A stretch of DNA of 64,000 nucleotides, from positions 62,001 to 126,000 of the forward strand of contig MKVX01000007.1 in the NCBI GenBank assembly GCA_001899255.1, written 5' to 3'. Source of the stretch: Rhizobiales bacterium 62-47 (GTDB taxonomy: Bacteria; Pseudomonadota; Alphaproteobacteria; Rhizobiales; Xanthobacteraceae). A program made the translations under genes and the position numbers. The notes beneath the pieces were generated by a model that saw only the letters and a program-made list of their open reading frames with translations, was not told the DNA's origin and did not search any database. Shown here piece after piece: positions 1 through 64,000 of the stretch (position 1 is its first letter; each line of letters begins with the position of its first letter).

Positions 1-433
1 GCGGGATGCGGCCTGCCCAGCCCGGGAAGCCATTGGAGCCCTCCGTGATCGCGGCCATACCGTTCAAGGTGTGATTGCGCCCTGTCAACAGCGTGGACCG
101 GGTCGGCGAACAGAGCGCCACCGTGTGCCATTGCGTGTAGGTGATTCCGTTCTGCGCCAGCTTATCGAGCGTCGGCATGTTGATGCGGCCTCCGTAGGGG
201 GACCAGGCCGCAAGCCCAGTATCGTCGTAGAGAACGAACAGAATGTTTGGTGCGCCAGCGGGTGCCTTCTTAGGGGTGAACGGCCCCCAGTCGGCCTTTG
301 AATCCCGGATATCGAGATTAATAGTGCCCTGAAAATCCTTGTAAGGGCCGACGGGTTGTGACTGCTGAGCCGATGCCCCGAAGGAGAGCAACGTGCCGAA
401 CGCGCCGACGATTAGATGAGATGCGAACTTCAT
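1..433 (-). CDS. Arylsulfatase, N-terminal part (runs off the window)
   Basis: The first 144 residues are visible. Residues 1-22 form a signal peptide ending in GASA, so the enzyme is periplasmic. The sulfatase fold starts near residue 62 with PNILFVLYDDTG, whose paired aspartates are metal ligands. The signature C-S-P-T-R begins at Cys108; this Cys is the residue that formylglycine-generating enzyme oxidises in type I sulfatases, and the following LTGRN is also typical. Substrate cannot be told from the fragment. The ATG is preceded by GAGGAG about 9 nt upstream. It lies on the same strand as the HAD/2H fusion and a second sulfatase, probably a sulfate-ester scavenging group. The sulfatase assignment is secure; the rest of the gene is outside the window. 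Confidence 0.93.
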   Translation of the reverse strand, partial: MKFASHLIVGAFGTLLSFGASAQQSQPVGPYKDFQGTINLDIRDSKADWGPFTPKKAPAGAPNILFVLYDDTGLAAWSPYGGRINMPTLDKLAQNGITYTQWHTVALCSPTRSTLLTGRNHTLNGMAAITEGSNGFPGWAGRIP

Positions 434-467
434 GGTTGCGAACTCCTCTACGCTTGTCTCTGATACG

Positions 468-572
468 TCATCCCACCTTGATTGCCCGGACTTCAGTCGC
501 ACGCTCATCGACCGGGATAATCGGCAGCTCGCCCGGTTTCGTCACGGGCAGACTACGCAGGTAGTCCATCAT
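468..572 (-). other. 34-codon ORF in the gap, possibly the end of a decayed gene
   Basis: Between the HAD/2H gene and the sulfatase is a 34-residue frame starting MMDYLRSLPVTKPGELPIIP. The same frame is open further upstream (LAILREIKE) apart from one TAG, and codon usage there looks protein-like. It may be a small gene with a weak GGAG-containing leader, or the C-terminal remnant of a gene with an in-frame stop. I do not recognise the family. Confidence 0.3.
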
Positions 573-620
573 CGCCTGCTACTCCTTGATCTCCCGCAAG
601 ATAGCGAGCCCGAACTCGCC

Positions 621-2285
621 TCAAGGCTTCAAATCGAATTCCTTGAGCTTCTTCGCCGCGGTGCCGAACTGGCCGAGCTGGAAGACCGCCGCGCCTGCAG
701 GCGAAAAAGTGAACCTCTCAAACGGCTCGGCGAGAAACTTGTCGAGGTAGCTGCGCGGACCGACACCGACGCTGACATGGGGATTGAAGTGGTCGCCCGA
801 GTAGTTCGGGACGAACGTTGAAACATATTCAATCAAGCCCGGATCAATGACGCGATCATCGGGTGTCGTAACAAATGCTCCGGACGCGCCGCTCGGCACT
901 GTGAAGGGAGCCACGGCGGCGATCAGGTCCGCCTGCAGCTTGAGCAGCTCAGGCGTCGGCCGTGCCACAATCCCCGGGACACCGAGATCATTGCTTGGGG
1001 CGTAGTAATACTTGACTGCGTCGAGCTTCATCCCGGTGATATTGGCGCTGGCAAACACCTTTCCGGCAGCTTCATAGACCTTGTCGAGGTCGGCCGTGCG
1101 GACGAAACGCTGGATCATCGTCACGTGCGGCCGGTGCGCCGCATCCAGCGCAAAACCCCTCGGAAAGATATTCAGGAGGCTTGCGTTCGCGGCCTCGGCG
1201 CGCCGGAGCATGGTGGCGTCCGGCTCGAGCAGGATATCGATGGCGGTGACGGGCGACGGCTCGAACGGAAAGACCTGGCGCCAATCGTTCTTCATGCTCA
1301 CGACGGTCCAGCCGTCCTTTTTCGCCTGGTCGTGAAGAGCCTGCGGGAACGCCCCGAGCTTGGGTTCCGGCAGACCCAGCGCCGGACCGTAGGCATATTC
1401 GCGCGCCGCATCGTCATGCAGCACCAGAAGCTCGAACCGTGCACCGCTGCCGCCCTGGGTGTATTCCAGCATCTCCTGATCGCCACGAGAATTGCCGAAC
1501 GCGGCGATCGGGCGGCGGCCAATGTGCTGGTTGATGCCGACGGGCTTGTCGGCCTTGTCATCGTTGAAATTCAGTTCCGGCAGGCGCACCAGGACCGGCT
1601 TGCCGTCGCGCATTTCGAACTTCGTCTTGATGCTGCTGCCGACCACCTGTTCCGGCGGTATGCCATAAACCCATCCCGCCCATGGGCGCATGAATTCGAT
1701 GCCGCCACCGGAGACAATGAAGGTCTTGAAGCCGTTCGCGCGCAGATAGGAGAGAACTTCGAGCATCGGCTGATAGACCATGTCGGTAAAGAGCTGGCCG
1801 GTCTTCGGATGCTTCGCCGTGGCGATCCAGTGCTTCACGATCTGCTCAAACTCCGCCACCGTGTTGCCTGCGTGGGCAACCATGATGATCTCGAGGAGTG
1901 CGCGATCGCCGCCAGCCAGCGCCGTCTGCAAATCGCCCTTGAGAAGCGAGGCGAACGGCTCGGTCGTATTCCACTCGGGATGCTGCGGTGCCAGCGCCTT
2001 CACGCGATCCAGCACAAAATACAATTGCACGGGCACCGGCTGCTCGCACCAAAGGGTACCATCGTTGTCGAAGGTTGCGATGCGCTCGGGGACCGGCACG
2101 AAGTCCGGCGAGTCGGGTTCAGTGACTTTCTCGACAAACGCGATGATTGATCGTTTCGCCGGGCCATTATTCCAGGATGGCAAGGGGTCGGCGGCCCGAG
2201 AAGCGCCTGTGGTCAACACCAACACGCAAACCAGCGCAACAGCCGCCAGAACTGGCTTGAGGTTGGCTCTCGACAGCTTAAGCAT
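621..2285 (-). CDS. Secreted HAD phosphatase fused to a 2H-phosphoesterase-like domain
   Basis: About 554 residues. A signal peptide (VLAAVALVCVLVLTTGASRA) is followed by a HAD domain with the nucleophile motif FDNDGTLW; in the numbering used here the catalytic aspartates are about 73 and 75. From about residue 345 a second domain has two H-x-T/S motifs, PHVTMI (His387) and NPHVSVG (His503), roughly 116 residues apart. That is the layout of 2H phosphoesterases (2'-5' RNA ligase/cyclic phosphodiesterase type). The first Met is seven codons upstream (2306), but the second has AAGG at good spacing and gives a cleaner signal peptide, so I use it. A periplasmic phosphatase joined to a cyclic-phosphodiesterase domain could empty phosphate from cyclic phosphodiesters. 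Activity is inferred from motifs only. Confidence 0.8.
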   Translation of the reverse strand: MLKLSRANLKPVLAAVALVCVLVLTTGASRAADPLPSWNNGPAKRSIIAFVEKVTEPDSPDFVPVPERIATFDNDGTLWCEQPVPVQLYFVLDRVKALAPQHPEWNTTEPFASLLKGDLQTALAGGDRALLEIIMVAHAGNTVAEFEQIVKHWIATAKHPKTGQLFTDMVYQPMLEVLSYLRANGFKTFIVSGGGIEFMRPWAGWVYGIPPEQVVGSSIKTKFEMRDGKPVLVRLPELNFNDDKADKPVGINQHIGRRPIAAFGNSRGDQEMLEYTQGGSGARFELLVLHDDAAREYAYGPALGLPEPKLGAFPQALHDQAKKDGWTVVSMKNDWRQVFPFEPSPVTAIDILLEPDATMLRRAEAANASLLNIFPRGFALDAAHRPHVTMIQRFVRTADLDKVYEAAGKVFASANITGMKLDAVKYYYAPSNDLGVPGIVARPTPELLKLQADLIAAVAPFTVPSGASGAFVTTPDDRVIDPGLIEYVSTFVPNYSGDHFNPHVSVGVGPRSYLDKFLAEPFERFTFSPAGAAVFQLGQFGTAAKKLKEFDLKP

Positions 2286-2355
2286 GGACTCGACCTTTTT
2301 CTGCATCCGAATCGCTACACCTAGTTGTCCCTGCTATCGCAGTGACGCTGAGCAA

Positions 2356-2378
2356 GCCGGCCGCTCGATGCGGCCGGC
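2356..2378 (-). terminator. GC-rich hairpin between sulfatase and HAD/2H genes
   Basis: A 9-bp perfect stem, GCCGGCCGC with GCGGCCGGC, encloses a 5-nt loop. It lies just after the stop of the sulfatase gene and before the HAD/2H gene on the minus strand. There is no U-tract, so it is either a weak terminator or an mRNA-stabilising hairpin. Confidence 0.5.
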
Positions 2379-2404
2379 TCGTTGCTTGGCCAGGAGACGG
2401 CTGC

Positions 2405-4018
2405 TTAATCCTTCGATCCCGACTCCTTCATCTTCTGCATCACTTCGTCCATGTTGAATGTGGCCGCCTTCTGCCGCTGCGGATATTCCTTGAACGTCGC
2501 CAGGAACTGACCGACATAGGCCTGCGCCGGAACCAGCGCGAAGACGTGATCGAATATCCAGTCGTAGTAGGTATTCGACGTAATGTCCGCGCGCTCATAC
2601 GGATCGGTCCGCAGATTGAAGATCTTCGGGACCCGCAGGTTGACGAATGGCTCAGACCAGATGCGAAGCGTTCCCTGCGCCCGCTGTTCCATGAAAACGA
2701 ACTTCCAGTTGTCGTAACGTAGACCGGTCAGCTGCTGATCGTCGTTGATGTAGAAGAAGGACTCCCGCGGGCTCTTTGGAGATTGCCCAGTGAGGTAAGG
2801 CACAAGATTGTCGCCGTCGAGATGAACCTTGTAGGTCATGTCGCCGACCTTGTAGCCCCGGGCGAGCTTGTCTTTGACTTCCGTGTCACCAGCGACCGCA
2901 AGGATCGTCGGCAGCATGTCGAGGTGAGCTACCATCTCGTTCGATACCGTTCCGGGCTTGATCTTGCCGGGCCAGCGGAACATTGCAGGCACCCGGTAGG
3001 CGCCTTCCCAGTTCGAGTTCTTCTCGTTCCGGAATGGCGTCATTGCTCCGTCCGGCCACGAGTTCATGTGCGGACCGTTATCAGTCGAATACATAACGAA
3101 GGTGTTGTCCGCGATCTTCAGGTCGTCCAGCACCTTGAGGACCTCCCCGACATTTCGGTCGTGATCGATCATGGTGTCGTGGTACGGGCTCTGCCAGCGC
3201 CCGGCCTGACCGATACTTTCCGGCTTGGTGTGCGTGCGCAAGTGCATGTGGGTGAAGTTCACCCAGACGAACATCGGCTTTCCGGCCGCATTCTGTCGCT
3301 TGATGAAGTCCACGGCACGCGCTGCGGTGTCGTCATCAATGGTTTCCATCCGCTTCTTGGTCAGCGGGCCGGTGTCAATACAGACCTGCCTGCCGACCTT
3401 GCCGAAGCGCGGGTCGACCGTCGGGTCATCCTTGTCTGATGCCTTGCAATCCATGACGCCGCGCGGTCCGAAGTTATTGCGGAAGTTCGGGAAGTCCTTC
3501 TCTTTCGGATAGTCAGGCAGTTCCGGCTCTTCCTCGGCGTTCAGATGATAGAGGTTGCCGTAGAACTCATCGAAGCCATGCACGGTCGGCAGGTATTCGT
3601 TGCGGTCGCCGAGATGGTTTTTGCCAAACTGTCCGGTGGCGTAGCCGAGCGGCTTGAGCATTTCGGCGATCGTCGGATCTTCCTTCTGCAGCCCGAGGGC
3701 CGCTCCGGGAAGGCCGACCTTGGTCAGGCCGGTGCGCAAACCGGACTGACCGGTGATGAATGAGGCGCGGCCGGCGGTGCAGCTCTGCTCGGCGTAGAAA
3801 TCGGTGAACATCACGCCTTCGCTGGCGACCCTGTCGATGTTCGGTGTCTGATAGCCCATCATTCCGCGCGAATAGGCGCTGACATTGGATTGGCCGATGT
3901 CGTCACCCCAGATGATGACGATGTTGGGTTTCTTCGGTGACTGCGCCTGAACCGGCGCAGCCTGCAGCGAAGCGGCCGCCAGGCCCAGTGCTGCAAACAG
4001 AATTCGTTTGAGATTCAT
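2405..4018 (-). CDS. Arylsulfatase with C-T-A-G-R active site
   Basis: 537 residues, full length for a type I sulfatase. A signal peptide (1-25, ending VQA) is followed by PNIVIIWGDDIG with the paired metal-ligand aspartates. The modification motif is C-T-A-G-R at Cys80, with Ala where most sulfatases have Pro; this C-x-A-x-R variant occurs in the family and still needs conversion of Cys to formylglycine. MYSTDNGPHMNSWPDG (about 310-325) supplies further Asp/Asn metal ligands. A GAAGGA ribosome site precedes the ATG. It differs in its active-site motif from the sulfatase at the left edge, so the two probably take different substrates. No formylglycine-generating enzyme is in the window. Family certain, substrate unknown. 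Confidence 0.93.
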   Translation of the reverse strand: MNLKRILFAALGLAAASLQAAPVQAQSPKKPNIVIIWGDDIGQSNVSAYSRGMMGYQTPNIDRVASEGVMFTDFYAEQSCTAGRASFITGQSGLRTGLTKVGLPGAALGLQKEDPTIAEMLKPLGYATGQFGKNHLGDRNEYLPTVHGFDEFYGNLYHLNAEEEPELPDYPKEKDFPNFRNNFGPRGVMDCKASDKDDPTVDPRFGKVGRQVCIDTGPLTKKRMETIDDDTAARAVDFIKRQNAAGKPMFVWVNFTHMHLRTHTKPESIGQAGRWQSPYHDTMIDHDRNVGEVLKVLDDLKIADNTFVMYSTDNGPHMNSWPDGAMTPFRNEKNSNWEGAYRVPAMFRWPGKIKPGTVSNEMVAHLDMLPTILAVAGDTEVKDKLARGYKVGDMTYKVHLDGDNLVPYLTGQSPKSPRESFFYINDDQQLTGLRYDNWKFVFMEQRAQGTLRIWSEPFVNLRVPKIFNLRTDPYERADITSNTYYDWIFDHVFALVPAQAYVGQFLATFKEYPQRQKAATFNMDEVMQKMKESGSKD

Positions 4019-4080
4019 TCTGCATCGTCCTTCTTGCTTGCGCGATCGAGCTTAATCTTCGCCGCTACACTTCCGATCAC

Positions 4081-4112
4081 CGAGGGTCGTCAGACGCGGC
4101 CGACGACTCTCG
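4081..4112 (-). terminator. Imperfect hairpin after the 82-aa secreted protein gene
   Basis: GAGGGTCGTC pairs with GACGACTCTC (9 of 10) around a short loop, just past the stop codon of the minus-strand gene at 4133. It lacks a T-run on the minus strand. Confidence 0.4.
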
Positions 4113-4132
4113 ACGTCGAATGAGCGGATCAC

Positions 4133-4381
4133 TCAAGGCCTGAAGCCCATCCGTCTCGCACATTCCCTGTACTTGTCGGTCCGCAGCGCCATCACGCCAG
4201 ATTCATCGTTCGGATTTCCGGGCACTGCCGCGATCGCGTCGGAGATGCACTTCTCCCGCGCCTTGTACGAGTCAACTTGAGCCTTTTGAGGTGCAGAACT
4301 CTTCGTCGCCGCCTGGCTTGCGGTCGGCAGCAGAGCTGAGAGAAGAACGGTAAGGACGATGGTTGAACATGAGCATTTCAC
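4133..4381 (-). CDS. Small secreted protein (82 aa), sigma-54 promoter
   Basis: I place the start at a GTG at 4381 because AAGGAGG lies 6 nt upstream and the product then begins with a clean signal peptide (CSTIVLTVLLSALLPTASQA). The upstream in-frame ATG would add 51 residues unlike any signal. The mature part is about 60 residues, polar, with two cysteines (EKCISDAI and YRECARRM) that could form a disulfide. I do not recognise a domain. Upstream lie a canonical -24/-12 promoter and a tandem 13-bp site pair shared with three other genes here, which suggests it is part of one envelope or stress regulon. Function unknown; start and secretion are well supported. Confidence 0.72.
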   Translation of the reverse strand: MKCSCSTIVLTVLLSALLPTASQAATKSSAPQKAQVDSYKAREKCISDAIAAVPGNPNDESGVMALRTDKYRECARRMGFRP

Positions 4382-4479
4382 TTTTCGCCTCCTTGGGCTC
4401 GATAGTTTCACGATGAGAACGTCATGCGTCGTCGCAAGCGCGTGTGCGATTGCTCTGCCGTCATACAGAACATCTCCTC

Positions 4480-4494
4480 GCAAGAAGCGGGCCA
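4480..4494 (-). promoter_or_regulatory. Sigma-54 promoter A
   Basis: On the minus strand the sequence reads TGGCCCGCTTCTTGC, with GG-N10-GC spacing as required for -24/-12 promoters. Transcription should begin about 12 nt downstream, leaving a leader of about 87 nt before the GTG at 4381. An identical 15-mer lies before opgC. Confidence 0.85.
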
Positions 4495-4593
4495 GCATGC
4501 GCAGCCGGTGCATGAAGGGAAAGCGGTTGCGCAATCAGGCAGTTATCAGGTCACCCGCGGCGCTATCGCAGACACCACCGCGAGAGTCGCGCC

Positions 4594-4625
4594 CGAAATA
4601 TCGGAGATCGCCCGAAATATCGGAG
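4594..4625. promoter_or_regulatory. Tandem activator sites A
   Basis: Two copies of CGAAATATCGGAG (plus strand) lie at 4594-4606 and 4613-4625, 19 bp apart. The proximal copy is 100 positions from the T of the -24 element. Each copy holds the dyad CGA-N4-TCG. The same pair, orientation and distance recur at three other sigma-54 promoters here, so this is very likely an upstream activating sequence. Confidence 0.8.
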
Positions 4626-4796
4626 TCACCTCGCCTGACTTGGCCGGCATATTCTTCCCAGGCTTGTATCGGGCTTCTTCAAACTTCCCGGCTCGGCAAA
4701 TTCGATCGTTGGTCACGAAGTCGACAACACGTGGATCGACAGAGGCTGCCAGACGCTCAGCATGCATAGATACCAATTATTTTTACGCGCGCTCGC

Positions 4797-4837
4797 TTGA
4801 CCCACGTCAAGACTGCACAAGAGCGCGGGAGTACATT
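4797..4837 (+). promoter_or_regulatory. FixK/FNR-type promoter before a secreted protein
   Basis: TTGACCCACGTCAA (4797-4810) is a TTGA-N6-TCAA box of the FNR/FixK class. A possible -10, TACATT, is at 4832-4837, which puts the box centre about 41 bp from the start site, as in class II FNR/FixK promoters. It drives the gene at 4866. Confidence 0.65.
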
Positions 4838-4865
4838 TTTTCTTTTGGAACAGCAGGAGCACAGA

Positions 4866-5243
4866 ATGAAATCAACCACGGTTTTCGCGTTGGCAGTATT
4901 GGTCGCCGCACCGACACTGGCATCATTCTCGCCGGCCCAGGCAGCTTCGGAATGCCCGGCAACGGGTTCACTGTCGGGCTGGGGCGTCAATTCAACAGTC
5001 TATTTCGACATCACATCCGGCGGGACTTGCCTGTTTCCAATCAGGCTGGAAGGGGAAGTCAAGAGCTCGCGCATTTCGCAGAAGCCGGCGCACGGAACGT
5101 TAAAGCGGCTGAACCTCTCCACTTTCCAGTATACTGCGAAGCCGGGATACAAGGGCGCCGATGTCATGGCCATCACGGCCACCGGCAAAGGTCCGACATC
5201 ATCCGGCACCTCATCTATCACTGCGAACGCAACGGTTCGATAG
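4866..5243 (+). CDS. Secreted Ig/cadherin-like single-domain protein (125 aa)
   Basis: The start at 4866 is set by GCAGGAG about 6 nt upstream; the longer frame adds 23 unlikely residues. Residues 1-28 form a signal peptide ending PAQA. The mature protein is one small domain with two cysteines and the pattern KPAHGTLKRLNLSTFQYTAKPGYKGAD. That resembles the beta-sandwich repeat seen in cadherin-like and Ig-like bacterial surface proteins (P-x-H-G-x-L ... F-x-Y-x-P-x-x-G-Y-x-G-x-D). It probably works in the periplasm or at the surface. The FixK/FNR-type box points to induction at low oxygen. It is divergent from the 82-aa secreted protein, with about 480 bp between. Domain resemblance is by eye. 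Confidence 0.75.
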   Translation: MKSTTVFALAVLVAAPTLASFSPAQAASECPATGSLSGWGVNSTVYFDITSGGTCLFPIRLEGEVKSSRISQKPAHGTLKRLNLSTFQYTAKPGYKGADVMAITATGKGPTSSGTSSITANATVR

Positions 5244-5259
5244 AGCTGCTTTCACATTC

Positions 5260-5295
5260 ATTCGACGGCTCGCCCTTCGACGCGGGCCGTTGAAT
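5260..5295. terminator. Hairpin between convergent genes
   Basis: ATTCGACGGCTCGC and GCGGGCCGTTGAAT can pair at 12 of 14 positions around an 8-nt loop. It sits between the stop codons of the plus-strand Ig-like gene and the minus-strand TAXI gene, so it may act in both directions. Confidence 0.6.
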
Positions 5296-5375
5296 GCTTG
5301 GTGCCCCGATCGTCATGTTCTGGATGACCGGATATACGATGAGACGCACGCTTGGGGACGACAGCCTTCAGAACG

Positions 5376-6671
5376 TCATCCCCGGCTTGCATCGGAATTC
5401 ATTGTGAGACGGGTACGTACCAGATCGATATGACTTCGCAGCGTGTACAGATTACTCGCATAGACAGTGGGCAGTCGAAGATGGTTCGCACGCAGATCAA
5501 TTTGGTCAAGCTTTGAGTTCAAGACGCGGGCGTCGAACCCCTCTCCCTTTGCCTCCATGTCGGCCTCTATCAACCTAATCTCGCCATAGAGTCGCATGAT
5601 CTTCCGTTGCATCATCCAGTCGTAGGTCTGCGGCAGAAACTTGAACGCTGGATACAACAACGCGGCTAGCGGGATCAGCACGACAATGGTCTGTTCGATT
5701 AATGTCGCAATCCAAAACGGAAGGTATCCCTGCAAGAACGGGCGGCCGGACTTGTAGAAGCGACGCGCTTCTACACTCAACGGAAGGTCACTGGACTCAG
5801 CAGCGGGGAATTGCGCCGCCTTCTGGAAGATCCCAGGCGGCGAATGAATCTCAACGGCTGCATCAAGCAGCAAGTATTGCAAGGCAGGATGTAGATCCCC
5901 GCGCACGACGAGACTGGCCTTTGGCGCCAACAGAATAACGTCCGACGGGGGGCGGATGCTCGATAGATCGAGAACCCCGGCAGGCAGGACCAGCTTGTGC
6001 AGAAAAGGATAGATGGCAATGAGAGCGTCCGCGTGCTCGTAGCTTTCAGCCTCGATGCCCTTGGCATTGAGCAGAGACTGGATGACGGGCGACTCCCAGC
6101 CTGTCACGATAAATGCCCCGTCGATCTCGCCGGCAATCAGTTTTCGAGCAGCGATCTCCGGCGCAAACCCGAATAATTCGCCGACGACACTATCGAGCTT
6201 TGTCCTTGACAGTATTTGCAGCGCCAGCCCGCGTCCGCCGCTCCCTTCGGGCCCTATCGAAATTCGCCGACCCTTGACCCCCGGCCCGCCCGCACCCGTC
6301 CGCCGGAAGAGCCAGAGCGGCTCATAGAAGATCGTGCCGAGCGACTCGAGCTGGGGGGATTCCTTCTTGGTTGTGGTGCCACCCTGTACGAAGCCGACGC
6401 TGACGCCGGACCTAGAATCTCGCAACCGTTTCAAATTTTCAAGGCTGCCGGCCGTTTCTTGCAATTGTAGCTCGACGCCTTCCCTGGCCAGAATTTCACG
6501 GTACCGGATACCCAGTTCGTGATTGGCGCCGCCCTTGACGCCGGTAGCCATCGCAATCGTACGTGGCGGCAACGAGTTCCAGGCGAAGAGGCCTGCACCA
6601 AACAAAACTGCCGTTGTCGCGACAGCCGCAACGTAGCGCGAGATCTTCCGAGCATCATTCGCAGCACTCAT
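5376..6671 (-). CDS. Membrane-anchored TAXI-family (TRAP/NMT1-like) binding protein
   Basis: 431 residues. An N-terminal membrane segment (about 12-32) is followed by a periplasmic binding fold starting IAMATGVKGGANHELGIRYREIL, typical of TAXI-type solute receptors that go with TRAP transporters. FVQGGTTTK and ISIGPEGSGGRGLALQIL are the usual ligand-loop regions. A second hydrophobic segment (FWIATLIEQTIVVLIPLAALLYP, about 320-345) and a charged tail follow, so both ends are membrane-tethered, unlike free TAXI receptors. No TRAP permease gene is nearby, so it may be a sensor-type orphan or work with a distant permease. It follows two outer-membrane protein genes on the same strand and may be cotranscribed with them. 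Ligand unknown. Confidence 0.8.
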   Translation of the reverse strand: MSAANDARKISRYVAAVATTAVLFGAGLFAWNSLPPRTIAMATGVKGGANHELGIRYREILAREGVELQLQETAGSLENLKRLRDSRSGVSVGFVQGGTTTKKESPQLESLGTIFYEPLWLFRRTGAGGPGVKGRRISIGPEGSGGRGLALQILSRTKLDSVVGELFGFAPEIAARKLIAGEIDGAFIVTGWESPVIQSLLNAKGIEAESYEHADALIAIYPFLHKLVLPAGVLDLSSIRPPSDVILLAPKASLVVRGDLHPALQYLLLDAAVEIHSPPGIFQKAAQFPAAESSDLPLSVEARRFYKSGRPFLQGYLPFWIATLIEQTIVVLIPLAALLYPAFKFLPQTYDWMMQRKIMRLYGEIRLIEADMEAKGEGFDARVLNSKLDQIDLRANHLRLPTVYASNLYTLRSHIDLVRTRLTMNSDASRG

Positions 6672-6741
6672 TGACCGATAATCCCGCGCCGCGCACGTCA
6701 GCGTCGGCTACTTCGCGCGCTGCATCCCATGGACGACCCAT

Positions 6742-7833
6742 CTATTTGGAAACCATGTTCCTCAGTGGCGGCGCAGTTGATATGGGCGCCGCTGGCGATA
6801 TCGAGAGAGTGAGCCACGCATTCCACCCTTCGGGACGGTGCTCCGCGCCGAATTCCTTGTAGCCCTTGAGGTTCAAGTAGCCTTGCTTGTCTCCGATAGG
6901 AAAAAAGTATCCGATCTGCGGGCCAACGCCGAAAACGCGGGATTTGAAGTCGCCCAGGATTGGCAGAGCACCGCTGTCAGCGGTAAGCTGCTGATAGGCA
7001 TAGCCGACGACGCCGATCAGCAGTTGTTTTGACAGGAATTGCGACGCCGCCCAATCGACATGGAAGTCTATCCCGTTTCTATATTGGGTATCAGGATTCT
7101 TGAAATTGTAGGTGAAACCACCCGCCGCCGTGAACTCATGGCCCGTTTGCGGATTCAGATATGTGTAGCCCGCGCCGGCGTCGATCGCGCCGTGACCGAT
7201 CCCCACGTTGGCCAGGCGATTTGGATCGTAAGCGCCGACCGGGATATCGCCCGCCACGTAGGTCATGAAATTGTGGACGCCCTGGTTCCAGCGGATCGTT
7301 GCGTTCGGATACAGATCGCCGAAGGCGGTCACGGAATCCGCAAGACTGCCCGATCTTGTAAAGCCGAATGGACCAGCAGAGCTGGTCAGTGTGGCATCGA
7401 CCGAGGCTTGGCTACGGCCATAAATTCCCATGGCACTCAACGCCAATTGCCCGCCGAAAACGGGAGTCGCGAAAACGTAGCTCGGCACCACGATTCCGAG
7501 GTCGCCCCGCGCATCCAGATTCGCGGTGATGGTGCCGGTGACGTTCGCCGTGAGCCCGCCGCGAGTGACCTGCCGTGCAACTGCGACGTTGCCGTTCGCG
7601 GAGACGCTCGTATGGTAGTACATCGCCGCCACTGACCATCCGGCCTGCTGGGGAACTGCCGTAAGGCTCCCATACAGGCCGGGGCTCCAGAAGCTAACGC
7701 CGCCCTCGTCCGCCATGGACATTCGAGGAAGGCACGCAAGCGCCAATGCGCTCGATACCGTCAGCAGACGGCTTGCTTTGCCGATTGTCGAAGTTGCCTT
7801 GGCTCTTGAGCCATTATCCGCAGTCAAGTGCAT
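6742..7833 (-). CDS. Outer-membrane channel protein, MetA-pathway-of-phenol type
   Basis: 363 residues with a signal peptide ending SMADEGG. The start VSFWSPGLYGSLTAVPQQAGWSVAAMYYHTS and the alternating hydrophobic strands match the Phenol_MetA_deg family, barrel proteins linked to uptake of hydrophobic compounds. GHEFTAAGGFTYNFKNPDTQYRNG is a typical central block. The C-terminus ends in a non-aromatic tail after the last strand. GGGGGAG precedes the ATG. It starts 27 bp after the double-barrel gene, so the two are probably cotranscribed. Substrate unknown. Confidence 0.82.
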   Translation of the reverse strand: MHLTADNGSRAKATSTIGKASRLLTVSSALALACLPRMSMADEGGVSFWSPGLYGSLTAVPQQAGWSVAAMYYHTSVSANGNVAVARQVTRGGLTANVTGTITANLDARGDLGIVVPSYVFATPVFGGQLALSAMGIYGRSQASVDATLTSSAGPFGFTRSGSLADSVTAFGDLYPNATIRWNQGVHNFMTYVAGDIPVGAYDPNRLANVGIGHGAIDAGAGYTYLNPQTGHEFTAAGGFTYNFKNPDTQYRNGIDFHVDWAASQFLSKQLLIGVVGYAYQQLTADSGALPILGDFKSRVFGVGPQIGYFFPIGDKQGYLNLKGYKEFGAEHRPEGWNAWLTLSISPAAPISTAPPLRNMVSK

Positions 7834-7860
7834 GTGGTCACTCCCCCCATAAACCCATCG

Positions 7861-9306
7861 TTATTTTTCCGGGAACAGAAGCACGAACGTCGTTCGCAAT
7901 TGCCAGTCTGACGCGCCAGTTGGACGTATCGCGTTGTAATAAGCTTCAATCTGCGCTTTCACCGGTTGCTCCCCCATTTTGAACACGCGACCGAATCCGC
8001 CGCCGATCGGCACCGTCCATTTCTGCCCCGGTGCCGCGAGCCAGTTGGCCGTGACAATAGGTGTCGAGGTCACGAACCAGCCACCCGCCATGTTGTAGGT
8101 AAGGAAGAACTGCTCGAGGTAGGTATTGACGGGCGGACGCAGCGGATTTCCGCCTATCGACCATTGATTGTTGATCAGCGTGCCGATGACCCAGTGCCCT
8201 GGCATCGTCAGGAAGACGGCCGTGGGTCCGAACAGGAATCTGCCGGTGCCGAGAATCGGATCGTTTGCGGACGGAACGGTAAAGACCGGCCCGGCGCCCC
8301 AGATCAGTTTGCCCGGATGAGCGGGCGACAGAAACAACGATTGATTGATGTCGCCGATGCCATTCGTGCTGCTGTTGAACAGCGGGTCGGGCTGGCTCAT
8401 CAACGGAATGATAGTGCGCGAGATCACGTTCCACTCGGCATTCAGAGACAATGGCACGACCGGCTGAATGTTGAATATTTCCTGCGTGCGACCGAACGGC
8501 CCGGCATTGAAGTTGGAATTGCTCTGGAACGGCACGCTGACCATGCTCGCGACCGGATTCTGCGACTGCTTCGCCAACTCCTCGGTGTTCGCGCCGTCAC
8601 CGCCGCCGCTCGCCTGCGCTGCGGCACCAGAGCCGCCGCTCCCGAATTTGTAGTTGATACCGGCCTTGACCATCTGAAGGTCCCGGTTCAGCGAGACCGT
8701 GGGCGCCGTGGCCGACGTCCAGCTCGACAGCCCGAGATAGTCGTATTCGAGCTTGACGGTCCAATGCGGCTTGAAGCCGTACTCGATGCCAGCGCCAAGC
8801 ATCCAGCCGCTGCTGGTGCTCGATCCGCTCCAGTTCGGCGCCCCTGGGACGTTCACCGTAGCGTCGCTATGCACCCAGCCGCCGCCCAGTTTGGCGAAGA
8901 CGAGCCAGCGGTCGTCCACCAGGCCAACGCGACCCGCCAACGTGCTGATCCAGTGCTGGCTCACGGAGCCCAGCGCAGGACCGGCCACAAGTCGCTGATT
9001 GAACGCGGCACCATCGAACTCACCTTCGACGCCGAGGAGAAGGTGACCCGCTTGGAAATTATAACCGCCCTGGACACCGCCGATGAACTCGTTGAGCCCC
9101 CCTGATGAACCATTGCTGGGAATGTTCAGGCTGCCGTTGCTCCATCCCCCACCGAAATTGCCCCCTGCGTAGAATCCGTTCCAGTTATAGGACGGCGTCG
9201 CGATCAGCGCCTTGTAGAGGGGTACCTTGATCGGTAAATCAGACGCAAGGGCAGGCGCGCCGAATAGTCCGATTGCCGCGAGGCTCGCGAGGAAACGAGC
9301 TTTCAT
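7861..9306 (-). CDS. Fused outer-membrane protein: Omp25/31-like barrel plus second barrel domain
   Basis: 481 residues from the Met at 9306, chosen because MKARFLASLAAIGLFGAPALA is a clean signal peptide. Residues about 38-240 are an Omp25/31-like 8-strand barrel (YNWNGFYAGGNFGGGWSNG, the long GVEGEFDG strand, WTVKLEYDYLGLS, and KAGINYKFG as a closing strand). A Gly/Ser/Ala-rich linker follows, then about 220 residues resembling the transporter/neuromedin-U type barrel (EELAKQSQNPVASMVSVPFQ, QPVVPLSLN, FLFGPTAVFL, ending TTFVLLFPEK). Each part is normally a separate protein, so this is a two-barrel fusion. It sits between hdeD and the MetA-type channel gene. Function beyond the outer membrane is not evident. 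Confidence 0.8.
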   Translation of the reverse strand: MKARFLASLAAIGLFGAPALASDLPIKVPLYKALIATPSYNWNGFYAGGNFGGGWSNGSLNIPSNGSSGGLNEFIGGVQGGYNFQAGHLLLGVEGEFDGAAFNQRLVAGPALGSVSQHWISTLAGRVGLVDDRWLVFAKLGGGWVHSDATVNVPGAPNWSGSSTSSGWMLGAGIEYGFKPHWTVKLEYDYLGLSSWTSATAPTVSLNRDLQMVKAGINYKFGSGGSGAAAQASGGGDGANTEELAKQSQNPVASMVSVPFQSNSNFNAGPFGRTQEIFNIQPVVPLSLNAEWNVISRTIIPLMSQPDPLFNSSTNGIGDINQSLFLSPAHPGKLIWGAGPVFTVPSANDPILGTGRFLFGPTAVFLTMPGHWVIGTLINNQWSIGGNPLRPPVNTYLEQFFLTYNMAGGWFVTSTPIVTANWLAAPGQKWTVPIGGGFGRVFKMGEQPVKAQIEAYYNAIRPTGASDWQLRTTFVLLFPEK

Positions 9307-9487
9307 GGAAGCGTCTCCAGGCCCGCGCGTCGGACCGTCTCGCAAGACAAGCACGACCACCACGGGCGCGGTTCAACCAAATTTCAAAACCCAGCTTCAA
9401 GGTGTTTAATTCCATTCGCCGTGACGAAATCGCCACGGCGCCCGACGCTGCACCGCACGCTCGGAGTACCGGCGCAATACCAACGCA

Positions 9488-10075
9488 TCAGGAATGAGCG
9501 AACTTCCTCAACCGAAACGCCAGTGCGACCATGATCGCGCCGATGATCACAGCGTAAGCGCCGATGACCCAAAGCAATGCGAGCGCGCCCGCCCCTGGAG
9601 CCATCATCACGCCGATACCGAACAGCACCGAAACAACGCCGCCCAGGATCAGGTACCACTCATCGTCGATCTCCTTGCGCAGCCTGATTGCGCCGATAAT
9701 CTGGAAAATGCCGGTCGCGACCGCCCAACCACCGATGAAATAGAGCAGAACAAGCGCGGTGAGGCCCGGCATCGCGAACACCAAAAAACCTGTCGCAATG
9801 CCAAGCAGGCCGACAACGGCCAGCCACCAGCGCGGCGCCGGCGCGCCACCGGTAATGGCTGCAATGATCGCAAGCACTCCATCGATCAGCGCAAACGCGC
9901 CGTAGAACATGATCAGCGTCAGCAGGGTCATGCCTGGCCAGGCGAACGCGAGCACTCCGAAGATGATCGCTGCGATTCCACGCAACAACAGCATCCACCA
10001 GTTCTTCGCCAATGCGTGAACCATGACCGACCCGAGGCCCATTCCGGGTGGCCGACCGACTTGCACCGTGCTCAT
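9488..10075 (-). CDS. hdeD: HdeD-family membrane protein
   Basis: 195 residues with six hydrophobic segments, in the paired pattern of the HdeD family (WWMLLLRGIAAIIFGVLAFAWPG early; WLAVVGLLGIATGFLVFAMPG in the middle). In enterobacteria HdeD protects against acid at high cell density; in alphaproteobacteria the role is less clear. The gene lies behind a sigma-54 promoter with the tandem activator sites, about 80 nt of leader away. It is directly downstream of the interrupted activator gene on the same strand. The symbol marks family only. Confidence 0.85.
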   Translation of the reverse strand: MSTVQVGRPPGMGLGSVMVHALAKNWWMLLLRGIAAIIFGVLAFAWPGMTLLTLIMFYGAFALIDGVLAIIAAITGGAPAPRWWLAVVGLLGIATGFLVFAMPGLTALVLLYFIGGWAVATGIFQIIGAIRLRKEIDDEWYLILGGVVSVLFGIGVMMAPGAGALALLWVIGAYAVIIGAIMVALAFRLRKFAHS

Positions 10076-10166
10076 GGAGAAACCCTCTCAAGTTGACTGG
10101 AAGGTAGTACCGCCTTCAGAATCGATACTCGCTACAGGCGGCGCTGCCGCCGCGCAGTCTCACATC

Positions 10167-10181
10167 GCAAGAAGCAGGCCA
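10167..10181 (-). promoter_or_regulatory. Sigma-54 promoter B (hdeD)
   Basis: TGGCCTGCTTCTTGC on the minus strand has GG-N10-GC spacing, with a T before the TGG. It differs from promoter A at one base. Confidence 0.85.
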
Positions 10182-10280
10182 ACATGCGCGTTCGCCACGA
10201 CGACAGAAAAACCAGCATGTGGTCAGAGAGTTAAACGGCCGTCCATGCACCACCGCGGTCAGCGTCCTCATGATCGTGCC

Positions 10281-10312
10281 CGACATATCGGAGGTCCTAC
10301 GAAATATCGGAG
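10281..10312. promoter_or_regulatory. Tandem activator sites B
   Basis: CGACATATCGGAG (10281-10293) and CGAAATATCGGAG (10300-10312) are 19 bp apart. The proximal one is exactly 100 positions from the -24 T. The distal copy ends one base before the stop codon of the activator gene. Confidence 0.8.
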
Positions 10313-10313
10313 G

Positions 10314-11936
10314 TCACCTCTCGTGAGTGATCCCAAGCCTCTTCATGCGCGATTCAAGGGTCGTCGGCTTGACGCCAAGCAGCTCGGCCGCGCGGCCGGC
10401 ACCACGGATGCGCCAGCCGGTACGTTCCAGCGTACGAACGATATGGGCACGCTCGGCCTCGTCGAGCGTGCCATCCGCCGGTTTGCCGGGATCCAGTTGA
10501 AGCGCCTTGTGGGCAAGCTTGATCTGCAGCACAGGCCCGTGCGCGAGGATCATCGCGCGTTCGATCACATTGCGAAGCTCGCGAATATTGCCCGGCCAGG
10601 AATAAGCCATCAGCATACTCATCGACTCCGACGCAATCTTCTCGATCTGCTTGCCCATCGAGTTGCTGAACTCCTTGACGAAGGTCCACGACAACAGCGG
10701 AATGTCCTCGGGGCGTTCGCGCAATGGCGGCACGTCGATCGGGAACACGTCCAGCCGATAGAAGAGGTCCTCGCGAAACCTCCCATCGCGAACCGCCTGC
10801 GATAGATCCCGATTGGTCGCGGCAATGACGCGAACATCGACCTTGATCGTCCGCGATCCGCCCAACCGCTCAAACTCACCCTCCTGCAGCACACGCAGAA
10901 GCTTCGGCTGAAGTTCGAGGGGCAGCTCGCCAATTTAGTCCAGAAAGATGGTGGAGCCATCGGCAATCTCGAAGCGGCCGGCTTGACGCGCAATCGCGCC
11001 GGTGAATGCTCCTTTTTCGCGGCCGAACAATTCCGACTCGATCAGCGTCGAGGGAAGTGCCGCGCAGTTGACCTTGACCATCGGACGGTCCTTGCGGGCG
11101 CTTGCATCGTGAATTGCCTGAGCCAGGACTTCCTTGCCGCTCCCGGTCTCACCGAGCAAAAGGACCGTCGCGTTCGTTTGCGAGACCTGGCTGGCCTCCT
11201 CGATGACCTTAAGAAAATGCGGTGAGTGACTCGTCAGGCCCTGCGGCATTTTTTCATGGACGACATGTCGCAGATAGGCGTTTTCCTGCTCGAGACGGTC
11301 CTTGAGGGTTCGGATTTCGACCAGCGCGGCTTCGAGCCTCTCGTCGGACCGCTTGCGCGCGATCGCCTGCGCAATGATTTCACCGATAAGCTTGGCGCGC
11401 GCCATCAGGTCGACCGGCCAACGGCGGGTTTCGTGGAAAGATCCAAAAGCAAGCAAGGCCGAGAACCGTCCCCCAACACTGATGGGAATGCCCACATGCG
11501 CCCGGAAACCAACGCTCCGGCAATACTCGGCTTCGGCCACTGCTTCAGGAGGGAGATCGTCGGGTAACGATTGAAGAACGATCATCTCGCCCGCGCGTAA
11601 TTTGCGATGATACCAGGCCAGATCCTGCGAGAGATTTCCAAGCTGCAGTGGCGCGACTCCCTCGATCGCACTCGTGGAGAGGACGTCAATCGAACCATCT
11701 TCGAGCAGTTCGCCGAAGCTGCATCGATCAAACCCGAGAAACTCCCGAATGCGAGAGAGTGCCGTCTGAATTGCAATCTCGAACTGGTCACCCGCAAGAT
11801 TTGCGAACTGCGCGGAGAGATCGACCAGCAGGCGTTCGAACGCCAGCCGCTCATCGGCCGACGCAATCGAACTCGCCCGCACCCTTGAGGGTTTGTTGAG
11901 AGACATCACATCCATCATCGACACCTTGGATCTCAC
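10314..11936 (-). pseudogene. Sigma-54-dependent activator (GAF-AAA+-Fis), interrupted by TAA
   Basis: The frame of 541 codons is intact except for a TAA at 10935-10937 (codon 334). An N-terminal GAF domain (about 45-195) and coiled linker lead into the AAA+ domain: Walker A GETGSGKE (262-269), the sigma-54 contact loop GAFTGA (309-314), then IFLD-stop-IGELP. The lost codon is the Glu of the Walker B D-E pair; GAA to TAA is one change. After the stop the frame continues through LLRVLQEGEFERLGG and ends in a Fis-type helix-turn-helix (LGVKPTTLESRMKRLGI). With no frameshift or deletion, this is a very recent loss, a sequencing error or suppression. If translated as it stands the protein would lack ATPase and DNA-binding function. 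A FixK/FNR-type promoter lies upstream. Confidence 0.88.
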
Positions 11937-12035
11937 AAACTAGCGAACACATGCAATTTCCCGGCTCGATTGAACCTTGAGCGAGGCTTAACGTCTCGCG
12001 ATTTTCTCCACCCCGCATCAACCTGTGCGAGAGCC

Positions 12036-12075
12036 AGAATACCAGTTTGACACGCTACAGATTGACCCACATCAA
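12036..12075 (-). promoter_or_regulatory. FixK/FNR-type promoter of the activator gene
   Basis: TTGACCCACATCAA (12062-12075) is a TTGA-N6-TCAA box. On the minus strand TATTCT (12041-12036) lies where a -10 should be, placing the box centre about 41 bp from the start site. The leader to the ATG at 11936 would be about 90 nt. The same arrangement precedes the secreted protein at 4866. Confidence 0.6.
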
Positions 12076-12220
12076 AGGGGCGCCCCCCTCCGGCGCTCGG
12101 TTCGGGCGATGCAGATGCACGTAAGCAAGAGGTTGGATCGTGGACTAAGTGCAAGAAGCGTACTCTTGGCGGACTGCGCGCGTCAGGATCGAGTGGCTCG
12201 TCCATGCTAATCGATTTGGC

Positions 12221-12770
12221 TTAAGTCATCGGCTGTCCAGCACGGAGCCGCTACTTGACCATGCCGACCGCGGATGTCACTTCCGTGAAGGCGCGATCAT
12301 GCGCGTCATCGCCGTTACCTCTTCAGGCTTGTGAGATTCAAAACCTCGATCTGATCGCGCGCCAACTCGCTGCGATAGGGGTTTTCCTTCGGATTGACCT
12401 CGCCGAGACGCGGCACTTCGCCCCAAATGGTCTTGGACAGGGCGAGCGCCCTGTCATCTTGAGACACAAACAGCGAAAATCGCGACCGTTTCAAGGGAAG
12501 GCCACTGAATCTGACCTTTCTCGCGGGCGACGTCGGGCGGTCCGACACCTTATCGCGGCGCAGGAGACCGCATGGCCGCGATTACCGCTGAACATCTCGT
12601 TTTTGTCGGAGTGGCAGGGTGAACGAGTGGTTGCGACCACCACAGGGACGCGGGCAGCACCAGCGACCGTCTCGGCTACTGGTACAAGCACGCCCTGCGA
12701 TTGGCGTCCGCTACAGCCACCAGCCCGAGCGAAACGACCATCGCCGCGAATACTACAACGAGCTGGGACT
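12221..12770 (-). pseudogene. DUF900-type alpha/beta hydrolase, decayed
   Basis: Scattered over three minus-strand frames are fragments in the order expected for DUF900 esterase-like hydrolases: VPVVVATTRSPCHSDKNEMF with SGNRGHAVS (from about 12650), then PPDVAREKGQIQWPS, then after a large internal deletion LFVSQDDRALALSKTIWGEV with PRLGEVNPKENPYRSELA, and finally GDDAHDRAFTEV and RLRAGQPMT before a stop at 12221. The catalytic serine region is missing. At least three frameshifts and one in-frame stop are present. It is clearly dead. The 280 bp to its left hold only the promoter of the activator gene. Confidence 0.75.
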
Positions 12771-12957
12771 CGCTCACTTCGTTGCTTGTTCCAAACTCGA
12801 CAAACTTCTCACGCACAATGAACGTCTGTCACCGCACGGAAAATAATCCGTAGCTTCACGATCGCTCGTTTGATGAAGATGCGCGACGCCACTCGCTTGC
12901 CCCCACCCAGCTAGAACGCGACGTTTCGTCAGCCAGCTTCCTTCCATTGGCTTCGCG

Positions 12958-13125
12958 TCACTGGCTTCCTTCTTCCTTCAGAACGACGTCGATTGCTTCG
13001 ATGAAGCTCTTGACGGGATTCGCCTTATAGCCGTTAGCATCGGCGCAATTCTTTAGTTCCACCTGTGCCTCGGCGACGGGAATGGCGGCAAGAAGCCCTG
13101 CCGCTACGATCAATGAACGCCGCAT
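12958..13125 (-). CDS. Small secreted peptide (55 aa)
   Basis: MRRSLIVAAGLLAAIPVAEA is a signal peptide, followed by a 35-residue mature part (QVELKNCADANGYKANPVKS, then FIEAIDVVLKEEGSQ) with one cysteine. AAGGAAGG lies 6 nt before the ATG. It begins 27 bp after the ABM gene on the same strand, so both should come from sigma-54 promoter C. No family recognised. About 190 bp past its stop I see no gene before the DUF900 remnant. Confidence 0.65.
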   Translation of the reverse strand: MRRSLIVAAGLLAAIPVAEAQVELKNCADANGYKANPVKSFIEAIDVVLKEEGSQ

Positions 13126-13152
13126 GAAAACCTTCCTTTTCAGCGGTGACCG

Positions 13153-13494
13153 TTACCTGATTTGGCTTCCTGCAACGGTGTGATGAACCGCCAACACGTC
13201 GACGCCCTCTTCCCGCTTGACGGTATCAACTCGCACGACGGGAGCTTCGCCCGAGAGCTCGATAGCTCCGACGAGAGTGCTGAGCTTTGTCGAATCGAGA
13301 TATCGTTCGAATTGCTCGCGCGAATCCCATTCCTCAATCAGAACCAGGGATCTCCGCCGATCAAGATCGGTGAAGAGGCGCACCGAGCGACACCCCGGCG
13401 CGACCCGCGTCGGTTCGAGGACCGATCCAAGCGTACGCAGCAATGCGGTTCGCACCCGGTCCGGCGCCACGATCTCCAGCGAAAATACGATCAA
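13153..13494 (-). CDS. Antibiotic-biosynthesis-monooxygenase (ABM) fold protein
   Basis: 113 residues. IVFSLEIVAPDRVRTALLRTLGSVL, PGCRSVRLFTD, LVLIEEWDSREQFERYL and the following SGEAPVVRVDTV fit the small ferredoxin-like ABM fold (YgiN-like). Such proteins act as cofactor-free oxygenases on quinones, or only bind ligands. No residues allow a substrate call. It is the first gene after sigma-54 promoter C (leader about 42 nt), followed by the 55-aa secreted peptide. With hdeD, the 82-aa protein and opgC it forms the putative regulon. Confidence 0.8.
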   Translation of the reverse strand: MIVFSLEIVAPDRVRTALLRTLGSVLEPTRVAPGCRSVRLFTDLDRRRSLVLIEEWDSREQFERYLDSTKLSTLVGAIELSGEAPVVRVDTVKREEGVDVLAVHHTVAGSQIR

Positions 13495-13547
13495 GGGCTG
13501 CTTCTTTCAGTCGCATCCGAACTTCGGCGATCATTAGGTTTTCGTTC

Positions 13548-13562
13548 GCAAGAACTGGGCCA
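13548..13562 (-). promoter_or_regulatory. Sigma-54 promoter C
   Basis: TGGCCCAGTTCTTGC on the minus strand has GG-N10-GC spacing. It drives the ABM gene. Confidence 0.85.
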
Positions 13563-13661
13563 GTAAGCCGCTATTCGTCGCGCGCTCGAAAACGCGCGAA
13601 TAATTAGGGCTGTATTGGATAAGCCAAACGCCTTGATCGTCGGCCGTGCGCACCCAAGCCC

Positions 13662-13693
13662 CGAAATGTCGGAGCTTCTCCGAAATGTCGGAG
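13662..13693. promoter_or_regulatory. Tandem activator sites C
   Basis: CGAAATGTCGGAG occurs twice, at 13662-13674 and 13681-13693, 19 bp apart. The proximal copy is 100 positions from the -24 T of promoter C. Confidence 0.8.
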
Positions 13694-14189
13694 TTCAGCT
13701 TGGCGCCAACGAAAGTCTCCCTCCAACTGGGAGATCTGTTTGAATCACATCAAAGGCTTACGCCAATTCTCGGTCAACTGTCTCTCTTTGGCATGAGCAC
13801 CAGATGTATGGGAGGATGTGCCATCTCCAGCACTCTCACACTTCAGGGCCTGAAGACGTTCTCCGGATCGATGATCGAGCTATCGATCAGACAGCGCATC
13901 GTTGCCATAGCCGTCGGATTGATTGTCCTCATGGTCGCGACATCGATCCTCTCGCAAAGTTCGGTGCCTCACCGGAGACGATGCCTGGTGACGGACCTTC
14001 GATCGCGATGCTTCAACGCATCGAGAGCATCAAGGCAAGCCCGCTGCCTCCGAACTACGACAGCCCGTGGCAGGTCGAGAAATAGGTGACGGAGTACTGC
14101 GTCACGCCAGACACGCCCCCTCCGACGAGCATGATGTCGCCAGCCGTGGGCTGCTGCCGCCAAATCGGCGCTTGCCAAGGCTACGGCGG
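13694..14189. other. Gene-poor stretch with an FNR-like box and decayed coding fragments
   Basis: TTGAATCACATCAA at 13740-13753 is a third TTGA-N6-TCAA box, but no good -10 lies at the right distance on either strand. At 13871 a plus-strand frame encodes a membrane anchor (next entry). A second plus frame ends SPETMPGDGPSIAMLQRIES at 14085. I see no intact gene. Confidence 0.4.
13871..13957 (+). pseudogene. Fragment like the N-terminal anchor of a chemoreceptor or adenylate cyclase
   Basis: MIELSIRQRIVAIAVGLIVL followed by MVATSILSQ resembles the first transmembrane segment of HAMP-containing receptors or cyclases. The frame then loses sense. Only about 29 residues are recognisable. Confidence 0.35.
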
Positions 14190-16415
14190 TTACGACGCCT
14201 TGGCTCTTTCAACGGCAGCAAAAGGTACGCTGGCCACATCGGTCGACGGCGACGCCGGCTCCTGTCCCTCAAAGATTGCCACGACTTTCTTCAACCGTTC
14301 CGCCGCCTCTCCTGTGACGTCACCGCCCGCATTCGCGACGCGGCGAATAACCTCAAGCGCCTTTTCGCGCTCGTCCTTGCTGGCCGGCAGCAGATCGGAA
14401 ACGGCTGCCATAGTCGCTTCGGGTTCAAGCAGCAGCAGGAAATACTGTTCGCGCGCCATCTGCTTGTACTGCGTCAGGGTCATGCCAGAGCCTTGCATGG
14501 CCAAGCGAAATTGACGCAGCGCCTGAGCGCCCCGCTCGTCAACATGGCCGCGCGCCATGCCGACATAAAGCAGCCCGCGGATGGTACACTCCCGCAGACC
14601 ACCCTTGTTGATCAGCAAATTCAGTTCGGCGATACGCGCCTCCAGCAATTGCTGGTGCAGCAGAGACTTGCCCGGCTTGCGTGGCCGCTCCACCTTCGGA
14701 TCAATGCCTGCGGCTGCCTGAAGGGCCGGCAAGCCATAGATCGCCATGAACACCGATTCTGATAGTCTTTCCGTACGATCCCGCCAGTCGTCCAGCACTT
14801 TGACGATCTGTTCGGATACTTTCTCTTGCGCCGCAAGGAACGGGTTTTCCGCAGATACCGGCTTGCGGTTCTCGCGCGCCTGCTCGGCCGCCTTCTCTAT
14901 CCAGGACATGAAGGGATTGGCGTCGCTAAAAATCTCATACTGCATCCGCCTCGGATGACAGTGAGCGATCAATTCTGCGAGCTGTGGCGTGACCATTGCC
15001 TTGACGATGGGCTGCGCGAAGGCCCGGTACAGCGCGAGATTGATTTCCGACACACGCGCAGCCGTCGCGAAACGGCGCTCGTCTTCTGGCGAATTGCCTC
15101 CCATTGCGCGGATATCGTCGAGCGTGCGTTGCTCGCAACGCATCACCCATTCCCCGGACGTCAGCTCCGGATTGACGATATCGGCAGACCTTCGCTCGAA
15201 CTTGGCCTCGTATAGACCGGGCGGCAACAGATCGATCAGGTCGATATTGCTCGAGAACTCGTTGTGTTCCTTCCTGGCGACGCCGCCCGAGACGAAAATT
15301 CCAAGGTGGCCGACGCTCTCATGAACGGTATAGACGATGGTCTGGCCGTACGACCTGATCTCTTCGACGTCGTCATAGAGATCCAGGATCCAGTCAAGCG
15401 CTTGCTGCGGCGGCGTGATGTTGTCGCCCTTCGAGCAGAACACGACGATCGGCGTGCGAATGTTGCGCAGGTCGACCGACATCCCGTCAGAGGTCTCGAT
15501 GCGGCCCGCTGCAAGGTTGTTACCGACAAACAGCTCATCGACGATGAATTGGATTTCTTCCGCATTCAGATCGACGCTGCTTCCCCACCAACGCTCGAAC
15601 TCCAGATAGCGTGGGCCTTCGGTGTCAACCTTCGAGTAAACGTTGTATTGTTTTGACCATAACGTATTGGCCGGATTCTGGTTCTCAAAATTCTGCACCA
15701 GCCAGCTGCCGTCGAATTTACCGGCTCCCATGTCGCTGGTGAGCGCAGTGAGCCAGGTGCCTCCGAGCAGGCCTCCCGAATAACGCATCGGATTCTTGCC
15801 GTGAACGCCGGCCCAGTACGACAAAGGACTGCCGGCAAGGATGATCGGGCCAAATAGCTCCGGCCTGATCGATGCGAGGAGCATGACCGCCCAGCCCGCC
15901 TGGCAATTGCCGATCACGCACGGCTTGCCGTCAGCATTGGGATGGAGCGCTATGACCTTTTCTAGGAAGATCGCCTCGGCTCTGGCGACGTCTTCGAGGG
16001 TCTGCCCAGGCATCGGCTCCGGAAGGAAGCCGACAAAGTAGCAGGGATGACCTGCCTTCAGCGCCACGCCAAGTTCACTGTCCGCCTTGAAGCCGCCAAT
16101 CCCGGGGCCGTTGCCGGCGCGCGGATCGATCACGACGAATGGTCGCCGCGTCGGATCGACCTCGACGCCCTTTGGGGGAATGATGCGCGCTAGGAGATAG
16201 TTCGCGGGCCGCGCAAAGGTGCGCCCATCGAGCACGAGCTCGGCACCGTAGCTAAGGACGTGAGGGACCTTCGCGGCACAATATTCGCGATAAAGGTTCC
16301 CACGCTGCCGTAGAATATCGAAGAACAAGACGCTGCGTTGCGCAGCATCGATCATGTACTCGAACGCCGGAGCGAAAGCGAGGAATGCATTGACCTGCCT
16401 ATTATCCGTCGACAT
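14190..16415 (-). CDS. DUF3141 protein (PHA-synthase-like alpha/beta hydrolase)
   Basis: 741 residues. The start at 16415 is preceded by GGGAG at 7-8 nt; an upstream Met would add 54 residues of poor quality. The N-terminal two thirds are an alpha/beta hydrolase related to class I PHA synthases. The nucleophile elbow is GNCQAGW; PHA synthases have G-x-C-x-G-G. Later come FCSKGDNITPPQQALDWI (the Asp loop) and VHESVGHLGIFVSGG (the His loop). The C-terminal third is helical and specific to DUF3141. Family members often lie near phosphotransacetylase/acetate kinase or stress genes; a role in polyhydroxybutyrate metabolism is possible but unproven. It is divergent from the octahaem cytochrome gene. 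Confidence 0.82.
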   Translation of the reverse strand: MSTDNRQVNAFLAFAPAFEYMIDAAQRSVLFFDILRQRGNLYREYCAAKVPHVLSYGAELVLDGRTFARPANYLLARIIPPKGVEVDPTRRPFVVIDPRAGNGPGIGGFKADSELGVALKAGHPCYFVGFLPEPMPGQTLEDVARAEAIFLEKVIALHPNADGKPCVIGNCQAGWAVMLLASIRPELFGPIILAGSPLSYWAGVHGKNPMRYSGGLLGGTWLTALTSDMGAGKFDGSWLVQNFENQNPANTLWSKQYNVYSKVDTEGPRYLEFERWWGSSVDLNAEEIQFIVDELFVGNNLAAGRIETSDGMSVDLRNIRTPIVVFCSKGDNITPPQQALDWILDLYDDVEEIRSYGQTIVYTVHESVGHLGIFVSGGVARKEHNEFSSNIDLIDLLPPGLYEAKFERRSADIVNPELTSGEWVMRCEQRTLDDIRAMGGNSPEDERRFATAARVSEINLALYRAFAQPIVKAMVTPQLAELIAHCHPRRMQYEIFSDANPFMSWIEKAAEQARENRKPVSAENPFLAAQEKVSEQIVKVLDDWRDRTERLSESVFMAIYGLPALQAAAGIDPKVERPRKPGKSLLHQQLLEARIAELNLLINKGGLRECTIRGLLYVGMARGHVDERGAQALRQFRLAMQGSGMTLTQYKQMAREQYFLLLLEPEATMAAVSDLLPASKDEREKALEVIRRVANAGGDVTGEAAERLKKVVAIFEGQEPASPSTDVASVPFAAVERAKAS

Positions 16416-16664
16416 TTTCCGGCTCCCAGTTGAAGCATTCTCTGTGTTGTTTATTTGGAGCCCTCCGGACTGGGCTCGGCGTTGATCTGGCGCAAGCAGC
16501 GCGCCTGAGACGACACTATATTTCTCCCCATCGTCTCTGGACCGATTTCGACAGTTCGCATGAAGGCTCCCGGGCATTGGGAGTGCGGAGCTCCATGAAT
16601 TGTCCTACTTGAACTTGCCGGAGGACCGGTCAATGGTAACTGGAGTAGTCCCGATCGCGGCATC

Positions 16665-19166
16665 GTGGTCCTAACGCCGGGGGTGTCGTTGTCACGCAAG
16701 CGACGGAATTCCTCCACGAAAATGCGGCCGCGGAAGGTCCCCGTCGAGGAAGGACCGACAGCGTCCGCAGCACCTGCGTCAGCAGGATCACGAGTCGCTC
16801 TGCGCTCGAAGCTAATCGTGCGGACGGCTTTCGCCTTCGCGCTGGCTTTGGTTTTCGCCTTAGGTCTTGTCTTTTGGCTTCTGAGCGGCAACGGGTCGCT
16901 CCCGGCTGCGCAAGATCATTCCGTCGTAGCCTTCGTTGGCAGCGAGACTTGCGCCGGTTGTCATCAGACCGAAGCCAAGCTTTGGAATGCCTCGCAGCAC
17001 AAGCTTGCGATGCAGCACGCCACCGACAAGACGGTGCTCGGCAACTTCAACGACGCGAGCTTCGACTATTTTGGCGTGCACTCCCGCTTCTTCCGCAAGG
17101 ACGGGAAATTTCTGGTCGAGACCGACGGACCGGACGGTCAGCTTGCCGTCTACGAAGTGAAGTACACTTTTGGCGTCGAGCCCTTGCAGCAATATCTAGT
17201 GGAATTCCCTGACGGCCGCGTTCAGGCGCTTTCGATCGCCTGGGACAGCCGGACGCGGGACAAAGGAGGCCAGCGCTGGTTTCACATCTATCCGAATGAG
17301 GCGATCAAGCACGACGATGTCCTGCACTGGACCAAGTTGAACCAGAACTGGAACTTCATGTGTGCGGAGTGCCACTCCACGGGCGTGCGCAAGAACTACG
17401 ACGACAAGACCGACCGCTTCGCAACCAGTTGGTCTGAGATCAGCGTCGGCTGTGAGGCCTGTCACGGCCAGGGCTCGCGTCACACCGCCTGGGCACATGA
17501 GAAACAAAGCTGGTGGCCATTCGGGAAGCGCGAGGATCCCAGCAAGGGACTGCTCGCCCTGCTCGACGAGCGCCGCGGCGTCGCCTGGCCAATCGATCCG
17601 CAAACCGGGATCGGAAGGCGGAGCGTCGCGCCTGCCATCCTTCGCAAGGAAGTCGAGACCTGCGGGTTGTGCCACGCACGGCGCGCCTCTTTCCACGAGG
17701 ACTGGGTGCCAGGCCTGTGGCTGTCACAAACCCATTTGGTCGAGCCGCTCGCACGCACGACCTATCATTCCGACGGCCAGATCCGTGACGTCGAAGAGCC
17801 GTACAATTATACGCCGTTCAAGGAGGGCAAGATGTTTGCCGCCGGCGTCACCTGCAGCGACTGTCACGAGCCGCACAGCGCAAAGCTTCGCGCATCAGGT
17901 GACGGCGTCTGCCTGCAATGTCATGCGCCGGACAAGTTCGCCGACGTCAAACATCATCACCACGGCGGGCCCGAGTCGCAGCCAACATGCATCTCATGCC
18001 ACATGCAGACGCGCACCTACATGGTCGTCGACCCTCGCCACGACCACACCTTCCGTGTCCCGCGGCCCGATCTATCGGCCAAATTGGGGACGCCAAACGC
18101 CTGCAACGATTGTCACCGAGACAAAACTGCCCAATGGGCGGCGACTGCGGTCGAACAATGGTTCGGCGCCGACCGAAAGGGTTTTCAGACCTTCGGCGCT
18201 GGCTTCCACGCCTCACGCACCGACCAGGCCGATGCCGCGGCCCTTCTCGGCGTCATCGCCGCGGACAATAATGTGCCGGCCGTCGCGCGCGCCAGTGCAC
18301 TCAGCGAACTCGCCTCGCACGTCTCGCCCGCTAACATCAATGCCGCACGAAGCGGGCTATCCGATCCCGATCCGATGGTACGGATCGGCGCACTCGACAT
18401 GCTCGCGAACCTGCCGGCTGCCCAGATCTGGCCGCTCGCCGCTCCTCTGCTGGCTGATCCCGTGCGCGGCGTCCGGATCAGGACAGCTTCACTGCTCGCG
18501 GCCGTCCCGGTCGCGAGGCAACCCCAGGCGGATCGGGCGCACTTCAATCAGGCAGCAGCGGAATTCGTCGACGCGCAACGTTCCAACGCCGAAAGGCCGG
18601 AGTCGCGGACCACGCTGGCGAACTTCTTCGCCCAGCGCGGACAGTCTGCCGAGGCCGAGACGGAATACAGGGCGGCGTTGCGGCTGAGCCCGCAATATAC
18701 CGTTGCCGCCGTCAATCTCGCCGATCTCTATCGGCAACTCGGCAGAGATCGCGAAGGCGAAAACGTGCTGCGCGCGGCGATCGGGACGTCTCCGCGCGAC
18801 GCTGCGCTGCACCATTCCCTTGGCCTAATCCTGACACGGCTGAAGCGCCCCGATGAAGCTCTCGGCGAATTCCGGAAGGCAGCCGAACTGGAGCCGGACA
18901 GCCCGCAATACGCCTATGTCTACGCGGTTGCGCTCCATTCAGGCGGCCGCGCCGAGGAAGCGATGTCGGTTCTGAAGAACGCTCTGACAAGCCATCCCAA
19001 CAATCGTAGTATCTTATTCGCGCTCATTGCCTTCAGTCGCACAAATGGCGATGCAGAAGCCGCCCTTGTCTATGCGCAACGCCTCGCAGTCATCACGCCC
19101 GACGACACCAATCTCGCGAAAATAATTGGCGACCTTCGGCAAGCAACCAAGCCTCCGTCCCGATGA
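16665..19166 (+). CDS. Membrane-anchored octahaem cytochrome c with HEAT-like and TPR repeats
   Basis: About 833 residues. A signal anchor (about 53-73) puts the rest in the periplasm. Eight C-x-x-C-H haem motifs follow in order: CAGCH (96-100), CAECH, CEACH, CGLCH, CSDCH, CLQCH, CISCH and CNDCH, within about residues 96-490. A HEAT-like stretch (ALSELASHVSPANINAARSG, then ALDMLANLPAAQIWPLAAPL) and TPRs (AEAETEYRAALRLSPQYTVA; DEALGEFRKAAELEPDSPQY) form the C-terminal third. The layout fits multihaem proteins related to the cytochrome c554 type, with a protein-docking tail. The start is uncertain; Met20 (16722) is an alternative. It is divergent from the DUF3141 gene. Electron partner unknown. 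Confidence 0.87.
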   Translation: MVLTPGVSLSRKRRNSSTKMRPRKVPVEEGPTASAAPASAGSRVALRSKLIVRTAFAFALALVFALGLVFWLLSGNGSLPAAQDHSVVAFVGSETCAGCHQTEAKLWNASQHKLAMQHATDKTVLGNFNDASFDYFGVHSRFFRKDGKFLVETDGPDGQLAVYEVKYTFGVEPLQQYLVEFPDGRVQALSIAWDSRTRDKGGQRWFHIYPNEAIKHDDVLHWTKLNQNWNFMCAECHSTGVRKNYDDKTDRFATSWSEISVGCEACHGQGSRHTAWAHEKQSWWPFGKREDPSKGLLALLDERRGVAWPIDPQTGIGRRSVAPAILRKEVETCGLCHARRASFHEDWVPGLWLSQTHLVEPLARTTYHSDGQIRDVEEPYNYTPFKEGKMFAAGVTCSDCHEPHSAKLRASGDGVCLQCHAPDKFADVKHHHHGGPESQPTCISCHMQTRTYMVVDPRHDHTFRVPRPDLSAKLGTPNACNDCHRDKTAQWAATAVEQWFGADRKGFQTFGAGFHASRTDQADAAALLGVIAADNNVPAVARASALSELASHVSPANINAARSGLSDPDPMVRIGALDMLANLPAAQIWPLAAPLLADPVRGVRIRTASLLAAVPVARQPQADRAHFNQAAAEFVDAQRSNAERPESRTTLANFFAQRGQSAEAETEYRAALRLSPQYTVAAVNLADLYRQLGRDREGENVLRAAIGTSPRDAALHHSLGLILTRLKRPDEALGEFRKAAELEPDSPQYAYVYAVALHSGGRAEEAMSVLKNALTSHPNNRSILFALIAFSRTNGDAEAALVYAQRLAVITPDDTNLAKIIGDLRQATKPPSR

Positions 19167-19240
19167 CATCTCGCGGCCGGGTGAAGCCGCAGACGACGGG
19201 CCCCTCGACCAGGGCGAAATGGCCCTTTGCTTCCATTCGA

Positions 19241-19272
19241 CTCCGATATTACGGAGAAGCTCCGACATTTCG
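19241..19272. promoter_or_regulatory. Tandem activator sites D
   Basis: CTCCGATATTACG (19241-19253) and CTCCGACATTTCG (19260-19272) are 19 bp apart. They have the same orientation towards their promoter as sites A-C. The proximal copy is 100 positions from the -24 T. Confidence 0.8.
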
Positions 19273-19371
19273 TGGCGCGCTTGTAGATGTCGCCTATCAG
19301 CGTATCCGCCGCGATCCCATATCGTGGTGATTTTGCGGGCATTTTCCATTGCTTCGACGTCACACTGGGAT

Positions 19372-19386
19372 TGGCCCGCTTCTTGC
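19372..19386 (+). promoter_or_regulatory. Sigma-54 promoter D (opgC)
   Basis: TGGCCCGCTTCTTGC, identical to promoter A, with GG-N10-GC spacing. The leader to the opgC ATG would be about 140 nt. Apart from this and the activator sites, I see nothing in the 370 bp before opgC. Confidence 0.85.
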
Positions 19387-19537
19387 GAACTCCAGAGCAC
19401 ATTCAAGGCGAAAGAACTTGTCGGTCGCCTTGGAGGGAGATGTGTCGCCGAACCGCACTCCAAAGCCGGCGATCTTCGGACAGATGGAATGCATTTGATC
19501 GGATTCAATCCTCAACAGGGCGGACTGCATCATTACA

Positions 19538-20725
19538 ATGCTCAGCCAAAACATGACCTCTCTCACGCATCAGGTCGGGCGCGACCTGCGGCTCGACTTG
19601 ATCCGCGGCATAGGGTTGTGGATGGTATTCCTCGATCACATTCCGGATGACGTCGTCGCTTGGCTGACGTTGCGAAACTACGGCTTCAGCGATGCTGCGG
19701 AGTTCTTCGTATTCATCTCCGGTTATCTGGCCGGATTCATCTACGCTCCGATCATGCACAGCGGTCAATTTCTAGCTGCCGTCAAGCGACTGCTGATGCG
19801 CGCCTGGCAGATGTACGTCGCTCACATCATGCTGTTCCTGATCTTTACCGCACAGATCGCGCGGACGGCTCGGCGGTTCGACAACCCGATGTACAAGGAT
19901 GAATTCAACGTCGCGTATTTTCTCGAACACCCCGACGTGTTGATCGGTCAGGCGCTTACGCTTCGGTATAAGCCAGTCGACCTGGACGTGCTGCCACTCT
20001 ATATTTCGCTGGTGGCGGCCTCACCGCTGATCCTGTGGTGCCTGCTGCGCCGACCTAACTGGACCCTTGTCGGCTCGATCGCGCTCTACATTCTGGCGCA
20101 TATATTCGATTGGAACTTCACCTCTTATCCGCCTGGAACACACTGGTACTTCAATCCATTCGCTTGGCAGTTGATGTTCGTATTCGGGGCATGGTGCGGC
20201 GTCGGAGGCATTGCTCAACTGAAGTCCCTGTTTCGGTCTCGTTTGGCGCTGATTGCGGCTATTGCCTGGATCCTCTTCGCGTTCCTGATCGTCATGACCT
20301 GGCACTCCCCGTTCCTCGGAGCCTTGGTGCCGAAATGGATGATCAAGGTGCTCTATCCAATCAACAAGACCGATCTCGATATACTGCGCTTGGCGCATTT
20401 CATGGCGCTTGCCTACGTTGTGGCGAGATATCTTCCGCAAGATTGGGCAGCACTTCATTCCAAATGGTTGCGTCCGTTGATCCTGTGCGGTCAGCATTCG
20501 CTGCCGCTCTTTTGTCTGGGTGTGTTCCTGTCCTTCGGAGCGCATTGGCTCCTGGTGCAGTACTCGCACAGCGTCCTTGCACAACTGGGCGTCAGCGCCG
20601 CCGGCGTGCTGATCATGGTCGCTGCTGCGTGGCTATTGGATCAGACTCAGAAAGTTCCAACTCTCTTCATCGATGCAGCGGAGCTCGAAGGAGTTAAACC
20701 CGCGGTCGAAGTCCGCAGAGCCTGA
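19538..20725 (+). CDS. opgC: OpgC-type acyltransferase-like membrane protein
   Basis: 395 residues with about ten membrane segments. The opening RDLRLDLIRGIGLWMVFLDH and the following FSDAAEFFVFISGYLAG are the typical start of OpgC, which succinylates osmoregulated periplasmic glucans in Rhodobacter and relatives. The conserved Arg/Asp near the N-terminus and His in FLDHIPDD fit the acyltransferase-3-like fold. The glucan synthesis genes (opgGH or ndvB type) are not in the window. Its sigma-54 promoter with paired activator sites ties envelope glucan modification to the hdeD/ABM/secreted-peptide regulon. The first Met is used; Met6 is possible. Confidence 0.85.
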   Translation: MLSQNMTSLTHQVGRDLRLDLIRGIGLWMVFLDHIPDDVVAWLTLRNYGFSDAAEFFVFISGYLAGFIYAPIMHSGQFLAAVKRLLMRAWQMYVAHIMLFLIFTAQIARTARRFDNPMYKDEFNVAYFLEHPDVLIGQALTLRYKPVDLDVLPLYISLVAASPLILWCLLRRPNWTLVGSIALYILAHIFDWNFTSYPPGTHWYFNPFAWQLMFVFGAWCGVGGIAQLKSLFRSRLALIAAIAWILFAFLIVMTWHSPFLGALVPKWMIKVLYPINKTDLDILRLAHFMALAYVVARYLPQDWAALHSKWLRPLILCGQHSLPLFCLGVFLSFGAHWLLVQYSHSVLAQLGVSAAGVLIMVAAAWLLDQTQKVPTLFIDAAELEGVKPAVEVRRA

Positions 20726-21357
20726 TTCAGCAATGAAGCGGATCGCTGCATCACGACCGGCTGTGCCGGCCGGATCGTATCCGGCATTTTTGCCACGCGC
20801 CCGGAGACTGGAATGATGCCGAACTCGATGCCCATCTTGATGTCGGTACGGCCTTGCTCATAGGCCGTCATCTTTTCGCGCTGCCGCAACAGCGTCTCGG
20901 CTTCGACGTCTTGTTCGATGAAGGCCTCGAACAACTCCCGGTACCCGGGCTCGCGGGCATTTGGATCGAAGTCGCGCGCCTGCGTGCGGCGATTCAAGTT
21001 CTCCAGCATCTCTTCGTAGCTGCGCCGAGCGAATAGGCGATCATCCGTGAGAGGAAGTCAGTGGCGCCAGAAGCAGATCGAGATAGAAGCAAAGGAAAGA
21101 GAAGCAAGAATCCAGCAGCGCAACCGGCGTGAATCGGACGTCAGCGGGGGAGCGAGTATCAATCCGAACTCGCCGGCCTGATTTCCGGTCCGTCCCGAGC
21201 AGCGCGAAGCCCAGTTCATCCGCTTGCGCGACCGTATCGAGGCATGTGCGGCCAGCAAGTATCGAGCGACGGAGCTTGAAGGCAATCCTCGGGGTCGTGC
21301 TGCGCGGCATCGATTTCAGGATGTAGAAACCGCGACGTCTCGCCATCGGAACGGTTC
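20726..21357. other. Decayed stretch; one unidentified minus-strand frame
   Basis: A minus-strand frame (20647-21009, overlapping the end of opgC) reads like real protein in its first 100 residues (RELFEAFIEQDVEAETLLRQ; TAYEQGRTDIKMGIEFGIIP) and is open upstream to about 21050. I do not recognise it. It has no convincing ribosome site, and its last 25 residues are opposite opgC, so it is probably a remnant. Nothing else is recognisable up to the GMC fragment. Confidence 0.3.
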
Positions 21358-21560
21358 TTCGCCTGCGGCATCTGTTCCAAGGCACGTCCGCAGACCTGCA
21401 TGCCGCCTGCCCTGTTACGCCTGCCGGATTTCACCGCGCAGACTGAGTCCGAAGTTCTCAAGATCAATCTCGATTCAACCGGCAAGCGCGCAGCCGGCGT
21501 CACGTATGTCGATACATCAGGAGAGGAATGGGAGCAGCCCCCGGACATCGTGCTGTTATG
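21358..21560 (+). pseudogene. GMC oxidoreductase fragment, left of the inserted element
   Basis: The frame reads CGICSKARPQTCMPPALLRL, then FTAQTESEVLKINLDSTGKR, then GVTYVDTSGEEWEQPPDIVL with LLC, an internal part of a glucose-methanol-choline oxidoreductase of the gluconate-2-dehydrogenase-like type. It stops abruptly at the inverted repeat at 21561 and resumes in frame at 42204. The part to the left is already lost, so the gene was probably decaying before or after the insertion. Confidence 0.82.
21553..21560. repeat. Target-site duplication, left copy
   Basis: CTGTTATG directly precedes the left inverted repeat. The same 8 bp directly follow the right inverted repeat at 42204-42211. Confidence 0.85.
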
Positions 21561-21578
21561 CGAAATTAGGTAGCAAAC
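21561..21578 (+). repeat. Left terminal inverted repeat
   Basis: CGAAATTAGGTAGCAAAC; its exact reverse complement is at 42186-42203. About 160 bp between this end and the stop of the first gene hold nothing recognisable. Confidence 0.85.
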
Positions 21579-21737
21579 ACCACTAAGTCGATACCAAGTT
21601 ACTGATACTGCATAAAATTCTATTTCAAAAAGTTTGAACGCCGCAGTTCGGATCCATCCACCAAACTTGTTGTCGCTCTGATTGCCGTCTCCGCTGGGGG
21701 CACCGTTCGGCCAGGTCCGGTGCGCCGGCGGCTAGAG

Positions 21738-22916
21738 TTAGGTCATAGCAAGAGACTCAGATAATGTATTCGCTTCGTGCTTGCCGGTCACCTCCACAAC
21801 CTGCGGCTCCGTACTAGCGACTCCTACTCCGATCTCTTGATCGTCCTCGTAAGGATACAGATAGGTCGCGCTCACGTCCCAAGCCACCTGGACCGGAGCA
21901 TCAGACTCGATGCTGCGATCCATCGTTCCGTCGACGATGAAGCTGGTCATCTCGTCCACCCTCACCTCGTACTGAACCACCTTGCCGGTAAACTTCTGCC
22001 GGACGACGCGGCCCGGCAAAACGTTCGATCCGTTCTGGCTCGCAACCTCCGCGATACGCAGATGCTCCGGCCGTACAGCAACGAGGACCTGATCGCCCAG
22101 CGAGAACTTGCGTTCGTCCTTTGTGGGACAGAGCAGCATGCCCTTCGAGGTTGAAATACGATAAGCGCCGGCTTGCTTCTCTTGCAGCTTTCCCGGAACG
22201 AAATTGATCTTGCCCAGGAAGAATGCTGCGAACGGTGTTGCGGGATTACGATAGATTTCCCTCGGCGTACCCAGTTGCTCGATCTTACCTCTACGCATGA
22301 GGGCAATTCGATTGGAGAGACTGAGGGCCTCCTCCTGATCGTGGGTCACGTATATCGTCGTAATTCCCAGCTTCTGCTGGATGACAGCAAGTTCATGCTG
22401 CATTGCTTCGCGAAGCTTCAGATCGAGCGCGCCAAGCGGCTCATCCATCAACAGTACGGCAGGCGTATGAGCAAGCGCTCTGGCGATCGCCACCCGCTGC
22501 TGCTGGCCTCCCGAAAGCTCCGACGGAAATCGTTCACCAACCGCGGGTAGCCTGATGAGGGCGAGGAGCTCCCTCACCCGTTTGGAGATATCCGCCTTGG
22601 GCATTCCGGCGGCCCGGAGAGCGAAACCTACGTTATCGGCGACGTTGAGATGGGGAAAGAGCGCGTAGTCTTGGAAGACCATCCCCAAACGCCGCTTCTG
22701 AGTAGGCGTGCGGGTCATGTCCGTGCCGTTGAACAAGACCCGCCCAGTGTCAGGGCTGACGAAACCGGCTACCATCCGCAAGGTGGTCGTCTTTCCGCAT
22801 CCCGATGGACCGAGCAACGTCAGAAACTCTCCCTCCTTCACGTCAATACTGACGATATCGAGGACATTCTGTCCGCCGTACCATTTCGCGAGATTTTCCA
22901 ACGTAACTCGGGCCAT
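21738..22916 (-). CDS. ABC transporter ATP-binding protein, PotA-like
   Basis: 392 residues. Walker A GPSGCGKTT (about 37-45), signature LSGGQQQRVAIARAL, Walker B VLLMDEPLGALD and the H-loop VTHDQEEAL are all intact. The C-terminal 150 residues form the TOBE/OB domain typical of importers of the spermidine/putrescine, iron and phosphonate group. It is the last gene of the importer operon (two permeases, a binding protein, this ATPase). Together they should import a small polar compound, probably the substrate of the catabolic operon next door. Substrate not determinable. Confidence 0.92.
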   Translation of the reverse strand: MARVTLENLAKWYGGQNVLDIVSIDVKEGEFLTLLGPSGCGKTTTLRMVAGFVSPDTGRVLFNGTDMTRTPTQKRRLGMVFQDYALFPHLNVADNVGFALRAAGMPKADISKRVRELLALIRLPAVGERFPSELSGGQQQRVAIARALAHTPAVLLMDEPLGALDLKLREAMQHELAVIQQKLGITTIYVTHDQEEALSLSNRIALMRRGKIEQLGTPREIYRNPATPFAAFFLGKINFVPGKLQEKQAGAYRISTSKGMLLCPTKDERKFSLGDQVLVAVRPEHLRIAEVASQNGSNVLPGRVVRQKFTGKVVQYEVRVDEMTSFIVDGTMDRSIESDAPVQVAWDVSATYLYPYEDDQEIGVGVASTEPQVVEVTGKHEANTLSESLAMT

Positions 22917-22927
22917 ATTCTACTCTC

Positions 22928-24004
22928 TCACCCGTTGATTGTGCGCAACCAGCTCGCGCGCCACTTCTCGACGTTCACTTTATTCCAGTCCATCGTGTAC
23001 GTCTTGGCGAGATCCTCTTCCGACAGCAGCATAAACTTGCTGATAACGGGATCGCTCGCCAGTTGCCGCCTCGCCTCGATGTTCACCGGTGCGACACCCA
23101 TCGGCTTGGCGAAATTGACCTGGGACTCGGTGTCGAGGAACTGGTTGATGAAGGCGGCGGCCGCTTCCGCATTCTTCGTACCTTTCACAATTCCAAGATA
23201 ATTGAACTCGATCTCACCGCGCTTGTCGCCGAGCGTCGGATGAATCATCCCCATCTTCTGCCCCGCATTTGCCAATCGCAAAGCCATGCCGGCGTGCCAG
23301 GGAGCTGCGACGATGTCGCCCAGAGACATTTTCTGGGCGAGCTCGACCGCCGCGGAGTAGTAGTAGAGCGGCCTCATCTTCTTCGCGGCGGCGAAGCCCG
23401 GTTCCGGATTGCTCTCGCTTCCGCCGTTTGCCAGAGCGAGCAATGTCACGGCAGGCCAATGCTGCGGATTGACGACGTCCGGGAACGCCAGCTTGTTCGC
23501 GTATACACTATTCTGAAGATCCATCAGGGTCTTCGGAAGTGGCAGCTTGTCAGCCTCGAACCTGTCCGCACGATACACAATGCCATTCTGGACCATGTGG
23601 TAGGCCACGGCCTTGCCTTCCGTGATCGAGACCGAGGTTTTCTTCAGATTCGGGATATGCGCCTCCGGCAGATCCTCGAGAAAACCATTTCGGGTCATGG
23701 CGATCCGCTCAGCCGGCGAGATTTCCATCACGTCGATCGGAACGGCAGCTCCACGAGCCGCAACGATCTTGGCAAAGTTATCGGCCGGATTTCCCGGCAC
23801 GTACTCGATCTTGACGCCTCGCGCCTCGAGCTTCGATCCCACGAAGCTCTGAATCGCGTCCTTCCAGCCACCGCCGAAGACGCCGACACGGAGGGTAACA
23901 TTATCGAAACGCTTTTGATCTTGCGCCGACGCGCGCCTTGCACCGAGCATCAAGCCACTTGATGCGAGGGCGGTAGTGAAACTACGTCTAGTCAATCCAC
24001 TCAT
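22928..24004 (-). CDS. ABC transporter substrate-binding protein, PotD-like
   Basis: 358 residues from the Met at 24004, chosen because GAGG lies upstream and the product starts MSGLTRRSFTTALASSGLML, a twin-arginine signal. Earlier in-frame Met adds nine residues. The fold is the type II periplasmic binding protein of polyamine/iron importers (VTLRVGVFGGGWKDAIQSFV, YVPGNPADNFAKIVA, NYLGIVKGTKNAEAAAAFIN). Tat export suggests it folds before export. It lies 11 bp upstream of the ATPase gene. Confidence 0.88.
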   Translation of the reverse strand: MSGLTRRSFTTALASSGLMLGARRASAQDQKRFDNVTLRVGVFGGGWKDAIQSFVGSKLEARGVKIEYVPGNPADNFAKIVAARGAAVPIDVMEISPAERIAMTRNGFLEDLPEAHIPNLKKTSVSITEGKAVAYHMVQNGIVYRADRFEADKLPLPKTLMDLQNSVYANKLAFPDVVNPQHWPAVTLLALANGGSESNPEPGFAAAKKMRPLYYYSAAVELAQKMSLGDIVAAPWHAGMALRLANAGQKMGMIHPTLGDKRGEIEFNYLGIVKGTKNAEAAAAFINQFLDTESQVNFAKPMGVAPVNIEARRQLASDPVISKFMLLSEEDLAKTYTMDWNKVNVEKWRASWLRTING

Positions 24005-24040
24005 GGCGTACCTCACGTTGCAGTTGGTCAATCGGCAGTT

Positions 24041-24856
24041 TCATCGTGGAATCATGTCCAGTCCGACTAATCTTTGAATCACCCATAGCGACACCACCGA
24101 CATAGCCGCGATCAGAGTCGATATGGCGAGGACAGACGGATTGAAGTCAAACTGAAGCGTGTTGAAAATCTCGACGGGCAATGTCGTATAAGAAGACGAC
24201 GATAGGAATATCGAGAGCGGCACATCACCGAATGCCACAACAAAGGCATAAAGCATCCCGGCGATAATGCTCGGACGAATGATCGGAAACGTGACCGACC
24301 AGAACGTGCGCCATCGGCTACAACCAAGAATTGCCGCGGCCTCATCAAGACGGGGGTTCAAGCGCTCCAACATCGCGCCCACCGTCCCGACCACATAAGG
24401 CATCCCGACAAAAACATAGGCAACGATCAGGCCGGGAAGCGTCGCGGCGAGCCTCACGCCCATCAGGGCCTGAAGGCTATAATAAAACTGCAAGAATACG
24501 ACGCCGGTCACGACCAGCGGAATCTGCAAGGGCATCCGGAAGAACGATCTCAACCACTCCACGCCGGGCAGCTTTCCTCTCACAATGCCCAGCGCCGCGA
24601 GCACGCCGAGAGCCGCAGAGATGACAGACGCGACCGAGGCGGCAGTGAAACTCACTCCCAGTGCGTGCCAATATTTTGGAGGAATCTCCCGATACCATTT
24701 CAATCCGAGTTCATGAGGCGGGAACCGCGCAGCAAAGTAAGCTCCGGAGTCGAACGATGATGCGCTCACCACGATCAGAGGAGCCACGAGAAAGACGAAC
24801 ACGCAGAGGACAAATGCATATCCTAATCGGCGACGAAGAGCGTCTGCTGTCAGCAT
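24041..24856 (-). CDS. ABC transporter permease, PotC-like
   Basis: 271 residues, six membrane segments. The cytoplasmic EAA loop reads EAAAILGCSRWRTFWSVTFP, the contact with the ATPase. It starts 2 bp after the first permease gene and lies 36 bp from the binding-protein gene, consistent with one operon. Confidence 0.9.
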   Translation of the reverse strand: MLTADALRRRLGYAFVLCVFVFLVAPLIVVSASSFDSGAYFAARFPPHELGLKWYREIPPKYWHALGVSFTAASVASVISAALGVLAALGIVRGKLPGVEWLRSFFRMPLQIPLVVTGVVFLQFYYSLQALMGVRLAATLPGLIVAYVFVGMPYVVGTVGAMLERLNPRLDEAAAILGCSRWRTFWSVTFPIIRPSIIAGMLYAFVVAFGDVPLSIFLSSSSYTTLPVEIFNTLQFDFNPSVLAISTLIAAMSVVSLWVIQRLVGLDMIPR

Positions 24857-24858
24857 AG

Positions 24859-25767
24859 CTAAGCAGCCTTCTTAACAAAAGTGGAGACAGCTGCGGGAGC
24901 CGGTGATGCCATGCGCCGGAATCGCCCCTGACGCGACATCAGATATCCGGCCAACACGTTGAGGCAGAACACCGACACCAGAAGAATGGTCGATAAGCTC
25001 GCCGCAAATGGATAATCCACATCGAGAATCACGCTGCGCTGAATCAGGATCGGAAACGTCAGGACGCGACCACCACCCAACAAGGCGGGCGTCGTGAATG
25101 CACCCATCGCCAGATTAAATACCATCAGCGTCGCAGCGATCATGCCCGGCTTAACGATCGGAATAATCACTCCGTAAAACACCCGCGCGCGCGAAGCGCC
25201 ATGCGCGTGGGCCGCCTCTTCGAGACTAAGAGGGACGGTGCTGATCACCGTGCCGAGCAAAAGCACGATCAACGGTAGAGTGAAATGCACGAGGCCGACG
25301 ACGACACCCGCCTCAGACCCGAGCCATCCCAGGGGCTTCGAGAATACGGACAGAGCCTGGTTCACCACGCCATTTTGGCTCAGCAGGATAATCAGCCCGA
25401 CGTCCTTGACGACCGGCGTAATGAACATGGCGGCCACAAGGAGGCCAACGAGCGTTGCCTTCCTGCGGGAAGTCATCCTGGCAATTACGTAGCTCACCGG
25501 AAAACCAATGGCGAGGCAGATCGAGGCCGACAAAGCCGAGAGGCCGATGGTACGCAACAATGACCCGACGTATAGCGGATCGGTGAATACTCTCACGTAG
25601 TTGGCAAGCGTCCACTCTTCGCCGATACGACCATAGCCCAAGTTCTCGTGGAAGCTCGCGGCGATGAAGTACGCCTGAGGAAATGCAAACAACACGAATG
25701 ACACTGCCAGCGGAATGATGAGCAGCAATCTCCAGGGGCGAGGATCGTCAACGAGTGTCACAGGCAT
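24859..25767 (-). CDS. ABC transporter permease, PotB-like
   Basis: 302 residues with six membrane segments and the EAA loop EEAAHAHGASRARVFYGVII. It is the first gene of the importer operon. A perfect 16-bp palindrome ends about 12 bp before its start, so the regulator would sit on the promoter or ribosome site. The C-terminal 25 residues are charged and variable. Confidence 0.9.
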   Translation of the reverse strand: MPVTLVDDPRPWRLLLIIPLAVSFVLFAFPQAYFIAASFHENLGYGRIGEEWTLANYVRVFTDPLYVGSLLRTIGLSALSASICLAIGFPVSYVIARMTSRRKATLVGLLVAAMFITPVVKDVGLIILLSQNGVVNQALSVFSKPLGWLGSEAGVVVGLVHFTLPLIVLLLGTVISTVPLSLEEAAHAHGASRARVFYGVIIPIVKPGMIAATLMVFNLAMGAFTTPALLGGGRVLTFPILIQRSVILDVDYPFAASLSTILLVSVFCLNVLAGYLMSRQGRFRRMASPAPAAVSTFVKKAA

Positions 25768-25775
25768 AACCCACT

Positions 25776-25797
25776 ATTCGATACGTACGTATCGTAT
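25776..25797. promoter_or_regulatory. Operator-like palindrome before the importer operon
   Basis: CGATACGTACGTATCG (25779-25794) is a perfect 16-bp palindrome. The half-sites CGATAC/GTATCG recur in most promoter regions of the element. Confidence 0.7.
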
Positions 25798-25880
25798 TGT
25801 GCTCCGTCCCAGCCGACAAGCATGTTGTTGAAGCGAGGATTACCCATGCAGTAGACTTCCCTTTCGTTGATCTGTTATAT

Positions 25881-25909
25881 TCGATACGCATATATTGCTA
25901 TACGATACC
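25881..25909. promoter_or_regulatory. Paired CGATAC sites between importer operon and aldolase
   Basis: Two CGATAC cores at 25882-25887 and 25903-25908 (21 bp apart) lie in an AT-rich stretch (TATATTCGATACGCATATAT). The 450-bp divergent gap between the importer operon and the aldolase gene holds these and the palindrome at 25779, and no gene. Confidence 0.6.
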
Positions 25910-26218
25910 ATGTCATCTAAGCTTCGTCAATGTCGGAAGGGCTTGAGGCAGAGTTGGCACCGGCTGTGAACAACACAATTTCCTCGTCCTCAAAATCGCT
26001 CCGCAGGTGGTTACGTTGGCCGGCCGCGACAATTCAGCGCGACCGTTACGCGCTTCTTCGCGACCCGAACAGAACCGCGACGGCCTGCGACGTTCGCGAC
26101 AACTTCCTTGGTTCGCTCTCATACTGGGTGCCGTGGCTGGCAGGCCATCAACTCAACATCGCTATTAGACATCCCGCGGATCGTCGCCCATCCTCTCACA
26201 TCGAAACGGAGCTTCACC

Positions 26219-26992
26219 ATGACGACGCCTAGCAACGTGAAATCTTTGGCTCAGCACAGAAGTCCAAGTCTCGCGCTCACGGAGGCTCAACTCCGCGTTC
26301 AGCTCGCTGCCGCTTATCGGATCTTTGCACACTTCGGCTGGGACTATCTGATCTACGGCCACATCAGCGCGCGGGTGCCCGGCCCTGAGCATCATTTTCT
26401 GATCAATCCGTTTGGCCTGCGTTTCGACGAGGTAACGGCCTCGAACCTTGTCAAAATCGACATCGACGGTAGGAAGGTGGAGCACTCCGACTACGATGTG
26501 AACCCCGCAGGGTTCATCATTCACAGCGCCGTTCATGCCGCACGCGAAGACGCGCTCTGCGTCATGCACACTCATACCATCGCCGGAATGACCATGGCCG
26601 CGACCAAGGCTCCGCTTCGAGCGCTGGATTTTGCGGGGGCGGCACTAACTCACCGCGTAGCCTATCACGATTTTTCGGGCGTTCATGCCGATGATTCCGA
26701 TCGGGACTCGTTGATTTCCGATCTTGGCGACAAAAACTACATGATCCTTCGCAACCACGGGCTGCTCGTTTGCGGTCGCACGATTCCGAGCGCGTTCAAG
26801 CGCCTCTACGATTTTGAGACCGCATGCAAGGTTCAAACTGCCGCCATGGCCATGAATGCTCCGCTCGTCGAACCGTCCCAGGATATCGCTGTTGCTCACG
26901 CTGCAGTGCTTGAGAACGACGATCAAGGTGAGATGGCCTTCAAGGCCCTCATGCGCCTTATGGAGAAGCAGGATCCCGGCTACAAAACCTAG
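26219..26992 (+). CDS. Class II aldolase/adducin-family protein
   Basis: 257 residues from the Met at 26219 (CGGAG upstream; the longer frame adds 37 unlikely residues). The family signature is clear: YGHISARVPG, then HSAVHAAREDALCVMHTHTI with the paired metal-binding histidines of H-T-H, and MILRNHGLLVCGRTI with the third histidine. Relatives cleave sugar phosphates or decarboxylate/aldol-cleave 2-oxo acids. There is no sugar-kinase partner here, so a C-C lyase step on a catabolic intermediate is more likely. It stands alone on the plus strand, convergent with fbiC. Confidence 0.85.
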   Translation: MTTPSNVKSLAQHRSPSLALTEAQLRVQLAAAYRIFAHFGWDYLIYGHISARVPGPEHHFLINPFGLRFDEVTASNLVKIDIDGRKVEHSDYDVNPAGFIIHSAVHAAREDALCVMHTHTIAGMTMAATKAPLRALDFAGAALTHRVAYHDFSGVHADDSDRDSLISDLGDKNYMILRNHGLLVCGRTIPSAFKRLYDFETACKVQTAAMAMNAPLVEPSQDIAVAHAAVLENDDQGEMAFKALMRLMEKQDPGYKT

Positions 26993-27154
26993 CGCTCATA
27001 AAATTTTTTCACATTATCGCATAGGTCAACGCCGCGAGGTGGCGGCCCACTTAACCAGCCAAAAGGCAGCTGGCGCCAAACCCGCGGTACGGCCACAACC
27101 GCCGCCCCGAAGCCTGGACTAACTTTCCACTAATCGCCCTGTTCTGCGATAAAC

Positions 27155-29587
27155 CTATGACCGGCTGCTATCACAGGCGAGGATCGGGTCCGCAATTTCT
27201 ATCTTCGGCTGGATCGAAATTGCGTTCAGGGAGGCCACCCGCCGTTCCGCAGGCGCCGGCTGATAAACGGTGGTGCGCTGGAGTGGGATTCTGCCTTCCG
27301 ATCGAATGATGTGTTCGATTTGGGCTGGGGACAGTTCCTGGCCATGTACTGACCCGGCCGACCGCGTAATCGTTTCGTCCATAAGCGTACCACCCAGATC
27401 GTTGACGCCCGCCGAGAGGCAGAGACGAATGCCGTCCTGACCGAGCTTTACCCACGAACTCTGAATGTTGGATATCACAGGATGCAGGACGATCCTGGCC
27501 AAAGCGTGCATCAGGATCGCCTCACGGAAGGTTGGACCCTTGCGTGCCCGCCCCTTGAGAAAGATCGGCGTTTCCATTGGGACGAAGGGCAGCGGAACGA
27601 ACTCCGTAAAGCCGCCAGTGCGCTCCTGGAGCCTCCGTATCGACAACAGATGGCGCGCCCAATGCCGCGGCGTATCTACGTGCCCGAACATGATGGTCCC
27701 TGTAGTCTTGAGGCCAACCTCGTGAGCCGTTTCGATCACATTGAGCCATTGCTCGGTTATTAACTTGTCGGGACAGATAACACGCCGCACGTCGTCGTCG
27801 AGCACCTCGGCGGCCGTGCCGGGCAAAGTCCCCAATCCGGCTTCCTTCAGTTGAATCAGAAACTCCCGCACATTCAACCCGAGGGTCGCCGCTCCCTGTG
27901 TCACCTCTAGCGGCGAGAAGGCATGGATATGCAGATCAGGAACCGCGGCTTTGACCGCGAGACAAATGTCTAGGTAACGCTGCCCGGTGTAAGCCGGATG
28001 AATGCCGCCTTGCATACAGACTTCCGTAGCGCCGCGCTGCCAGGCTTCCTTCGCTCGACGGCACACTTCCTCGTCGTCGATGTCGTAAGGCCGTCCACGC
28101 AAATTCTCGCTTAGCTTCCCCTTCGAGAATGCGCAAAACTGGCACCGGTAGGAGCAGATGTTCGTGTAATTGATGTTGCGGGTGACCACATATGAAACCG
28201 TGGCGCCATTAACCTCCTGGCGGATCTCGTCGGCGAACCGGCAGACCACCGCGAAATCGTCCCCCCGCGCGGCGAAGAGACAGGTGATCTCATCTTCGGA
28301 AAGGGCTTTACCAGATCGTGCGCGCTCGACGAGCGTGGAAAGGTGAGCGGAAGCAGTCGATGTCGAACCGCTACGGACAAGCCGTACTTCCCGCGCAGGC
28401 AATGGCAGGCCGGCGCCGGCGACCCAAGCGTTGTCACGCGCCCATCCTTCCGAATCTACGCTCGCGAGGATGGCCGGCCGAACCCTTGCATCCAGCCAAC
28501 GTTCCGCTTCGAGGATATAGCGAGGATAGATCGGCAGACGCGGCACCACATCCAGCCCAAGCTCCCGTCCAGCCTCGTGAAGACTTTCGATCGCGGGCCA
28601 GGGAGCCTCGGGATTCACAAAGTCCTTCGTCACCGGAGAAATGCCGCCCCAGTCGTTGATCCCGGCTTGAAGCAGTTCGCTCAGAGCGTTCGGGCTGAGA
28701 TTCGGTGGTGTTTGAAGACTAATGTCAGCCGGCAGGATGAGCCGGGCAACGGCAATCGTCCAGATTAGATCATTCAGGCTTGGCTCGGGTGCACGCGCCA
28801 TGCGCGTGCCTTCCTTGGCCCGGAAATTCTGGACGATGACTTCCTGAATATGACCGTACTTGAGATGAAGCTCGCGCAGGGCCATAAGGGTTTCAATCCG
28901 TTCAAGCCGCGTCTCTCCGATTCCGATCAACAGGCCGGAGGTCATTGGTATATTGGCTGCGCCTGCGTCAGCCAAATGCCGGAGGCGAACCGACGGATGC
29001 TTGTCAGGAGATCCGAAGTGAGGACCTCCTTTCTCGCAAAGACGCTCGGATGAACTCTCGAGCATTAGACCTTGCGACACCGACACCGGTCTCAGCGCAA
29101 GCATTTCGCTGCGATTTCCGACACCGTAATTGAGATGGGGAAGCAGTCCGGTTTCCTCGAAGACCAGACGCGCCATTTCCGCCAGATAGGAAAGCGTCGA
29201 GTCGTATCCGAGGCGCGCAAGTTCTTCTCGCGCCGTCCGATACCGCGCCTCGGGTCTGTCGCCCAGCGTAAACAGCGCCTCGTGACAGCTTCCTCGCGCA
29301 CCGTCTCGTGCGACGGACAGCACCTCTGCGGCAGTCATGTAGACGTTCGAAGCCGGCTTCGAAGGTCGTTCGGCGAATGTGCAATACGCGCAGACGTCCC
29401 GGCAAAGATGAGTCAGTGGAATAAACACTTTGGGAGAATAGGTAGTCCTCGTCCCCCAAGAACGCTGGCGAACCTCGAAGGCAGCGCCGCGCAATGCCGG
29501 CAGATCGGTGCACTCGGCGATCGCACGGACGGTTTCCGAAGAAATTGCGGAATCCTGGACGATCGATTCGATGAACTTGATTGTCAT
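27155..29587 (-). CDS. fbiC: FbiC: fused CofG/CofH, 7,8-didemethyl-8-hydroxy-5-deazariboflavin (Fo) synthase
   Basis: 810 residues with two radical-SAM domains, as in actinobacterial FbiC. The CofG half has C-x3-C-x2-C at Cys62/66/69 (CRDVCAYCTF); the CofH half has it at Cys478/482/485 (CSYRCQFCAF). Each binds a 4Fe-4S cluster and S-adenosylmethionine. Together they build Fo, the deazaflavin chromophore of F420, from tyrosine and a ribityl-diaminouracil. LPGTAAEVLDDDVRRVICPD and FGHVDTPRHWARHL are CofH-like blocks. It is the last gene of the six-gene operon, 35 bp after cofC. Deazaflavin synthesis is uncommon in Alphaproteobacteria, and its presence on a mobile element shows how it can spread. 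Confidence 0.93.
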   Translation of the reverse strand: MTIKFIESIVQDSAISSETVRAIAECTDLPALRGAAFEVRQRSWGTRTTYSPKVFIPLTHLCRDVCAYCTFAERPSKPASNVYMTAAEVLSVARDGARGSCHEALFTLGDRPEARYRTAREELARLGYDSTLSYLAEMARLVFEETGLLPHLNYGVGNRSEMLALRPVSVSQGLMLESSSERLCEKGGPHFGSPDKHPSVRLRHLADAGAANIPMTSGLLIGIGETRLERIETLMALRELHLKYGHIQEVIVQNFRAKEGTRMARAPEPSLNDLIWTIAVARLILPADISLQTPPNLSPNALSELLQAGINDWGGISPVTKDFVNPEAPWPAIESLHEAGRELGLDVVPRLPIYPRYILEAERWLDARVRPAILASVDSEGWARDNAWVAGAGLPLPAREVRLVRSGSTSTASAHLSTLVERARSGKALSEDEITCLFAARGDDFAVVCRFADEIRQEVNGATVSYVVTRNINYTNICSYRCQFCAFSKGKLSENLRGRPYDIDDEEVCRRAKEAWQRGATEVCMQGGIHPAYTGQRYLDICLAVKAAVPDLHIHAFSPLEVTQGAATLGLNVREFLIQLKEAGLGTLPGTAAEVLDDDVRRVICPDKLITEQWLNVIETAHEVGLKTTGTIMFGHVDTPRHWARHLLSIRRLQERTGGFTEFVPLPFVPMETPIFLKGRARKGPTFREAILMHALARIVLHPVISNIQSSWVKLGQDGIRLCLSAGVNDLGGTLMDETITRSAGSVHGQELSPAQIEHIIRSEGRIPLQRTTVYQPAPAERRVASLNAISIQPKIEIADPILACDSSRS

Positions 29588-29622
29588 TTGGATCTACCCG
29601 CGTCGCAGCCCCGAGGCGCAAT

Positions 29623-30312
29623 CTACAGCCACGGTAGCGGCGGCATCTCGCATGCCAAACACGGATCGAGGCGCTTGCGATCGAGTGTAGAGAGAAAGGC
29701 CTTCGTCCACGTGGATCGTTCACTCGCTAGTACGCGGACGAGATCTGAGGGTCGGTCTACATCCAAATTCAAACCTGGTAAGTGTATCACCTGAGTACGC
29801 AAGCCCGTTTGCCTCACCTGATTGAGGTGGCGAACAAAACTATTCGGTCCATAGCTGAAAGTTATAGCCGTCGGAGGTGAGGCTATGATTGCGTTTGTGC
29901 CTTGGTCGCTGTCGGAGGGCACGATCGTGATTCCGCAGTTCGCGTGCGTCTGCACGAGATCCCTTAACTCGCTCGGGAGAACAAGCGGCACGTCAGCCGG
30001 GATTATCATCGCGGTATCGAAGCCGCGGTCAGACATGGCAGTTGTCGCCTCGAGCACTGCGCGGGTAATGCCCTCCTCCCAGCGATCCGGCATGACCTCG
30101 GCGCCATAGCCGCGCGCGATGGCCGCAACATCATCATCAGCAGTGACCACGAGGGGATGCGTGTCGGATCGTAAGGCCTTGATGGCCCTCATAACGTCAT
30201 GAAACATGGTTGTCGTGAGCACCGATCTCTCATCGGCATTCAGCACAGCGGAGAGCCTCTGCTTTGCAAGCGAGCAGCGCTTCACGGGCACAATTGTTAC
30301 CAGAAGCTGCAT
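29623..30312 (-). CDS. cofC: CofC/FbiD-type guanylyltransferase
   Basis: 229 residues. The nucleotidyltransferase opening LLVTIVPVKRCSLAKQRLSA, then HPLVVTADDDVAAIARGYGA, the metal-binding block TAMIIPADVPLVLP and IVPSDSDQGTNAIIA match CofC. That enzyme guanylylates 2-phospholactate (or PEP or 3-phosphoglycerate in bacterial variants) so that CofD can join it to Fo. Its partner CofD and the glutamate ligase CofE are not in the window. It starts 7 bp after npdG and is followed by fbiC. The family is clear; the acceptor cannot be read from sequence. Confidence 0.85.
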   Translation of the reverse strand: MQLLVTIVPVKRCSLAKQRLSAVLNADERSVLTTTMFHDVMRAIKALRSDTHPLVVTADDDVAAIARGYGAEVMPDRWEEGITRAVLEATTAMSDRGFDTAMIIPADVPLVLPSELRDLVQTHANCGITIVPSDSDQGTNAIIASPPTAITFSYGPNSFVRHLNQVRQTGLRTQVIHLPGLNLDVDRPSDLVRVLASERSTWTKAFLSTLDRKRLDPCLACEMPPLPWL

Positions 30313-30319
30313 CCTCGTC

Positions 30320-30991
30320 TCACTTTTCAGTTCGAGCGATCCCTGTGATGCGAATTCCGGCCTCGGTCTTATAACGACGATTGATGCCGATCAGGACCGA
30401 CGTCAATGCCTCCGCAACGACTGAGTTGGCCAAAACGCCGGCATCGAGGCCCGCCATTCCCATGCGTTCGATGAGACTAATGACCCGCTCCTTAACATCC
30501 TTGTCGTCGCCGCATACCAGTACGTCGCAATCGATCAGATTTGTCGTCTTCAATTTGGCTGCGGCCACGTTTTGGAACGCGGACACAACTTTAACATCGG
30601 ATCCCAGAAGCAACTGCATTTCTTCCGCACCTGATCCGGCGGGCCGCAGGTGAACCACGGAAACCTTCGGTGGCTGCAAGGGCACCGTGGCATCGACCAC
30701 GACCTTGCCCTTCAGATAGGAATGCACCTCTTTCAGCACCTTATCGCGATCGATGAAAGGGACGGCAACAATGACAAGATCAGCTTGTTGGGCGACGTCG
30801 ACGTTCGACGCGCCGACCAGATTTGGCCCGTCAGATCCGCTCGCCAATTCGGAAGCAGCCTGCCTAGCACGTTCGATGTCGCGCGATCCGATGAGTACCC
30901 TGTATTTTGCGCGTGCCAACCGGAATCCGAGACCGCTGCCCAAGGCACCTGTCCCCCCCAGAATCCCGATAACGGTCGTGTCCTCAGCCAT
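30320..30991 (-). CDS. npdG: F420:NADP oxidoreductase (NpdG-like)
   Basis: 223 residues from the Met at 30991, chosen for GGGAG upstream. The N-terminus VIGILGGTGALGSGLGFRLA is the NADP-binding Rossmann loop, and VLIGSRDIERARQAASEL supplies the Ser-Arg that contacts the 2'-phosphate. Blocks such as AVPFIDRDKVLKEVHSYLKG, VVDATVPLQPP and the following QNVAAAKLKTT match F420-dependent NADP reductases. It should reduce deazaflavin with NADPH, feeding the LLM oxidoreductase two genes upstream. Spacing to the dihydropyrimidinase gene is short. Confidence 0.85.
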   Translation of the reverse strand: MAEDTTVIGILGGTGALGSGLGFRLARAKYRVLIGSRDIERARQAASELASGSDGPNLVGASNVDVAQQADLVIVAVPFIDRDKVLKEVHSYLKGKVVVDATVPLQPPKVSVVHLRPAGSGAEEMQLLLGSDVKVVSAFQNVAAAKLKTTNLIDCDVLVCGDDKDVKERVISLIERMGMAGLDAGVLANSVVAEALTSVLIGINRRYKTEAGIRITGIARTEK

Positions 30992-31017
30992 TGGATCTCC
31001 CAACATCGATCGCTAGT

Positions 31018-32415
31018 TCAACTCTTGCCGTGGCTTCGATAGATGTACCTGCCGGTACCGACCGCATCGTCGTTCAGGAGTCGATCGCGCAAGGCGAAAT
31101 TGCCTCTTACCAGCGTGTGCTCGACCCGGCCCTTGAAGCGCCAACCATCATAGATTGAAAAGCCGGCATCCGACCTCATGGTCTTCTCATCCGCAATCCA
31201 CTCGGCATTCAGATCGACGATGGCGAAATCGGCATCTTTGCCAACGGCGATCGTTCCTTTGGTCGGGCAGCCCATAATCCGGGCCGGATTCGCACTGAGA
31301 AGTTCGGCTATTCGGCCGAGGGACAGTTGCCGCTTGTGGTATCCCTCGGTCAGCATGACCGGCAACAGCGTTTCCAATCCCGGGAAGCCAGGCGACGCTT
31401 TCCAAACACCGCCCGTCTTAGCGGCGATATCGCGATGAACATGATCGGTTGCGACGGTGTCGATCGTTCCGGCCTTGATCCCCGCCCACAATGCCTCGAT
31501 ATCGGCTTTCGCTCGAACCGGCGGATTTACCTTTGCCTTAATCCCACCGGACCAATCCACATCATGGGTCAGATACTGAGTGCAGGTTTCGACCGTGAGC
31601 GGCGCGCCCAGCTTGCGCTGTGCGATACTCGCTTCCAATCCCTCCCCGGAGGAACAGTGCACCATATGGACCCTCGCGCCGAGGCTTCGGGCCAGCGTCG
31701 AGACCCGGTGCACGGCCTCCGCCTCCAGGAACGGCGGCCGCGAATTGCTCCAGGCTGCGAGCCCACCCTCTCCATCTGGATCGGCGGCCATCAGTCTTTT
31801 CCGAAGTACCCAGGCAACTTCGATGTTCTCGCAATGCGGGCAGACGATCGCACCGGATGACTTCGCAGCCTCCGCGAGTCGATAGAGGAACCCGTCATCA
31901 ATATCCGGCAAACCCAGGCGCGCGCCTTCGCCGCCACGATTGTACATGAACAGCTTGAACGAGGCGACGCCGAACGTCTTGACATAGACGGGAATTGCGG
32001 CGAGTTGCTTCTCAGTCGAAATCACCAGGTGAAAGCCGAAATCGATCCGCGCGCCACGCTCGGAGACCGATTTGATGTCCTCGAAGATTCCCTCCTCGTA
32101 AGGATCGCTCGCGATCACGTAGGAGATGAACGTTGTAACACCTCCCGCCGCGGCGGACGCAGTCTCGGTATCGGCATCGCTCGCGGCTCTAGGTCGCGTG
32201 ATGTCAGCGCCATGACCGAGATGGATATGAGCATCGATGACGCCCGGAAGAACGGTGAGACCGTTGATGTCCACCACCTGCCCGGCATCTCCAAGCGAGT
32301 TGCGGGAAGCCAGGGCACCGATTTTTCCCCCCACAATTCCGATGTCGAGATCCGCGACCGATCCATCGCCAAGGACGACATGGCCACCGCGCAAAACGGT
32401 CTCGAGTCTGGTCAT
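31018..32415 (-). CDS. Dihydropyrimidinase/hydantoinase-family cyclic amidohydrolase
   Basis: 465 residues, normal length. Metal ligands: the H-x-H of DAHIHLGHG, the carboxylated lysine in SFKLFMYN, His in VCPHCENIE, His in VHMVHCSSGEG and Asp in DTVATDHVH. This set defines the dinuclear-zinc dihydropyrimidinase/allantoinase/hydantoinase group. Enzymes of this class hydrolyse the N-C bond of a saturated ring imide to an N-carbamoyl amino acid. Its neighbours, a reductase of the F420 class before it and a carbamoyl-type amidohydrolase two genes upstream, fit reduction, ring opening and decarbamoylation. GGGAG precedes the ATG. Substrate is inferred from context. Confidence 0.9.
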   Translation of the reverse strand: MTRLETVLRGGHVVLGDGSVADLDIGIVGGKIGALASRNSLGDAGQVVDINGLTVLPGVIDAHIHLGHGADITRPRAASDADTETASAAAGGVTTFISYVIASDPYEEGIFEDIKSVSERGARIDFGFHLVISTEKQLAAIPVYVKTFGVASFKLFMYNRGGEGARLGLPDIDDGFLYRLAEAAKSSGAIVCPHCENIEVAWVLRKRLMAADPDGEGGLAAWSNSRPPFLEAEAVHRVSTLARSLGARVHMVHCSSGEGLEASIAQRKLGAPLTVETCTQYLTHDVDWSGGIKAKVNPPVRAKADIEALWAGIKAGTIDTVATDHVHRDIAAKTGGVWKASPGFPGLETLLPVMLTEGYHKRQLSLGRIAELLSANPARIMGCPTKGTIAVGKDADFAIVDLNAEWIADEKTMRSDAGFSIYDGWRFKGRVEHTLVRGNFALRDRLLNDDAVGTGRYIYRSHGKS

Positions 32416-32483
32416 GACTGGTTCTCCCGATCAGCATCCGCCGCGCAATATGCTTTCGTCGCCGAACGCCTGCCCTGCCGTCG

Positions 32484-33443
32484 TCAGAAAAGGGCTGGGG
32501 CAAGCTCTCGCAATACATCGTCGCGGGATTCGATCCCTGGCGCGACAGGAATAGCGAGCACCACTTCGTCGACCCCAAGCGGCCGTAATGCCTCGACCTG
32601 CCCTTTAATCATCTCGGGCGTACCGGAAAAAGCGTAGCGCGTGACCAGTTCGTCGGGCACCAGCTTGCCGAACTCAGCCTCTGAACGACCATGCTGCTCG
32701 TAGTTGTAGGCAGCCTTGACCTTCACCGCCACCTTGCGGGTCAGGTCATCGATCGGGCCAGGAATATTGCGCAGGATTGCGCGGGCGACGTTGTATTTAA
32801 CCGCATCGAAGGATGGATGGCACGCGGCCCAAACGACAATTTTCGTACTGCCGACCGCGCGTCCTGCTCCTCGCTCGGCCTCATGAACGAGATCTACAGC
32901 AGTCTTGATCAATTCCGGCGCTATACCATTCATCAAGATCACGCCATCGGCCAGTTCACCGGACATCCTCAACATCTTCGGCCCGGTCGCGGCAATATAA
33001 ATTGGGACATCGACGTGGGCGAAGGTGAGCTTCGCGCGATCCCCGGTCGAGAACGAGACAGCCTCGCCTTTGAAAAGCCCCCGGATCTTGGCTACCGCAT
33101 CCGACAGATCCGCGATCTTCGCGATTTCCAGATTCATCACCCTTAGAGCACTGTCGCCAACACTGATTCCAAGCGTCGCGCGCCCCCCGGTTAGCTCGTG
33201 CAGCGTTGAAAAAGCGGACGCCGTAACGGTCGGGTGCCTCGTAATAGGGTTGGTTACAGCCGTACCGAATCGGAGTTTGCTCGTGGAGACTGCGAGCGCG
33301 CCGAGCATCGTATAGACCTCGCGAAAGAGCAGATGCGAATCCAGCATCCAAAGCGTATCGAATCCCAAACCCTCGGCGAGTTTGGCGCTTTCGATGATCT
33401 TCGCCGGATTTTCGTTCGGATAGACTCCTAAACTGACTTTCAT
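32484..33443 (-). CDS. LLM-class oxidoreductase, MER-like, probably F420-dependent
   Basis: 319 residues, a luciferase-like TIM barrel of the methylene-H4MPT-reductase/Fgd group. The start SLGVYPNENPAKIIESAKLA, the block GTAVTNPITRHPTVTASAFS and LGISVGDSALRVM match MER-like F420 enzymes; FMN-dependent members usually differ at TNPxTRH. YIAATGPKMLRMSGELADGV is the second cofactor loop. Next to npdG, cofC and fbiC, deazaflavin use is very likely. In a reductive pyrimidine-type route it would do the first step, reducing a C=C of the ring, in place of the flavin/iron-sulfur dihydropyrimidine dehydrogenase. It is not close to RutA, which is an oxygenase. Confidence 0.85.
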   Translation of the reverse strand: MKVSLGVYPNENPAKIIESAKLAEGLGFDTLWMLDSHLLFREVYTMLGALAVSTSKLRFGTAVTNPITRHPTVTASAFSTLHELTGGRATLGISVGDSALRVMNLEIAKIADLSDAVAKIRGLFKGEAVSFSTGDRAKLTFAHVDVPIYIAATGPKMLRMSGELADGVILMNGIAPELIKTAVDLVHEAERGAGRAVGSTKIVVWAACHPSFDAVKYNVARAILRNIPGPIDDLTRKVAVKVKAAYNYEQHGRSEAEFGKLVPDELVTRYAFSGTPEMIKGQVEALRPLGVDEVVLAIPVAPGIESRDDVLRELAPALF

Positions 33444-33528
33444 TGCACCCGCCTCTTACTCAATCGCCTCGCGGCCTCAGCTCGGAATCCGGCCACATCG
33501 GAACGCCTCCGGGAAAGATCCACCCAAA

Positions 33529-34395
33529 TCACCCTTGAGCAATGGGCCCATAGAGTTCGGGGCGCCGGTCGCGCCACCACGGAAACTTCTTCCGACTCGC
33601 GGAAACCGCGTCGAGATCCAGATCCTGAATCAATAGCTCTTCGGTTTCATTGCTGGCCTCCGCCATTTTCATGCCGGTCGGATCGACAATCATGCTGCGA
33701 CCAAGGTGACGGCGGACCCCCTCGACACCAACTTTGTTAGCGGCAACCACATAAACACCGTTCTCGAACGCCCTGGATCGGATAGCCAGCTCCCAGATCG
33801 AATTGCGGTGTTCCGGGTTAGCGTAGACCGAGTACGCGATCGGCATGAAAATAATCTCAGCACCGGACAGGGCCAACACCCGCGATCCCTCGGGATAAAG
33901 ACGATCATTACATATCTGCACGCCGATCCGAACTCCGTCGACGTCGAATACCGGCAGCGATCCGCCGGGTGTGAAGTAGAATTTTTCATAGCTGCCGGTG
34001 CCACCGGCCTTTTCGTTGGGGAAGTACGCAGGGATGTGCGTTTTACGATAGGTCCCGAGAATTTTACCCGACGAATTCACGATCAAGGCCGAATTGTAGT
34101 TGCCAGTGTTTGCGCGCTCACCAAACGGAAGCACCAGAGCAATTGCGTGTTTTTTGGCAGCTGCCAGGATCGGCGCCAGAACCGGCCCATCTGGCTCCGT
34201 GAAAAAATGATCGTTGTCCTCAACCAACCGGTTCGGGAAAAATGGGGACATGAACAATTCGCAGAACGTGATGATCTTGGCGCCCTTCTCAGCGGCTTGC
34301 TCGATCATCTTCACTGCCGTAGGCACGCTCGATAACATGTTCTCGGATTCCACCGAACCCGTTTGAGCACACGCGACCTTGATCGTCCTTGGCAT
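33529..34395 (-). CDS. Nitrilase-superfamily amidohydrolase (N-carbamoyl-type)
   Basis: 288 residues. The Glu-Lys-Cys triad is visible: Glu in ITFCELFMSPFF, Lys in GTYRKTHIP and Cys in GVQICNDRLYPEG. RSRAFENGVYVVAANKVGVE is the usual C-terminal strand. The closest functional groups are N-carbamoylputrescine and beta-ureidopropionase-like hydrolases that release CO2 and NH3 from N-carbamoyl amines. It is the first gene of the six-gene operon, with GGGAG at good spacing. It would act on the product of the dihydropyrimidinase encoded two genes downstream. Confidence 0.88.
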   Translation of the reverse strand: MPRTIKVACAQTGSVESENMLSSVPTAVKMIEQAAEKGAKIITFCELFMSPFFPNRLVEDNDHFFTEPDGPVLAPILAAAKKHAIALVLPFGERANTGNYNSALIVNSSGKILGTYRKTHIPAYFPNEKAGGTGSYEKFYFTPGGSLPVFDVDGVRIGVQICNDRLYPEGSRVLALSGAEIIFMPIAYSVYANPEHRNSIWELAIRSRAFENGVYVVAANKVGVEGVRRHLGRSMIVDPTGMKMAEASNETEELLIQDLDLDAVSASRKKFPWWRDRRPELYGPIAQG

Positions 34396-34410
34396 CCTGA
34401 TCTCCCAATT

Positions 34411-34440
34411 TTCCGATACGCCTTAATCGATATACGATAC
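34411..34440. promoter_or_regulatory. CGATAC sites upstream of the deazaflavin operon
   Basis: Two CGATAC cores (34414-34419 and 34435-34440, 21 bp apart) sit 19-45 bp upstream of the nitrilase-family gene start. The 21-bp spacing matches the pair at 25882/25903. Confidence 0.6.
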
Positions 34441-34508
34441 ACAGAAGAAACCCATTCGTCAATCCGGATGTAAATTCGCTCCTTGCAAAACGAAGGCAAA
34501 AGGATCAA

Positions 34509-34552
34509 TTGACACACACGTCGATTGCAATACGATACATGAAAATCGTATT
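34509..34552 (+). promoter_or_regulatory. Promoter of the DadA-like gene with operator over the -10
   Basis: TTGACA (34509-34514) and TACGAT (34531-34536) are 16 bp apart and form a sigma-70 promoter. The inverted repeat AATACGAT-N8-ATCGTATT (34529-34552) covers the -10 and start site, a layout typical of repression. Confidence 0.6.
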
Positions 34553-34588
34553 CCGATGCTGCCGAACATGCACCTCCGGAGCACAAGA

Positions 34589-35875
34589 ATGAATTTGCCT
34601 GCCCATTCGACCAGCCGACCCTCCCCGAGCCGTTCAGGATATTCAAAGATCGTGGTCGTCGGTGGCGGCATCACCGGAGTGACCTGCGCGCTAGCCCTGC
34701 AGAGGCGCGGGCTCGCTGTCACCATCGTAGACGAGGGCCTCGCCGAGCGTCGGTGCTCGTTCGGCAATGCCGGGAGCCTGAGTCCGGGCTCAGTCGCGCC
34801 GCTAGCCATGCCCGGTGTGCTCAGTCAGGTGCCCGGCATGTTGATTGATCCATACGCGCCGCTTCATATCCGGGCACGCTACATCCTGCAGGTAGCGCCG
34901 TGGCTTTGGCAATTCATCCGGTCCGCGTCACCCAAGCGCGTAGAAGAGATATCTCACGGCCTAAGTGCCCTGCTGAGTAGCTCAATTGAGCTATACACAA
35001 AATTGCTCACGGAGATCCGTGCAAACGATCTTATTCGCCGCCGGGGGCAACTTCAGTTGTACACGAGTAAGAAGGGATTCCAGAAGGACGCCGCGGTCTG
35101 GGCCTTGCGTCGGGCAAGGGGCGTTACGGTCGAAGACGTCAGCCTCGACGACATTCGTCAGCTCGAACCCGCAATCAGTCCCCGATACAATTGCGGCGTC
35201 TATCTTCCCAATGAAGGCATGATTACCGATCCGGCCCGCCTCGTCGAGCGTCTTGCCGAAGCCTTCGTCAGAAATGGCGGGCAGATTGTCAATGCCAAGG
35301 TTGCGGCCTTTGACATCGACGAGACTTCCCCTCGGGCGGTTTCGACCAATCACGCACCTGTTGCTGGCGACGCGTTTGTCATTGCCGCCGGCGCGTGGTC
35401 GAATCAGCTATCCAGCAGCATCGGGGACAAGGTGCCATTGCAGACACAGCGGGGATACCACGTAACCCTGAACAATCCTGGAATTGAACTGAACCGTCCA
35501 GTCGTGGCCGCCGACCGGAAGTATTTCGTCACGCCGATGGACATGGGTATACGCGTGGCGGGAACGGTCGAATTCGACAGGTTGGATAGCCCCCCAAACT
35601 ATGATCGCGCTCGCGCCTTGGTCGATTGCATTCCTGAATTGCTGCCCAGCATCACGATCGACAAAAAGAGTCTGTGGATGGGCAACCGCCCTTGCATGCC
35701 AGATTCGCTTCCCGTCATCGACCGCTCCACTTCGTTTCCAAACGTCTATTACGCGTTTGGAAACGGTCATCTTGGATTAACAGGTGCACCGATGACGGCC
35801 GAGATCATTGCGGCTCTTGTCATGGGCGAGACGCCGGCAATCGACGTCTCGCCTTTCCATGTCTCCCGCTTCTAG
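34589..35875 (+). CDS. FAD-dependent amino-acid dehydrogenase, DadA-like
   Basis: 428 residues from the Met at 34589 (GGAG 8 nt upstream; an earlier Met adds 11). The FAD-binding GxGxxG loop is IVVVGGGITGVTCALALQRR. RRCSFGNAGSLSPGSVAPLA is the conserved second block of D-amino-acid dehydrogenase/glycine-oxidase-like enzymes, and FGNGHLGLTGAPMTAEIIAA the C-terminal FAD contact. It should oxidise an amine or D-amino acid to the imine and pass electrons to the respiratory chain. The RidA-family gene nearby would remove the enamine/imine product. Divergent from the deazaflavin operon. Confidence 0.87.
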   Translation: MNLPAHSTSRPSPSRSGYSKIVVVGGGITGVTCALALQRRGLAVTIVDEGLAERRCSFGNAGSLSPGSVAPLAMPGVLSQVPGMLIDPYAPLHIRARYILQVAPWLWQFIRSASPKRVEEISHGLSALLSSSIELYTKLLTEIRANDLIRRRGQLQLYTSKKGFQKDAAVWALRRARGVTVEDVSLDDIRQLEPAISPRYNCGVYLPNEGMITDPARLVERLAEAFVRNGGQIVNAKVAAFDIDETSPRAVSTNHAPVAGDAFVIAAGAWSNQLSSSIGDKVPLQTQRGYHVTLNNPGIELNRPVVAADRKYFVTPMDMGIRVAGTVEFDRLDSPPNYDRARALVDCIPELLPSITIDKKSLWMGNRPCMPDSLPVIDRSTSFPNVYYAFGNGHLGLTGAPMTAEIIAALVMGETPAIDVSPFHVSRF

Positions 35876-36016
35876 GAAGAATCAGTGCAGCTGCTTGCTA
35901 TCAACTGTCTTCGATCCGGAAGAATGCAAGTTCTGCGCTGATCAACCGCCCGCTTCATCATTTGAGGCCTGTCGGCACCCGGCGGGCAGCCGTATCCGAG
36001 CCCGCAATGGCACGCA

Positions 36017-36865
36017 TTACCTGTCCGACACCAGAGCTTCCGAAACTTCCTTTGCCACGTTTTTGACGACCGGAACAAGCAGCCGTTGCGCTCTAGTCAC
36101 GGACCATCGTGGGAAGGGGACCGCAATATTTATGGCGCCTACAACCTGTCCCGCGCCGTTCATGACCGGAGCAGCAACCGAAATATCGCCGATAAACGCT
36201 TCTTGATCGGCTAGAGCGTATCCCTGTCGCTTCACCTGCTTCAGAATCTGGTGAAGTTTCCCGGGATCGGTTTCCGTAAACTCCGTCCGGCGCACCAGTA
36301 ACGGTCGAGCCAGCGCCGCATCGACGATTCTAGATTCGGCATAAGCAAGGATTGCCCGTCCCGGGGCCGTGCAGAATGCCGGCAATTTGGTTCCTACCGC
36401 AAAATTAACACTGACGACGTGCTTGCTCAGAAAGCGGACAATGTAGGTAACGTCGGTCCCATCGAGGATGGTCAGATTTATGGTTTCCTCACACTCGCGA
36501 TTGGCCTTCGCGAGCACGAGTTCGGCCTTCTCCCGCAACAGTTGTTCCGGGATATAGGAGGCTGACAACTCGAAAAGTTTGGAAGACAAGCGAAATGTCT
36601 TGGTTGTGGGATTTTGCGTCAAGTATCCGAGCATCTGAAGTGTGTAGAGAAATCGTTGCGCAGCACTCTTGCCTATTCCGCTCTTCGCGGCGACCTCCGA
36701 GAGTCCCAGTTCGGCACGCGACGCTTTGAAGAGGTCGAGAACTCTAAATGCCTTCTCTACCGATGCGACGAACAAGCCGCTTTCGCTCCCCTCTACCCTG
36801 CTGTGGGCATCGTCGTCCGGCTGACCCGGATCGTTTCGTGTTTTCGATTGCGAGGCGCGCGGCAT
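36017..36865 (-). CDS. IclR-family transcriptional regulator
   Basis: 282 residues from the Met at 36865 (GGGA upstream; two earlier Met exist). An N-terminal winged helix (SVEKAFRVLDLFKASRAELG, LSEVAAKSGIGKSAAQRFLY) and a C-terminal effector domain (VGTKLPAFCTAPGRAILAYA; QGYALADQEAFIGDISVAAP) are typical of IclR. Such proteins bind short palindromes and respond to aromatic or carboxylic metabolites. It lies in the middle of the element, divergent from the RidA gene, with two TATCG-N5-CGATA palindromes between, so it is the best candidate for the regulator of the repeated operator. Confidence 0.9.
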   Translation of the reverse strand: MPRASQSKTRNDPGQPDDDAHSRVEGSESGLFVASVEKAFRVLDLFKASRAELGLSEVAAKSGIGKSAAQRFLYTLQMLGYLTQNPTTKTFRLSSKLFELSASYIPEQLLREKAELVLAKANRECEETINLTILDGTDVTYIVRFLSKHVVSVNFAVGTKLPAFCTAPGRAILAYAESRIVDAALARPLLVRRTEFTETDPGKLHQILKQVKRQGYALADQEAFIGDISVAAPVMNGAGQVVGAINIAVPFPRWSVTRAQRLLVPVVKNVAKEVSEALVSDR

Positions 36866-37042
36866 AGTTTTTCCAATCTCCCGGTCTGGCATTGTCAGGC
36901 AATGCGAAAGGCGTCCCTTCCGCACCACTAGAACTAACAGACCGACGGGCCAGCGAGAAGTTCTGCCCGACCCACGTTAACGTCCTTCGTGAATTTTTGG
37001 GCGCAGCGACCTCGAAGCCCTCGTCCAATATCGATGCATGAT

Positions 37043-37057
37043 TATCGAAGTACGATA
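37043..37057. promoter_or_regulatory. TATCG-N5-CGATA operator before the IclR gene
   Basis: TATCG-AAGTA-CGATA is a perfect 5-bp inverted repeat about 180 bp upstream of the IclR start and 135 bp before the RidA start. Confidence 0.6.
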
Positions 37058-37139
37058 TAACCCGAGCGCGCCCAAGTCAACGTCACGCTCGTGAAGATGT
37101 ACCGCTCCTTATTGCGCGCTTGAAACGATTCTTAATATG

Positions 37140-37165
37140 CGATACTTGTTTATCGAATGACGATA
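37140..37165. promoter_or_regulatory. Operator before the RidA gene
   Basis: CGATAC at 37140-37145 and TATCG-AATGA-CGATA at 37151-37165, ending 27 bp before the RidA start. Confidence 0.6.
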
Positions 37166-37192
37166 CGTGTCATATGAAGGAAAGGTTGTTAT

Positions 37193-37531
37193 ATGCGAAG
37201 AGTTCCCGGTGCAATTCCTACCCGCAGCAAGATGGTGATCAGCAACGGCCATATCTTTTGCAATATAGCGCCCGCGAACAAAGGCCCCTCAACCCTCTCT
37301 CAGGCCATGGACGCCCTCAGCATTCTCGACGAACGGCTGAAGGAAGCTGGCTCAAGCAAATCGAAGATCATCAGCGTCTCGATCTTCGTCGCCAACATTG
37401 GCGAAAAAGAAGAGATCAATGCAGCATGGGATGCATGGGTCGACAAAGCCAATCCTCCGATACGGGCCTGCATCGGCGCGCAACTGGAGGGCAAGGATCG
37501 CGTCGAACTCTGTGTAATTGCCGCAGAGTGA
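37193..37531 (+). CDS. RidA-family protein
   Basis: 112 residues, slightly shorter than RidA (about 128). GHIFCNIAPANKGPSTLSQA, LDERLKEAGSSKSKIISVSI and WVDKANPPIRACIGAQLEGK follow the family pattern. The active-site Arg is in PIRACIGA, and the usual C-terminal Glu is in VELCVIAAE. RidA proteins hydrolyse reactive enamines/imines made by PLP enzymes or amine oxidases. That fits the DadA-like and transaminase genes in the same element. AGGAAAGG precedes the start. Confidence 0.85.
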   Translation: MRRVPGAIPTRSKMVISNGHIFCNIAPANKGPSTLSQAMDALSILDERLKEAGSSKSKIISVSIFVANIGEKEEINAAWDAWVDKANPPIRACIGAQLEGKDRVELCVIAAE

Positions 37532-37591
37532 CCTCTCGAGAAAATCCAGCAGCCGCATCACTACTGCGGTCGCTGGATTCGTAAGGCGAAC

Positions 37592-39211
37592 CTACCAAGG
37601 TGGCGACGGCATTCTGTCAGGATCCATCTTGACGTCGATCAGAACAGGCCGGCTGCGTCTTTTCAAGACCTCCGCTAACCGCCCCATATCCTTCAGCGAA
37701 CGCACCGTGACGCCCATACCTCCTAACGCCTGAGCGACCGGCGCAAAATCAGGCCAGTCAAAATTCGCGAGGGAGGGATCCATCTGCCGGTCCCGAAACT
37801 GGATATGCTCAGATCCATAGCTACAATCGTTGAGCATCACAATGATCAGATCGAGCTTGTTGCGGACAGCTGTGTTGAACTCGGTGAGACCTCCCATCAT
37901 GAAGCCACCGTCACCCGTCACTAGAACGGTCGGCCGATTCGGTTCGGCAACAGCGGCTCCGATGGCCTGGGACATGCCTAGACCAATTGCTCCGGAGTTG
38001 TGACCAAGCACAAACAGCCTGGGGTCCGTAACGTGAATATGCGTCCACGCTTCACCGAGAGCTCGGCCGCCATCCGTCACGAACACGCGATCATCAGGCA
38101 CTATTGAATTAATGCATCGGAGCACTGTACGGGCATCAGTCGGGCCATCGACCGGAATCTCGAAAGGCTTTGGCCGATGTGCCGCCATCGCAGTGCGAGC
38201 CACCCCTTCTTCGCTGAAGCGCGATGACGGGATTTCGGCCTCATCGAGCCAATGCATGATACGTTCTGCTACGGATCCACTATCCCCGATAACGGCGGCA
38301 TTCACCAGTTGGCCATTATCCAGATCAGCCGGATCATCGTTGACAAGAACGATTCGCTTTCCCCGCACCAACGACTTTTTGGAGGTAGTGTTGCTGGTGA
38401 GGCTTGCACCGAAGGCGATGAGACAATCACTCACAAGAAGCGCCTCGATAGCTTCCGTGCTACTGACTGTTCCCATCACGCCGATGCTGCAATCCTCGCC
38501 ATAATATAGATCCTTTGCCATCAGCGTTGTCATAACCGGCGCACCGAGTCGGCGAGCCAAGGCCAATATGGCATCGCGGGCTTGCGGCATCGTGGCCCCG
38601 CGGCCGGCCAATATGATTGGCCGCTTGGCACCGGCAATAATGCCGACGGCATCTTCGAGGTCTTGGCTATCGCTGACAACACCGTGACGACTACGCAACT
38701 TCAGAAGGGTCCGCGCGTAAGCTGTCTCACGCCATTGCCACTCGGTCGGCAGGTTGAACACCACAGGTCGACGCTCGGTGTGCGCGCGGCGGAACGCAGC
38801 GTGCATATCTGCGATCACGCTCTCCGGATTCCGCGCATGCTCAAATCCCGCCCCTGTCGCCAAGACGAGTTCGCGCTGTTCGAGCCGCTGAAGGTGGGTT
38901 TTGCTGCTGGATATATCGCCTGCCATGAGGACGACCGGAAGTCTCGCTCGCACACCCTCCAGGAGTGCAGGCACGGCATTGGCGAGTGCCGGCCCTTGCG
39001 TGACCGATGCGACGCCAATCTGCCGTGACACGGACGCGTAGCCGAGAGCCATAAGAGTCGCGCCAGCCTCGTGTGCGGCTGCTACGTATTTGCCTCCTCC
39101 TTTGCGGACGAAGTGATCGAGGTAGAACATATTGGCATCCCCCATGACACCAAAGACCGTCGATATGCCGTTGTCGCTCAGAAACTGCGCAACGCACTCA
39201 TTCACCCTCAT
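37592..39211 (-). CDS. ThDP-dependent enzyme, acetolactate-synthase-like
   Basis: 539 residues in three domains. The N-terminal catalytic Glu is in AAAHEAGATLMALGYA; the middle domain binds nucleotide in AHS-like proteins (GAKRPIILAGRGATMPQARD); the C-terminal ThDP motif is VTGDGGFMMGG...MLNDCSYG. Members of this group are acetolactate synthases, benzoylformate or oxalyl-CoA decarboxylases, and sulfoacetaldehyde acetyltransferases. No small regulatory subunit is nearby, so a catabolic 2-oxo-acid decarboxylase or carboligase is more likely than branched-chain synthesis. GGAAG precedes the ATG. Substrate unknown. Confidence 0.87.
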   Translation of the reverse strand: MRVNECVAQFLSDNGISTVFGVMGDANMFYLDHFVRKGGGKYVAAAHEAGATLMALGYASVSRQIGVASVTQGPALANAVPALLEGVRARLPVVLMAGDISSSKTHLQRLEQRELVLATGAGFEHARNPESVIADMHAAFRRAHTERRPVVFNLPTEWQWRETAYARTLLKLRSRHGVVSDSQDLEDAVGIIAGAKRPIILAGRGATMPQARDAILALARRLGAPVMTTLMAKDLYYGEDCSIGVMGTVSSTEAIEALLVSDCLIAFGASLTSNTTSKKSLVRGKRIVLVNDDPADLDNGQLVNAAVIGDSGSVAERIMHWLDEAEIPSSRFSEEGVARTAMAAHRPKPFEIPVDGPTDARTVLRCINSIVPDDRVFVTDGGRALGEAWTHIHVTDPRLFVLGHNSGAIGLGMSQAIGAAVAEPNRPTVLVTGDGGFMMGGLTEFNTAVRNKLDLIIVMLNDCSYGSEHIQFRDRQMDPSLANFDWPDFAPVAQALGGMGVTVRSLKDMGRLAEVLKRRSRPVLIDVKMDPDRMPSPPW

Positions 39212-39764
39212 CTGTTCACTTCCTGGTCAGCGACACGGATGCCCGAAACGACTTCGGCCACATTCTCCAAATATTGTATTGCGATATTATCGTATCGAAT
39301 TCTGCTGCCGCTGGCAAACTGCTCTTTTTGTCAAGACAGATCGTTCAAAGAGCTGAAATGACCTCGCGCGACATTGAGTAGTCCAAAGCGGCTCCGGTGA
39401 GAGCCGTTCGGTCAGGCAGGACGCAATAGTCCCAATGGGTGTCTTACGCAGGGTCAGCGCCCCTTCCGGATTCGCGGAAGGGGAGCCAGCGGCAAGCGAC
39501 TCCATCGCAGGCCCGATGAGGTCAGCGCCGGCGAGGATTCCAATTGGCCAACGTGACGCGACCGTCTCCAACCGCGCACGAATCCGGAGGCCTCTAGCTC
39601 TTGCATGTGGTGGTTACCAAACAGCGAGTCGGTGGTTTTGTGGCCGACCGGTGCACGACCGAAATTGCCATGCGGCGCTCGCCGGCCAAGCCCGGCCTAG
39701 CGCCGCGCGCTATTCGCGGTCTCTTTGTAGTCGTCCCGTCGGTGTAGTTGGTTACGGAACGGCT
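39212..39764. other. Gap upstream of the ThDP gene: operator-like site, otherwise empty
   Basis: At 39282-39297 CGATATTATCGTATCG holds the half-sites seen elsewhere in the element, about 70 bp upstream of the ThDP gene start. From about 39300 to 39760 minus-strand fragments look partly coding (PIGILAGADLIGPAMESLAA; VLPDRTALTGAALDYSMSRE), but no frame is intact and I do not recognise them. Confidence 0.45.
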
Positions 39765-40084
39765 GCTGCAGCGAATAACTGTCGACATGAGAGTCCACGT
39801 TCTAGGGACACTCTCCCTTAAGCAAATTGGGGCACCCGCCACAAATTCGGTGATCTCCATGCCGCGTTGGATTGCGCCCGCCGCGTCTTCATACACCCTG
39901 CCATGTTCGGCGCCCATCCCGCTTACGAGTTCTGGCGCTCAATGCGCACGAATCGGTTCAGGACGCGCGCCCATCGCACTGGCGTGGTTGCCGCCCCGGT
40001 TGCAGGATTGAAGACATCCTGCGTTCTGAAACCCTAACCGGCGTGACGTCGGTCTCCGATGGAATGGCCAATCTAACTTGGCAT
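39765..40084 (-). pseudogene. mmsA: Methylmalonate/malonate-semialdehyde dehydrogenase (MmsA) remnant
   Basis: The start at 40084 reads MPS-stop-IGHSIGDRRHAG-stop-GFRTQDVFNPATGAA, the N-terminus of MmsA with two stops. After a deletion, EHGRVYEDAAGAIQRGMEIT and EFVAGAP continue, then a frameshift to PNLLKGECP-stop-NVDSHVDSYSLQQP. The catalytic Cys region is gone. It lies 24 bp after the transaminase gene on the same strand. In intact operons a beta-alanine transaminase is often followed by this enzyme, which turns malonate semialdehyde into acetyl-CoA. The remnant therefore supports a beta-alanine-type product for the pathway. Confidence 0.8.
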
Positions 40085-40108
40085 GTGTGTTCCCTTAGAT
40101 ATCAGTTG

Positions 40109-41434
40109 TCAGGCCACCTTGCGAAGCGAGCGACCAAGAATGTCGACAATCTTGTCGATCTCGGCGGTCGAGACAACCAACGGAGGCGAGAGCGCGATAA
40201 TGTCGCCAGTAACGCGGATGAGAAGCCCTCTATCGAAGCAATCGACAAAGACATCGTAAGCACGGCTACCGGGTGCTCCATTGCGCGACTTGAGCTCGAT
40301 GCCGGCCAACAAACCCAGTGCGCGGATATCGATAACGTTAGGAAGCGCCTTGAGACTATGGATCGCCTCCTGCCAATGGTCGGTGAGTTCGTGCGCTCGC
40401 GTGAGCAGACCTTCATCCTCGTAAATTTCAAGGGTCGCTATACCGGCTGCGCAGGCAATTGGATGGCCGGAATACGTGTAGCCATGGAAAAGTTCTATCT
40501 GCTCTTCCGGACCGCTCATCAACGCGTCATGCACCTTTCGACTGACCAGAACTGCGCCCATCGGCACGACGCCGTTGGTCAATCCTTTTGCGGTCGTCAA
40601 GATATCCGGAGTGATGCCAAAATAATCCGCAGCGAATGGCGCGCCGAGACGCCCGAAACCGGTGATGACCTCGTCGAAGATAAGAAGGATCCCGTGACGG
40701 TCACATATTTGGCGCAGCCGCTGCAAGTAACCCTTCGGCGGCAGCAGTACACCGGTTGACCCAGCGACCGGCTCGATAATGACCGCAGCGATAGTTTCGC
40801 TGCCGTGTAAGGCCACGAGCCGCTCCAAATCGTCGGCAAGCTCGGCACCATGTTCTGGCAGCCCGCGGACAAAGCTGTTTCGCACCGGGTCATGGGTATG
40901 GCGCAGATGGTCACTACCAGGAAGCTGCGGAAAGACCCGGCGATTATTGACAATGCCGCCAACCGAAATGCCGCCGAAGCCAACGCCGTGATAGCCCCTC
41001 TCGCGTCCGATCAGCCGCGTTCTAGCTGCCTGTCCGATCGCGCGGTGGTAGGCAATCGCGATCTTCAGGGCCGTGTCGACCGATTCCGAACCGGAGCCGG
41101 TGAAGAAGACGCGATCGAGGCCGCGCGGCGCAATCGAAGCAAGCCTCTGTGCGAAATCGAATGCGATGGGATGCCCCATTTGGAACGATGGCGCATAGTC
41201 CAATACCATCAACTGCCGTTCGACGGCTTGGGCGATCTGCGGCCGGCGATGACCCGCGTTGACGCACCAAAGCCCGGCCGTCGCATCGATGATCTTACGT
41301 CCATCGACACTCGTGTAATGCATTCCGTCCGCTTCGCTGAGGAGACGCGGCGCCGCCTTAAACTGACGATTGGCGGTGAACGGCATCCAGTAGTTTGTGA
41401 GATCAGGCATGTTTGCGACGACGCGAGTGTTCAT
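40109..41434 (-). CDS. Class III aminotransferase, beta-alanine:pyruvate type
   Basis: 441 residues. The start NYWMPFTANRQFKAAPRLLS, GLWCVNAGH, VFFTGSGSESVDTALKIA, the Asp in LLIFDEVITGFGR and the PLP lysine in TTAKGLTNGVVPMG match omega-amino-acid:pyruvate transaminases (beta-alanine/taurine/gamma-aminobutyrate group). It would convert beta-alanine or a related omega-amino acid to the semialdehyde. GGAGGAGG precedes the ATG. A dead mmsA follows. It is divergent from the XRE-cupin regulator. Confidence 0.9.
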   Translation of the reverse strand: MNTRVVANMPDLTNYWMPFTANRQFKAAPRLLSEADGMHYTSVDGRKIIDATAGLWCVNAGHRRPQIAQAVERQLMVLDYAPSFQMGHPIAFDFAQRLASIAPRGLDRVFFTGSGSESVDTALKIAIAYHRAIGQAARTRLIGRERGYHGVGFGGISVGGIVNNRRVFPQLPGSDHLRHTHDPVRNSFVRGLPEHGAELADDLERLVALHGSETIAAVIIEPVAGSTGVLLPPKGYLQRLRQICDRHGILLIFDEVITGFGRLGAPFAADYFGITPDILTTAKGLTNGVVPMGAVLVSRKVHDALMSGPEEQIELFHGYTYSGHPIACAAGIATLEIYEDEGLLTRAHELTDHWQEAIHSLKALPNVIDIRALGLLAGIELKSRNGAPGSRAYDVFVDCFDRGLLIRVTGDIIALSPPLVVSTAEIDKIVDILGRSLRKVA

Positions 41435-41507
41435 GTTGCACCTCCTCCAAGAACGGCGCTAAACGGCCACGTTCTTGGTTGCGCAACAAGTCCTTTTCTT
41501 CATTCCT

Positions 41508-41515
41508 GTATCGTA
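41508..41515. promoter_or_regulatory. Half operator between transaminase and XRE-cupin genes
   Basis: GTATCGTA (41508-41515) holds the element-wide core, about 75 bp from either start codon. Only one half-site is clear. Confidence 0.4.
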
Positions 41516-41582
41516 TTGAATTTACTTGGACCTCTTCCATGCTGTTGCTAATAACGAACAACACTAACAGGAATGGACGCCG

Positions 41583-42131
41583 ATGAGCATCGATGTCGGG
41601 AACCGACTGCGTTACTTGCGTATGCGCAGCAAAATTTCCCAGCGCGAGTTAGCCAAACGTGCTGGCGTTCCAAACTCAACCGTATCGTTGATCGAGTCGA
41701 ACCAGATGAATCCATCTGTCGGCGCGCTCAAACGCATCCTCGACGGAATTCCTATCGGGCTTTCCGAGTTCTTCGCGTTTGAACCCGAAAAATCGGACAA
41801 GGTGTTCTACCAATCGGACGAGCTGGTTGAGATTGGAAAGGGTAAGATCTCGTATCGGCAAATCGGCGAGCACCTGTTCGGTCGCTCCCTTCAAATCCTA
41901 AGAGAATGTTACGCGCCTGGCGCAGATACCGGCAAGGTCCCTCTCACGCATGAGGGCGAGGAAGGCGGTATCATCCTTTCTGGACGGCTCGAGGTCACGG
42001 TCGATGGTGAACGAAAGGTCTTGGGCCCGGGTGATGCATACTATTTCGAAAGCCGTAAACCACATCGGTTCAGGTGCATCGGTCCAGTTGCCTGTGAAGT
42101 GATCAGCGCTTGCACTCCGCCAACGTTCTAG
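41583..42131 (+). CDS. XRE-cupin transcriptional regulator (PuuR-like)
   Basis: 182 residues. An N-terminal helix-turn-helix (NRLRYLRMRSKISQRELAKR, VPNSTVSLIESNQMNPSVGA) and a C-terminal cupin (GEEGGIILSGRLEVTVDGER, GDAYYFESRKPHRFRC) make up the PuuR-like class that controls polyamine and amino-acid catabolism. The N-terminal residues SIDVGNRL follow a GGA-containing leader. It lies at the right end of the element, divergent from the transaminase gene, and could regulate that promoter; the IclR protein may control the rest. Confidence 0.88.
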   Translation: MSIDVGNRLRYLRMRSKISQRELAKRAGVPNSTVSLIESNQMNPSVGALKRILDGIPIGLSEFFAFEPEKSDKVFYQSDELVEIGKGKISYRQIGEHLFGRSLQILRECYAPGADTGKVPLTHEGEEGGIILSGRLEVTVDGERKVLGPGDAYYFESRKPHRFRCIGPVACEVISACTPPTF

Positions 42132-42155
42132 ATGGACCATCTGGACCGACTGAAC

Positions 42156-42203
42156 CGAAATTAGGTAGCAAACGCTACCAGTGGCGTTTGCTACCTAATT
42201 TCG
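42156..42203. repeat. 48-bp palindrome: right terminal repeat plus an inverted extra copy
   Basis: CGAAATTAGGTAGCAAACGC (42156-42175) and GCGTTTGCTACCTAATTTCG (42184-42203) are perfect reverse complements around TACCAGTG. The outer arm (42186-42203) is the right inverted repeat; the inner arm is an extra copy in the left-end orientation. It may also act as a terminator of the XRE-cupin gene. Confidence 0.85.
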
Positions 42204-42211
42204 CTGTTATG
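42204..42211. repeat. Target-site duplication, right copy
   Basis: CTGTTATG, identical to 21553-21560. Confidence 0.85.
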
Positions 42212-42330
42212 CGCGTTCGTGTTGTTCAACATGCAAATACTGACTTCCGGGATCGGAAAACCTTACGACTCGGTCAGTGGCCAAGGCGTGGTGGGTCGCA
42301 ACTATTGTGAATGCTGGTCGCATTTTGCCC
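42204..42330 (+). pseudogene. GMC oxidoreductase fragment, right of the inserted element
   Basis: From the duplication the frame reads LLCAFVLFNMQILTSGIGKP, YDSVSGQGVVGRNY, then loses similarity after about residue 40. It continues the fragment left of the element. From 42331 to the araC start I see no gene. Confidence 0.82.
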
Positions 42331-42597
42331 CCTCAATCGTCGCACGCGCGAATCTAAAATCCTGATTTTATTGGCGTGACAACGGTGACCCCGGTGTGTG
42401 CCGATCGGCGTCCAAACCCCACGTAGAAACACAGCTCGTTTCTAAGTTTACCGTATATTTTGCCGCAGGCGGGCCGCTGCACGCGATCAACTTTTCCGTA
42501 GCGATCATTTACAAACGGGATATTCTCCGCTCGCCCCTCTATTGCGGGCGTTCTGATTGCGGTTGAACTGAAGTGCAGCTTTTCCGAGTGAATTTCT

Positions 42598-43455
42598 ATG
42601 CGCGTGTCATTCACCTCCGATCCGAGCTTTACCCGAATGGAGTTTCCGGAGCTCCGGATCAACTACGATGTGATCGATCCAGATCAATTCGACCGGCCCA
42701 TCAATTCTTTCTGGATTGAGACTGACCAAGACAACAACGACCTTCCTCTGCACTCACACAGGAAAGGACAGCTGGTCGTAGCGGCCCACGGTTCGGTCAT
42801 GTGTCGTGCACCGGGAGGGCTTTGGATCGTTCCTCCGCGTGGAGCGGTGTGGATTCCTGCGGGCGTGTTGCATAGCAATTGCGTGTCGGACAACGGAAAG
42901 GTTTATGTCGTTTTCATCGACCCAAAAGCCAGCCCCCTTCCAACGACCTGCTGTACATTCACAATTTCGTCTCTCGTTCGCGAGTTGATACACCGGCTGG
43001 CCGTTTTCCCTCCCCTGTATCAGGTTGAAGGGGCCACCAGTCGTCTGGGACGCGTGTTGCTCGACGAACTGGCTCAGATGTCGACCGAGCAGATGTATCT
43101 GCCGATATCTCCCGACAGTCGGCTTCAACACCTCGCCGAATCGTTGCTCAATAATCCTGGCGACCGCGGCACAATCGAGGAAATTGCCGCGCGATATGCA
43201 ATGAGCGAGCGCACATTCGCCCGTTTGGTATTGAAAGAGACCGGAATGACGTTCGGGCGCTGGCGGCAGCGCCTGCATATCTTGGTCGCGTTACAACGCC
43301 TGTCGGCCGGGTCCTCGGTCCAAACCGTCTCGCTCGATCTCGGTTACGAGACCCCGAGCGCCTTTATAACAATGTTCAAAAGAGCGATGGGCAAGAGCCC
43401 TCGGCGATTTCTCGCCGAGCGTTCGAGTTTCCTTCACCGCGAAATGTTTGAGTAA
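42598..43455 (+). CDS. AraC-family transcriptional regulator with cupin domain
   Basis: 285 residues. The N-terminal cupin has LPLHSHRKGQLVVAAHGSVM and WIVPPRGAVWIPAGVLHSN; the C-terminal AraC double helix-turn-helix has TIEEIAARYAMSERTFARLV and VQTVSLDLGYETPSAFITMF. The second helix-turn-helix ends in the usual GKSPRRF. It is convergent with the substrate-binding protein gene of the second catabolic cluster and is the likely local activator of that cluster. It lies just outside the mobile element. Confidence 0.88.
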   Translation: MRVSFTSDPSFTRMEFPELRINYDVIDPDQFDRPINSFWIETDQDNNDLPLHSHRKGQLVVAAHGSVMCRAPGGLWIVPPRGAVWIPAGVLHSNCVSDNGKVYVVFIDPKASPLPTTCCTFTISSLVRELIHRLAVFPPLYQVEGATSRLGRVLLDELAQMSTEQMYLPISPDSRLQHLAESLLNNPGDRGTIEEIAARYAMSERTFARLVLKETGMTFGRWRQRLHILVALQRLSAGSSVQTVSLDLGYETPSAFITMFKRAMGKSPRRFLAERSSFLHREMFE

Positions 43456-43496
43456 CGGCCCCCTATTCATGCAGGGACCGCTGCACACTCAGCGCT

Positions 43497-44726
43497 CTAC
43501 CGCGAGCTGAAAGGAACCAGCGGATATTCGAGTGTGGCTTCTGCTATGGCCTTCGGAGCCACGACGCGCGGCCGGCCCTGCAACCCTTGCAGCATCACCA
43601 TCGAGCAGTGGACGTTCTGACCTGACGCATCGAACTTGGTGTTTTCGCCATACATCAGGATCGGCTTCATATCCGTTGCCTTAAGGGCGCCATGGATCGC
43701 GGCGGATTCCGAAGCATGAATGCGGCTGACCGCATCGCCCACGATCTGTACAGCCTCGAACGCACATCCCGCGTTGGCGTCGAACCAATCGTTCGGATAG
43801 TCGGCGGCAAACATCTTCATAATCTTATCGAAGTCCGACGCCTTTGGATTGGACCACAACGCCGCCAGGATCGGGCCGTCACCGTATTTTCCGAGCGCGT
43901 CGTGATAGGCCTTATCGATGACGCCGTTCGAGTTCGGCGAGAAGATCATCTTGGGATTCCAGCCCTGCTTGATGCATTCTCGGGTGATCATAATCGCATC
44001 GTTGACGCGCGTCACCGACACGATCGCATCGGCGCCCGAGGCCTTTGCCTTTGCAACTTCGACTGATAGATCCTTGGCTCGCTCGTCATACGGTACATAT
44101 TCGGCAATCTTCAGCGGGACATTCACTTCTTCCCACGCCTGCTTGATACTTGCCGCGGTCGATTGACCCATGGTGTTGTTGAGATGAAGAACAGCAACGC
44201 TCGTCGGCGGGTCCTTGAGCGTGCCGAGCACGGATTTCAACTCGACAAGCGATTGCCTGACGATCGTCAGCGACGTCGGATAGTAACGGAAAACCTGGGT
44301 AAAGCCCTGCGACGTGACCTGGGTTGCGCTAGCGATATGGACCACCATCGGTACCTTTGCCGCTTCGCAAGCCTGAAGCGCCGAAATCGTGGCCCCCGAA
44401 TCCCACGCACCGATGAGCACCGTACAACCCTGCCGGATCAGGCTCTCCGCGGCGATCCGTCCATTTTCTGGCCGGCTTTGCGTATCGGCGTGAACAACCT
44501 CGATATCAACCCCGTACTTCTCCTTGGCGAATTTTGCGCCAAGATTGATTCCACGAACACAGGCCTGCCCCGGAAATGCCAGCACGCCGCTGCTTGGCAT
44601 GATGGCGCCCACCTTCACCTTGGTTGGTGTCGCCGCCACTACCGGCCACGATCCCAACCCTGCAGCAAGCCCAGCGCCCGCGCCAAGTACTGTGCGGCGT
44701 GTCAGTCCATTTTTTTGCATTTTCAT
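43497..44726 (-). CDS. Branched-chain-type ABC substrate-binding protein (Tat signal)
   Basis: 409 residues from the Met at 44726, set by GAGGAGG about 5 nt upstream; the longer frame adds 22 residues. NGLTRRTVLGAGAGLAAGLG is a twin-arginine signal. The rest is a type I periplasmic binding protein (LivK/Peripla_BP_6): VKVGAIMPSSGVLAFPGQAC, DTQSRPENGRIAAESLIRQG, HIASATQVTSQGFTQVFRYY. It lies seven genes from livF but on the same strand and should be the receptor for LivHMGF. Ligands of this class include amino acids, amides, urea and aromatic acids. About 250 bp upstream are without a gene. Confidence 0.9.
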   Translation of the reverse strand: MKMQKNGLTRRTVLGAGAGLAAGLGSWPVVAATPTKVKVGAIMPSSGVLAFPGQACVRGINLGAKFAKEKYGVDIEVVHADTQSRPENGRIAAESLIRQGCTVLIGAWDSGATISALQACEAAKVPMVVHIASATQVTSQGFTQVFRYYPTSLTIVRQSLVELKSVLGTLKDPPTSVAVLHLNNTMGQSTAASIKQAWEEVNVPLKIAEYVPYDERAKDLSVEVAKAKASGADAIVSVTRVNDAIMITRECIKQGWNPKMIFSPNSNGVIDKAYHDALGKYGDGPILAALWSNPKASDFDKIMKMFAADYPNDWFDANAGCAFEAVQIVGDAVSRIHASESAAIHGALKATDMKPILMYGENTKFDASGQNVHCSMVMLQGLQGRPRVVAPKAIAEATLEYPLVPFSSR

Positions 44727-44978
44727 GTACTCCTCCTCTTTGATCGATTGAAATAGCCGATGTTGATTTTTAGAAATCGCTTTTAGAACCAATCATCCCC
44801 CACGCGGGACGGACGGATGCGTGGCGGGGCGTTGATGTCGCAACTGCCATTCACCTTCTCCTGAGCGGCAGCGTGACGCACACCACATTTGCCCGAACGC
44901 ACCGGCCGAATTCGTTGAGACACGTCGCCATGGCGGCGCCAGAGGTCGACGATTTACAGTCAACCGCAATCGACGAGA

Positions 44979-46847
44979 TCACATCTTCATCTCGGCTTTG
45001 ATCAAGTGATCTTCACTCTCGTCATAAAGAGTGTCGATCAACGGCTGGTATCGCTCCATAAGTTGCTTGCGACGCTTTTTCCGCGTTGGCGTCATCACGC
45101 CGTTCTCGGGCGAAAGTTCTTCAGGGAGAATTCTGAATGCCTTGACCTGCTCGGCTCGCGCCAGCCGGCTGTTTGCCTTCGCAACTTCTCCCTCAATCAA
45201 GCGAACCACCACTTCGGAATTCGCGAGATCTGAGTATTGCCTAACCTGGGGATCGCGCGTCTTCACCCAATTCATCGTCGCGGTGGCGTCGACCTCGATC
45301 AATGCTGTCAGGTACTTCTTGCCTTCGCCGATAACAGCCGCTTCGGAGATGTACGGGCTGTGGCGAATTTCATTCTCGATCTGCGTCGGGCTCACAGACT
45401 TGCCGTTGGACGTGTTTATGATTTCCTTCTTGCGATCGACAAGTTTGAATAGCCCCGTCGGTCCGATCTCGACGATGTCGCCGGTGTAAAGCCACCCATC
45501 CCGCAAAGCGAATTTGGTTTCTTCCGGCTTATTCCAATAGCCGACAAAAAGGCCGGGACCGCGAACGATCATTTCATTGTCCTCAAGGACAGCGGTCTCC
45601 CAGGCCTTATCAATAACAGGAAGCCCGACAGTCCCCGCTTCCGGCCAATCCGCCATCTGGACCAGGTTCGCACCGACCATTTCTGTCTGGCCGTAGCATT
45701 CCTTCAACTGCAAGCCCCAAAGCTGCCACAACGTCATGAGCTCCGACGGCATGGCCGCAGAGGCGGTGAATGGCACCTTCAATTCATCGAACCCCACCTC
45801 CGCGAGCAGCGGCAGGAATATCCGATCGCGGCATGTCGAAAACAGCGCGGAGATAAACGGGTCCCCGCGGCCCGCCTTCCGGTCGTCGAGGGCTTTGCGG
45901 GCAATCTCCATCGCGAGTTGATAGTCGCCCTGCTGCTTCTCGGTTCCCGAATGAACCTTGCTGAGTATTTGCGCGGCGAATCGCTGATAGAATCGCGGCG
46001 GCGCCATGAAGAAAGTCGGCTTTACCTCCTTGATCGTCTGAGCGAAGTCGGCCGTGGACTCGCCAAAGTACGGCACGATCCCGGACACCAGCGGTAGCGT
46101 CGTGGCTTGCGCGCGCGCTACGGTGTGCGACATTGGCAGATGCACAACGACGCGATGCGGATCGGACCGCATCCCCGGGCCAAACGTGGTTACAACGTGC
46201 GCTCCGGCGAGTATCGAGAGATGCGTCAGCATCGCCCCCTTCGGATTGCCCGTTGTTCCCGACGTGTAGCCGATGCTGGTGAGGTCCTTTGCGTCCGCCT
46301 GAGCAATTTGCGCCGAAAGAAAATCGTCAACGACGACATTCGGACCCGCACAGAATCGGCCGAGCGAGATGACCGCCTCCGATTCTGAGGCCGGCTTCCA
46401 CTCCGGATCGAGCACAATGATCTTGCGCACATTCTTCGACTGACCGGATGACAGCACAATTCGAAGTTGATTCTCGCTTCCTACAAAAATAAATGACGCA
46501 CCGGAATCGCTGAGATAATACGCAACTTCTTCCGGCGACGAGGTGAAATAGACACCCACCATCACGCCGCCGGCACAAATCGTCGCCATATCCGCGATCA
46601 ACCACTCCTGCGATGCGTCGCCCATGATGGCAACGCGGTCGCCCCGCTGAAGGCCAGCGCGTTGCAACGCGTCCGCCAGATTCACAACCTTCTGTGCGTA
46701 TTCCGCCCAGGTCACAGCGGCCCATTCGCCACGACGCTTTTGTTGGAACGCAACCATGTCCGGACGTTCTAATCGGCGCGCATTTAGAAGTTTCGGAACG
46801 GTCATGCCAGCGAGTTGAGCGCCAGACGTAATGGATTCGACGTTCAT
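44979..46847 (-). CDS. AMP-forming acyl-CoA ligase (long-chain/aryl type)
   Basis: 622 residues from the Met at 46847. The P-loop YTSGTTGNPKGAMLTH, the A5-type ECYGQTEMVGANLV, the hinge TGDIVEIG and DRKKEIINTSNGKSVSP near the C-terminus define the family. It activates a carboxylic acid to the CoA thioester in the cytoplasm. The ATG at 46847 overlaps the TGA of the enoyl-CoA hydratase gene (46849-46851) by one base, so the two are translationally coupled. Together with two hydratases it implies beta-oxidation-like breakdown of the imported acid. Substrate unknown. Confidence 0.9.
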   Translation of the reverse strand: MNVESITSGAQLAGMTVPKLLNARRLERPDMVAFQQKRRGEWAAVTWAEYAQKVVNLADALQRAGLQRGDRVAIMGDASQEWLIADMATICAGGVMVGVYFTSSPEEVAYYLSDSGASFIFVGSENQLRIVLSSGQSKNVRKIIVLDPEWKPASESEAVISLGRFCAGPNVVVDDFLSAQIAQADAKDLTSIGYTSGTTGNPKGAMLTHLSILAGAHVVTTFGPGMRSDPHRVVVHLPMSHTVARAQATTLPLVSGIVPYFGESTADFAQTIKEVKPTFFMAPPRFYQRFAAQILSKVHSGTEKQQGDYQLAMEIARKALDDRKAGRGDPFISALFSTCRDRIFLPLLAEVGFDELKVPFTASAAMPSELMTLWQLWGLQLKECYGQTEMVGANLVQMADWPEAGTVGLPVIDKAWETAVLEDNEMIVRGPGLFVGYWNKPEETKFALRDGWLYTGDIVEIGPTGLFKLVDRKKEIINTSNGKSVSPTQIENEIRHSPYISEAAVIGEGKKYLTALIEVDATATMNWVKTRDPQVRQYSDLANSEVVVRLIEGEVAKANSRLARAEQVKAFRILPEELSPENGVMTPTRKKRRKQLMERYQPLIDTLYDESEDHLIKAEMKM

Positions 46848-46848
46848 A

Positions 46849-47628
46849 TCACCGCTCCGCGAAACGCTTACGCTTTTCAGCGAAGGCCGCCACGGCTTCA
46901 CGGCGCTCTGGCGATGCAAAGGTCAGCATTTCCAGCGCGGCGGACGTATCAAGCAGTAGATGCGCATACTGCTTGATGATTTTGTTCACGCTATATTTCG
47001 TCCAGATAATCGATTCCTGCGGACCGCTTGCGAGCATTTCGGCGTATTCGATCGCGGCGTCTTTCACGTCGCCTTTGGAAATCACTTCATTGATCATTCC
47101 CATCGATGCCGCTTTCTCGGCAGAAATGAAAGCGCCCGTCATGAGATAATGCTTGGCGCGCACTGGCCCCATCAGAAGCGGCCAGATCACCGCGCCGCCG
47201 TCACCGGCGACAACCCCCGCCGTTACATGGGTATCCGCAAACCGCGCGGTCGGACTTGCGAAGATAACGTCACAGAACAATGCGAGCGTTGCACCGAGGC
47301 CTACGGCAACGCCGTTTACCGCCGCAACAATCGGCACCTCGACTTCGAGCATATTACGAATGAGATGACGCCCGCTTCGCGTCGGCGACGGAAGCTTGCC
47401 TTTATCGAGAGACTTCTGATCTCCCCCGGAACAGAAGCCGCGACCGGCGCCCGTCAATACAATGGCGCGGGTTGATTTATCGTGGTCGAGTTCGACGAAT
47501 ACCCTCTCGAGCTCCTCGTGCATGTCCCAATTGATCGCGTTGAGAATTTCCGGCCGATTCATCGTGACGACGGCAACCCCGCTGGATCGCTTCTCGACGA
47601 TGAGGTATTTGAAGCTATGCTGTGACAC
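46849..47628 (-). CDS. Enoyl-CoA hydratase/isomerase family protein
   Basis: 259 residues from a GTG at 47628, preceded by GAAGGA; the longer frame adds 34 residues that belong to the end of the LLM gene. The oxyanion-hole block GAGRGFCSGGDQKSLD, IVAAVNGVAVGLGATLALFC, then TARFADTHVTAGVVAGDGGA fit the crotonase fold. The hydratase glutamates are not both obvious, so isomerase or other crotonase chemistry is possible. Coupled to the ligase gene. Confidence 0.87.
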   Translation of the reverse strand: MSQHSFKYLIVEKRSSGVAVVTMNRPEILNAINWDMHEELERVFVELDHDKSTRAIVLTGAGRGFCSGGDQKSLDKGKLPSPTRSGRHLIRNMLEVEVPIVAAVNGVAVGLGATLALFCDVIFASPTARFADTHVTAGVVAGDGGAVIWPLLMGPVRAKHYLMTGAFISAEKAASMGMINEVISKGDVKDAAIEYAEMLASGPQESIIWTKYSVNKIIKQYAHLLLDTSAALEMLTFASPERREAVAAFAEKRKRFAER

Positions 47629-47656
47629 GATTTGAAATCCTTCTTTTGTGTTCTGA

Positions 47657-48787
47657 CTATTTCTGAGGTCGCATAGCCCGGATTTCTCCGAGGATTTCCT
47701 CGGTGGGACGCACAACATTGTTCTTGTCATTGAAATGCGGGATCACATAGCGGCCGACCATGTCGATCGCTTCCATGATCTTGTCGTGGTTCACCGAGTC
47801 GAGATGCAACAGCACTTCGTCGATGCCCAGAGCCTCGAACTTTTCGATTTGACGAATAACCGTATCCGGGCTGCCGCAGACCGTGGTTGCTGAGTGATTG
47901 AGCAGATAGTCCCAATCGTTTGCGGCACGCTCCATGGCCGGAACGCTCTCACTCATATACGCGTAGTCATCCGCCAGCTTTGCCAAACGCGGATAAGCAT
48001 CCGTGGAGATCCGCGCGTAATGCATCAAGGGTTCCGCGTAATCGTCCTTTGCTTTTTGATCCGTGGCGCCAATTCCGAAGAAAAGCGGAATGCCGGCGCG
48101 AGGGCGATAGAGCGAACCCTGCTCATCCCGCTTCCACGCCTTGCGATAGGTGTTGAGCAGCTTTTCCTGAATTTCCCATCCCTGATAGATGTTGCTGCTC
48201 ATGACAGCGAGACCTTCAGCACCGGCCCATCCGTGGCTACGATCGCTTGTCGCAGCAATGCCGAGAACCGGATGTGGCTTTTGAAGCGGCTTTGGTACCA
48301 GCATTCTTGGGGGAATCTGGTAGTACTTTCCTTCGAAAGTGAAGATATCTTCACGCATCGATTTTTTGATCAGCGCCATACCTTCTTCCATCTGAGCAAG
48401 CGTCTCGCCGGGATCGACGTTAAAGGCTCGCATTGCGATGGTCGTATTGGCTCGTCCGGCATAAAACTCCACGCGGCCGTGCGACAGGATGTCGGTCACC
48501 GCCATTCGCTCCGCCGATCGAAGCGCGTGATTGATCCTCTGCGGCATTAAGGTAACTGCGGAGCGTAGCTTCACGCGCGATGTCACCGCGGCGAGATAAC
48601 CGAACACAACTTCAGGAGCGGAGCTCGAGATGCCGCCGAGCGCGACGTGCTGCTCGGAAAGCGCGACGCAGTCAAAGCCGACTTTCTCGGCAAGGCGAAC
48701 CTCGTCGACCAATTCATGAAGCCGCCGCGCGTAGCTCTGTCCGACCTGGGTTTCCTGCTCTGACCAAAACCCGAACTTGAGTGCCAT
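47657..48787 (-). CDS. LLM-class FMN-dependent monooxygenase
   Basis: 376 residues, bacterial-luciferase family. MALKFGFWSEQETQVGQSYA, FDCVALSEQHVALGGISSSA, VGRANTTIAMRAFNVDPGET-like and LGIAATSDRSHGWAGAEGLA blocks fit FMNH2-dependent monooxygenases rather than F420 enzymes. The flavin reductase encoded at 54234 can supply FMNH2, making a two-component system. Ring hydroxylation or Baeyer-Villiger-type cleavage of the imported substrate is plausible. The 225 bp between it and the creatininase gene hold nothing I recognise. Confidence 0.85.
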   Translation of the reverse strand: MALKFGFWSEQETQVGQSYARRLHELVDEVRLAEKVGFDCVALSEQHVALGGISSSAPEVVFGYLAAVTSRVKLRSAVTLMPQRINHALRSAERMAVTDILSHGRVEFYAGRANTTIAMRAFNVDPGETLAQMEEGMALIKKSMREDIFTFEGKYYQIPPRMLVPKPLQKPHPVLGIAATSDRSHGWAGAEGLAVMSSNIYQGWEIQEKLLNTYRKAWKRDEQGSLYRPRAGIPLFFGIGATDQKAKDDYAEPLMHYARISTDAYPRLAKLADDYAYMSESVPAMERAANDWDYLLNHSATTVCGSPDTVIRQIEKFEALGIDEVLLHLDSVNHDKIMEAIDMVGRYVIPHFNDKNNVVRPTEEILGEIRAMRPQK

Positions 48788-49012
48788 TTTTCAGATCCTT
48801 TAGGACATTCGATGTCGGCACAACGTTCCATAGGCGGAGCAATATTTTTGTTCGAAAACCGGGTCGCGAGAGGTTACTTTCCAAATTTTATGCTGGGGGT
48901 CATCAGACAACCCGATTTGGTTGCGCCATCGATCGTGTCGGCGTCGAGTGCTGGTTCGATCGTCGTGAACGTGGGACTTTGCGTTCGTCTGAACAGTCGC
49001 GGCGCAGGCGCG

Positions 49013-49780
49013 CTATGCGCGAAACGTCTCGGTCAAAAGATCGGCGATCGCTTCCAGACAACGCGCGCCGATTTGCGCGCTCGATCCGATCGGGCTGCCG
49101 AGAATTCCGTTTTTTGTGACCGATTTGATGCCGTTCTTCCACATCGATTGGAGATCCTCGTTCGACAACGCCCCGAGATGCCCCACTTCGAATTGATCGG
49201 CTCGCACGCTTTCGGGGCGGATGACCATCATCAACGACGTCTCCGCGACATCCGCGTGCCCGCCGACCGCGTTTGGATCGCCGCCCGCCGCTTCGACCGC
49301 GCTGCGCCATCGATCGATCCAGCGAATCGAATCCGTGAAGGCATCGATATCGATATCGCGACCCACAACCTGCCTCAATCGGGGAAGCATGGTTTTAAAG
49401 GCGGGGAAATTGCCGATATGACCCGAAAACAGAAGAATTCGTTTGAATCCATGCGTCGCCAGACTCATGCAGCAATCCGTGCAGATGGCTTCGAACGTCT
49501 CCATGCGGAGGGAAATCGTACCCGGAAATGCGAGATGATGTGCTGAACAACCAAGCTGGATCGGCGGCGCTATCAGCGTTTTGCCGAGATTGTGCGCGAG
49601 CTTTTGCGCCAGCGCTTCGGCGTGATCTGTATCCATGCAAAGTGGAAGGTGCGGCCCGTGTTGCTCAAGCGCGCCACACGGGATCAATACCGTCGAATAA
49701 CCCTTTTCCAGAGCCGCCCCAACGTCCTTGAAACTCATCAACGCCAGGTGAATTTGGTCCGGTGGCTCGACGGCTGTCAT
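49013..49780 (-). CDS. Creatininase-family amidohydrolase
   Basis: 255 residues. Metal-binding blocks PCGALEQHGPHLPLCMDTDH and ILLFSGHIGN, and GGHADVAETSLMM, give the Glu-His-Asp-His-Glu set of the family. Members open cyclic amides (creatinine) or deformylate (FAPy deformylase, MftE-type peptidase). Here it sits between an enoyl-CoA hydratase and a monooxygenase, so ring-amide opening of a degradation intermediate is the natural guess. It starts 7 bp after the preceding gene. Confidence 0.85.
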   Translation of the reverse strand: MTAVEPPDQIHLALMSFKDVGAALEKGYSTVLIPCGALEQHGPHLPLCMDTDHAEALAQKLAHNLGKTLIAPPIQLGCSAHHLAFPGTISLRMETFEAICTDCCMSLATHGFKRILLFSGHIGNFPAFKTMLPRLRQVVGRDIDIDAFTDSIRWIDRWRSAVEAAGGDPNAVGGHADVAETSLMMVIRPESVRADQFEVGHLGALSNEDLQSMWKNGIKSVTKNGILGSPIGSSAQIGARCLEAIADLLTETFRA

Positions 49781-49787
49781 CCTAGGC

Positions 49788-50549
49788 CTACTTCTCGCCC
49801 TTAGAGAGGAAACGAGCGCGCGCGTTCGCTGAGCTGCTCTCGGTCAGGTAACTGCTCAGATCCTGAACCGTCATCGCTTCCAGCGATGCATCGTTCATTT
49901 GACCTGTCAGATTGAGCGATCGCTTGATGGCCGCAAAAAGCTTCCGATCCTTCCCGCAGAGGAATCGGCACACCTCCACCGCACGCCCCATGACGTCCGC
50001 GGTGGGCACGATCTCATCGATGGCGCCGATGTCCGTGGCCTTCCGGGCGTCGACCAGATCTCCCCAAAAGAGCAATCCCCGCGCTTCACGAATTCCGAGC
50101 TTCCGAACCGCTTGGCGCATTCCCTTCGTTGCGGGCAGGAGACCATGGTTGATCTCCGGAAATCCAATTTTGGATTCCGGGTTAGCAACCACGTAGTCCG
50201 CGAAGAGAAGAAATTCCAGCGCGCCTCCAACGGCGTAGCCGCGAACGGCGCATACGATCGGCGCGGGATAGCTCTCCATTGCGCAGAGCAGCGCATGAAA
50301 GACCTTGATGCGCGGCGCCGCGATCTCAATGCCGACGACTTCCTTGATGTCCCCGCCAGCGCTGAAAAAGCGGTCCCCGCTCCCGGTCAACACAATGCCG
50401 GGCGAGGATTCTTCAGCGGACAATGCGTTGATGGCCTGCAGCAAGGCCGCAATGAGCTCGAAGTTCACGGCATTGGCCGGAGGCCTGTTCATGGTCATTG
50501 AGACCATGTTGCCGTCGCGCTCAACGATAAGGACTTCATCTTTGTTCAT
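49788..50549 (-). CDS. Enoyl-CoA hydratase/isomerase family protein
   Basis: 253 residues. GSGDRFFSAGGDIKEVVGIE, IVCAVRGYAVGGALEFLLFA and KIGFPEINHGLLPATKGMRQ fit the crotonase fold; the Glu in INHGL lies where hydratases have a catalytic Glu. It is the first gene of the metabolic part of the cluster after livF, and nearly overlaps the creatininase gene. Confidence 0.88.
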   Translation of the reverse strand: MNKDEVLIVERDGNMVSMTMNRPPANAVNFELIAALLQAINALSAEESSPGIVLTGSGDRFFSAGGDIKEVVGIEIAAPRIKVFHALLCAMESYPAPIVCAVRGYAVGGALEFLLFADYVVANPESKIGFPEINHGLLPATKGMRQAVRKLGIREARGLLFWGDLVDARKATDIGAIDEIVPTADVMGRAVEVCRFLCGKDRKLFAAIKRSLNLTGQMNDASLEAMTVQDLSSYLTESSSANARARFLSKGEK

Positions 50550-50713
50550 GGATGAAGGCTAGATCGTTCCAGCAAGTATTACATGCTGTTGATTCGTTCC
50601 ACGCAGGATTTGGCTGCGCTATGCGTTCATCGAAAGCGCCCAACGGCGGCATTTTATGCTTTGGTTTCGCTGCCCGACGACAGATCGAGGGTCGGCGGCG
50701 ATTGATCGAATAA

Positions 50714-51433
50714 TCACATTCCGAGATAGGCGCGCTGCACTTCAGAATTGCTCAATAGCTCTTCACTCGATCCATGAAGAACAACCGATCCGTTCTCAAG
50801 AACGTAACCCCGGTTGCACAAGGACAGCGATTTCGCGACATTCTGCTCAACGAGCAGGATGGTCGCTCCCTTTTCGTGCAGCAATTTCACCACACTGAAC
50901 ATCACATCCGTCAGAGCTGGCGATAACCCAATAGAGGGCTCATCGAACATCACAATTTCAGGCTTTGACATGATCGCGCGCCCGATCGCCAACATCTGCT
51001 GCTCGCCGCCGGATAGCGTTCCAGCGAGCTGACGACGACGCTCACGAAGCCGTCCGAATAGGGCGTAGACAGACTCGAGAGTATTGACTTGCTCAGCTTT
51101 CGCCCGCTTCAGGGCTGCTCCGACAAGCAGATTTTCCTCGACTGAAAGAGCACCGAATATCTGACGGCCTTCGGCTACCTGCGCGATCCCTAGCTCGCAG
51201 ATCTCCCACGGCGGCTTTCGCGTGATATCCACGCCATTCATTCGGACGACACCGCTGGAAGCCGGAATAGTTCCTGCGATCGATCTGATCAGCGACGTCT
51301 TGCCGGCTCCATTCGCCCCGACAACGCAAATCAATTCACCTTTGCGAATATCAAGAGAAACGCCGTTGAGGGCGTTGGAGCCGTCATACGCGAGACAGAG
51401 CCCGTCCACCGATAGAAGTGCCTCGTCATGCAT
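50714..51433 (-). CDS. livF: Branched-chain-type ABC transporter ATPase, LivF-like
   Basis: 239 residues. Walker A GANGAGKTS, signature LSGGEQQMLAIGRAIM, Walker B PEIVMFDEPSIGLS and the H-loop LLVEQN are intact. Its start overlaps the end of livG by 8 bp. Confidence 0.92.
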   Translation of the reverse strand: MHDEALLSVDGLCLAYDGSNALNGVSLDIRKGELICVVGANGAGKTSLIRSIAGTIPASSGVVRMNGVDITRKPPWEICELGIAQVAEGRQIFGALSVEENLLVGAALKRAKAEQVNTLESVYALFGRLRERRRQLAGTLSGGEQQMLAIGRAIMSKPEIVMFDEPSIGLSPALTDVMFSVVKLLHEKGATILLVEQNVAKSLSLCNRGYVLENGSVVLHGSSEELLSNSEVQRAYLGM

Positions 51434-52151
51434 GGAAACCAGCCCCCAGATAACTTTCGAGTACCTGCGGATCGGCGACCACGTCTTTCGGGCAGCCTTC
51501 TGCTATTTTAGCGCCGTGGTGAAGTACGACAACCGTCGACGCAACTTCCATGACGATCCGCATGACGTGCTCGACAAGCAGGATCGTTAACCCGCTCTCC
51601 GCCAACTTCCGCAGTACCTGAACGACGCTTACAGCTTCGGTGGGACGCAGACCCGCCATCACCTCATCGAGCAAGAGCAGCTTGGGCCTCGTCGACAAGG
51701 CCTTGGCGACCTCCAGCATTTTGCGATCCGACATCGTCAGCTGATCGGTTCGGGCATTCGCCTTACCCACGAGGCCGACACTTTCGAGAGATTCGTACGC
51801 CGTGGATCTCGCTTCGCTTACGTTCCTGGTCCAGCTGAACGCTCCGACCATTGCGTTCTCCAGGACCGACATATCGCGCATCGGGCGCACGATCTGGAAT
51901 GTGCGAGCAATCCCCATCCTGCATACGTTTTCAGGGGGCGCCCCCTCAATCGATTGCCCTTGAAAGAACACCTGCCCGCTGGTCGGCTTCAATGCGCCGG
52001 CGACAAGATTGAAGCATGTGGTCTTTCCGGCTCCGTTCGGCCCTATAAGCGCGGTGATCTGCCCTTTCGCAAGCGCGAAGCTGACGTCGTTGACTGCAAC
52101 CAACCCGCCAAAAGACCGCGTGAGGTTTTTTACATCGAGAAGCGTGGTCAT
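51426..52151 (-). CDS. livG: Branched-chain-type ABC transporter ATPase, LivG-like
   Basis: 241 residues from the Met at 52151; the longer frame runs into livM. Walker A GPNGAGKTTC, Walker B KLLLLDEVMAGL and the H-loop LLVEHV are visible. The signature is unusual: TMSDRKMLEVAKAL in place of LSGGQ-type, seen in some LivG proteins with SYGQQR and here reduced further. The ATG overlaps the livM stop (ATGA). Confidence 0.9.
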   Translation of the reverse strand: MTTLLDVKNLTRSFGGLVAVNDVSFALAKGQITALIGPNGAGKTTCFNLVAGALKPTSGQVFFQGQSIEGAPPENVCRMGIARTFQIVRPMRDMSVLENAMVGAFSWTRNVSEARSTAYESLESVGLVGKANARTDQLTMSDRKMLEVAKALSTRPKLLLLDEVMAGLRPTEAVSVVQVLRKLAESGLTILLVEHVMRIVMEVASTVVVLHHGAKIAEGCPKDVVADPQVLESYLGAGFHA

Positions 52152-53179
52152 TCCTCGGCCTTTCTCAGTTTGAGCGGCCGAGCGAACAAGCTTCCCTTGA
52201 TTGCAGCGTAACCTCGGACGACCGCCGGCCAAATACCGTCCGGCAGGAACCACACAACCGAGATAAGGATGACGCCGTATGCAATATTGTTGAGCCCCGG
52301 AATTCCAAGGCTGTCACCAAGGGCGCCCATCAGATGATTCAAGGGAATGGCCGCCAGCGATCCGACCAGCGGACCAAACGCGGTACCGAGTCCGCCGACC
52401 ACGGGTCCAATCAGAACGTCGACCGAGATTCCCATTCCCATGATTGAATCCGGAAATATCGCTCCCTGCACCAGCGCCAGAATTCCACCGCCGGCCGCCG
52501 CGCTAGCGGCCGATATCGAGATCACGAGAATCTTGTGCCGGAACGTGCGAACGCCCAGCGCTCGTGCAGCCTCATCGTCGTCTCTCATGGCTCGCCAGAC
52601 ATACCCGAGATACGATCGCGATATGAGCTCCGTTCCGGCGATGCCGATTGCAGCGAGTGCAAGGGCAACGAAGTAATAGAAGCGGGCGCCTCCTCGCAGC
52701 ATCGATATATCGACCTCGCCGGTCGGCGCTGGAAAGAACAGGCCCTGCATCGCGCCCACGAATTCCCAACCGCTGAACATGATCCGAGCGAATTCAGCGG
52801 CAGCGATTGTCAACAGCGCGAAGTAGATGCCGTGCACTTCGAACCGAAAGCTCAGCCACGCCAGCACCGCGCCCACCGATCCGGCAATAACCATACCTGC
52901 CAAAAGGCCGATCCATGGTGAGATACCGTATTTGAGGTACAGCACGCCGACCGAATAAGCGCCGAGCCCGACGAACAGGGCATGACCGATCGACAATTGC
53001 CCACCGATCCCCAGCATCAGGTTCCACGATTGACCCATGAAGGTGAATAGCAAAACAATCGTCATCAACGAGACGATGTACGAGTTCGACAGGGCCCCAA
53101 CTAACCCGAGGATGACGAAAACGATCGCTCCAGCAATCCATCGCTTCGTTTCCGCCGCTTTGTTAAACTTCTCTGACAC
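52148..53179 (-). CDS. livM: Branched-chain-type ABC permease, LivM-like
   Basis: 343 residues starting with GTG (GAGGG upstream), with about nine membrane segments. GQLSIGHALFVGLGAYSVGV and RSYLGYVWRAMRDDDEAARA (the loop contacting the ATPases) are diagnostic. The start overlaps livH by 17 bp. Confidence 0.9.
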   Translation of the reverse strand: MSEKFNKAAETKRWIAGAIVFVILGLVGALSNSYIVSLMTIVLLFTFMGQSWNLMLGIGGQLSIGHALFVGLGAYSVGVLYLKYGISPWIGLLAGMVIAGSVGAVLAWLSFRFEVHGIYFALLTIAAAEFARIMFSGWEFVGAMQGLFFPAPTGEVDISMLRGGARFYYFVALALAAIGIAGTELISRSYLGYVWRAMRDDDEAARALGVRTFRHKILVISISAASAAAGGGILALVQGAIFPDSIMGMGISVDVLIGPVVGGLGTAFGPLVGSLAAIPLNHLMGALGDSLGIPGLNNIAYGVILISVVWFLPDGIWPAVVRGYAAIKGSLFARPLKLRKAEE

Positions 53180-54032
53180 CGAAAAACCCTCTTGGGCGGA
53201 AGATCAGAATGATGATCAGGAGCGCGTAAGGAAGCGCTGTCTTCATCGACGGGGAAAACATCAATGCGGCAACGGCTTCGGCTACGCCAATCGTCAGGCC
53301 GCCCAGAAGCGCTCCCCCGAAACTGCCGAGACCGCCGACGATGACCGTCACGAACGCCAGAAGAGTGAAATCCATGGCGAGATACGGTTGGGCGTCGAAC
53401 AGCGGGGATATCAGCGCTCCCGCCACGCCTGCACACGCAGCTCCAATGCCGAACGTGATCGCATAGATTCGCGGAATGATCAGTCCGACGATCAGCCCGC
53501 CCAGTCGATTGTTTGCCGCAGCCCGCAACGATCGTCCAAACGACGAGTACTTCAAATACGCGCCGAGCATGACGATGAGCAGGCCAGCGACGCCCGCTGC
53601 CTGAAGCCGCGCCAGGTCGAGCGTCAATATTCCGATCGAGACGGTACGAAACGATAGCTGGGACGCCGTCGGACGCGGATCGGGACCGAATGCGACCAAC
53701 AGAATGCCGCTAAAGAGCAGCGAAAGGCCGATGAATACGATGAACTGATAGTGGTGCGGACTATTGACGAACCGCTTTACGATCAACTTTTCCAGAAAAT
53801 AACCGAAAACGAACATGACGGCCGCGGCAAGTGCGGCGGCGGCAATGATCGGCACCTCCCACATGCGGACAGACCAATATCCAATGTAGACGCCAAAAAC
53901 GACCATCTCACCATGCGCGAAGTTCACGACGCGCATCACACCGAAGATGATCGTGAGGCCGAGTGCCACAAGACCATAGACGAGACCCATCAGAATTCCG
54001 CTCGCGACAACATTGAGCCAAAGTGAAAGCAT
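53163..54032 (-). CDS. livH: Branched-chain-type ABC permease, LivH-like
   Basis: 289 residues from the Met at 54032 (AGGG upstream; the longer frame adds 64 residues with no fit). GLVALGLTIIFGVMRVVNFA and HGEMVVFGVY open the family; the ATPase-contact loop reads YSSFGRSLRAAANNRLGGLI. About 200 bp separate it from the flavin reductase gene. Confidence 0.92.
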   Translation of the reverse strand: MLSLWLNVVASGILMGLVYGLVALGLTIIFGVMRVVNFAHGEMVVFGVYIGYWSVRMWEVPIIAAAALAAAVMFVFGYFLEKLIVKRFVNSPHHYQFIVFIGLSLLFSGILLVAFGPDPRPTASQLSFRTVSIGILTLDLARLQAAGVAGLLIVMLGAYLKYSSFGRSLRAAANNRLGGLIVGLIIPRIYAITFGIGAACAGVAGALISPLFDAQPYLAMDFTLLAFVTVIVGGLGSFGGALLGGLTIGVAEAVAALMFSPSMKTALPYALLIIILIFRPRGFFGVREV

Positions 54033-54233
54033 CAGCGAGCCCTGAATAAAACAGGTGAAAATGGAAATTTCGATGGAGACGCGCTCGGACGGGCTCTGGC
54101 TTGCCCCCGCTGCGTTTCGGCAGACATAAGCCCGTCTTCGGGACAGCACTCCGACCCGCTCCGACCTACTTTCCCCCCATGCATTATGTCGGCTCCATGC
54201 TGGCTGATCGAAATTCGGCAACACACACGATGG

Positions 54234-54785
54234 TCAATGTCGCGAGTCGTGGACCTGCGGTACTGCAAACGTTCCTTTTACGTAAACGAGGGGCTCACTA
54301 TCGGTGTTCATCGTCTGCGCAAGGACGGCTCCGACGAAGATGGTATGGCTTCCGGCATCGTGCGCCTCGACGACGCGACAGTCGAAACTACAGATCGCTT
54401 CAATCAAACTCGGCGCTCCGGTCGCGAGCGCCTGCCACAATCCTTCTGTGAATCGCACGTCACCCTTGCTTCCGTCTTGCCCTGAAAACGTCTGGGCAAG
54501 CCCGGCATGGTGTGCTGCGAGGATATTCCAGCAAAACACCCGACTTTCCTTGATCATATCGTGCGCGCCCGCATTCTTGTTGACGCAAACAAGAACGCGC
54601 GAGGGTTCGGTCGATAGCGAACAGCCGGAGGTCAAGGTCAGGCCATGCCTGCCAGGTCGCGTACCCGTTGTGACGATTGAAACCGTACCCGGCACATTGC
54701 GCATGGCGCTGCGGAACTCCCCGGCGCTGAACGGCGGCGTTTCTTGAATTGGCATATGTGATGCTCGCAGGATCGCATTCGTCAT
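54234..54785 (-). CDS. Flavin reductase-like domain protein (HpaC type)
   Basis: 183 residues from the Met at 54785; a second start at 54755 is possible. FRSAMRNVPGTVSIVTTGTR, GLTLTSGCSLSTEPSRVLVC and FCWNILAAHHAGLAQTFSGQ match the short-chain NAD(P)H:FMN reductases that serve two-component monooxygenases. GSHTIFVGAVLAQTMNTDSE is the usual His-containing block. It would feed the LLM monooxygenase. The start overlaps no gene but lies 31 bp after the VOC stop. Confidence 0.88.
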   Translation of the reverse strand: MTNAILRASHMPIQETPPFSAGEFRSAMRNVPGTVSIVTTGTRPGRHGLTLTSGCSLSTEPSRVLVCVNKNAGAHDMIKESRVFCWNILAAHHAGLAQTFSGQDGSKGDVRFTEGLWQALATGAPSLIEAICSFDCRVVEAHDAGSHTIFVGAVLAQTMNTDSEPLVYVKGTFAVPQVHDSRH

Positions 54786-54816
54786 GATCGGCTCAATAGG
54801 AAAGAATGGCGACCAT

Positions 54817-55167
54817 CTACTCGCTGGCGGCCTGAAAAAACTGAATGACGTTGCCGTTTGGATCTCGCACCTGAACGACCCGGCCGTGAGAACCCATATC
54901 GCGGATATCGCCGGACACCTCGGCTCCCGCGGCGCGCGCATTCGCAATCATCGCGTCCAGATCTTCGACTTCAAACACAAGCATCGCGTCCCGGGAGGTC
55001 ACCGACACGGATTCGCTCGGACCGGCGATACAGAATGCGACTTTTTCGCTTGAGAATTGAACCCACTTCCCGGGATCCGCGAAACGCGTCGTCAACCCCA
55101 GCATTCCATAGAAGCGTGCGAGACCTTCGGGATCGGTGGCCGTGAGATAGACCTGCTTAAGTTTCAC
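54817..55167 (-). CDS. VOC-family (glyoxalase/dioxygenase-fold) protein
   Basis: 116 residues from a GTG at 55167. VYLTATDPEGLARFYGMLGL, FEVEDLDAMIANARAAGAEV and VVQVRDPNGNVIQFFQ are typical VOC blocks. The usual first metal His is replaced (QVYLT), so catalysis is uncertain; it may bind a ligand. It is the first gene of the cluster on this strand, divergent from the Lrp regulator. Confidence 0.8.
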   Translation of the reverse strand: MKLKQVYLTATDPEGLARFYGMLGLTTRFADPGKWVQFSSEKVAFCIAGPSESVSVTSRDAMLVFEVEDLDAMIANARAAGAEVSGDIRDMGSHGRVVQVRDPNGNVIQFFQAASE

Positions 55168-55797
55168 TTTGTAATTTCCGGTTTGTCGGCTGCGTTGATC
55201 GAAGATATTTTCGCATAACGATGGTCCCAGCATAGTACCCGATCCTCTCAGCATTAATGTTCGAACAGTTTGCTCCCGCCCTCATGGGTCAGCATTTTGT
55301 GCTGCGTTTCTCGGCGGGGCCGCGACGCCTTCCACACTCCCGTTCAAAGAGTGGCCGCATCGTTCGATTGCGCCTATACAGCCCGATTTTATTCGAATCG
55401 GATCGCGTATTTCGAGGTATCGCGCGATAGCGCGCGCTAAGGATGGAGGCGATTGTCATGGATTTCGCAAAACGCCGGGCCAGCATCGGCAGCGCTGCGA
55501 ACGAGCGCTTACACTGCATTATTTTGAGCGTTGAAATACTTGTCGGATACCGCTGCAAAGTCCCGAGGGCGATTGCGATGCCTGCCCCATACTCCATGCG
55601 ACCGGATCAGCCATGGGAACAAAGCCGCACCGGACCGCTGAACATGATTGACTGTTTTTGAATATAAATCGTCGCTTTGTCGAAATTCACCAACCCAGAC
55701 TGCGGCTAGCATCCCTATCGTCGAAATGTCACCTCGCAAGATAATGCGAGGGACTCGACTCCGAGGAAGCTACCGGTTGCCTATGGAAGGGAACGAC
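55168..55797. other. Divergent regulatory gap between VOC and Lrp genes, no gene seen
   Basis: About 630 bp. Several AT-rich patches lie near 55370-55400 and 55655-55690, as expected for Lrp binding, but no clear repeated site. Short frames on both strands look like noise. Confidence 0.4.
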
Positions 55798-56427
55798 ATG
55801 ACAATGACGGCGCTCGATAGGATCGACATCAAAATTCTGAATGAATTGCAACAGAATGCGAGCCTGACGAACGTCGAGCTTGCTTCCCGCGTGAACCTTT
55901 CGCCATCGCCTTGCCTCGCTCGCGTCAAAAATCTTGAGAAAATCGGCGTGATCGACCGTCGAATAGCCGTGCTCGACCCGGCGGTCTTGGGTATTGGCGT
56001 AACGGCCTTCATCCAGATCAAGCTCGAAAAGCAAGCTCAGATATCGCTTGAGAATTTTACACGCGCCATCGACCGCCTGAATCAGGTCATGGAATGCTAC
56101 CTGACAGCAGGAGACCATGACTATCTCCTCCGCGTCATGGTTTCCGATATCGAGGATCTGGAAGATCTGATCGTCAACAAGATTTCCCGGATACCCGGCA
56201 TCTCTTGCATTCGCTCAAATCTGGCTCTGAGACGAATCTCTCACAAGACCGTGCTCCCTATCGACACCAATCGTCCGGTTACAGTCAAAACATACAATGG
56301 CGCGTCGAAGCAGATACACAGAGCGCCTGCGAAGCCACGATATGACTCAGCCGCGCAGAACCTGATCGATAATGGAATGTGTGGCGAACCGTTTCGCACT
56401 CTAAGCCCCAATACGGCAGGCCTCTAG
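55798..56427 (+). CDS. Lrp/AsnC-family transcriptional regulator
   Basis: 209 residues from the Met at 55798, chosen for GGAAGGGAA upstream; the longer frame adds 50 residues. LDRIDIKILNELQQNASLTN and VELASRVNLSPSPCLARVKN form the helix-turn-helix; the C-terminal RAM domain has YLTAGDHDYLLRVMVSDIED. The last 45 residues (TNRPVTVKTYNGASKQIHRA onward) extend beyond the usual 150-160 residues of Lrp proteins and look disordered. It likely controls the divergent cluster. Confidence 0.88.
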   Translation: MTMTALDRIDIKILNELQQNASLTNVELASRVNLSPSPCLARVKNLEKIGVIDRRIAVLDPAVLGIGVTAFIQIKLEKQAQISLENFTRAIDRLNQVMECYLTAGDHDYLLRVMVSDIEDLEDLIVNKISRIPGISCIRSNLALRRISHKTVLPIDTNRPVTVKTYNGASKQIHRAPAKPRYDSAAQNLIDNGMCGEPFRTLSPNTAGL

Positions 56428-56754
56428 CGTTCGATTCGTATCGCAAATCACGCGCGCGCTTCATGCCGGCTGGCGCAGATCACGACAAGAATACGTTGCG
56501 GCGCCTCCAGGCAAGCACTGTCCGTTCGATCCATTGCGCTGTATCGAACGGATCCTGACGCAGAACATTACTCGCGGAGTCGGCGACGAGGTTTCATCGA
56601 CGTCGGGCCGCACCGCTCGCGGCTGAGTTGGATCGACCCGGATTCGCACGAAACACGTCGATCGTTTCCAATTCTACCAATCTGCTAGGACCAAGCTGCG
56701 CAGCTGACAATCAATGGCGGCGATGGCACTTGAAGTTTGCATCCTGACTGCGGC

Positions 56755-56850
56755 CCGCGCAGGAAGTCTACGCGGGAGTTCAAGCCTAAAGCTGTGCGCC
56801 TGATCAGAGAGCGGGGCGTGTCATTTGCACACGGGCGAGATAGGAGACGC
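56755..56850 (+). pseudogene. IS3-family OrfA transposase remnant
   Basis: RRKSTREFKPKAVRLIRERG followed by VSFAHGRD is the N-terminal helix-turn-helix start of an IS3/IS911-type OrfA. The frame then loses similarity. No orfB or terminal repeats are visible. The rest of 56428-56949 holds only short unrecognised frames. Confidence 0.6.
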
Positions 56851-56949
56851 GCGCCAGAGCTGTCCCATGGGTACATCACCGTGAGATGTCTCACGGTGGC
56901 CGAAACCTCCGACAGAATTAAGGCGCTGATATATAATGATAATTTCTCA

Positions 56950-57026
56950 TGGTAGCGGGAGAGGGACTCGAACCCCCGACCCCAGGATTATGATTCCCGT
57001 GCTCTAACCAGCTGAGCTACCCCGCC
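56950..57026 (-). tRNA. tRNA-Met (CAT), elongator type
   Basis: 77 nt with encoded CCA. Acceptor GGCGGGG pairs with TCCCGCT (G1-U72 and G7-U66 wobbles). D stem GCTC/GAGC, anticodon stem CGGGA/TCCTG with loop ATCATAA (anticodon CAT), and T-loop GTTCGAGTC are canonical. The 3' end faces the accessory region on its left. Confidence 0.95.
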
Positions 57027-57131
57027 ACATCACCCGAGGGCTGCTTAAAACAGCCCTGATCGAGTGCGCCGCATATAAGAAGCCACCTAACTTCCTGTCA
57101 AGCAACGAGCGGGCCGTCCGCGCCGAAATGC

Positions 57132-57500
57132 CTACTTTGGCCGCACCGATTGATCGCCGCCGGGGCTGCCTGGCGGTGGGATCACCGGCGTGTTGCCGAC
57201 GTCGGGCGCCGGCGCACGCATGTCGGGACCGACATTGCGCGGCGGGCAGAGCACCCCGTCCGATTGCGCGAGCTTGTCGGAAAGCGGCTTGCGCGCGTTT
57301 TCACCCGTTTCATTTCGCGGCGCCAGGGTGCCGTCCTGCGGCTTGGCATCCGTTGGCGTGCAGCGAGTCGTCACGCCATCCGGCATTGGCGCCGTCGTCG
57401 CCGGCGGTGCTTTCGGCACCGAGGGCGGGGCTTGCGCGGCAGCGCTGCCACCCGCTGCAAGCACGCTGCAAATTAAAAGTGCGGAAAATCCATACCTCAT
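57132..57500 (-). CDS. Secreted proline-rich hypothetical protein
   Basis: 122 residues. A signal peptide (MRYGFSALLICSVLAAGGSA) ends near AAAQAPP. The mature part is rich in Pro, Gly and charged residues with two cysteines (TTRCTPTDAK; DGVLCPPRN) and no recognised domain; it looks mostly disordered. It lies between tRNA-Met and the methyltransferase gene. Confidence 0.7.
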   Translation of the reverse strand: MRYGFSALLICSVLAAGGSAAAQAPPSVPKAPPATTAPMPDGVTTRCTPTDAKPQDGTLAPRNETGENARKPLSDKLAQSDGVLCPPRNVGPDMRAPAPDVGNTPVIPPPGSPGGDQSVRPK

Positions 57501-57551
57501 GTGATGGCAACGGTCCGCGATTGCGGTTGTTCCATAACGCGAGGTGCGGCG

Positions 57552-58190
57552 TCACGCCTTGCGATAGCGGATCAGCGAAAAATGTCCCATCGGCGGCATC
57601 GGCCGACGTTCCGTCAGACTGACGCCTCCATGCCTCGCTGCCCAGTCGACCAGACGAGCCCATGGGAACTCGGGCCGCCAGCCGAGCCTCCGTGCGATGG
57701 GGGAAAACGCCAATTCGAACATGCGACGCGGACCGCTCTCCGCGCCGATATGATTGACGAGAATCAGTTCACCACCAGGCTTCAGCACACGAATGAAATC
57801 ATCCAGCGTCGCTTCGGGATCCGGAACAGCGGTGATGACATACTGCGCCACAACGGCGTCGAAGAAATTATCGGCGAATGCCAGATTCTTGGCGTCCATC
57901 ACCGCGAGGGTTTCGACGTTGGCGAGCTTGAGGGTGCGCACACGCTCCTGCGCCTTGCGCAGCATCGGCTCCGAGATATCGACGCCATGCAGCCGCGTGG
58001 TTGGCGAATAATCCGACAGCGACAGGCCTGTGCCGACGCCAACATCAAGGATACGCCCGCCGATCTTGTCGGCTTCGGCAATTGTCGATTGGCGGCCCTG
58101 GTCGAAGACCTTGCCGAACACCAGATCGTAAATCGGCGCCCAGCGCCCATACGCCTTTGCGACCCCAGCGCGGTCGATGTCGTTGCCCAT
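57552..58190 (-). CDS. pmtA: Class I SAM methyltransferase, PmtA-like
   Basis: 212 residues. AYGRWAPIYDLVFGKVFDQG is the typical start of alphaproteobacterial phosphatidylethanolamine N-methyltransferases (Rhodobacter PmtA type). The SAM motif is ILDVGVGTGLSL, with LHGVDISEP and RVLKPGGELILVNH following. It would make monomethyl-PE and, step by step, phosphatidylcholine at the membrane. UbiE-like quinone methylation is the alternative. It lies 17 bp after mnmA. Confidence 0.75.
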   Translation of the reverse strand: MGNDIDRAGVAKAYGRWAPIYDLVFGKVFDQGRQSTIAEADKIGGRILDVGVGTGLSLSDYSPTTRLHGVDISEPMLRKAQERVRTLKLANVETLAVMDAKNLAFADNFFDAVVAQYVITAVPDPEATLDDFIRVLKPGGELILVNHIGAESGPRRMFELAFSPIARRLGWRPEFPWARLVDWAARHGGVSLTERRPMPPMGHFSLIRYRKA

Positions 58191-58207
58191 GCCCCGCCCT
58201 GAAATCG

Positions 58208-59407
58208 CTATCCGCGCATCAAAGCGACGCCGGCTTGCGACGCCGCCGCACCACGCACCGTCTCGCCGTCATGCCTCGCTGTCGCGCTCTTGATGAATCC
58301 GCCACCCAGCACGCGCGCCTGCCCGGATGGCGTGTCATAGAACACACAGGCCTGACCGGCAGAAACGCCTTCCTCACCTGCGATCAATTCGACTTCGTAA
58401 CCGCCATCGACAGCCCGCAACCATGCCGGCTGCGGCGCACGCGTCGAGCGGACCTTGACGAAAATCTCCAGGCCGCCGCCAACGGCGCGATCCAGCGATC
58501 CGTTGCCGATCCAGTTGACGTCTCGCAGCAGTATCCGATGCATGCGCAACGCTTCGCGCGGGCCAACGACGACGCGCCGACCCGCCACATCGAGCCGCAC
58601 CACGTAATATGGCGCGCTGGAAGCTACACCGAGACCGCGACGCTGCCCGACGGTGAAGTGACCGATGCCCTGATGGTGACCAATCACACGCCCTGAAAGA
58701 TCGACGATATCGCCGGCTTCAAAGGCGTTGGGCTTCAGTCGTTCGATGACATCGGTGTAGCGGCCGGTAGGTACGAAGCAGATATCCTGGCTGTCGTGCT
58801 TTTCTGCAACCGACAAGCCAAAGCGCCGCGCCAGTTCGCGCACTTGCGGCTTGGTCAGATCGCCAAGTGGAAAACGCAGATAGTTGAGTTGCTCGCGTGT
58901 AGTAGCGAACAGAAAATAGCTTTGATCGCGATCGGCATCCGCCGCACAAACCATCGCACGCGAGCCGTCAGCCAGCCGCCGCGACGCCACGTAATGCCCG
59001 GTGGCCAGCGCAGCTGCGCCGAGATCGCGCGCCGTCGTCAACAGATCGCGAAACTTAACCGAGCGGTTGCATTCGATGCACGGCACAGGAGTTTCGCCGT
59101 GCGCGTAGCTTTCGGCAAAACTCTCAATGACGGATTCGCGGAAGCGGCTTTCATAGTCGAGTACATAATGCGGAATGCCGATGCGCTCAGCGACATCACG
59201 CGCATCGTGAATATCCTGGCCGGCACAACACGCACCCTTGCGATGCGTGGCAGCGCCGTGATCGTAAAGTTGCAGCGTGATGCCGACGACATCGTAGCCT
59301 TCCGACTTCAACAGTGCAGCCGTCGCCGATGAGTCGACGCCGCCAGACATCGCCACAACGACCCGGGTATCCTCGGGGCGGCCTTCAAGATCCAGACTGT
59401 TTCGCAT
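58208..59407 (-). CDS. mnmA: tRNA-specific 2-thiouridylase MnmA
   Basis: 399 residues. The PP-loop [15 protein letters not shown] binds ATP; the catalytic cysteines are in [15 protein letters not shown] and [30 protein letters not shown] and the C-terminal barrel complete the family. It puts sulfur on U34 of tRNA-Lys, -Glu and -Gln. The N-terminus is slightly longer than in E. coli. Confidence 0.96.
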
Positions 59408-59799
59408 CGGCCGTCTTGCTCGCGATCACGCGGGAAATCCCGCGATCCTTAAACTGGGTGCCTTCTCTCTCCCGCAGCATCCGCATCGCGACGAGAAAAC
59501 ACTAAATATCAATGGCTTACGCATAGACACACCGCCCTGCTTGGCCCGTTCTCGCGGAACGGCGGCATGTGCCCACGAAATCAACGGGTTGAGGCGCCAC
59601 AACCGGTGCCTTCAACTCGCTAAAAGACCAGCCTTTAATATAGTTCGCTTTGTCGCAACGCAATCATGGCTGCGTCTTGCGTCGAAATACGCGGCAAAAC
59701 TTGCCGCGAGGCAGAAAGGGGCGGCATCCCGCGAAGGCACCGCCCGGCCTCAAAGCCTATAAATATTTGAAATACAACAAATATTTATCATGACACGTC
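59408..59799. other. Gap between mnmA and fliK
   Basis: No gene seen. Two AAATATTT 8-mers (59761-59768 and 59779-59786, 18 bp apart) lie just upstream of the sigma-54 promoter of fliK. Confidence 0.4.
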
Positions 59800-59814
59800 T
59801 GGCCCGGTCCTTGC
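59800..59814 (+). promoter_or_regulatory. Sigma-54 promoter of fliK
   Basis: TGGCCCGGTCCTTGC has GG-N10-GC spacing. The predicted start site is at about 59826, only 2 bp before the first ATG of fliK. Flagellar genes of this group are often sigma-54 dependent. The paired 13-mers of promoters A-D are absent. Confidence 0.7.
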
Positions 59815-59827
59815 TCCCAAGCGAGCG

Positions 59828-61471
59828 ATGCACTCCATGGGGCCAACCGTGTTCAGCGTGACGCCGGATATCTCGACAAATTCTTCCCTTCGTGGGGAAA
59901 CCCCGCGCCATCCTGCGCAGGATAGCGCCCCCCAGGGGGGCGATTTCGCGGCGCTGATCGATAGCAATGCGGTGGTTGCCAACCGAAGCGACCGCCCTGC
60001 CCCATCGAGTTCCTCCGATGCCTCCCCCCGGCGCGACGATTCATCCGGGCCGCCCGATGTCGCGCAACGTGACGGTGGCGCTGGCAACATCGATCCATCG
60101 CAGAATCCGTCAGCGTCGAACGCGAACCCGTCGTCTTCCAGCGACAGCGCAAGCAAACCAACCATCGGCAAGCAGGCCAAGTCGACCGCAACGGCGTCTG
60201 ACGAGGGCGACAACACGCATGCAAAGGCTCTGGACACCGCCGATCCAGCGGTCGCGGCAACGCCGATCCAATCCGACGCAACGGCAGCGATTGCTGTCGC
60301 GGTCCCAGCAACTCCGACGGCTCCGGCTACGACGCCTTCGTCACCAGCCAATCCGACAACGAGCGGCCCACTGACCATCGCCGCAGCGGCAATCGCGGCC
60401 TCCGCGAAGGACACGGCCGACGCAGCAATGCCCACAACATCTGCGGCCGACTCGGCAACTCAAGCCGCCACGGGCGACGCAGCGGCCATGACCGAAGCGG
60501 TCGCCGCAGCCGCCAACGATATCGCGGCGACCAATTTCAAGATTGCAAAGACGATCGAAACCGCACCCACGCCAGCCAGCACTGACGCCGCTGACGCCAA
60601 CGTCAACCTGCAAGCCCAGCAACAACTCGGCGCGGCGGTTGCCGCTGCCGATGCAGGGCTGGTCAAAACCGCGCAGAAAGCATCGCCTGTGCACCGCGAC
60701 GATGCAGCGGCGGCCGTAGCCAAAGCCCTGAAGCCCGACGATGCGGGTTCAACACAGACGACATCGCCGCAGCCTGGCGTAACAACGCAGCCGGACGCGA
60801 AAGCGGCGCCGCAAGCCAACGACACCACGAACACCGCGAAGTCGGATCCAGCAGTTGCAGGCGACAAGCCGGCTGCCAACGCGGTTAGCTCGACCGAGCA
60901 CCGCGCGGCCAACGTCAACGTCCCGGCAACGTCGTCAATCGACGTCGCGTCGCAAGCCAACAACACCGTGCCGCAACCGCAATTCGTGCCGACGGCGACG
61001 ACGGCTGTTCCCGCTTCGCAACTCGGTGCAGCTGTCGCGACCGGCGTAGCTGTGCCGCTGAACGGCCTCGCGATTCAGATCGCGGCCAATGCCCAGAGCG
61101 GCAGAAGCCGCTTCGACATCCGGCTCGATCCCGCCGAACTCGGCCGCATCGATGTCCGTCTCGATGTCGACCGCCACGGTCAAGTGACCTCGCATCTGGT
61201 GGTCGAGAAAGCGGAAACGCTGGCGATGCTGCGGCAGGATGCGCCGCAATTGCAGCGCGCGCTGGAAGACGCCGGATTGAAGACCGGCAATAACGGCCTG
61301 CAGTTCAGCCTGCGCGATCAATCGTCAGGCAACAACGGCGGCAACGAACAATCCGGACGCCAGATGCATCGATTGATGATTGGCGATGCCGATACCCTGC
61401 CGGCGGTCGCTGCCGGAAAATCTTACAGTCAGTCGAGCGGCTCAAGCCGCGGACTGGATATTCGGGTTTGA
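59828..61471 (+). CDS. fliK: Flagellar hook-length control protein FliK
   Basis: 547 residues. Residues 1-400 are low-complexity, rich in Ala, Thr, Asp and Pro, as expected of the ruler part. The C-terminal Flg_hook domain is clear: RFDIRLDPAELGRIDVRLDV and VVEKAETLAMLRQDAPQLQR, then LKTGNNGLQFSLRDQ. FliK measures the hook and switches export from hook to filament proteins. The start is uncertain: the sigma-54 promoter puts the transcript start next to the first ATG, so Met4 (59837) or the GTG at 59849 may be used. Confidence 0.9.
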   Translation: MHSMGPTVFSVTPDISTNSSLRGETPRHPAQDSAPQGGDFAALIDSNAVVANRSDRPAPSSSSDASPRRDDSSGPPDVAQRDGGAGNIDPSQNPSASNANPSSSSDSASKPTIGKQAKSTATASDEGDNTHAKALDTADPAVAATPIQSDATAAIAVAVPATPTAPATTPSSPANPTTSGPLTIAAAAIAASAKDTADAAMPTTSAADSATQAATGDAAAMTEAVAAAANDIAATNFKIAKTIETAPTPASTDAADANVNLQAQQQLGAAVAAADAGLVKTAQKASPVHRDDAAAAVAKALKPDDAGSTQTTSPQPGVTTQPDAKAAPQANDTTNTAKSDPAVAGDKPAANAVSSTEHRAANVNVPATSSIDVASQANNTVPQPQFVPTATTAVPASQLGAAVATGVAVPLNGLAIQIAANAQSGRSRFDIRLDPAELGRIDVRLDVDRHGQVTSHLVVEKAETLAMLRQDAPQLQRALEDAGLKTGNNGLQFSLRDQSSGNNGGNEQSGRQMHRLMIGDADTLPAVAAGKSYSQSSGSSRGLDIRV

Positions 61472-61481
61472 GGAGAGCTTC

Positions 61482-62186
61482 ATGGCGGTCGATGCATCAC
61501 TTCCAACAACGATTGTCTCGGCGCCCGCAGCACCGTCCTCGAACTCCGCCAATAACGCAGGCAGTTCGAAGACAACCGGCATCGCTGACAACTTCCAGAC
61601 CTTTCTGACTCTGCTGACCACACAGTTGCAGAACCAGAATCCGCTGGACCCGCTCGATACCAACCAGTTCACCCAGCAACTGGTGCAGTTCGCCGGCGTC
61701 GAGCAGCAGCTCAAGACCAACGATTCACTCACGTCGCTCATTTCCCTGCAGAAGACCGCGCAATCGACCCAGGCTCTGAACTTCGTCGGCTCATCCGCGA
61801 TCGTCGATGGCAGCACGACTAATCTCAAAAGCGGTTCGGCCACTTGGGCGCTCGGCGTCAGCAAGCCGTCAGCCGTTACCGTGACCATCAGCAACGCGGC
61901 GGGACAGGCGGTCTACAGCGGCAACTTCTCGATGAACGCCGGCGACCACCAGACCTTCACCTGGGACGGACGCGGCAACGACGGTTCGCTGTGGCCGGAC
62001 GGGACCTATACTCTCACCGCCACTGCCAAGGACGCCTCGGGCCAATCCACCGCCATCTCCACTGAAATTCAGGGTGTGGTCGATTCCGCTGATCTCAGCC
62101 AGGACCCGCCGCTGCTATCGATTGGCGGGCAGAACTTCACCATCGACAAGGTGAAGAAGGTGGTCGGACGCAGCAGCCTGTCCTGA
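61482..62186 (+). CDS. flgD: Flagellar hook assembly scaffold FlgD
   Basis: 234 residues from the Met at 61482 (GAGGAG upstream). FLTLLTTQLQNQNPLDPLDT and NQFTQQLVQFAGVEQQLKTN are the conserved N-terminal block; FSMNAGDHQTFTWDGRGNDG and SLWPDGTYTLTATA form the FlgD Ig-like domain. It caps the growing hook. It starts 10 bp after fliK. Confidence 0.95.
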   Translation: MAVDASLPTTIVSAPAAPSSNSANNAGSSKTTGIADNFQTFLTLLTTQLQNQNPLDPLDTNQFTQQLVQFAGVEQQLKTNDSLTSLISLQKTAQSTQALNFVGSSAIVDGSTTNLKSGSATWALGVSKPSAVTVTISNAAGQAVYSGNFSMNAGDHQTFTWDGRGNDGSLWPDGTYTLTATAKDASGQSTAISTEIQGVVDSADLSQDPPLLSIGGQNFTIDKVKKVVGRSSLS

Positions 62187-62372
62187 CGCGACATTGCCCA
62201 AACCCACCTCGATCTCGCACGATCTCGCCACCGGCGCAGCCGGTTGTGGCGGCGGACTATGCTGCGATGCATCCAATACAGATTGTATTCGCCTGTTCCG
62301 CTTAGGCAATTTTTAAGCCGATTGGCCTAGATTGCGATGGTGAGTTCAGTGGTTAGAGTTTGTGAGTACGCC

Positions 62373-62648
62373 ATGACCGAACCCCATCGCCCGAGGGTGA
62401 AATACGTCATCGGGCCCGACGGCAGTCCGTTGACGATCGCGGATCTGCCCGCGCCCGGAACCAAACGGTGGGTCATCCGCCGCAAGGCCGAGGTTGTCGC
62501 CGCCGTTCGCGGCGGACTGCTCTCGCTTGAAGAAGCCTGCAGCCGCTATACGCTGACCGTGGACGAGTTCCTGTCCTGGCAGTTCTCCATCGATCAGCAT
62601 GGCCTGGCCGGGCTGCGCACGACCCGCATTCAGCAGTATCGCCAGTAA
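62373..62648 (+). CDS. sciP: SciP-like (DUF1153) CtrA inhibitor
   Basis: 91 residues. RVKYVIGPDGSPLTIADLPA, RRKAEVVAAVRGGLLSLEEA and YTLTVDEFLSWQFSIDQHGL are the DUF1153 helix-turn-helix. In Caulobacter, SciP binds at CtrA-activated promoters and blocks them. The Met at 62373 gives the family start TEPHRPRVKY. The 190 bp after flgD hold no other gene. Confidence 0.9.
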   Translation: MTEPHRPRVKYVIGPDGSPLTIADLPAPGTKRWVIRRKAEVVAAVRGGLLSLEEACSRYTLTVDEFLSWQFSIDQHGLAGLRTTRIQQYRQ

Positions 62649-62672
62649 GCCTTCTCCGAAATCGCCAATTTT

Positions 62673-62709
62673 CTGAAAATCGGCCGTCCTCAGGGTGGCC
62701 GATTTTCAG
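62673..62709 (+). terminator. 13-bp hairpin after sciP
   Basis: CTGAAAATCGGCC pairs perfectly with GGCCGATTTTCAG around an 11-nt loop, 25 bp after the sciP stop. There is no U-run, so termination may be partial, or the hairpin may shield the fliF leader. Confidence 0.55.
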
Positions 62710-62734
62710 CATGTACGCGGATTCGTCACGGGTC

Positions 62735-62750
62735 TTAACCGCCGTTAACC
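62735..62750 (+). promoter_or_regulatory. CtrA-like box before fliF
   Basis: TTAACCGCCGTTAACC gives TTAA-N6-TTAA; the usual CtrA box is TTAA-N7-TTAA. It lies 45 bp before the fliF ATG. A perfect palindrome GGGCAAATTTTGCCC (62769-62783) lies between, close to the ribosome site. Confidence 0.5.
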
Positions 62751-62795
62751 ATATTGAAACCATCCCATGGGCAAATTTTGCCCAGTCGGCTGTCC

Positions 62796-64000
62796 ATGCC
62801 GAATCTCAGGGGCTGGTTCGTGCAGGGTCTGGCGGGATTTCTAAAAGGTCTGGGTGCGTCGAGGCTGGCCGCGATGATCGCGGTCACTGTCGCGCTGATC
62901 GGATTCTTCAGCTTTGTCATCATGCGTGTCACTTCGCCGCAGATGACCACGCTCTTCACCGACCTCAGCGTCGAGGACTCATCGAGCATCATCAAGGAGC
63001 TCGAGCGTCAGGCGATTCCCTTTGAATTGCGCAACGACGGCGCCATCGTCATGGTGCCCAAGGACAAGGTCACGCGGCTGCGCATGAAGCTGGCCGAAGG
63101 CGGCCTGCCCAAGGGCGGTGGCGTCGGCTACGAGATCTTCGACAAGTCCGACGCCCTCGGTTCGACAAGTTTCGTTCAAAATATCAATCACTTGCGCGCT
63201 CTCGAAGGTGAGTTGGCACGGACCATCCGGGCCATCGACCGGATTCAGGCGGCCCGCGTTCACCTCGTGCTGCCGGAACGCCCGCTGTTCTCGCGCGAAG
63301 TCCCCGAGCCGTCGGCCTCCATCGTGCTGCGCGTTCGCGGCGCGCTGGAGCAGCAGCAAGTGCGTGCGATCCGTCATCTCGTGGCTTCCGCCGTCAAAGG
63401 GCTGAAGCCGCAGCGCGTCTCGGTCGTCGACGAGGCCGGCCAATTGCTGGCCGACGGAGCTGCCGCCGATGCGGCCAACGGTGGCGTCAGCAGCGACGAG
63501 CGCCGCGTCGGCTTCGAGAAGCGGCTGCGCAGCGAGGTCGAGTCGATCGTGTCGTCGGTAGTCGGCAGCGGCCGCGCCCGTGTGCAGCTGTCCGCCGACT
63601 TCGACTACAACAAGGTGACGCAGACCTCAGACAAGTTCGATCCAGAAGGGCGCGTCCTCCGCTCCAGCCAGACCCGCGAAGAATCATCCGCTACCGCCGA
63701 CAACCGCGACGGCCAGGTGACGGTGAACAACGAATTGCCGGGCAACCAGCGCCAGGACAATGCGACCACCGCGCGCGACCAGACCAAGAAGAGCGAAGAG
63801 ACCAACAACTACGAGATTTCGCGCATCACCAAGACCGAGGTGACCGAGGCAGGCCGCGTCAACCGCATCTCGGTCGCCGTTCTGGTCGATGGCATCTACA
63901 GCAAGAACGACAAGGGCGAGTTGGTCTATCAAGCGCGCGACAAGGAACAGCTCGATCGCATTGCCGCGCTGGTGCGCTCGGCCATCGGCTTCGACCAGAA
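62796..64000 (+). CDS. fliF: Flagellar MS-ring protein FliF (C-terminal part outside the window)
   Basis: The first 401 residues are visible, starting MPNLRGWFVQGLAGFLKGLG. An N-terminal membrane segment (AAMIAVTVALIGFFSFVIM) is followed by the ring-building motif domain (LTDLSVEDSSSIIKEL-type: TTLFTDLSVEDSSSIIKELE; PKGGGVGYEIFDKSDALGST) and the YscJ/FliF block VHLVLPERPLFSREVPEPSA. FliF forms the MS ring that anchors the motor in the inner membrane. It runs off the right edge. Confidence 0.95.
   Translation, partial: MPNLRGWFVQGLAGFLKGLGASRLAAMIAVTVALIGFFSFVIMRVTSPQMTTLFTDLSVEDSSSIIKELERQAIPFELRNDGAIVMVPKDKVTRLRMKLAEGGLPKGGGVGYEIFDKSDALGSTSFVQNINHLRALEGELARTIRAIDRIQAARVHLVLPERPLFSREVPEPSASIVLRVRGALEQQQVRAIRHLVASAVKGLKPQRVSVVDEAGQLLADGAAADAANGGVSSDERRVGFEKRLRSEVESIVSSVVGSGRARVQLSADFDYNKVTQTSDKFDPEGRVLRSSQTREESSATADNRDGQVTVNNELPGNQRQDNATTARDQTKKSEETNNYEISRITKTEVTEAGRVNRISVAVLVDGIYSKNDKGELVYQARDKEQLDRIAALVRSAIGFDQ

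Follow-up and report, generated by a model that had tools for sequence, protein, structure and literature searches.

Organization of the locus

The window is the whole stretch of DNA that was analyzed, 64,000 nucleotides of Rhizobiales bacterium 62-47 (contig MKVX01000007.1, positions 62,001 to 126,000). An ORF check of the window found all six co-directional minus-strand ORFs at 27155-34395, separated in ascending coordinates by gaps of 35, 7, 11, 68, and 85 bp. The six-gene operon proposed in an earlier note was borne out by these ORFs and by their family and profile matches:

33529..34395, minus strand: carbon-nitrogen (CN) hydrolase, predicted N-carbamoyl amidohydrolase (decarbamoylase); Pfam CN_hydrolase, 199.3 bits
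32484..33443, minus strand: Mer-like LLM oxidoreductase, predicted F420H2-dependent reductase; Pfam, 174.5 bits
31018..32415, minus strand: cyclic amidohydrolase of the hydantoinase/allantoinase/dihydropyrimidinase type, predicted ring opener; Pfam, 72.9 bits
30320..31006, minus strand: NpdG, NADPH-dependent F420 reductase; TIGR01915, 183.5 bits (cut-off 149.8)
29623..30312, minus strand: CofC, guanylyltransferase of F420 synthesis; TIGR03552, 157.6 bits (cut-off 105)
27155..29587, minus strand: FbiC, FO synthase, fused CofG-CofH; PRK09234, 1120.8 bits (cut-off 1018)

FbiC, CofC, and NpdG each exceeded a curated NCBIfam cut-off. No NCBIfam model was over its cut-off for the LLM enzyme (best 25 of 31 models), the ring hydrolase (best 25 of 57), or the CN hydrolase (11 of 11). 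Judged by gene content, the functional unit extends beyond these six genes, and the following features were annotated in the flanks:

21738..25767, minus strand: Pot-type ABC importer (ATPase 21738-22916, binding protein 22928-24031, permeases 24041-24856 and 24859-25767)
26219..26992, plus strand: class II aldolase/adducin family enzyme; PRK07044, 325.9 bits (cut-off 207)
34556..35875 (possible start also at 34592), plus strand, divergent from the operon: FAD-dependent enzyme of the D-amino-acid dehydrogenase/glycine oxidase type; DAO, 219.3 bits
36017..36928, minus strand: IclR-type regulator; IclR_C and HTH_IclR, 49 and 48% identical to its counterparts at two Variovorax loci
37193..37531, plus strand: RidA-family protein; Ribonuc_L-PSP, 50.2 bits, 32-34% identical to Variovorax RidA
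40109..41434, minus strand: omega-aminotransferase (AptA type), module membership doubtful; NF052567, 729.1 bits (cut-off 500)

Counterparts in Variovorax

Four independent tblastn searches were carried out against 72,556 plasmid records, using the CN hydrolase, the LLM enzyme, the FAD enzyme, and the aldolase. Each query had its first match on one Variovorax plasmid, and all four of these matches fall within 7.5 kb; because of this shared stretch the gene set is read as no chance neighborhood. Two Variovorax loci (PBL-E5 and dw_308) combine the core with a class II aldolase (62.3% identity for the first plasmid match), an FAD amino-acid dehydrogenase (50.6% to PBL-E5, also the first match), an IclR regulator, and a diverged RidA. 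Their ring hydrolases are 84% identical; the two loci are thus close relatives and were counted as one lineage. The importer (ATPase 362.2 bits against the potA subfamily, cut-off 355.6) was seen beside the PBL-E5 module only, where its components share 61, 60, 71, and 71% identity with those of the window; the contig of dw_308 stops short of this point.

The earlier note had also assigned pathway roles to the transaminase at 40109 and to a dead mmsA at 39765. The AptA-type family match of the former holds, and a 55% homologue lies near the module of dw_308. In the PBL-E5 plasmid, positions 95,000-185,000 (which reach about 32 kb and 38 kb past the module ends) contained no transaminase by annotation or tblastn and no annotated mmsA. 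Since neither gene is annotated around that module, neither was retained as a part of the pathway. The mmsA match itself spans 32 residues within a 107-aa ORF (E 3.2e-4); a remnant near 39765 is plausible, if weakly supported.

Distribution of the LLM enzyme and of F420 clusters

The gene set is rare. LLM homologs were sought in samples that overlap, with E-value limits applied and only first-look candidates scored: the family sample (198 genomes) yielded the window's own protein and two at 33-34% identity, the class sample (385 genomes) its own and one at 52%, and the order (397 genomes) and phylum (398 genomes) samples its own only. A scan of genome contigs with two short patterns confirmed 4 of 100 matched stretches. 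A Baikal MAG (77% complete) encodes an LLM of 51-52% identity on a 38-kb contig that carries none of the remaining module genes. In a Hyphomicrobiaceae MAG (L017), an LLM and a ring hydrolase are no more than 8 kb away from two CN hydrolases and a PrpD-like gene (42 bits). More distant relatives (32-34%) occur in haloarchaea, where HyuA, HyuB, and the LLM stand together at three of four annotated loci and not at the fourth; at one HyuA/HyuB locus, the LLM best matched by the query is a second one further on. All three other searched genomes with an LLM of 51-63% identity have cofD over its cut-off, versus 43 of 289 genomes of the class sample (Fisher p 0.0033; 0.022 with the two alphaproteobacterial holders only).

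A general rule that F420 clusters adjoin ring-opening amidohydrolases was also considered. Ring openers (DHP, DHO, PxpA/B/C, and HyuA/B types; blastp to seeds, E 1e-12) were counted in 42 cofD regions, i.e. all those over the cut-off in the class sample minus the window's own genome (3-20 kb, 12 of them under 15 kb), and in 16 controls of about 20 kb, each taken from a different one of these genomes. The count left out the own cluster and the regions of two LLM-holder genomes (G1278 and G1279), which had been fetched for their LLM and contain ring openers. The rule was dropped because ring openers were no commoner near cofD than in the controls (4/42 vs 2/16, Fisher p 0.66). Neither separate amidases (2/42 vs 2/16) nor aminotransferases (1/42 vs 3/16) were in excess beside cofD; LLMs were enriched (27/42 vs 0/16). 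Of seven other plasmid-borne F420 clusters viewed, two (S. meliloti and A. rubi) have a ring opener, and no annotated ring hydrolase adjoins the five from Paracoccus, Leisingera, Croceicoccus, Aromatoleum, and Paraburkholderia. In Agrobacterium rubi, F420 genes and an LLM lie beside 5-oxoprolinase genes and gabT.

The LLM enzyme and its probable cofactor

The best NCBIfam match of the LLM protein was Mer, F420-dependent methylenetetrahydromethanopterin reductase (PRK02271; 186 bits, cut-off 276), and it scored under the cut-offs of both Mer models. It also stayed under the curated cut-off of TIGR03842, the CPS_4043 family (175.2 vs 295.45 bits), on which no publication was found in the CC-licensed PMC literature. 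Against PDB sequences, Mer scored 183 bits, compared with 80.6 for FGD and 70.0 for Adf, two F420 dehydrogenases that also match the structural model. When that model was compared to the PDB, ranks 1-26 were all F420 enzymes; the first flavin monooxygenase was at rank 27. Sequence and modeled fold place the protein in the F420 branch as a predicted F420 user.

The position of Mer Glu6, catalytic according to passages of PMC11094777, was Gly in all six sequences compared; the window LLM was also aligned to jMer. Retained were Mer Asp96, the Asn at position 178, and a VTNP loop at the non-prolyl cis-peptide site of F420-dependent LLM enzymes, as that site is given in passages of the same paper; the model is weak (pLDDT <50) at residues 64-67, beside the proposed cis-peptide. 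Mer has the same fold and is the closest sequence kin, but the exchange of Glu6 and the scores under both Mer cut-offs led us to reject the identification of the enzyme as Mer itself. Mer belongs to the reductase side of the LLM F420 enzymes. A division of these enzymes into reductases and dehydrogenases is drawn in passages of PMC6279831.

Profile matches to cofD, cofE, cofC, and fbiC give the host a full F420 synthesis set. Both cofD and cofE (over their cut-offs) belong to a second F420 cluster, about 50 kb ahead of the window, that has an FbiC of its own and these further copies:

C7:11971-12651: second NpdG
C7:9510-10226: second CofC

The presence of cofD and cofE makes F420 the most likely cofactor, and the Fo alternative left open by the earlier note did not hold up. 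The second cluster also includes its own LLM, so F420 has other likely users in the host. In the FbiC tree, the operon's copy was not sister to the genome's other FbiC. The Variovorax modules have split cofG and cofH that cluster with other split pairs, apart from fused FbiC (100/100); because of this separation, the module seems to have gained its F420 supply on two occasions, with separate ancestry.

The two hydrolases

The sequences of solved structures nearest to the CN hydrolase were N-carbamoyl-D-amino-acid amidohydrolases (140.8 bits) and N-carbamoylputrescine amidase (132.7 bits), with beta-ureidopropionase at about 66. By fold (Foldseek), the putrescine enzyme was nearest, D-carbamoylases matched at 29-34% identity, and beta-ureidopropionase appeared only from rank 47 among the 50 matches listed. 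The enzyme had been noted as the beta-ureidopropionase of pyrimidine catabolism, an assignment that both rankings disfavor. Glu46, Lys118, and Cys162, which we take to be the catalytic Glu-Lys-Cys triad, are invariant in four of four aligned CN hydrolases. A check of the carboxylate-binding residues of D-carbamoylases found ICNDR kept and the next Arg, presumably a carboxylate-binding residue in N-carbamoyl-D-amino-acid amidohydrolase, replaced by Leu in all four rows. The triad and the nearest kin, which are decarbamoylases, predict an N-carbamoyl amidohydrolase of the nitrilase fold; a carbamoyl amine could also be a substrate, because the fold is nearest to the putrescine enzyme.

The ring hydrolase had been called a dihydropyrimidinase. 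Similarity of the hydantoinase/dihydropyrimidinase type stands (TIGR02033, D-hydantoinase, 261.2 bits), but the score is under the cut-off of 393.25 and an allantoinase model scores higher (272.5 bits, also under its cut-off). His63, His65, Lys154, His194, His253, and Asp324, which we take as metal ligands, are invariant in five of five aligned ring hydrolases. The protein is 31% identical to E. coli HyuA and about 40% to the enzyme of the Variovorax F420 locus, versus 54-57% to Methylobacterium plasmid enzymes; it is no clean orthologue. The two Methylobacterium loci viewed, out of three, adjoin MmgE/PrpD and isochorismatase-family genes. Around the close relatives encoded by plasmids of Methylobacterium and Variovorax SRS16 are two MmgE/PrpD genes, an isochorismatase-family gene, and a gene for an FAD-binding protein. 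Because the closer Methylobacterium enzymes have these neighbors, the ring may be other than hydantoin. Neighborhoods of relatives in Shinella and Aminobacter pointed to no clear substrate.

Proposed pathway and alternatives

The gene families, the F420 genes, the F420-type fold of the LLM, and the recurrence in Variovorax, all read from sequence and models, agree with the earlier proposal of an F420-type LLM with NpdG coupled to a ring hydrolase and an N-carbamoyl-hydrolase-type enzyme. Together with its flanking genes, the operon probably serves the catabolism of an unsaturated cyclic ureide taken up from outside; the module appears to import a small nitrogenous ring compound, reduce it, cut it, and harvest its nitrogen. 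We infer the substrate class and the order of the steps as follows. The Pot-type ABC importer would take up the ureide, and the Mer-like LLM would use F420H2 as hydride donor to reduce a C=C or C=N bond linked to the ring, the direction of transfer being the presumed one. The hydantoinase-type metalloenzyme would cleave the saturated ring, giving an N-carbamoyl compound, and the nitrilase-fold enzyme would strip the carbamoyl group to CO2 and ammonia; both retain the active-site residues described above. The FAD dehydrogenase might then oxidize the amino compound set free in this step (probably a D-alpha-amino acid), with the imine hydrolyzed by RidA and the keto acid handled by the class II aldolase. 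NADPH would recharge F420 via NpdG, and the operon's extra FbiC and CofC would add to the F420 supply of the genome's complete set. The IclR protein presumably regulates the operon. An alpha-amino acid, hence a hydantoin-type ring, suits the FAD amino-acid dehydrogenase and RidA of the shared set better than beta-alanine from a pyrimidine does, and a hydantoin-type substrate is accordingly rated more likely than a pyrimidine.

The reduce-and-open logic of the earlier note thus stands, with its pyrimidine substrate less favored. An F420-dependent reductive pyrimidine pathway would have the LLM replace dihydropyrimidine dehydrogenase, the ring hydrolase act on dihydrouracil or dihydrothymine, the CN hydrolase serve as beta-ureidopropionase, and the AptA transaminase take the beta-amino acid. 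No canonical enzyme for the first step was found, in line with the note: in the whole genome, no PreA/PydA (dihydropyrimidine dehydrogenase) was over the cut-off (best 98.1 bits vs 335; we take NF006183/PRK08318 to be the PreA model), nor was any RutA. The D-hydantoinase/dihydropyrimidinase similarity (261 bits) and the transaminase with its dw_308 homologue also suit this reading. It is nonetheless unlikely, given a CN hydrolase closer to N-carbamoyl-D-amino-acid and N-carbamoylputrescine enzymes, a transaminase not found around the PBL-E5 module, and an FAD amino-acid dehydrogenase and aldolase that are shared yet would have no place. If the ring were a cyclic imide or lactam, the LLM would reduce a C=C of the maleimide type, and the metalloenzyme and CN hydrolase would serve as imidase and half-amidase, respectively. 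This reading is rather unlikely: the CN hydrolase's kin are decarbamoylases and an imide yields no amine for the FAD enzyme and RidA, even though the isochorismatase-family, MmgE/PrpD, and FAD-binding neighbors of the ring-hydrolase relatives, the gene group of L017, and the 5-oxoprolinase and gabT genes of A. rubi point that way.

The remaining alternatives concern the LLM itself. NpdG-type and Mer-type reactions are reversible, so oxidation by the LLM is possible: it would act as a dehydrogenase on a reduced or hydroxylated ring, and NpdG would hand the electrons from F420 to NADP+. FGD and Adf give this reading precedent among LLM F420 enzymes, but it is quite unlikely, as Mer is the closest kin (183 bits vs 80.6 and 70.0) and such pathways usually reduce the ring before the hydrolytic cut. 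That the LLM uses FMN, with the F420 genes present for other reasons, is very improbable. FMN enzymes exist among LLM families, and the genome's other F420 cluster has an LLM of its own; against this stand the 26 best PDB chains, the cofD of all three other LLM holders searched, and the F420 genes that two lineages seem to have added to the module separately.

Relation to known pathways

The reductive pyrimidine (Pyd) pathway (PydA/PreTA, dihydropyrimidinase, beta-ureidopropionase) likewise reduces and opens a ureide ring and releases the carbamoyl group as CO2 and ammonia. The locus differs in several ways: the genome has no PreA over the cut-off, a Mer-like LLM shares its operon with F420 genes, the CN hydrolase is not nearest to beta-ureidopropionase, and the shared gene set includes an FAD amino-acid dehydrogenase and an aldolase. 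Both enzyme types of the D-hydantoinase and N-carbamoyl-D-amino-acid amidohydrolase route are in the operon, and a D-amino-acid-dehydrogenase-like gene adjoins it; unlike in that route, the hydrolases here are distant (31% to HyuA, 29-34% to D-carbamoylases) and are accompanied by an F420 LLM. Among the best-ranked matches in the CC-licensed PMC literature, there was no pathway for pyrimidines or hydantoins that depends on F420. Tentatively, some Proteobacteria may process hydantoin-type ureides by a distinct reductive route that uses F420, with a Mer-like LLM as reductase and F420 synthesis genes added by unrelated lineages independently.

If so, there would be a physiological reason for F420 in Proteobacteria, where the question why it is made is called unanswered in part of a 2021 review (PMC8498797). 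The module offers a testable answer, since a catabolic operon holds F420 synthesis and recharging genes beside a putative F420 user. F420 would then stand alongside flavin and ferredoxin among the systems for reducing heterocycles ahead of ring opening, and the LLM would be an enzyme for stereoselective ureide reduction.

According to passages of a 2025 paper (PMC12507026), the reductive uric acid pathway comprises XdhD, YgfK/UacX, SsnA, HyuA, YgeW/UacY, YgeY, and YgeX, and a luciferase-family F420 enzyme (LLM) is predicted in Chloroflexota uric-acid clusters and proposed there as the reductase. As described in those passages, it resembles the proposed pathway in reduction before hydrolysis, a HyuA-type hydantoinase, and ureido removal; the window operon differs in its single ring hydrolase, its internal F420 synthesis genes, and its proteobacterial host. 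A plasmid search with SsnA for a Chloroflexota LLM to compare gave 25 records, none from Chloroflexota. Of 11 E. coli uric-acid-region proteins used in tblastn, only hyuA matched within the window; SsnA, YgfK, YgeW, YgeX, YgeY, and XdhD had no match there at E 1e-6. Uric acid was set aside as the operon's substrate, given that SsnA, YgfK, YgeX, and YgeY were not found in the window. For the genome's other F420 cluster, uric acid reduction is a fair idea.

Gene Families of the Operon

At the position given in the earlier note (27155-34395), six reading frames lie on the minus strand; they encode a nitrilase-fold amidohydrolase (CN hydrolase), a Mer-like LLM oxidoreductase, a ring hydrolase of the hydantoinase/allantoinase/dihydropyrimidinase type, NpdG, CofC, and FbiC, with intergenic gaps of 35, 7, 11, 68, and 85 bp by increasing coordinate (from FbiC to the amidohydrolase). 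Curated NCBIfam cut-offs were exceeded by FbiC, CofC, and NpdG. None of the three catabolic enzymes scored above the cut-off of any listed equivalog model. The LLM reached 186 bits against the Mer model (cut-off 276) and 175 bits against TIGR03842 (cut-off 295), and the CN hydrolase reached 192 bits against N-carbamoylputrescine amidase (cut-off 410). For the ring hydrolase, the scores for allantoinase (272.5 bits), D-hydantoinase (261.2 bits), and hydantoin-5-propionate amidohydrolase (236 bits) were all below cut-off. Judged by their sequences, the family names of all three enzymes hold.

Fold and Active Site of the LLM

When a three-row LLM profile was searched against the PDB, Mer was returned first (183 bits), followed by matches running from F420 glucose-6-phosphate dehydrogenase (80.6 bits) down to F420 alcohol dehydrogenase (70.0 bits). 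The AlphaFold2 model (mean pLDDT 83.6, pTM 0.86) was based on an alignment of only four rows, and its pLDDT fell below 50 at residues 36-39, 64-67, and 102-109. The 26 PDB chains that best matched this model were F420 enzymes; the first flavin monooxygenase appeared at rank 27. According to the available text of PMC11094777, Glu6 is the catalytic acid of jMer, Asp96 and residue 178 contact substrate and cofactor, and the cis peptide is Gly61-Val62. Residue 178 is given there as Gln, whereas it is Asn by count in the aligned chain. In our alignments, the LLM and its relatives had Gly6 in place of Glu6, retained Asp97 and Asn172, and placed Ala62-Val63 in a VTNP loop equivalent to that of jMer (ITNP in the haloarchaeal row). 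Much of the F420 site is therefore common to Mer and the LLM, but the catalytic acid is absent from the latter; because this acid has been lost, the LLM is not Mer.

Cofactor Supply

The earlier note had left F420 and Fo open as cofactors. Both cofD (281.7 bits) and cofE (264.4 bits) were found above cut-off at C7:10263-11944 (contig numbering), ca. 50 kb before the window start, in a second cluster with the order fbiC-cofC-cofD-cofE-npdG-pxpA. Since the full pathway is present in the genome, the cofactor is more likely F420 than Fo; this cluster carries its own FbiC, CofC, and NpdG, so those of the operon are extra copies. The two FbiC proteins are 59% identical. In the FbiC tree, the non-operon copy paired with Sinorhizobium meliloti (100/100), and the window copy took no resolved place among the other fused FbiC sequences; on this evidence, it is not a recent duplicate of the other. 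Third-position GC of the operon (0.63-0.68) was lower than that of the other FbiC (0.78); the difference agrees with a separate origin but alone proves nothing.

Extent and Distribution of the Module

LLM relatives above 50% identity were rare. In overlapping samples of 198 family, 397 order, 385 class, and 398 phylum genomes, the window's own LLM was accompanied by two at 33-34% in the family and one at 52% in the class; at the E-value limits used, the order and phylum samples returned it only. A scan of one genome per species (84,980 species) yielded four confirmed LLM loci, at 63, 51, 54, and 28%. Among plasmids, one Variovorax record matched at 53.6%, and the next full-length matches were at about 34%.

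Around the LLMs of Variovorax PBL-E5 (on a plasmid) and Variovorax dw_308, homologues were found of the CN hydrolase (72 and 69%, respectively), class II aldolase (62 and 61%), FAD enzyme (51 and 49%), IclR regulator (49 and 48%), and ring hydrolase (40 and 38%), together with NpdG, RidA, cofG, cofH, cofD, cofC, and cofE. In PBL-E5, the module also includes a CobW-like GTPase; a nitroreductase resembling the FbiB C-terminal domain (123 bits, cut-off 249.55) adjoins the FAD enzyme, and an ABC importer (60-71%) adjoins the module at a position that the dw_308 contig stops short of. Among 72,556 plasmid records, the first match of the CN hydrolase, LLM, FAD enzyme, and aldolase was the same 7.5-kb stretch of PBL-E5; the exceptions were the ring hydrolase (Methylobacterium, 57%) and FbiC (Sinorhizobium, 60%). 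At a contig end of a Hyphomicrobiaceae MAG (L017), an LLM (63%) and a ring hydrolase (64%) occurred in the same order as in the window, and two CN hydrolases (53 and 55%) followed at a distance of about 4-6 kb. A Baikal MAG had the LLM (51-52%) without other module genes on its 38-kb contig. By gene content, the functional unit is larger than the six genes originally listed.

The earlier note had drawn a transaminase (40109) and a dead mmsA into the pathway, and neither assignment was supported by the comparison. The transaminase matches the AptA type well and has a homologue in dw_308 (55%), but none was annotated or matched by tblastn at 95,000-185,000 of the PBL-E5 plasmid, module included. 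The putative mmsA remnant is a match of 32 residues, and none of the seven loci compared yielded a homologue of the thiamine-diphosphate enzyme (37592-39211) at E 1e-3. All three fall outside the common core.

The Variovorax cofG and cofH genes are split, and in a 38-row tree (joined CofG+CofH rows being concatenations made for the analysis) they grouped with Paracoccus and Leisingera, apart from fused FbiC (100/100). From this tree, the F420 genes seem to have joined the module separately in the window lineage and in Variovorax. A common catabolic core with different cofactor genes is what functional coupling predicts. cofD exceeded its cut-off in all three other LLM-holding genomes searched versus 43 of 289 in the class sample (Fisher p = 0.0033, or 0.022 for the two alphaproteobacterial holders), in a comparison of small groups with one holder outside the sampled class. 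A general rule that F420 clusters sit with ring-opening enzymes was dropped: ring openers were found at 4/42 cofD regions versus 2/16 controls. LLMs were in excess at cofD regions (27/42 versus 0/16). Only certain modules show the link to ring openers.

Predicted Chemistry

By sequence, N-carbamoyl-D-amino-acid amidohydrolase (140.8 bits) was closest to the CN hydrolase, ahead of N-carbamoylputrescine amidase (132.7 bits) and beta-ureidopropionase (about 66 bits). By fold (mean model pLDDT only 70), the putrescine type came first and the D-carbamoylase second, with the Drosophila pyrimidine-degrading enzyme appearing from rank 47 of the 50 listed. Because all three kinds remove N-carbamoyl groups, a ureide is favored over an imide. 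Glu46, Lys118, and Cys162 of the CN hydrolase were invariant in 4/4 rows, and His63, His65, Lys154, His194, His253, and Asp324 of the ring hydrolase were kept in 5/5 rows. The FAD enzyme common to the module is of the D-amino-acid dehydrogenase/glycine oxidase type (214.5 bits, cut-off 383). Such an enzyme would fit an alpha-amino acid as the product, and hence a predicted substrate with a ring of hydantoin type and not a pyrimidine. Of the pathway proposed in the earlier note, F420-type reduction plus ureide opening is well supported as an arrangement; the pyrimidine substrate is unsupported.

Chloroflexota reductive uric-acid clusters have a putative F420 luciferase-family enzyme, which replaces YgfK or UacX there (PMC12507026, in the text available). 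The idea that an F420-dependent LLM performs the reduction ahead of hydrolytic ring opening has therefore already been published, as a prediction for purines. New here are the Proteobacterial module, the decarbamoylase-type enzyme, the single ring hydrolase, and the built-in F420 genes.

Other F420 and Catabolic Gene Groups

The second F420 cluster (C7:1-25000, about 37-62 kb before the window) also encodes a diaminopropionate ammonia-lyase (520.8 bits, cut-off 276), xanthine-dehydrogenase-type subunits, an ArgE/DapE enzyme, an LLM, and CoA-transferase-like genes (recognized by eye). It resembles the F420 cluster of S. meliloti pSymA (L041, 680-20334), which holds a dihydroorotase, an ArgE/DapE enzyme, an LLM, a transhydrogenase, and a xanthine-dehydrogenase-type gene; the LLMs are 79% identical, and the ArgE/DapE enzyme is at 86-92% to its pSymA-cluster relatives. 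Genes of a cluster like that of pSymA have been associated with nodule competitiveness (PMC8407117, in the text available). The second cluster may represent another reductive ring pathway, which could be F420-dependent and of purine type.

On an Agrobacterium rubi plasmid (L043, 2975-15608), 5-oxoprolinase genes, gabT, and a class III aminotransferase are interspersed among F420 genes and an LLM. This arrangement suggests that an unsaturated lactam is reduced with F420 and then hydrolyzed. In three of the four annotated loci on haloarchaeal plasmids, HyuA and HyuB, another ring-opening enzyme pair, adjoin a Mer-like LLM, and the gene ends overlap. The Hyphomicrobiaceae MAG with the closest LLM relative has an F420 cluster with PxpA, PxpB, and PxpC homologues on contig C169 (G1278); its PxpA is 69% identical to that of the window genome. 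Ring hydrolase relatives (42-57%) on Methylobacterium and Variovorax SRS16 plasmids belong to a recurring module with an isochorismatase-family gene, a branched-chain-type ABC importer, two MmgE/PrpD genes, and an FAD-binding protein.

Another catabolic gene group in the window (43497-54947) includes an AMP-ligase, two enoyl-CoA hydratases, a creatininase-family protein, and branched-chain-type ABC transporter genes; its gene content resembles that of a pathway with a two-component flavin monooxygenase. Two of its genes and a tRNA gene past the catabolic region are as follows:

47657-48787, LLM nearer the FMN types
54234-54947, flavin reductase
56950-57026, minus strand, tRNA-Met gene
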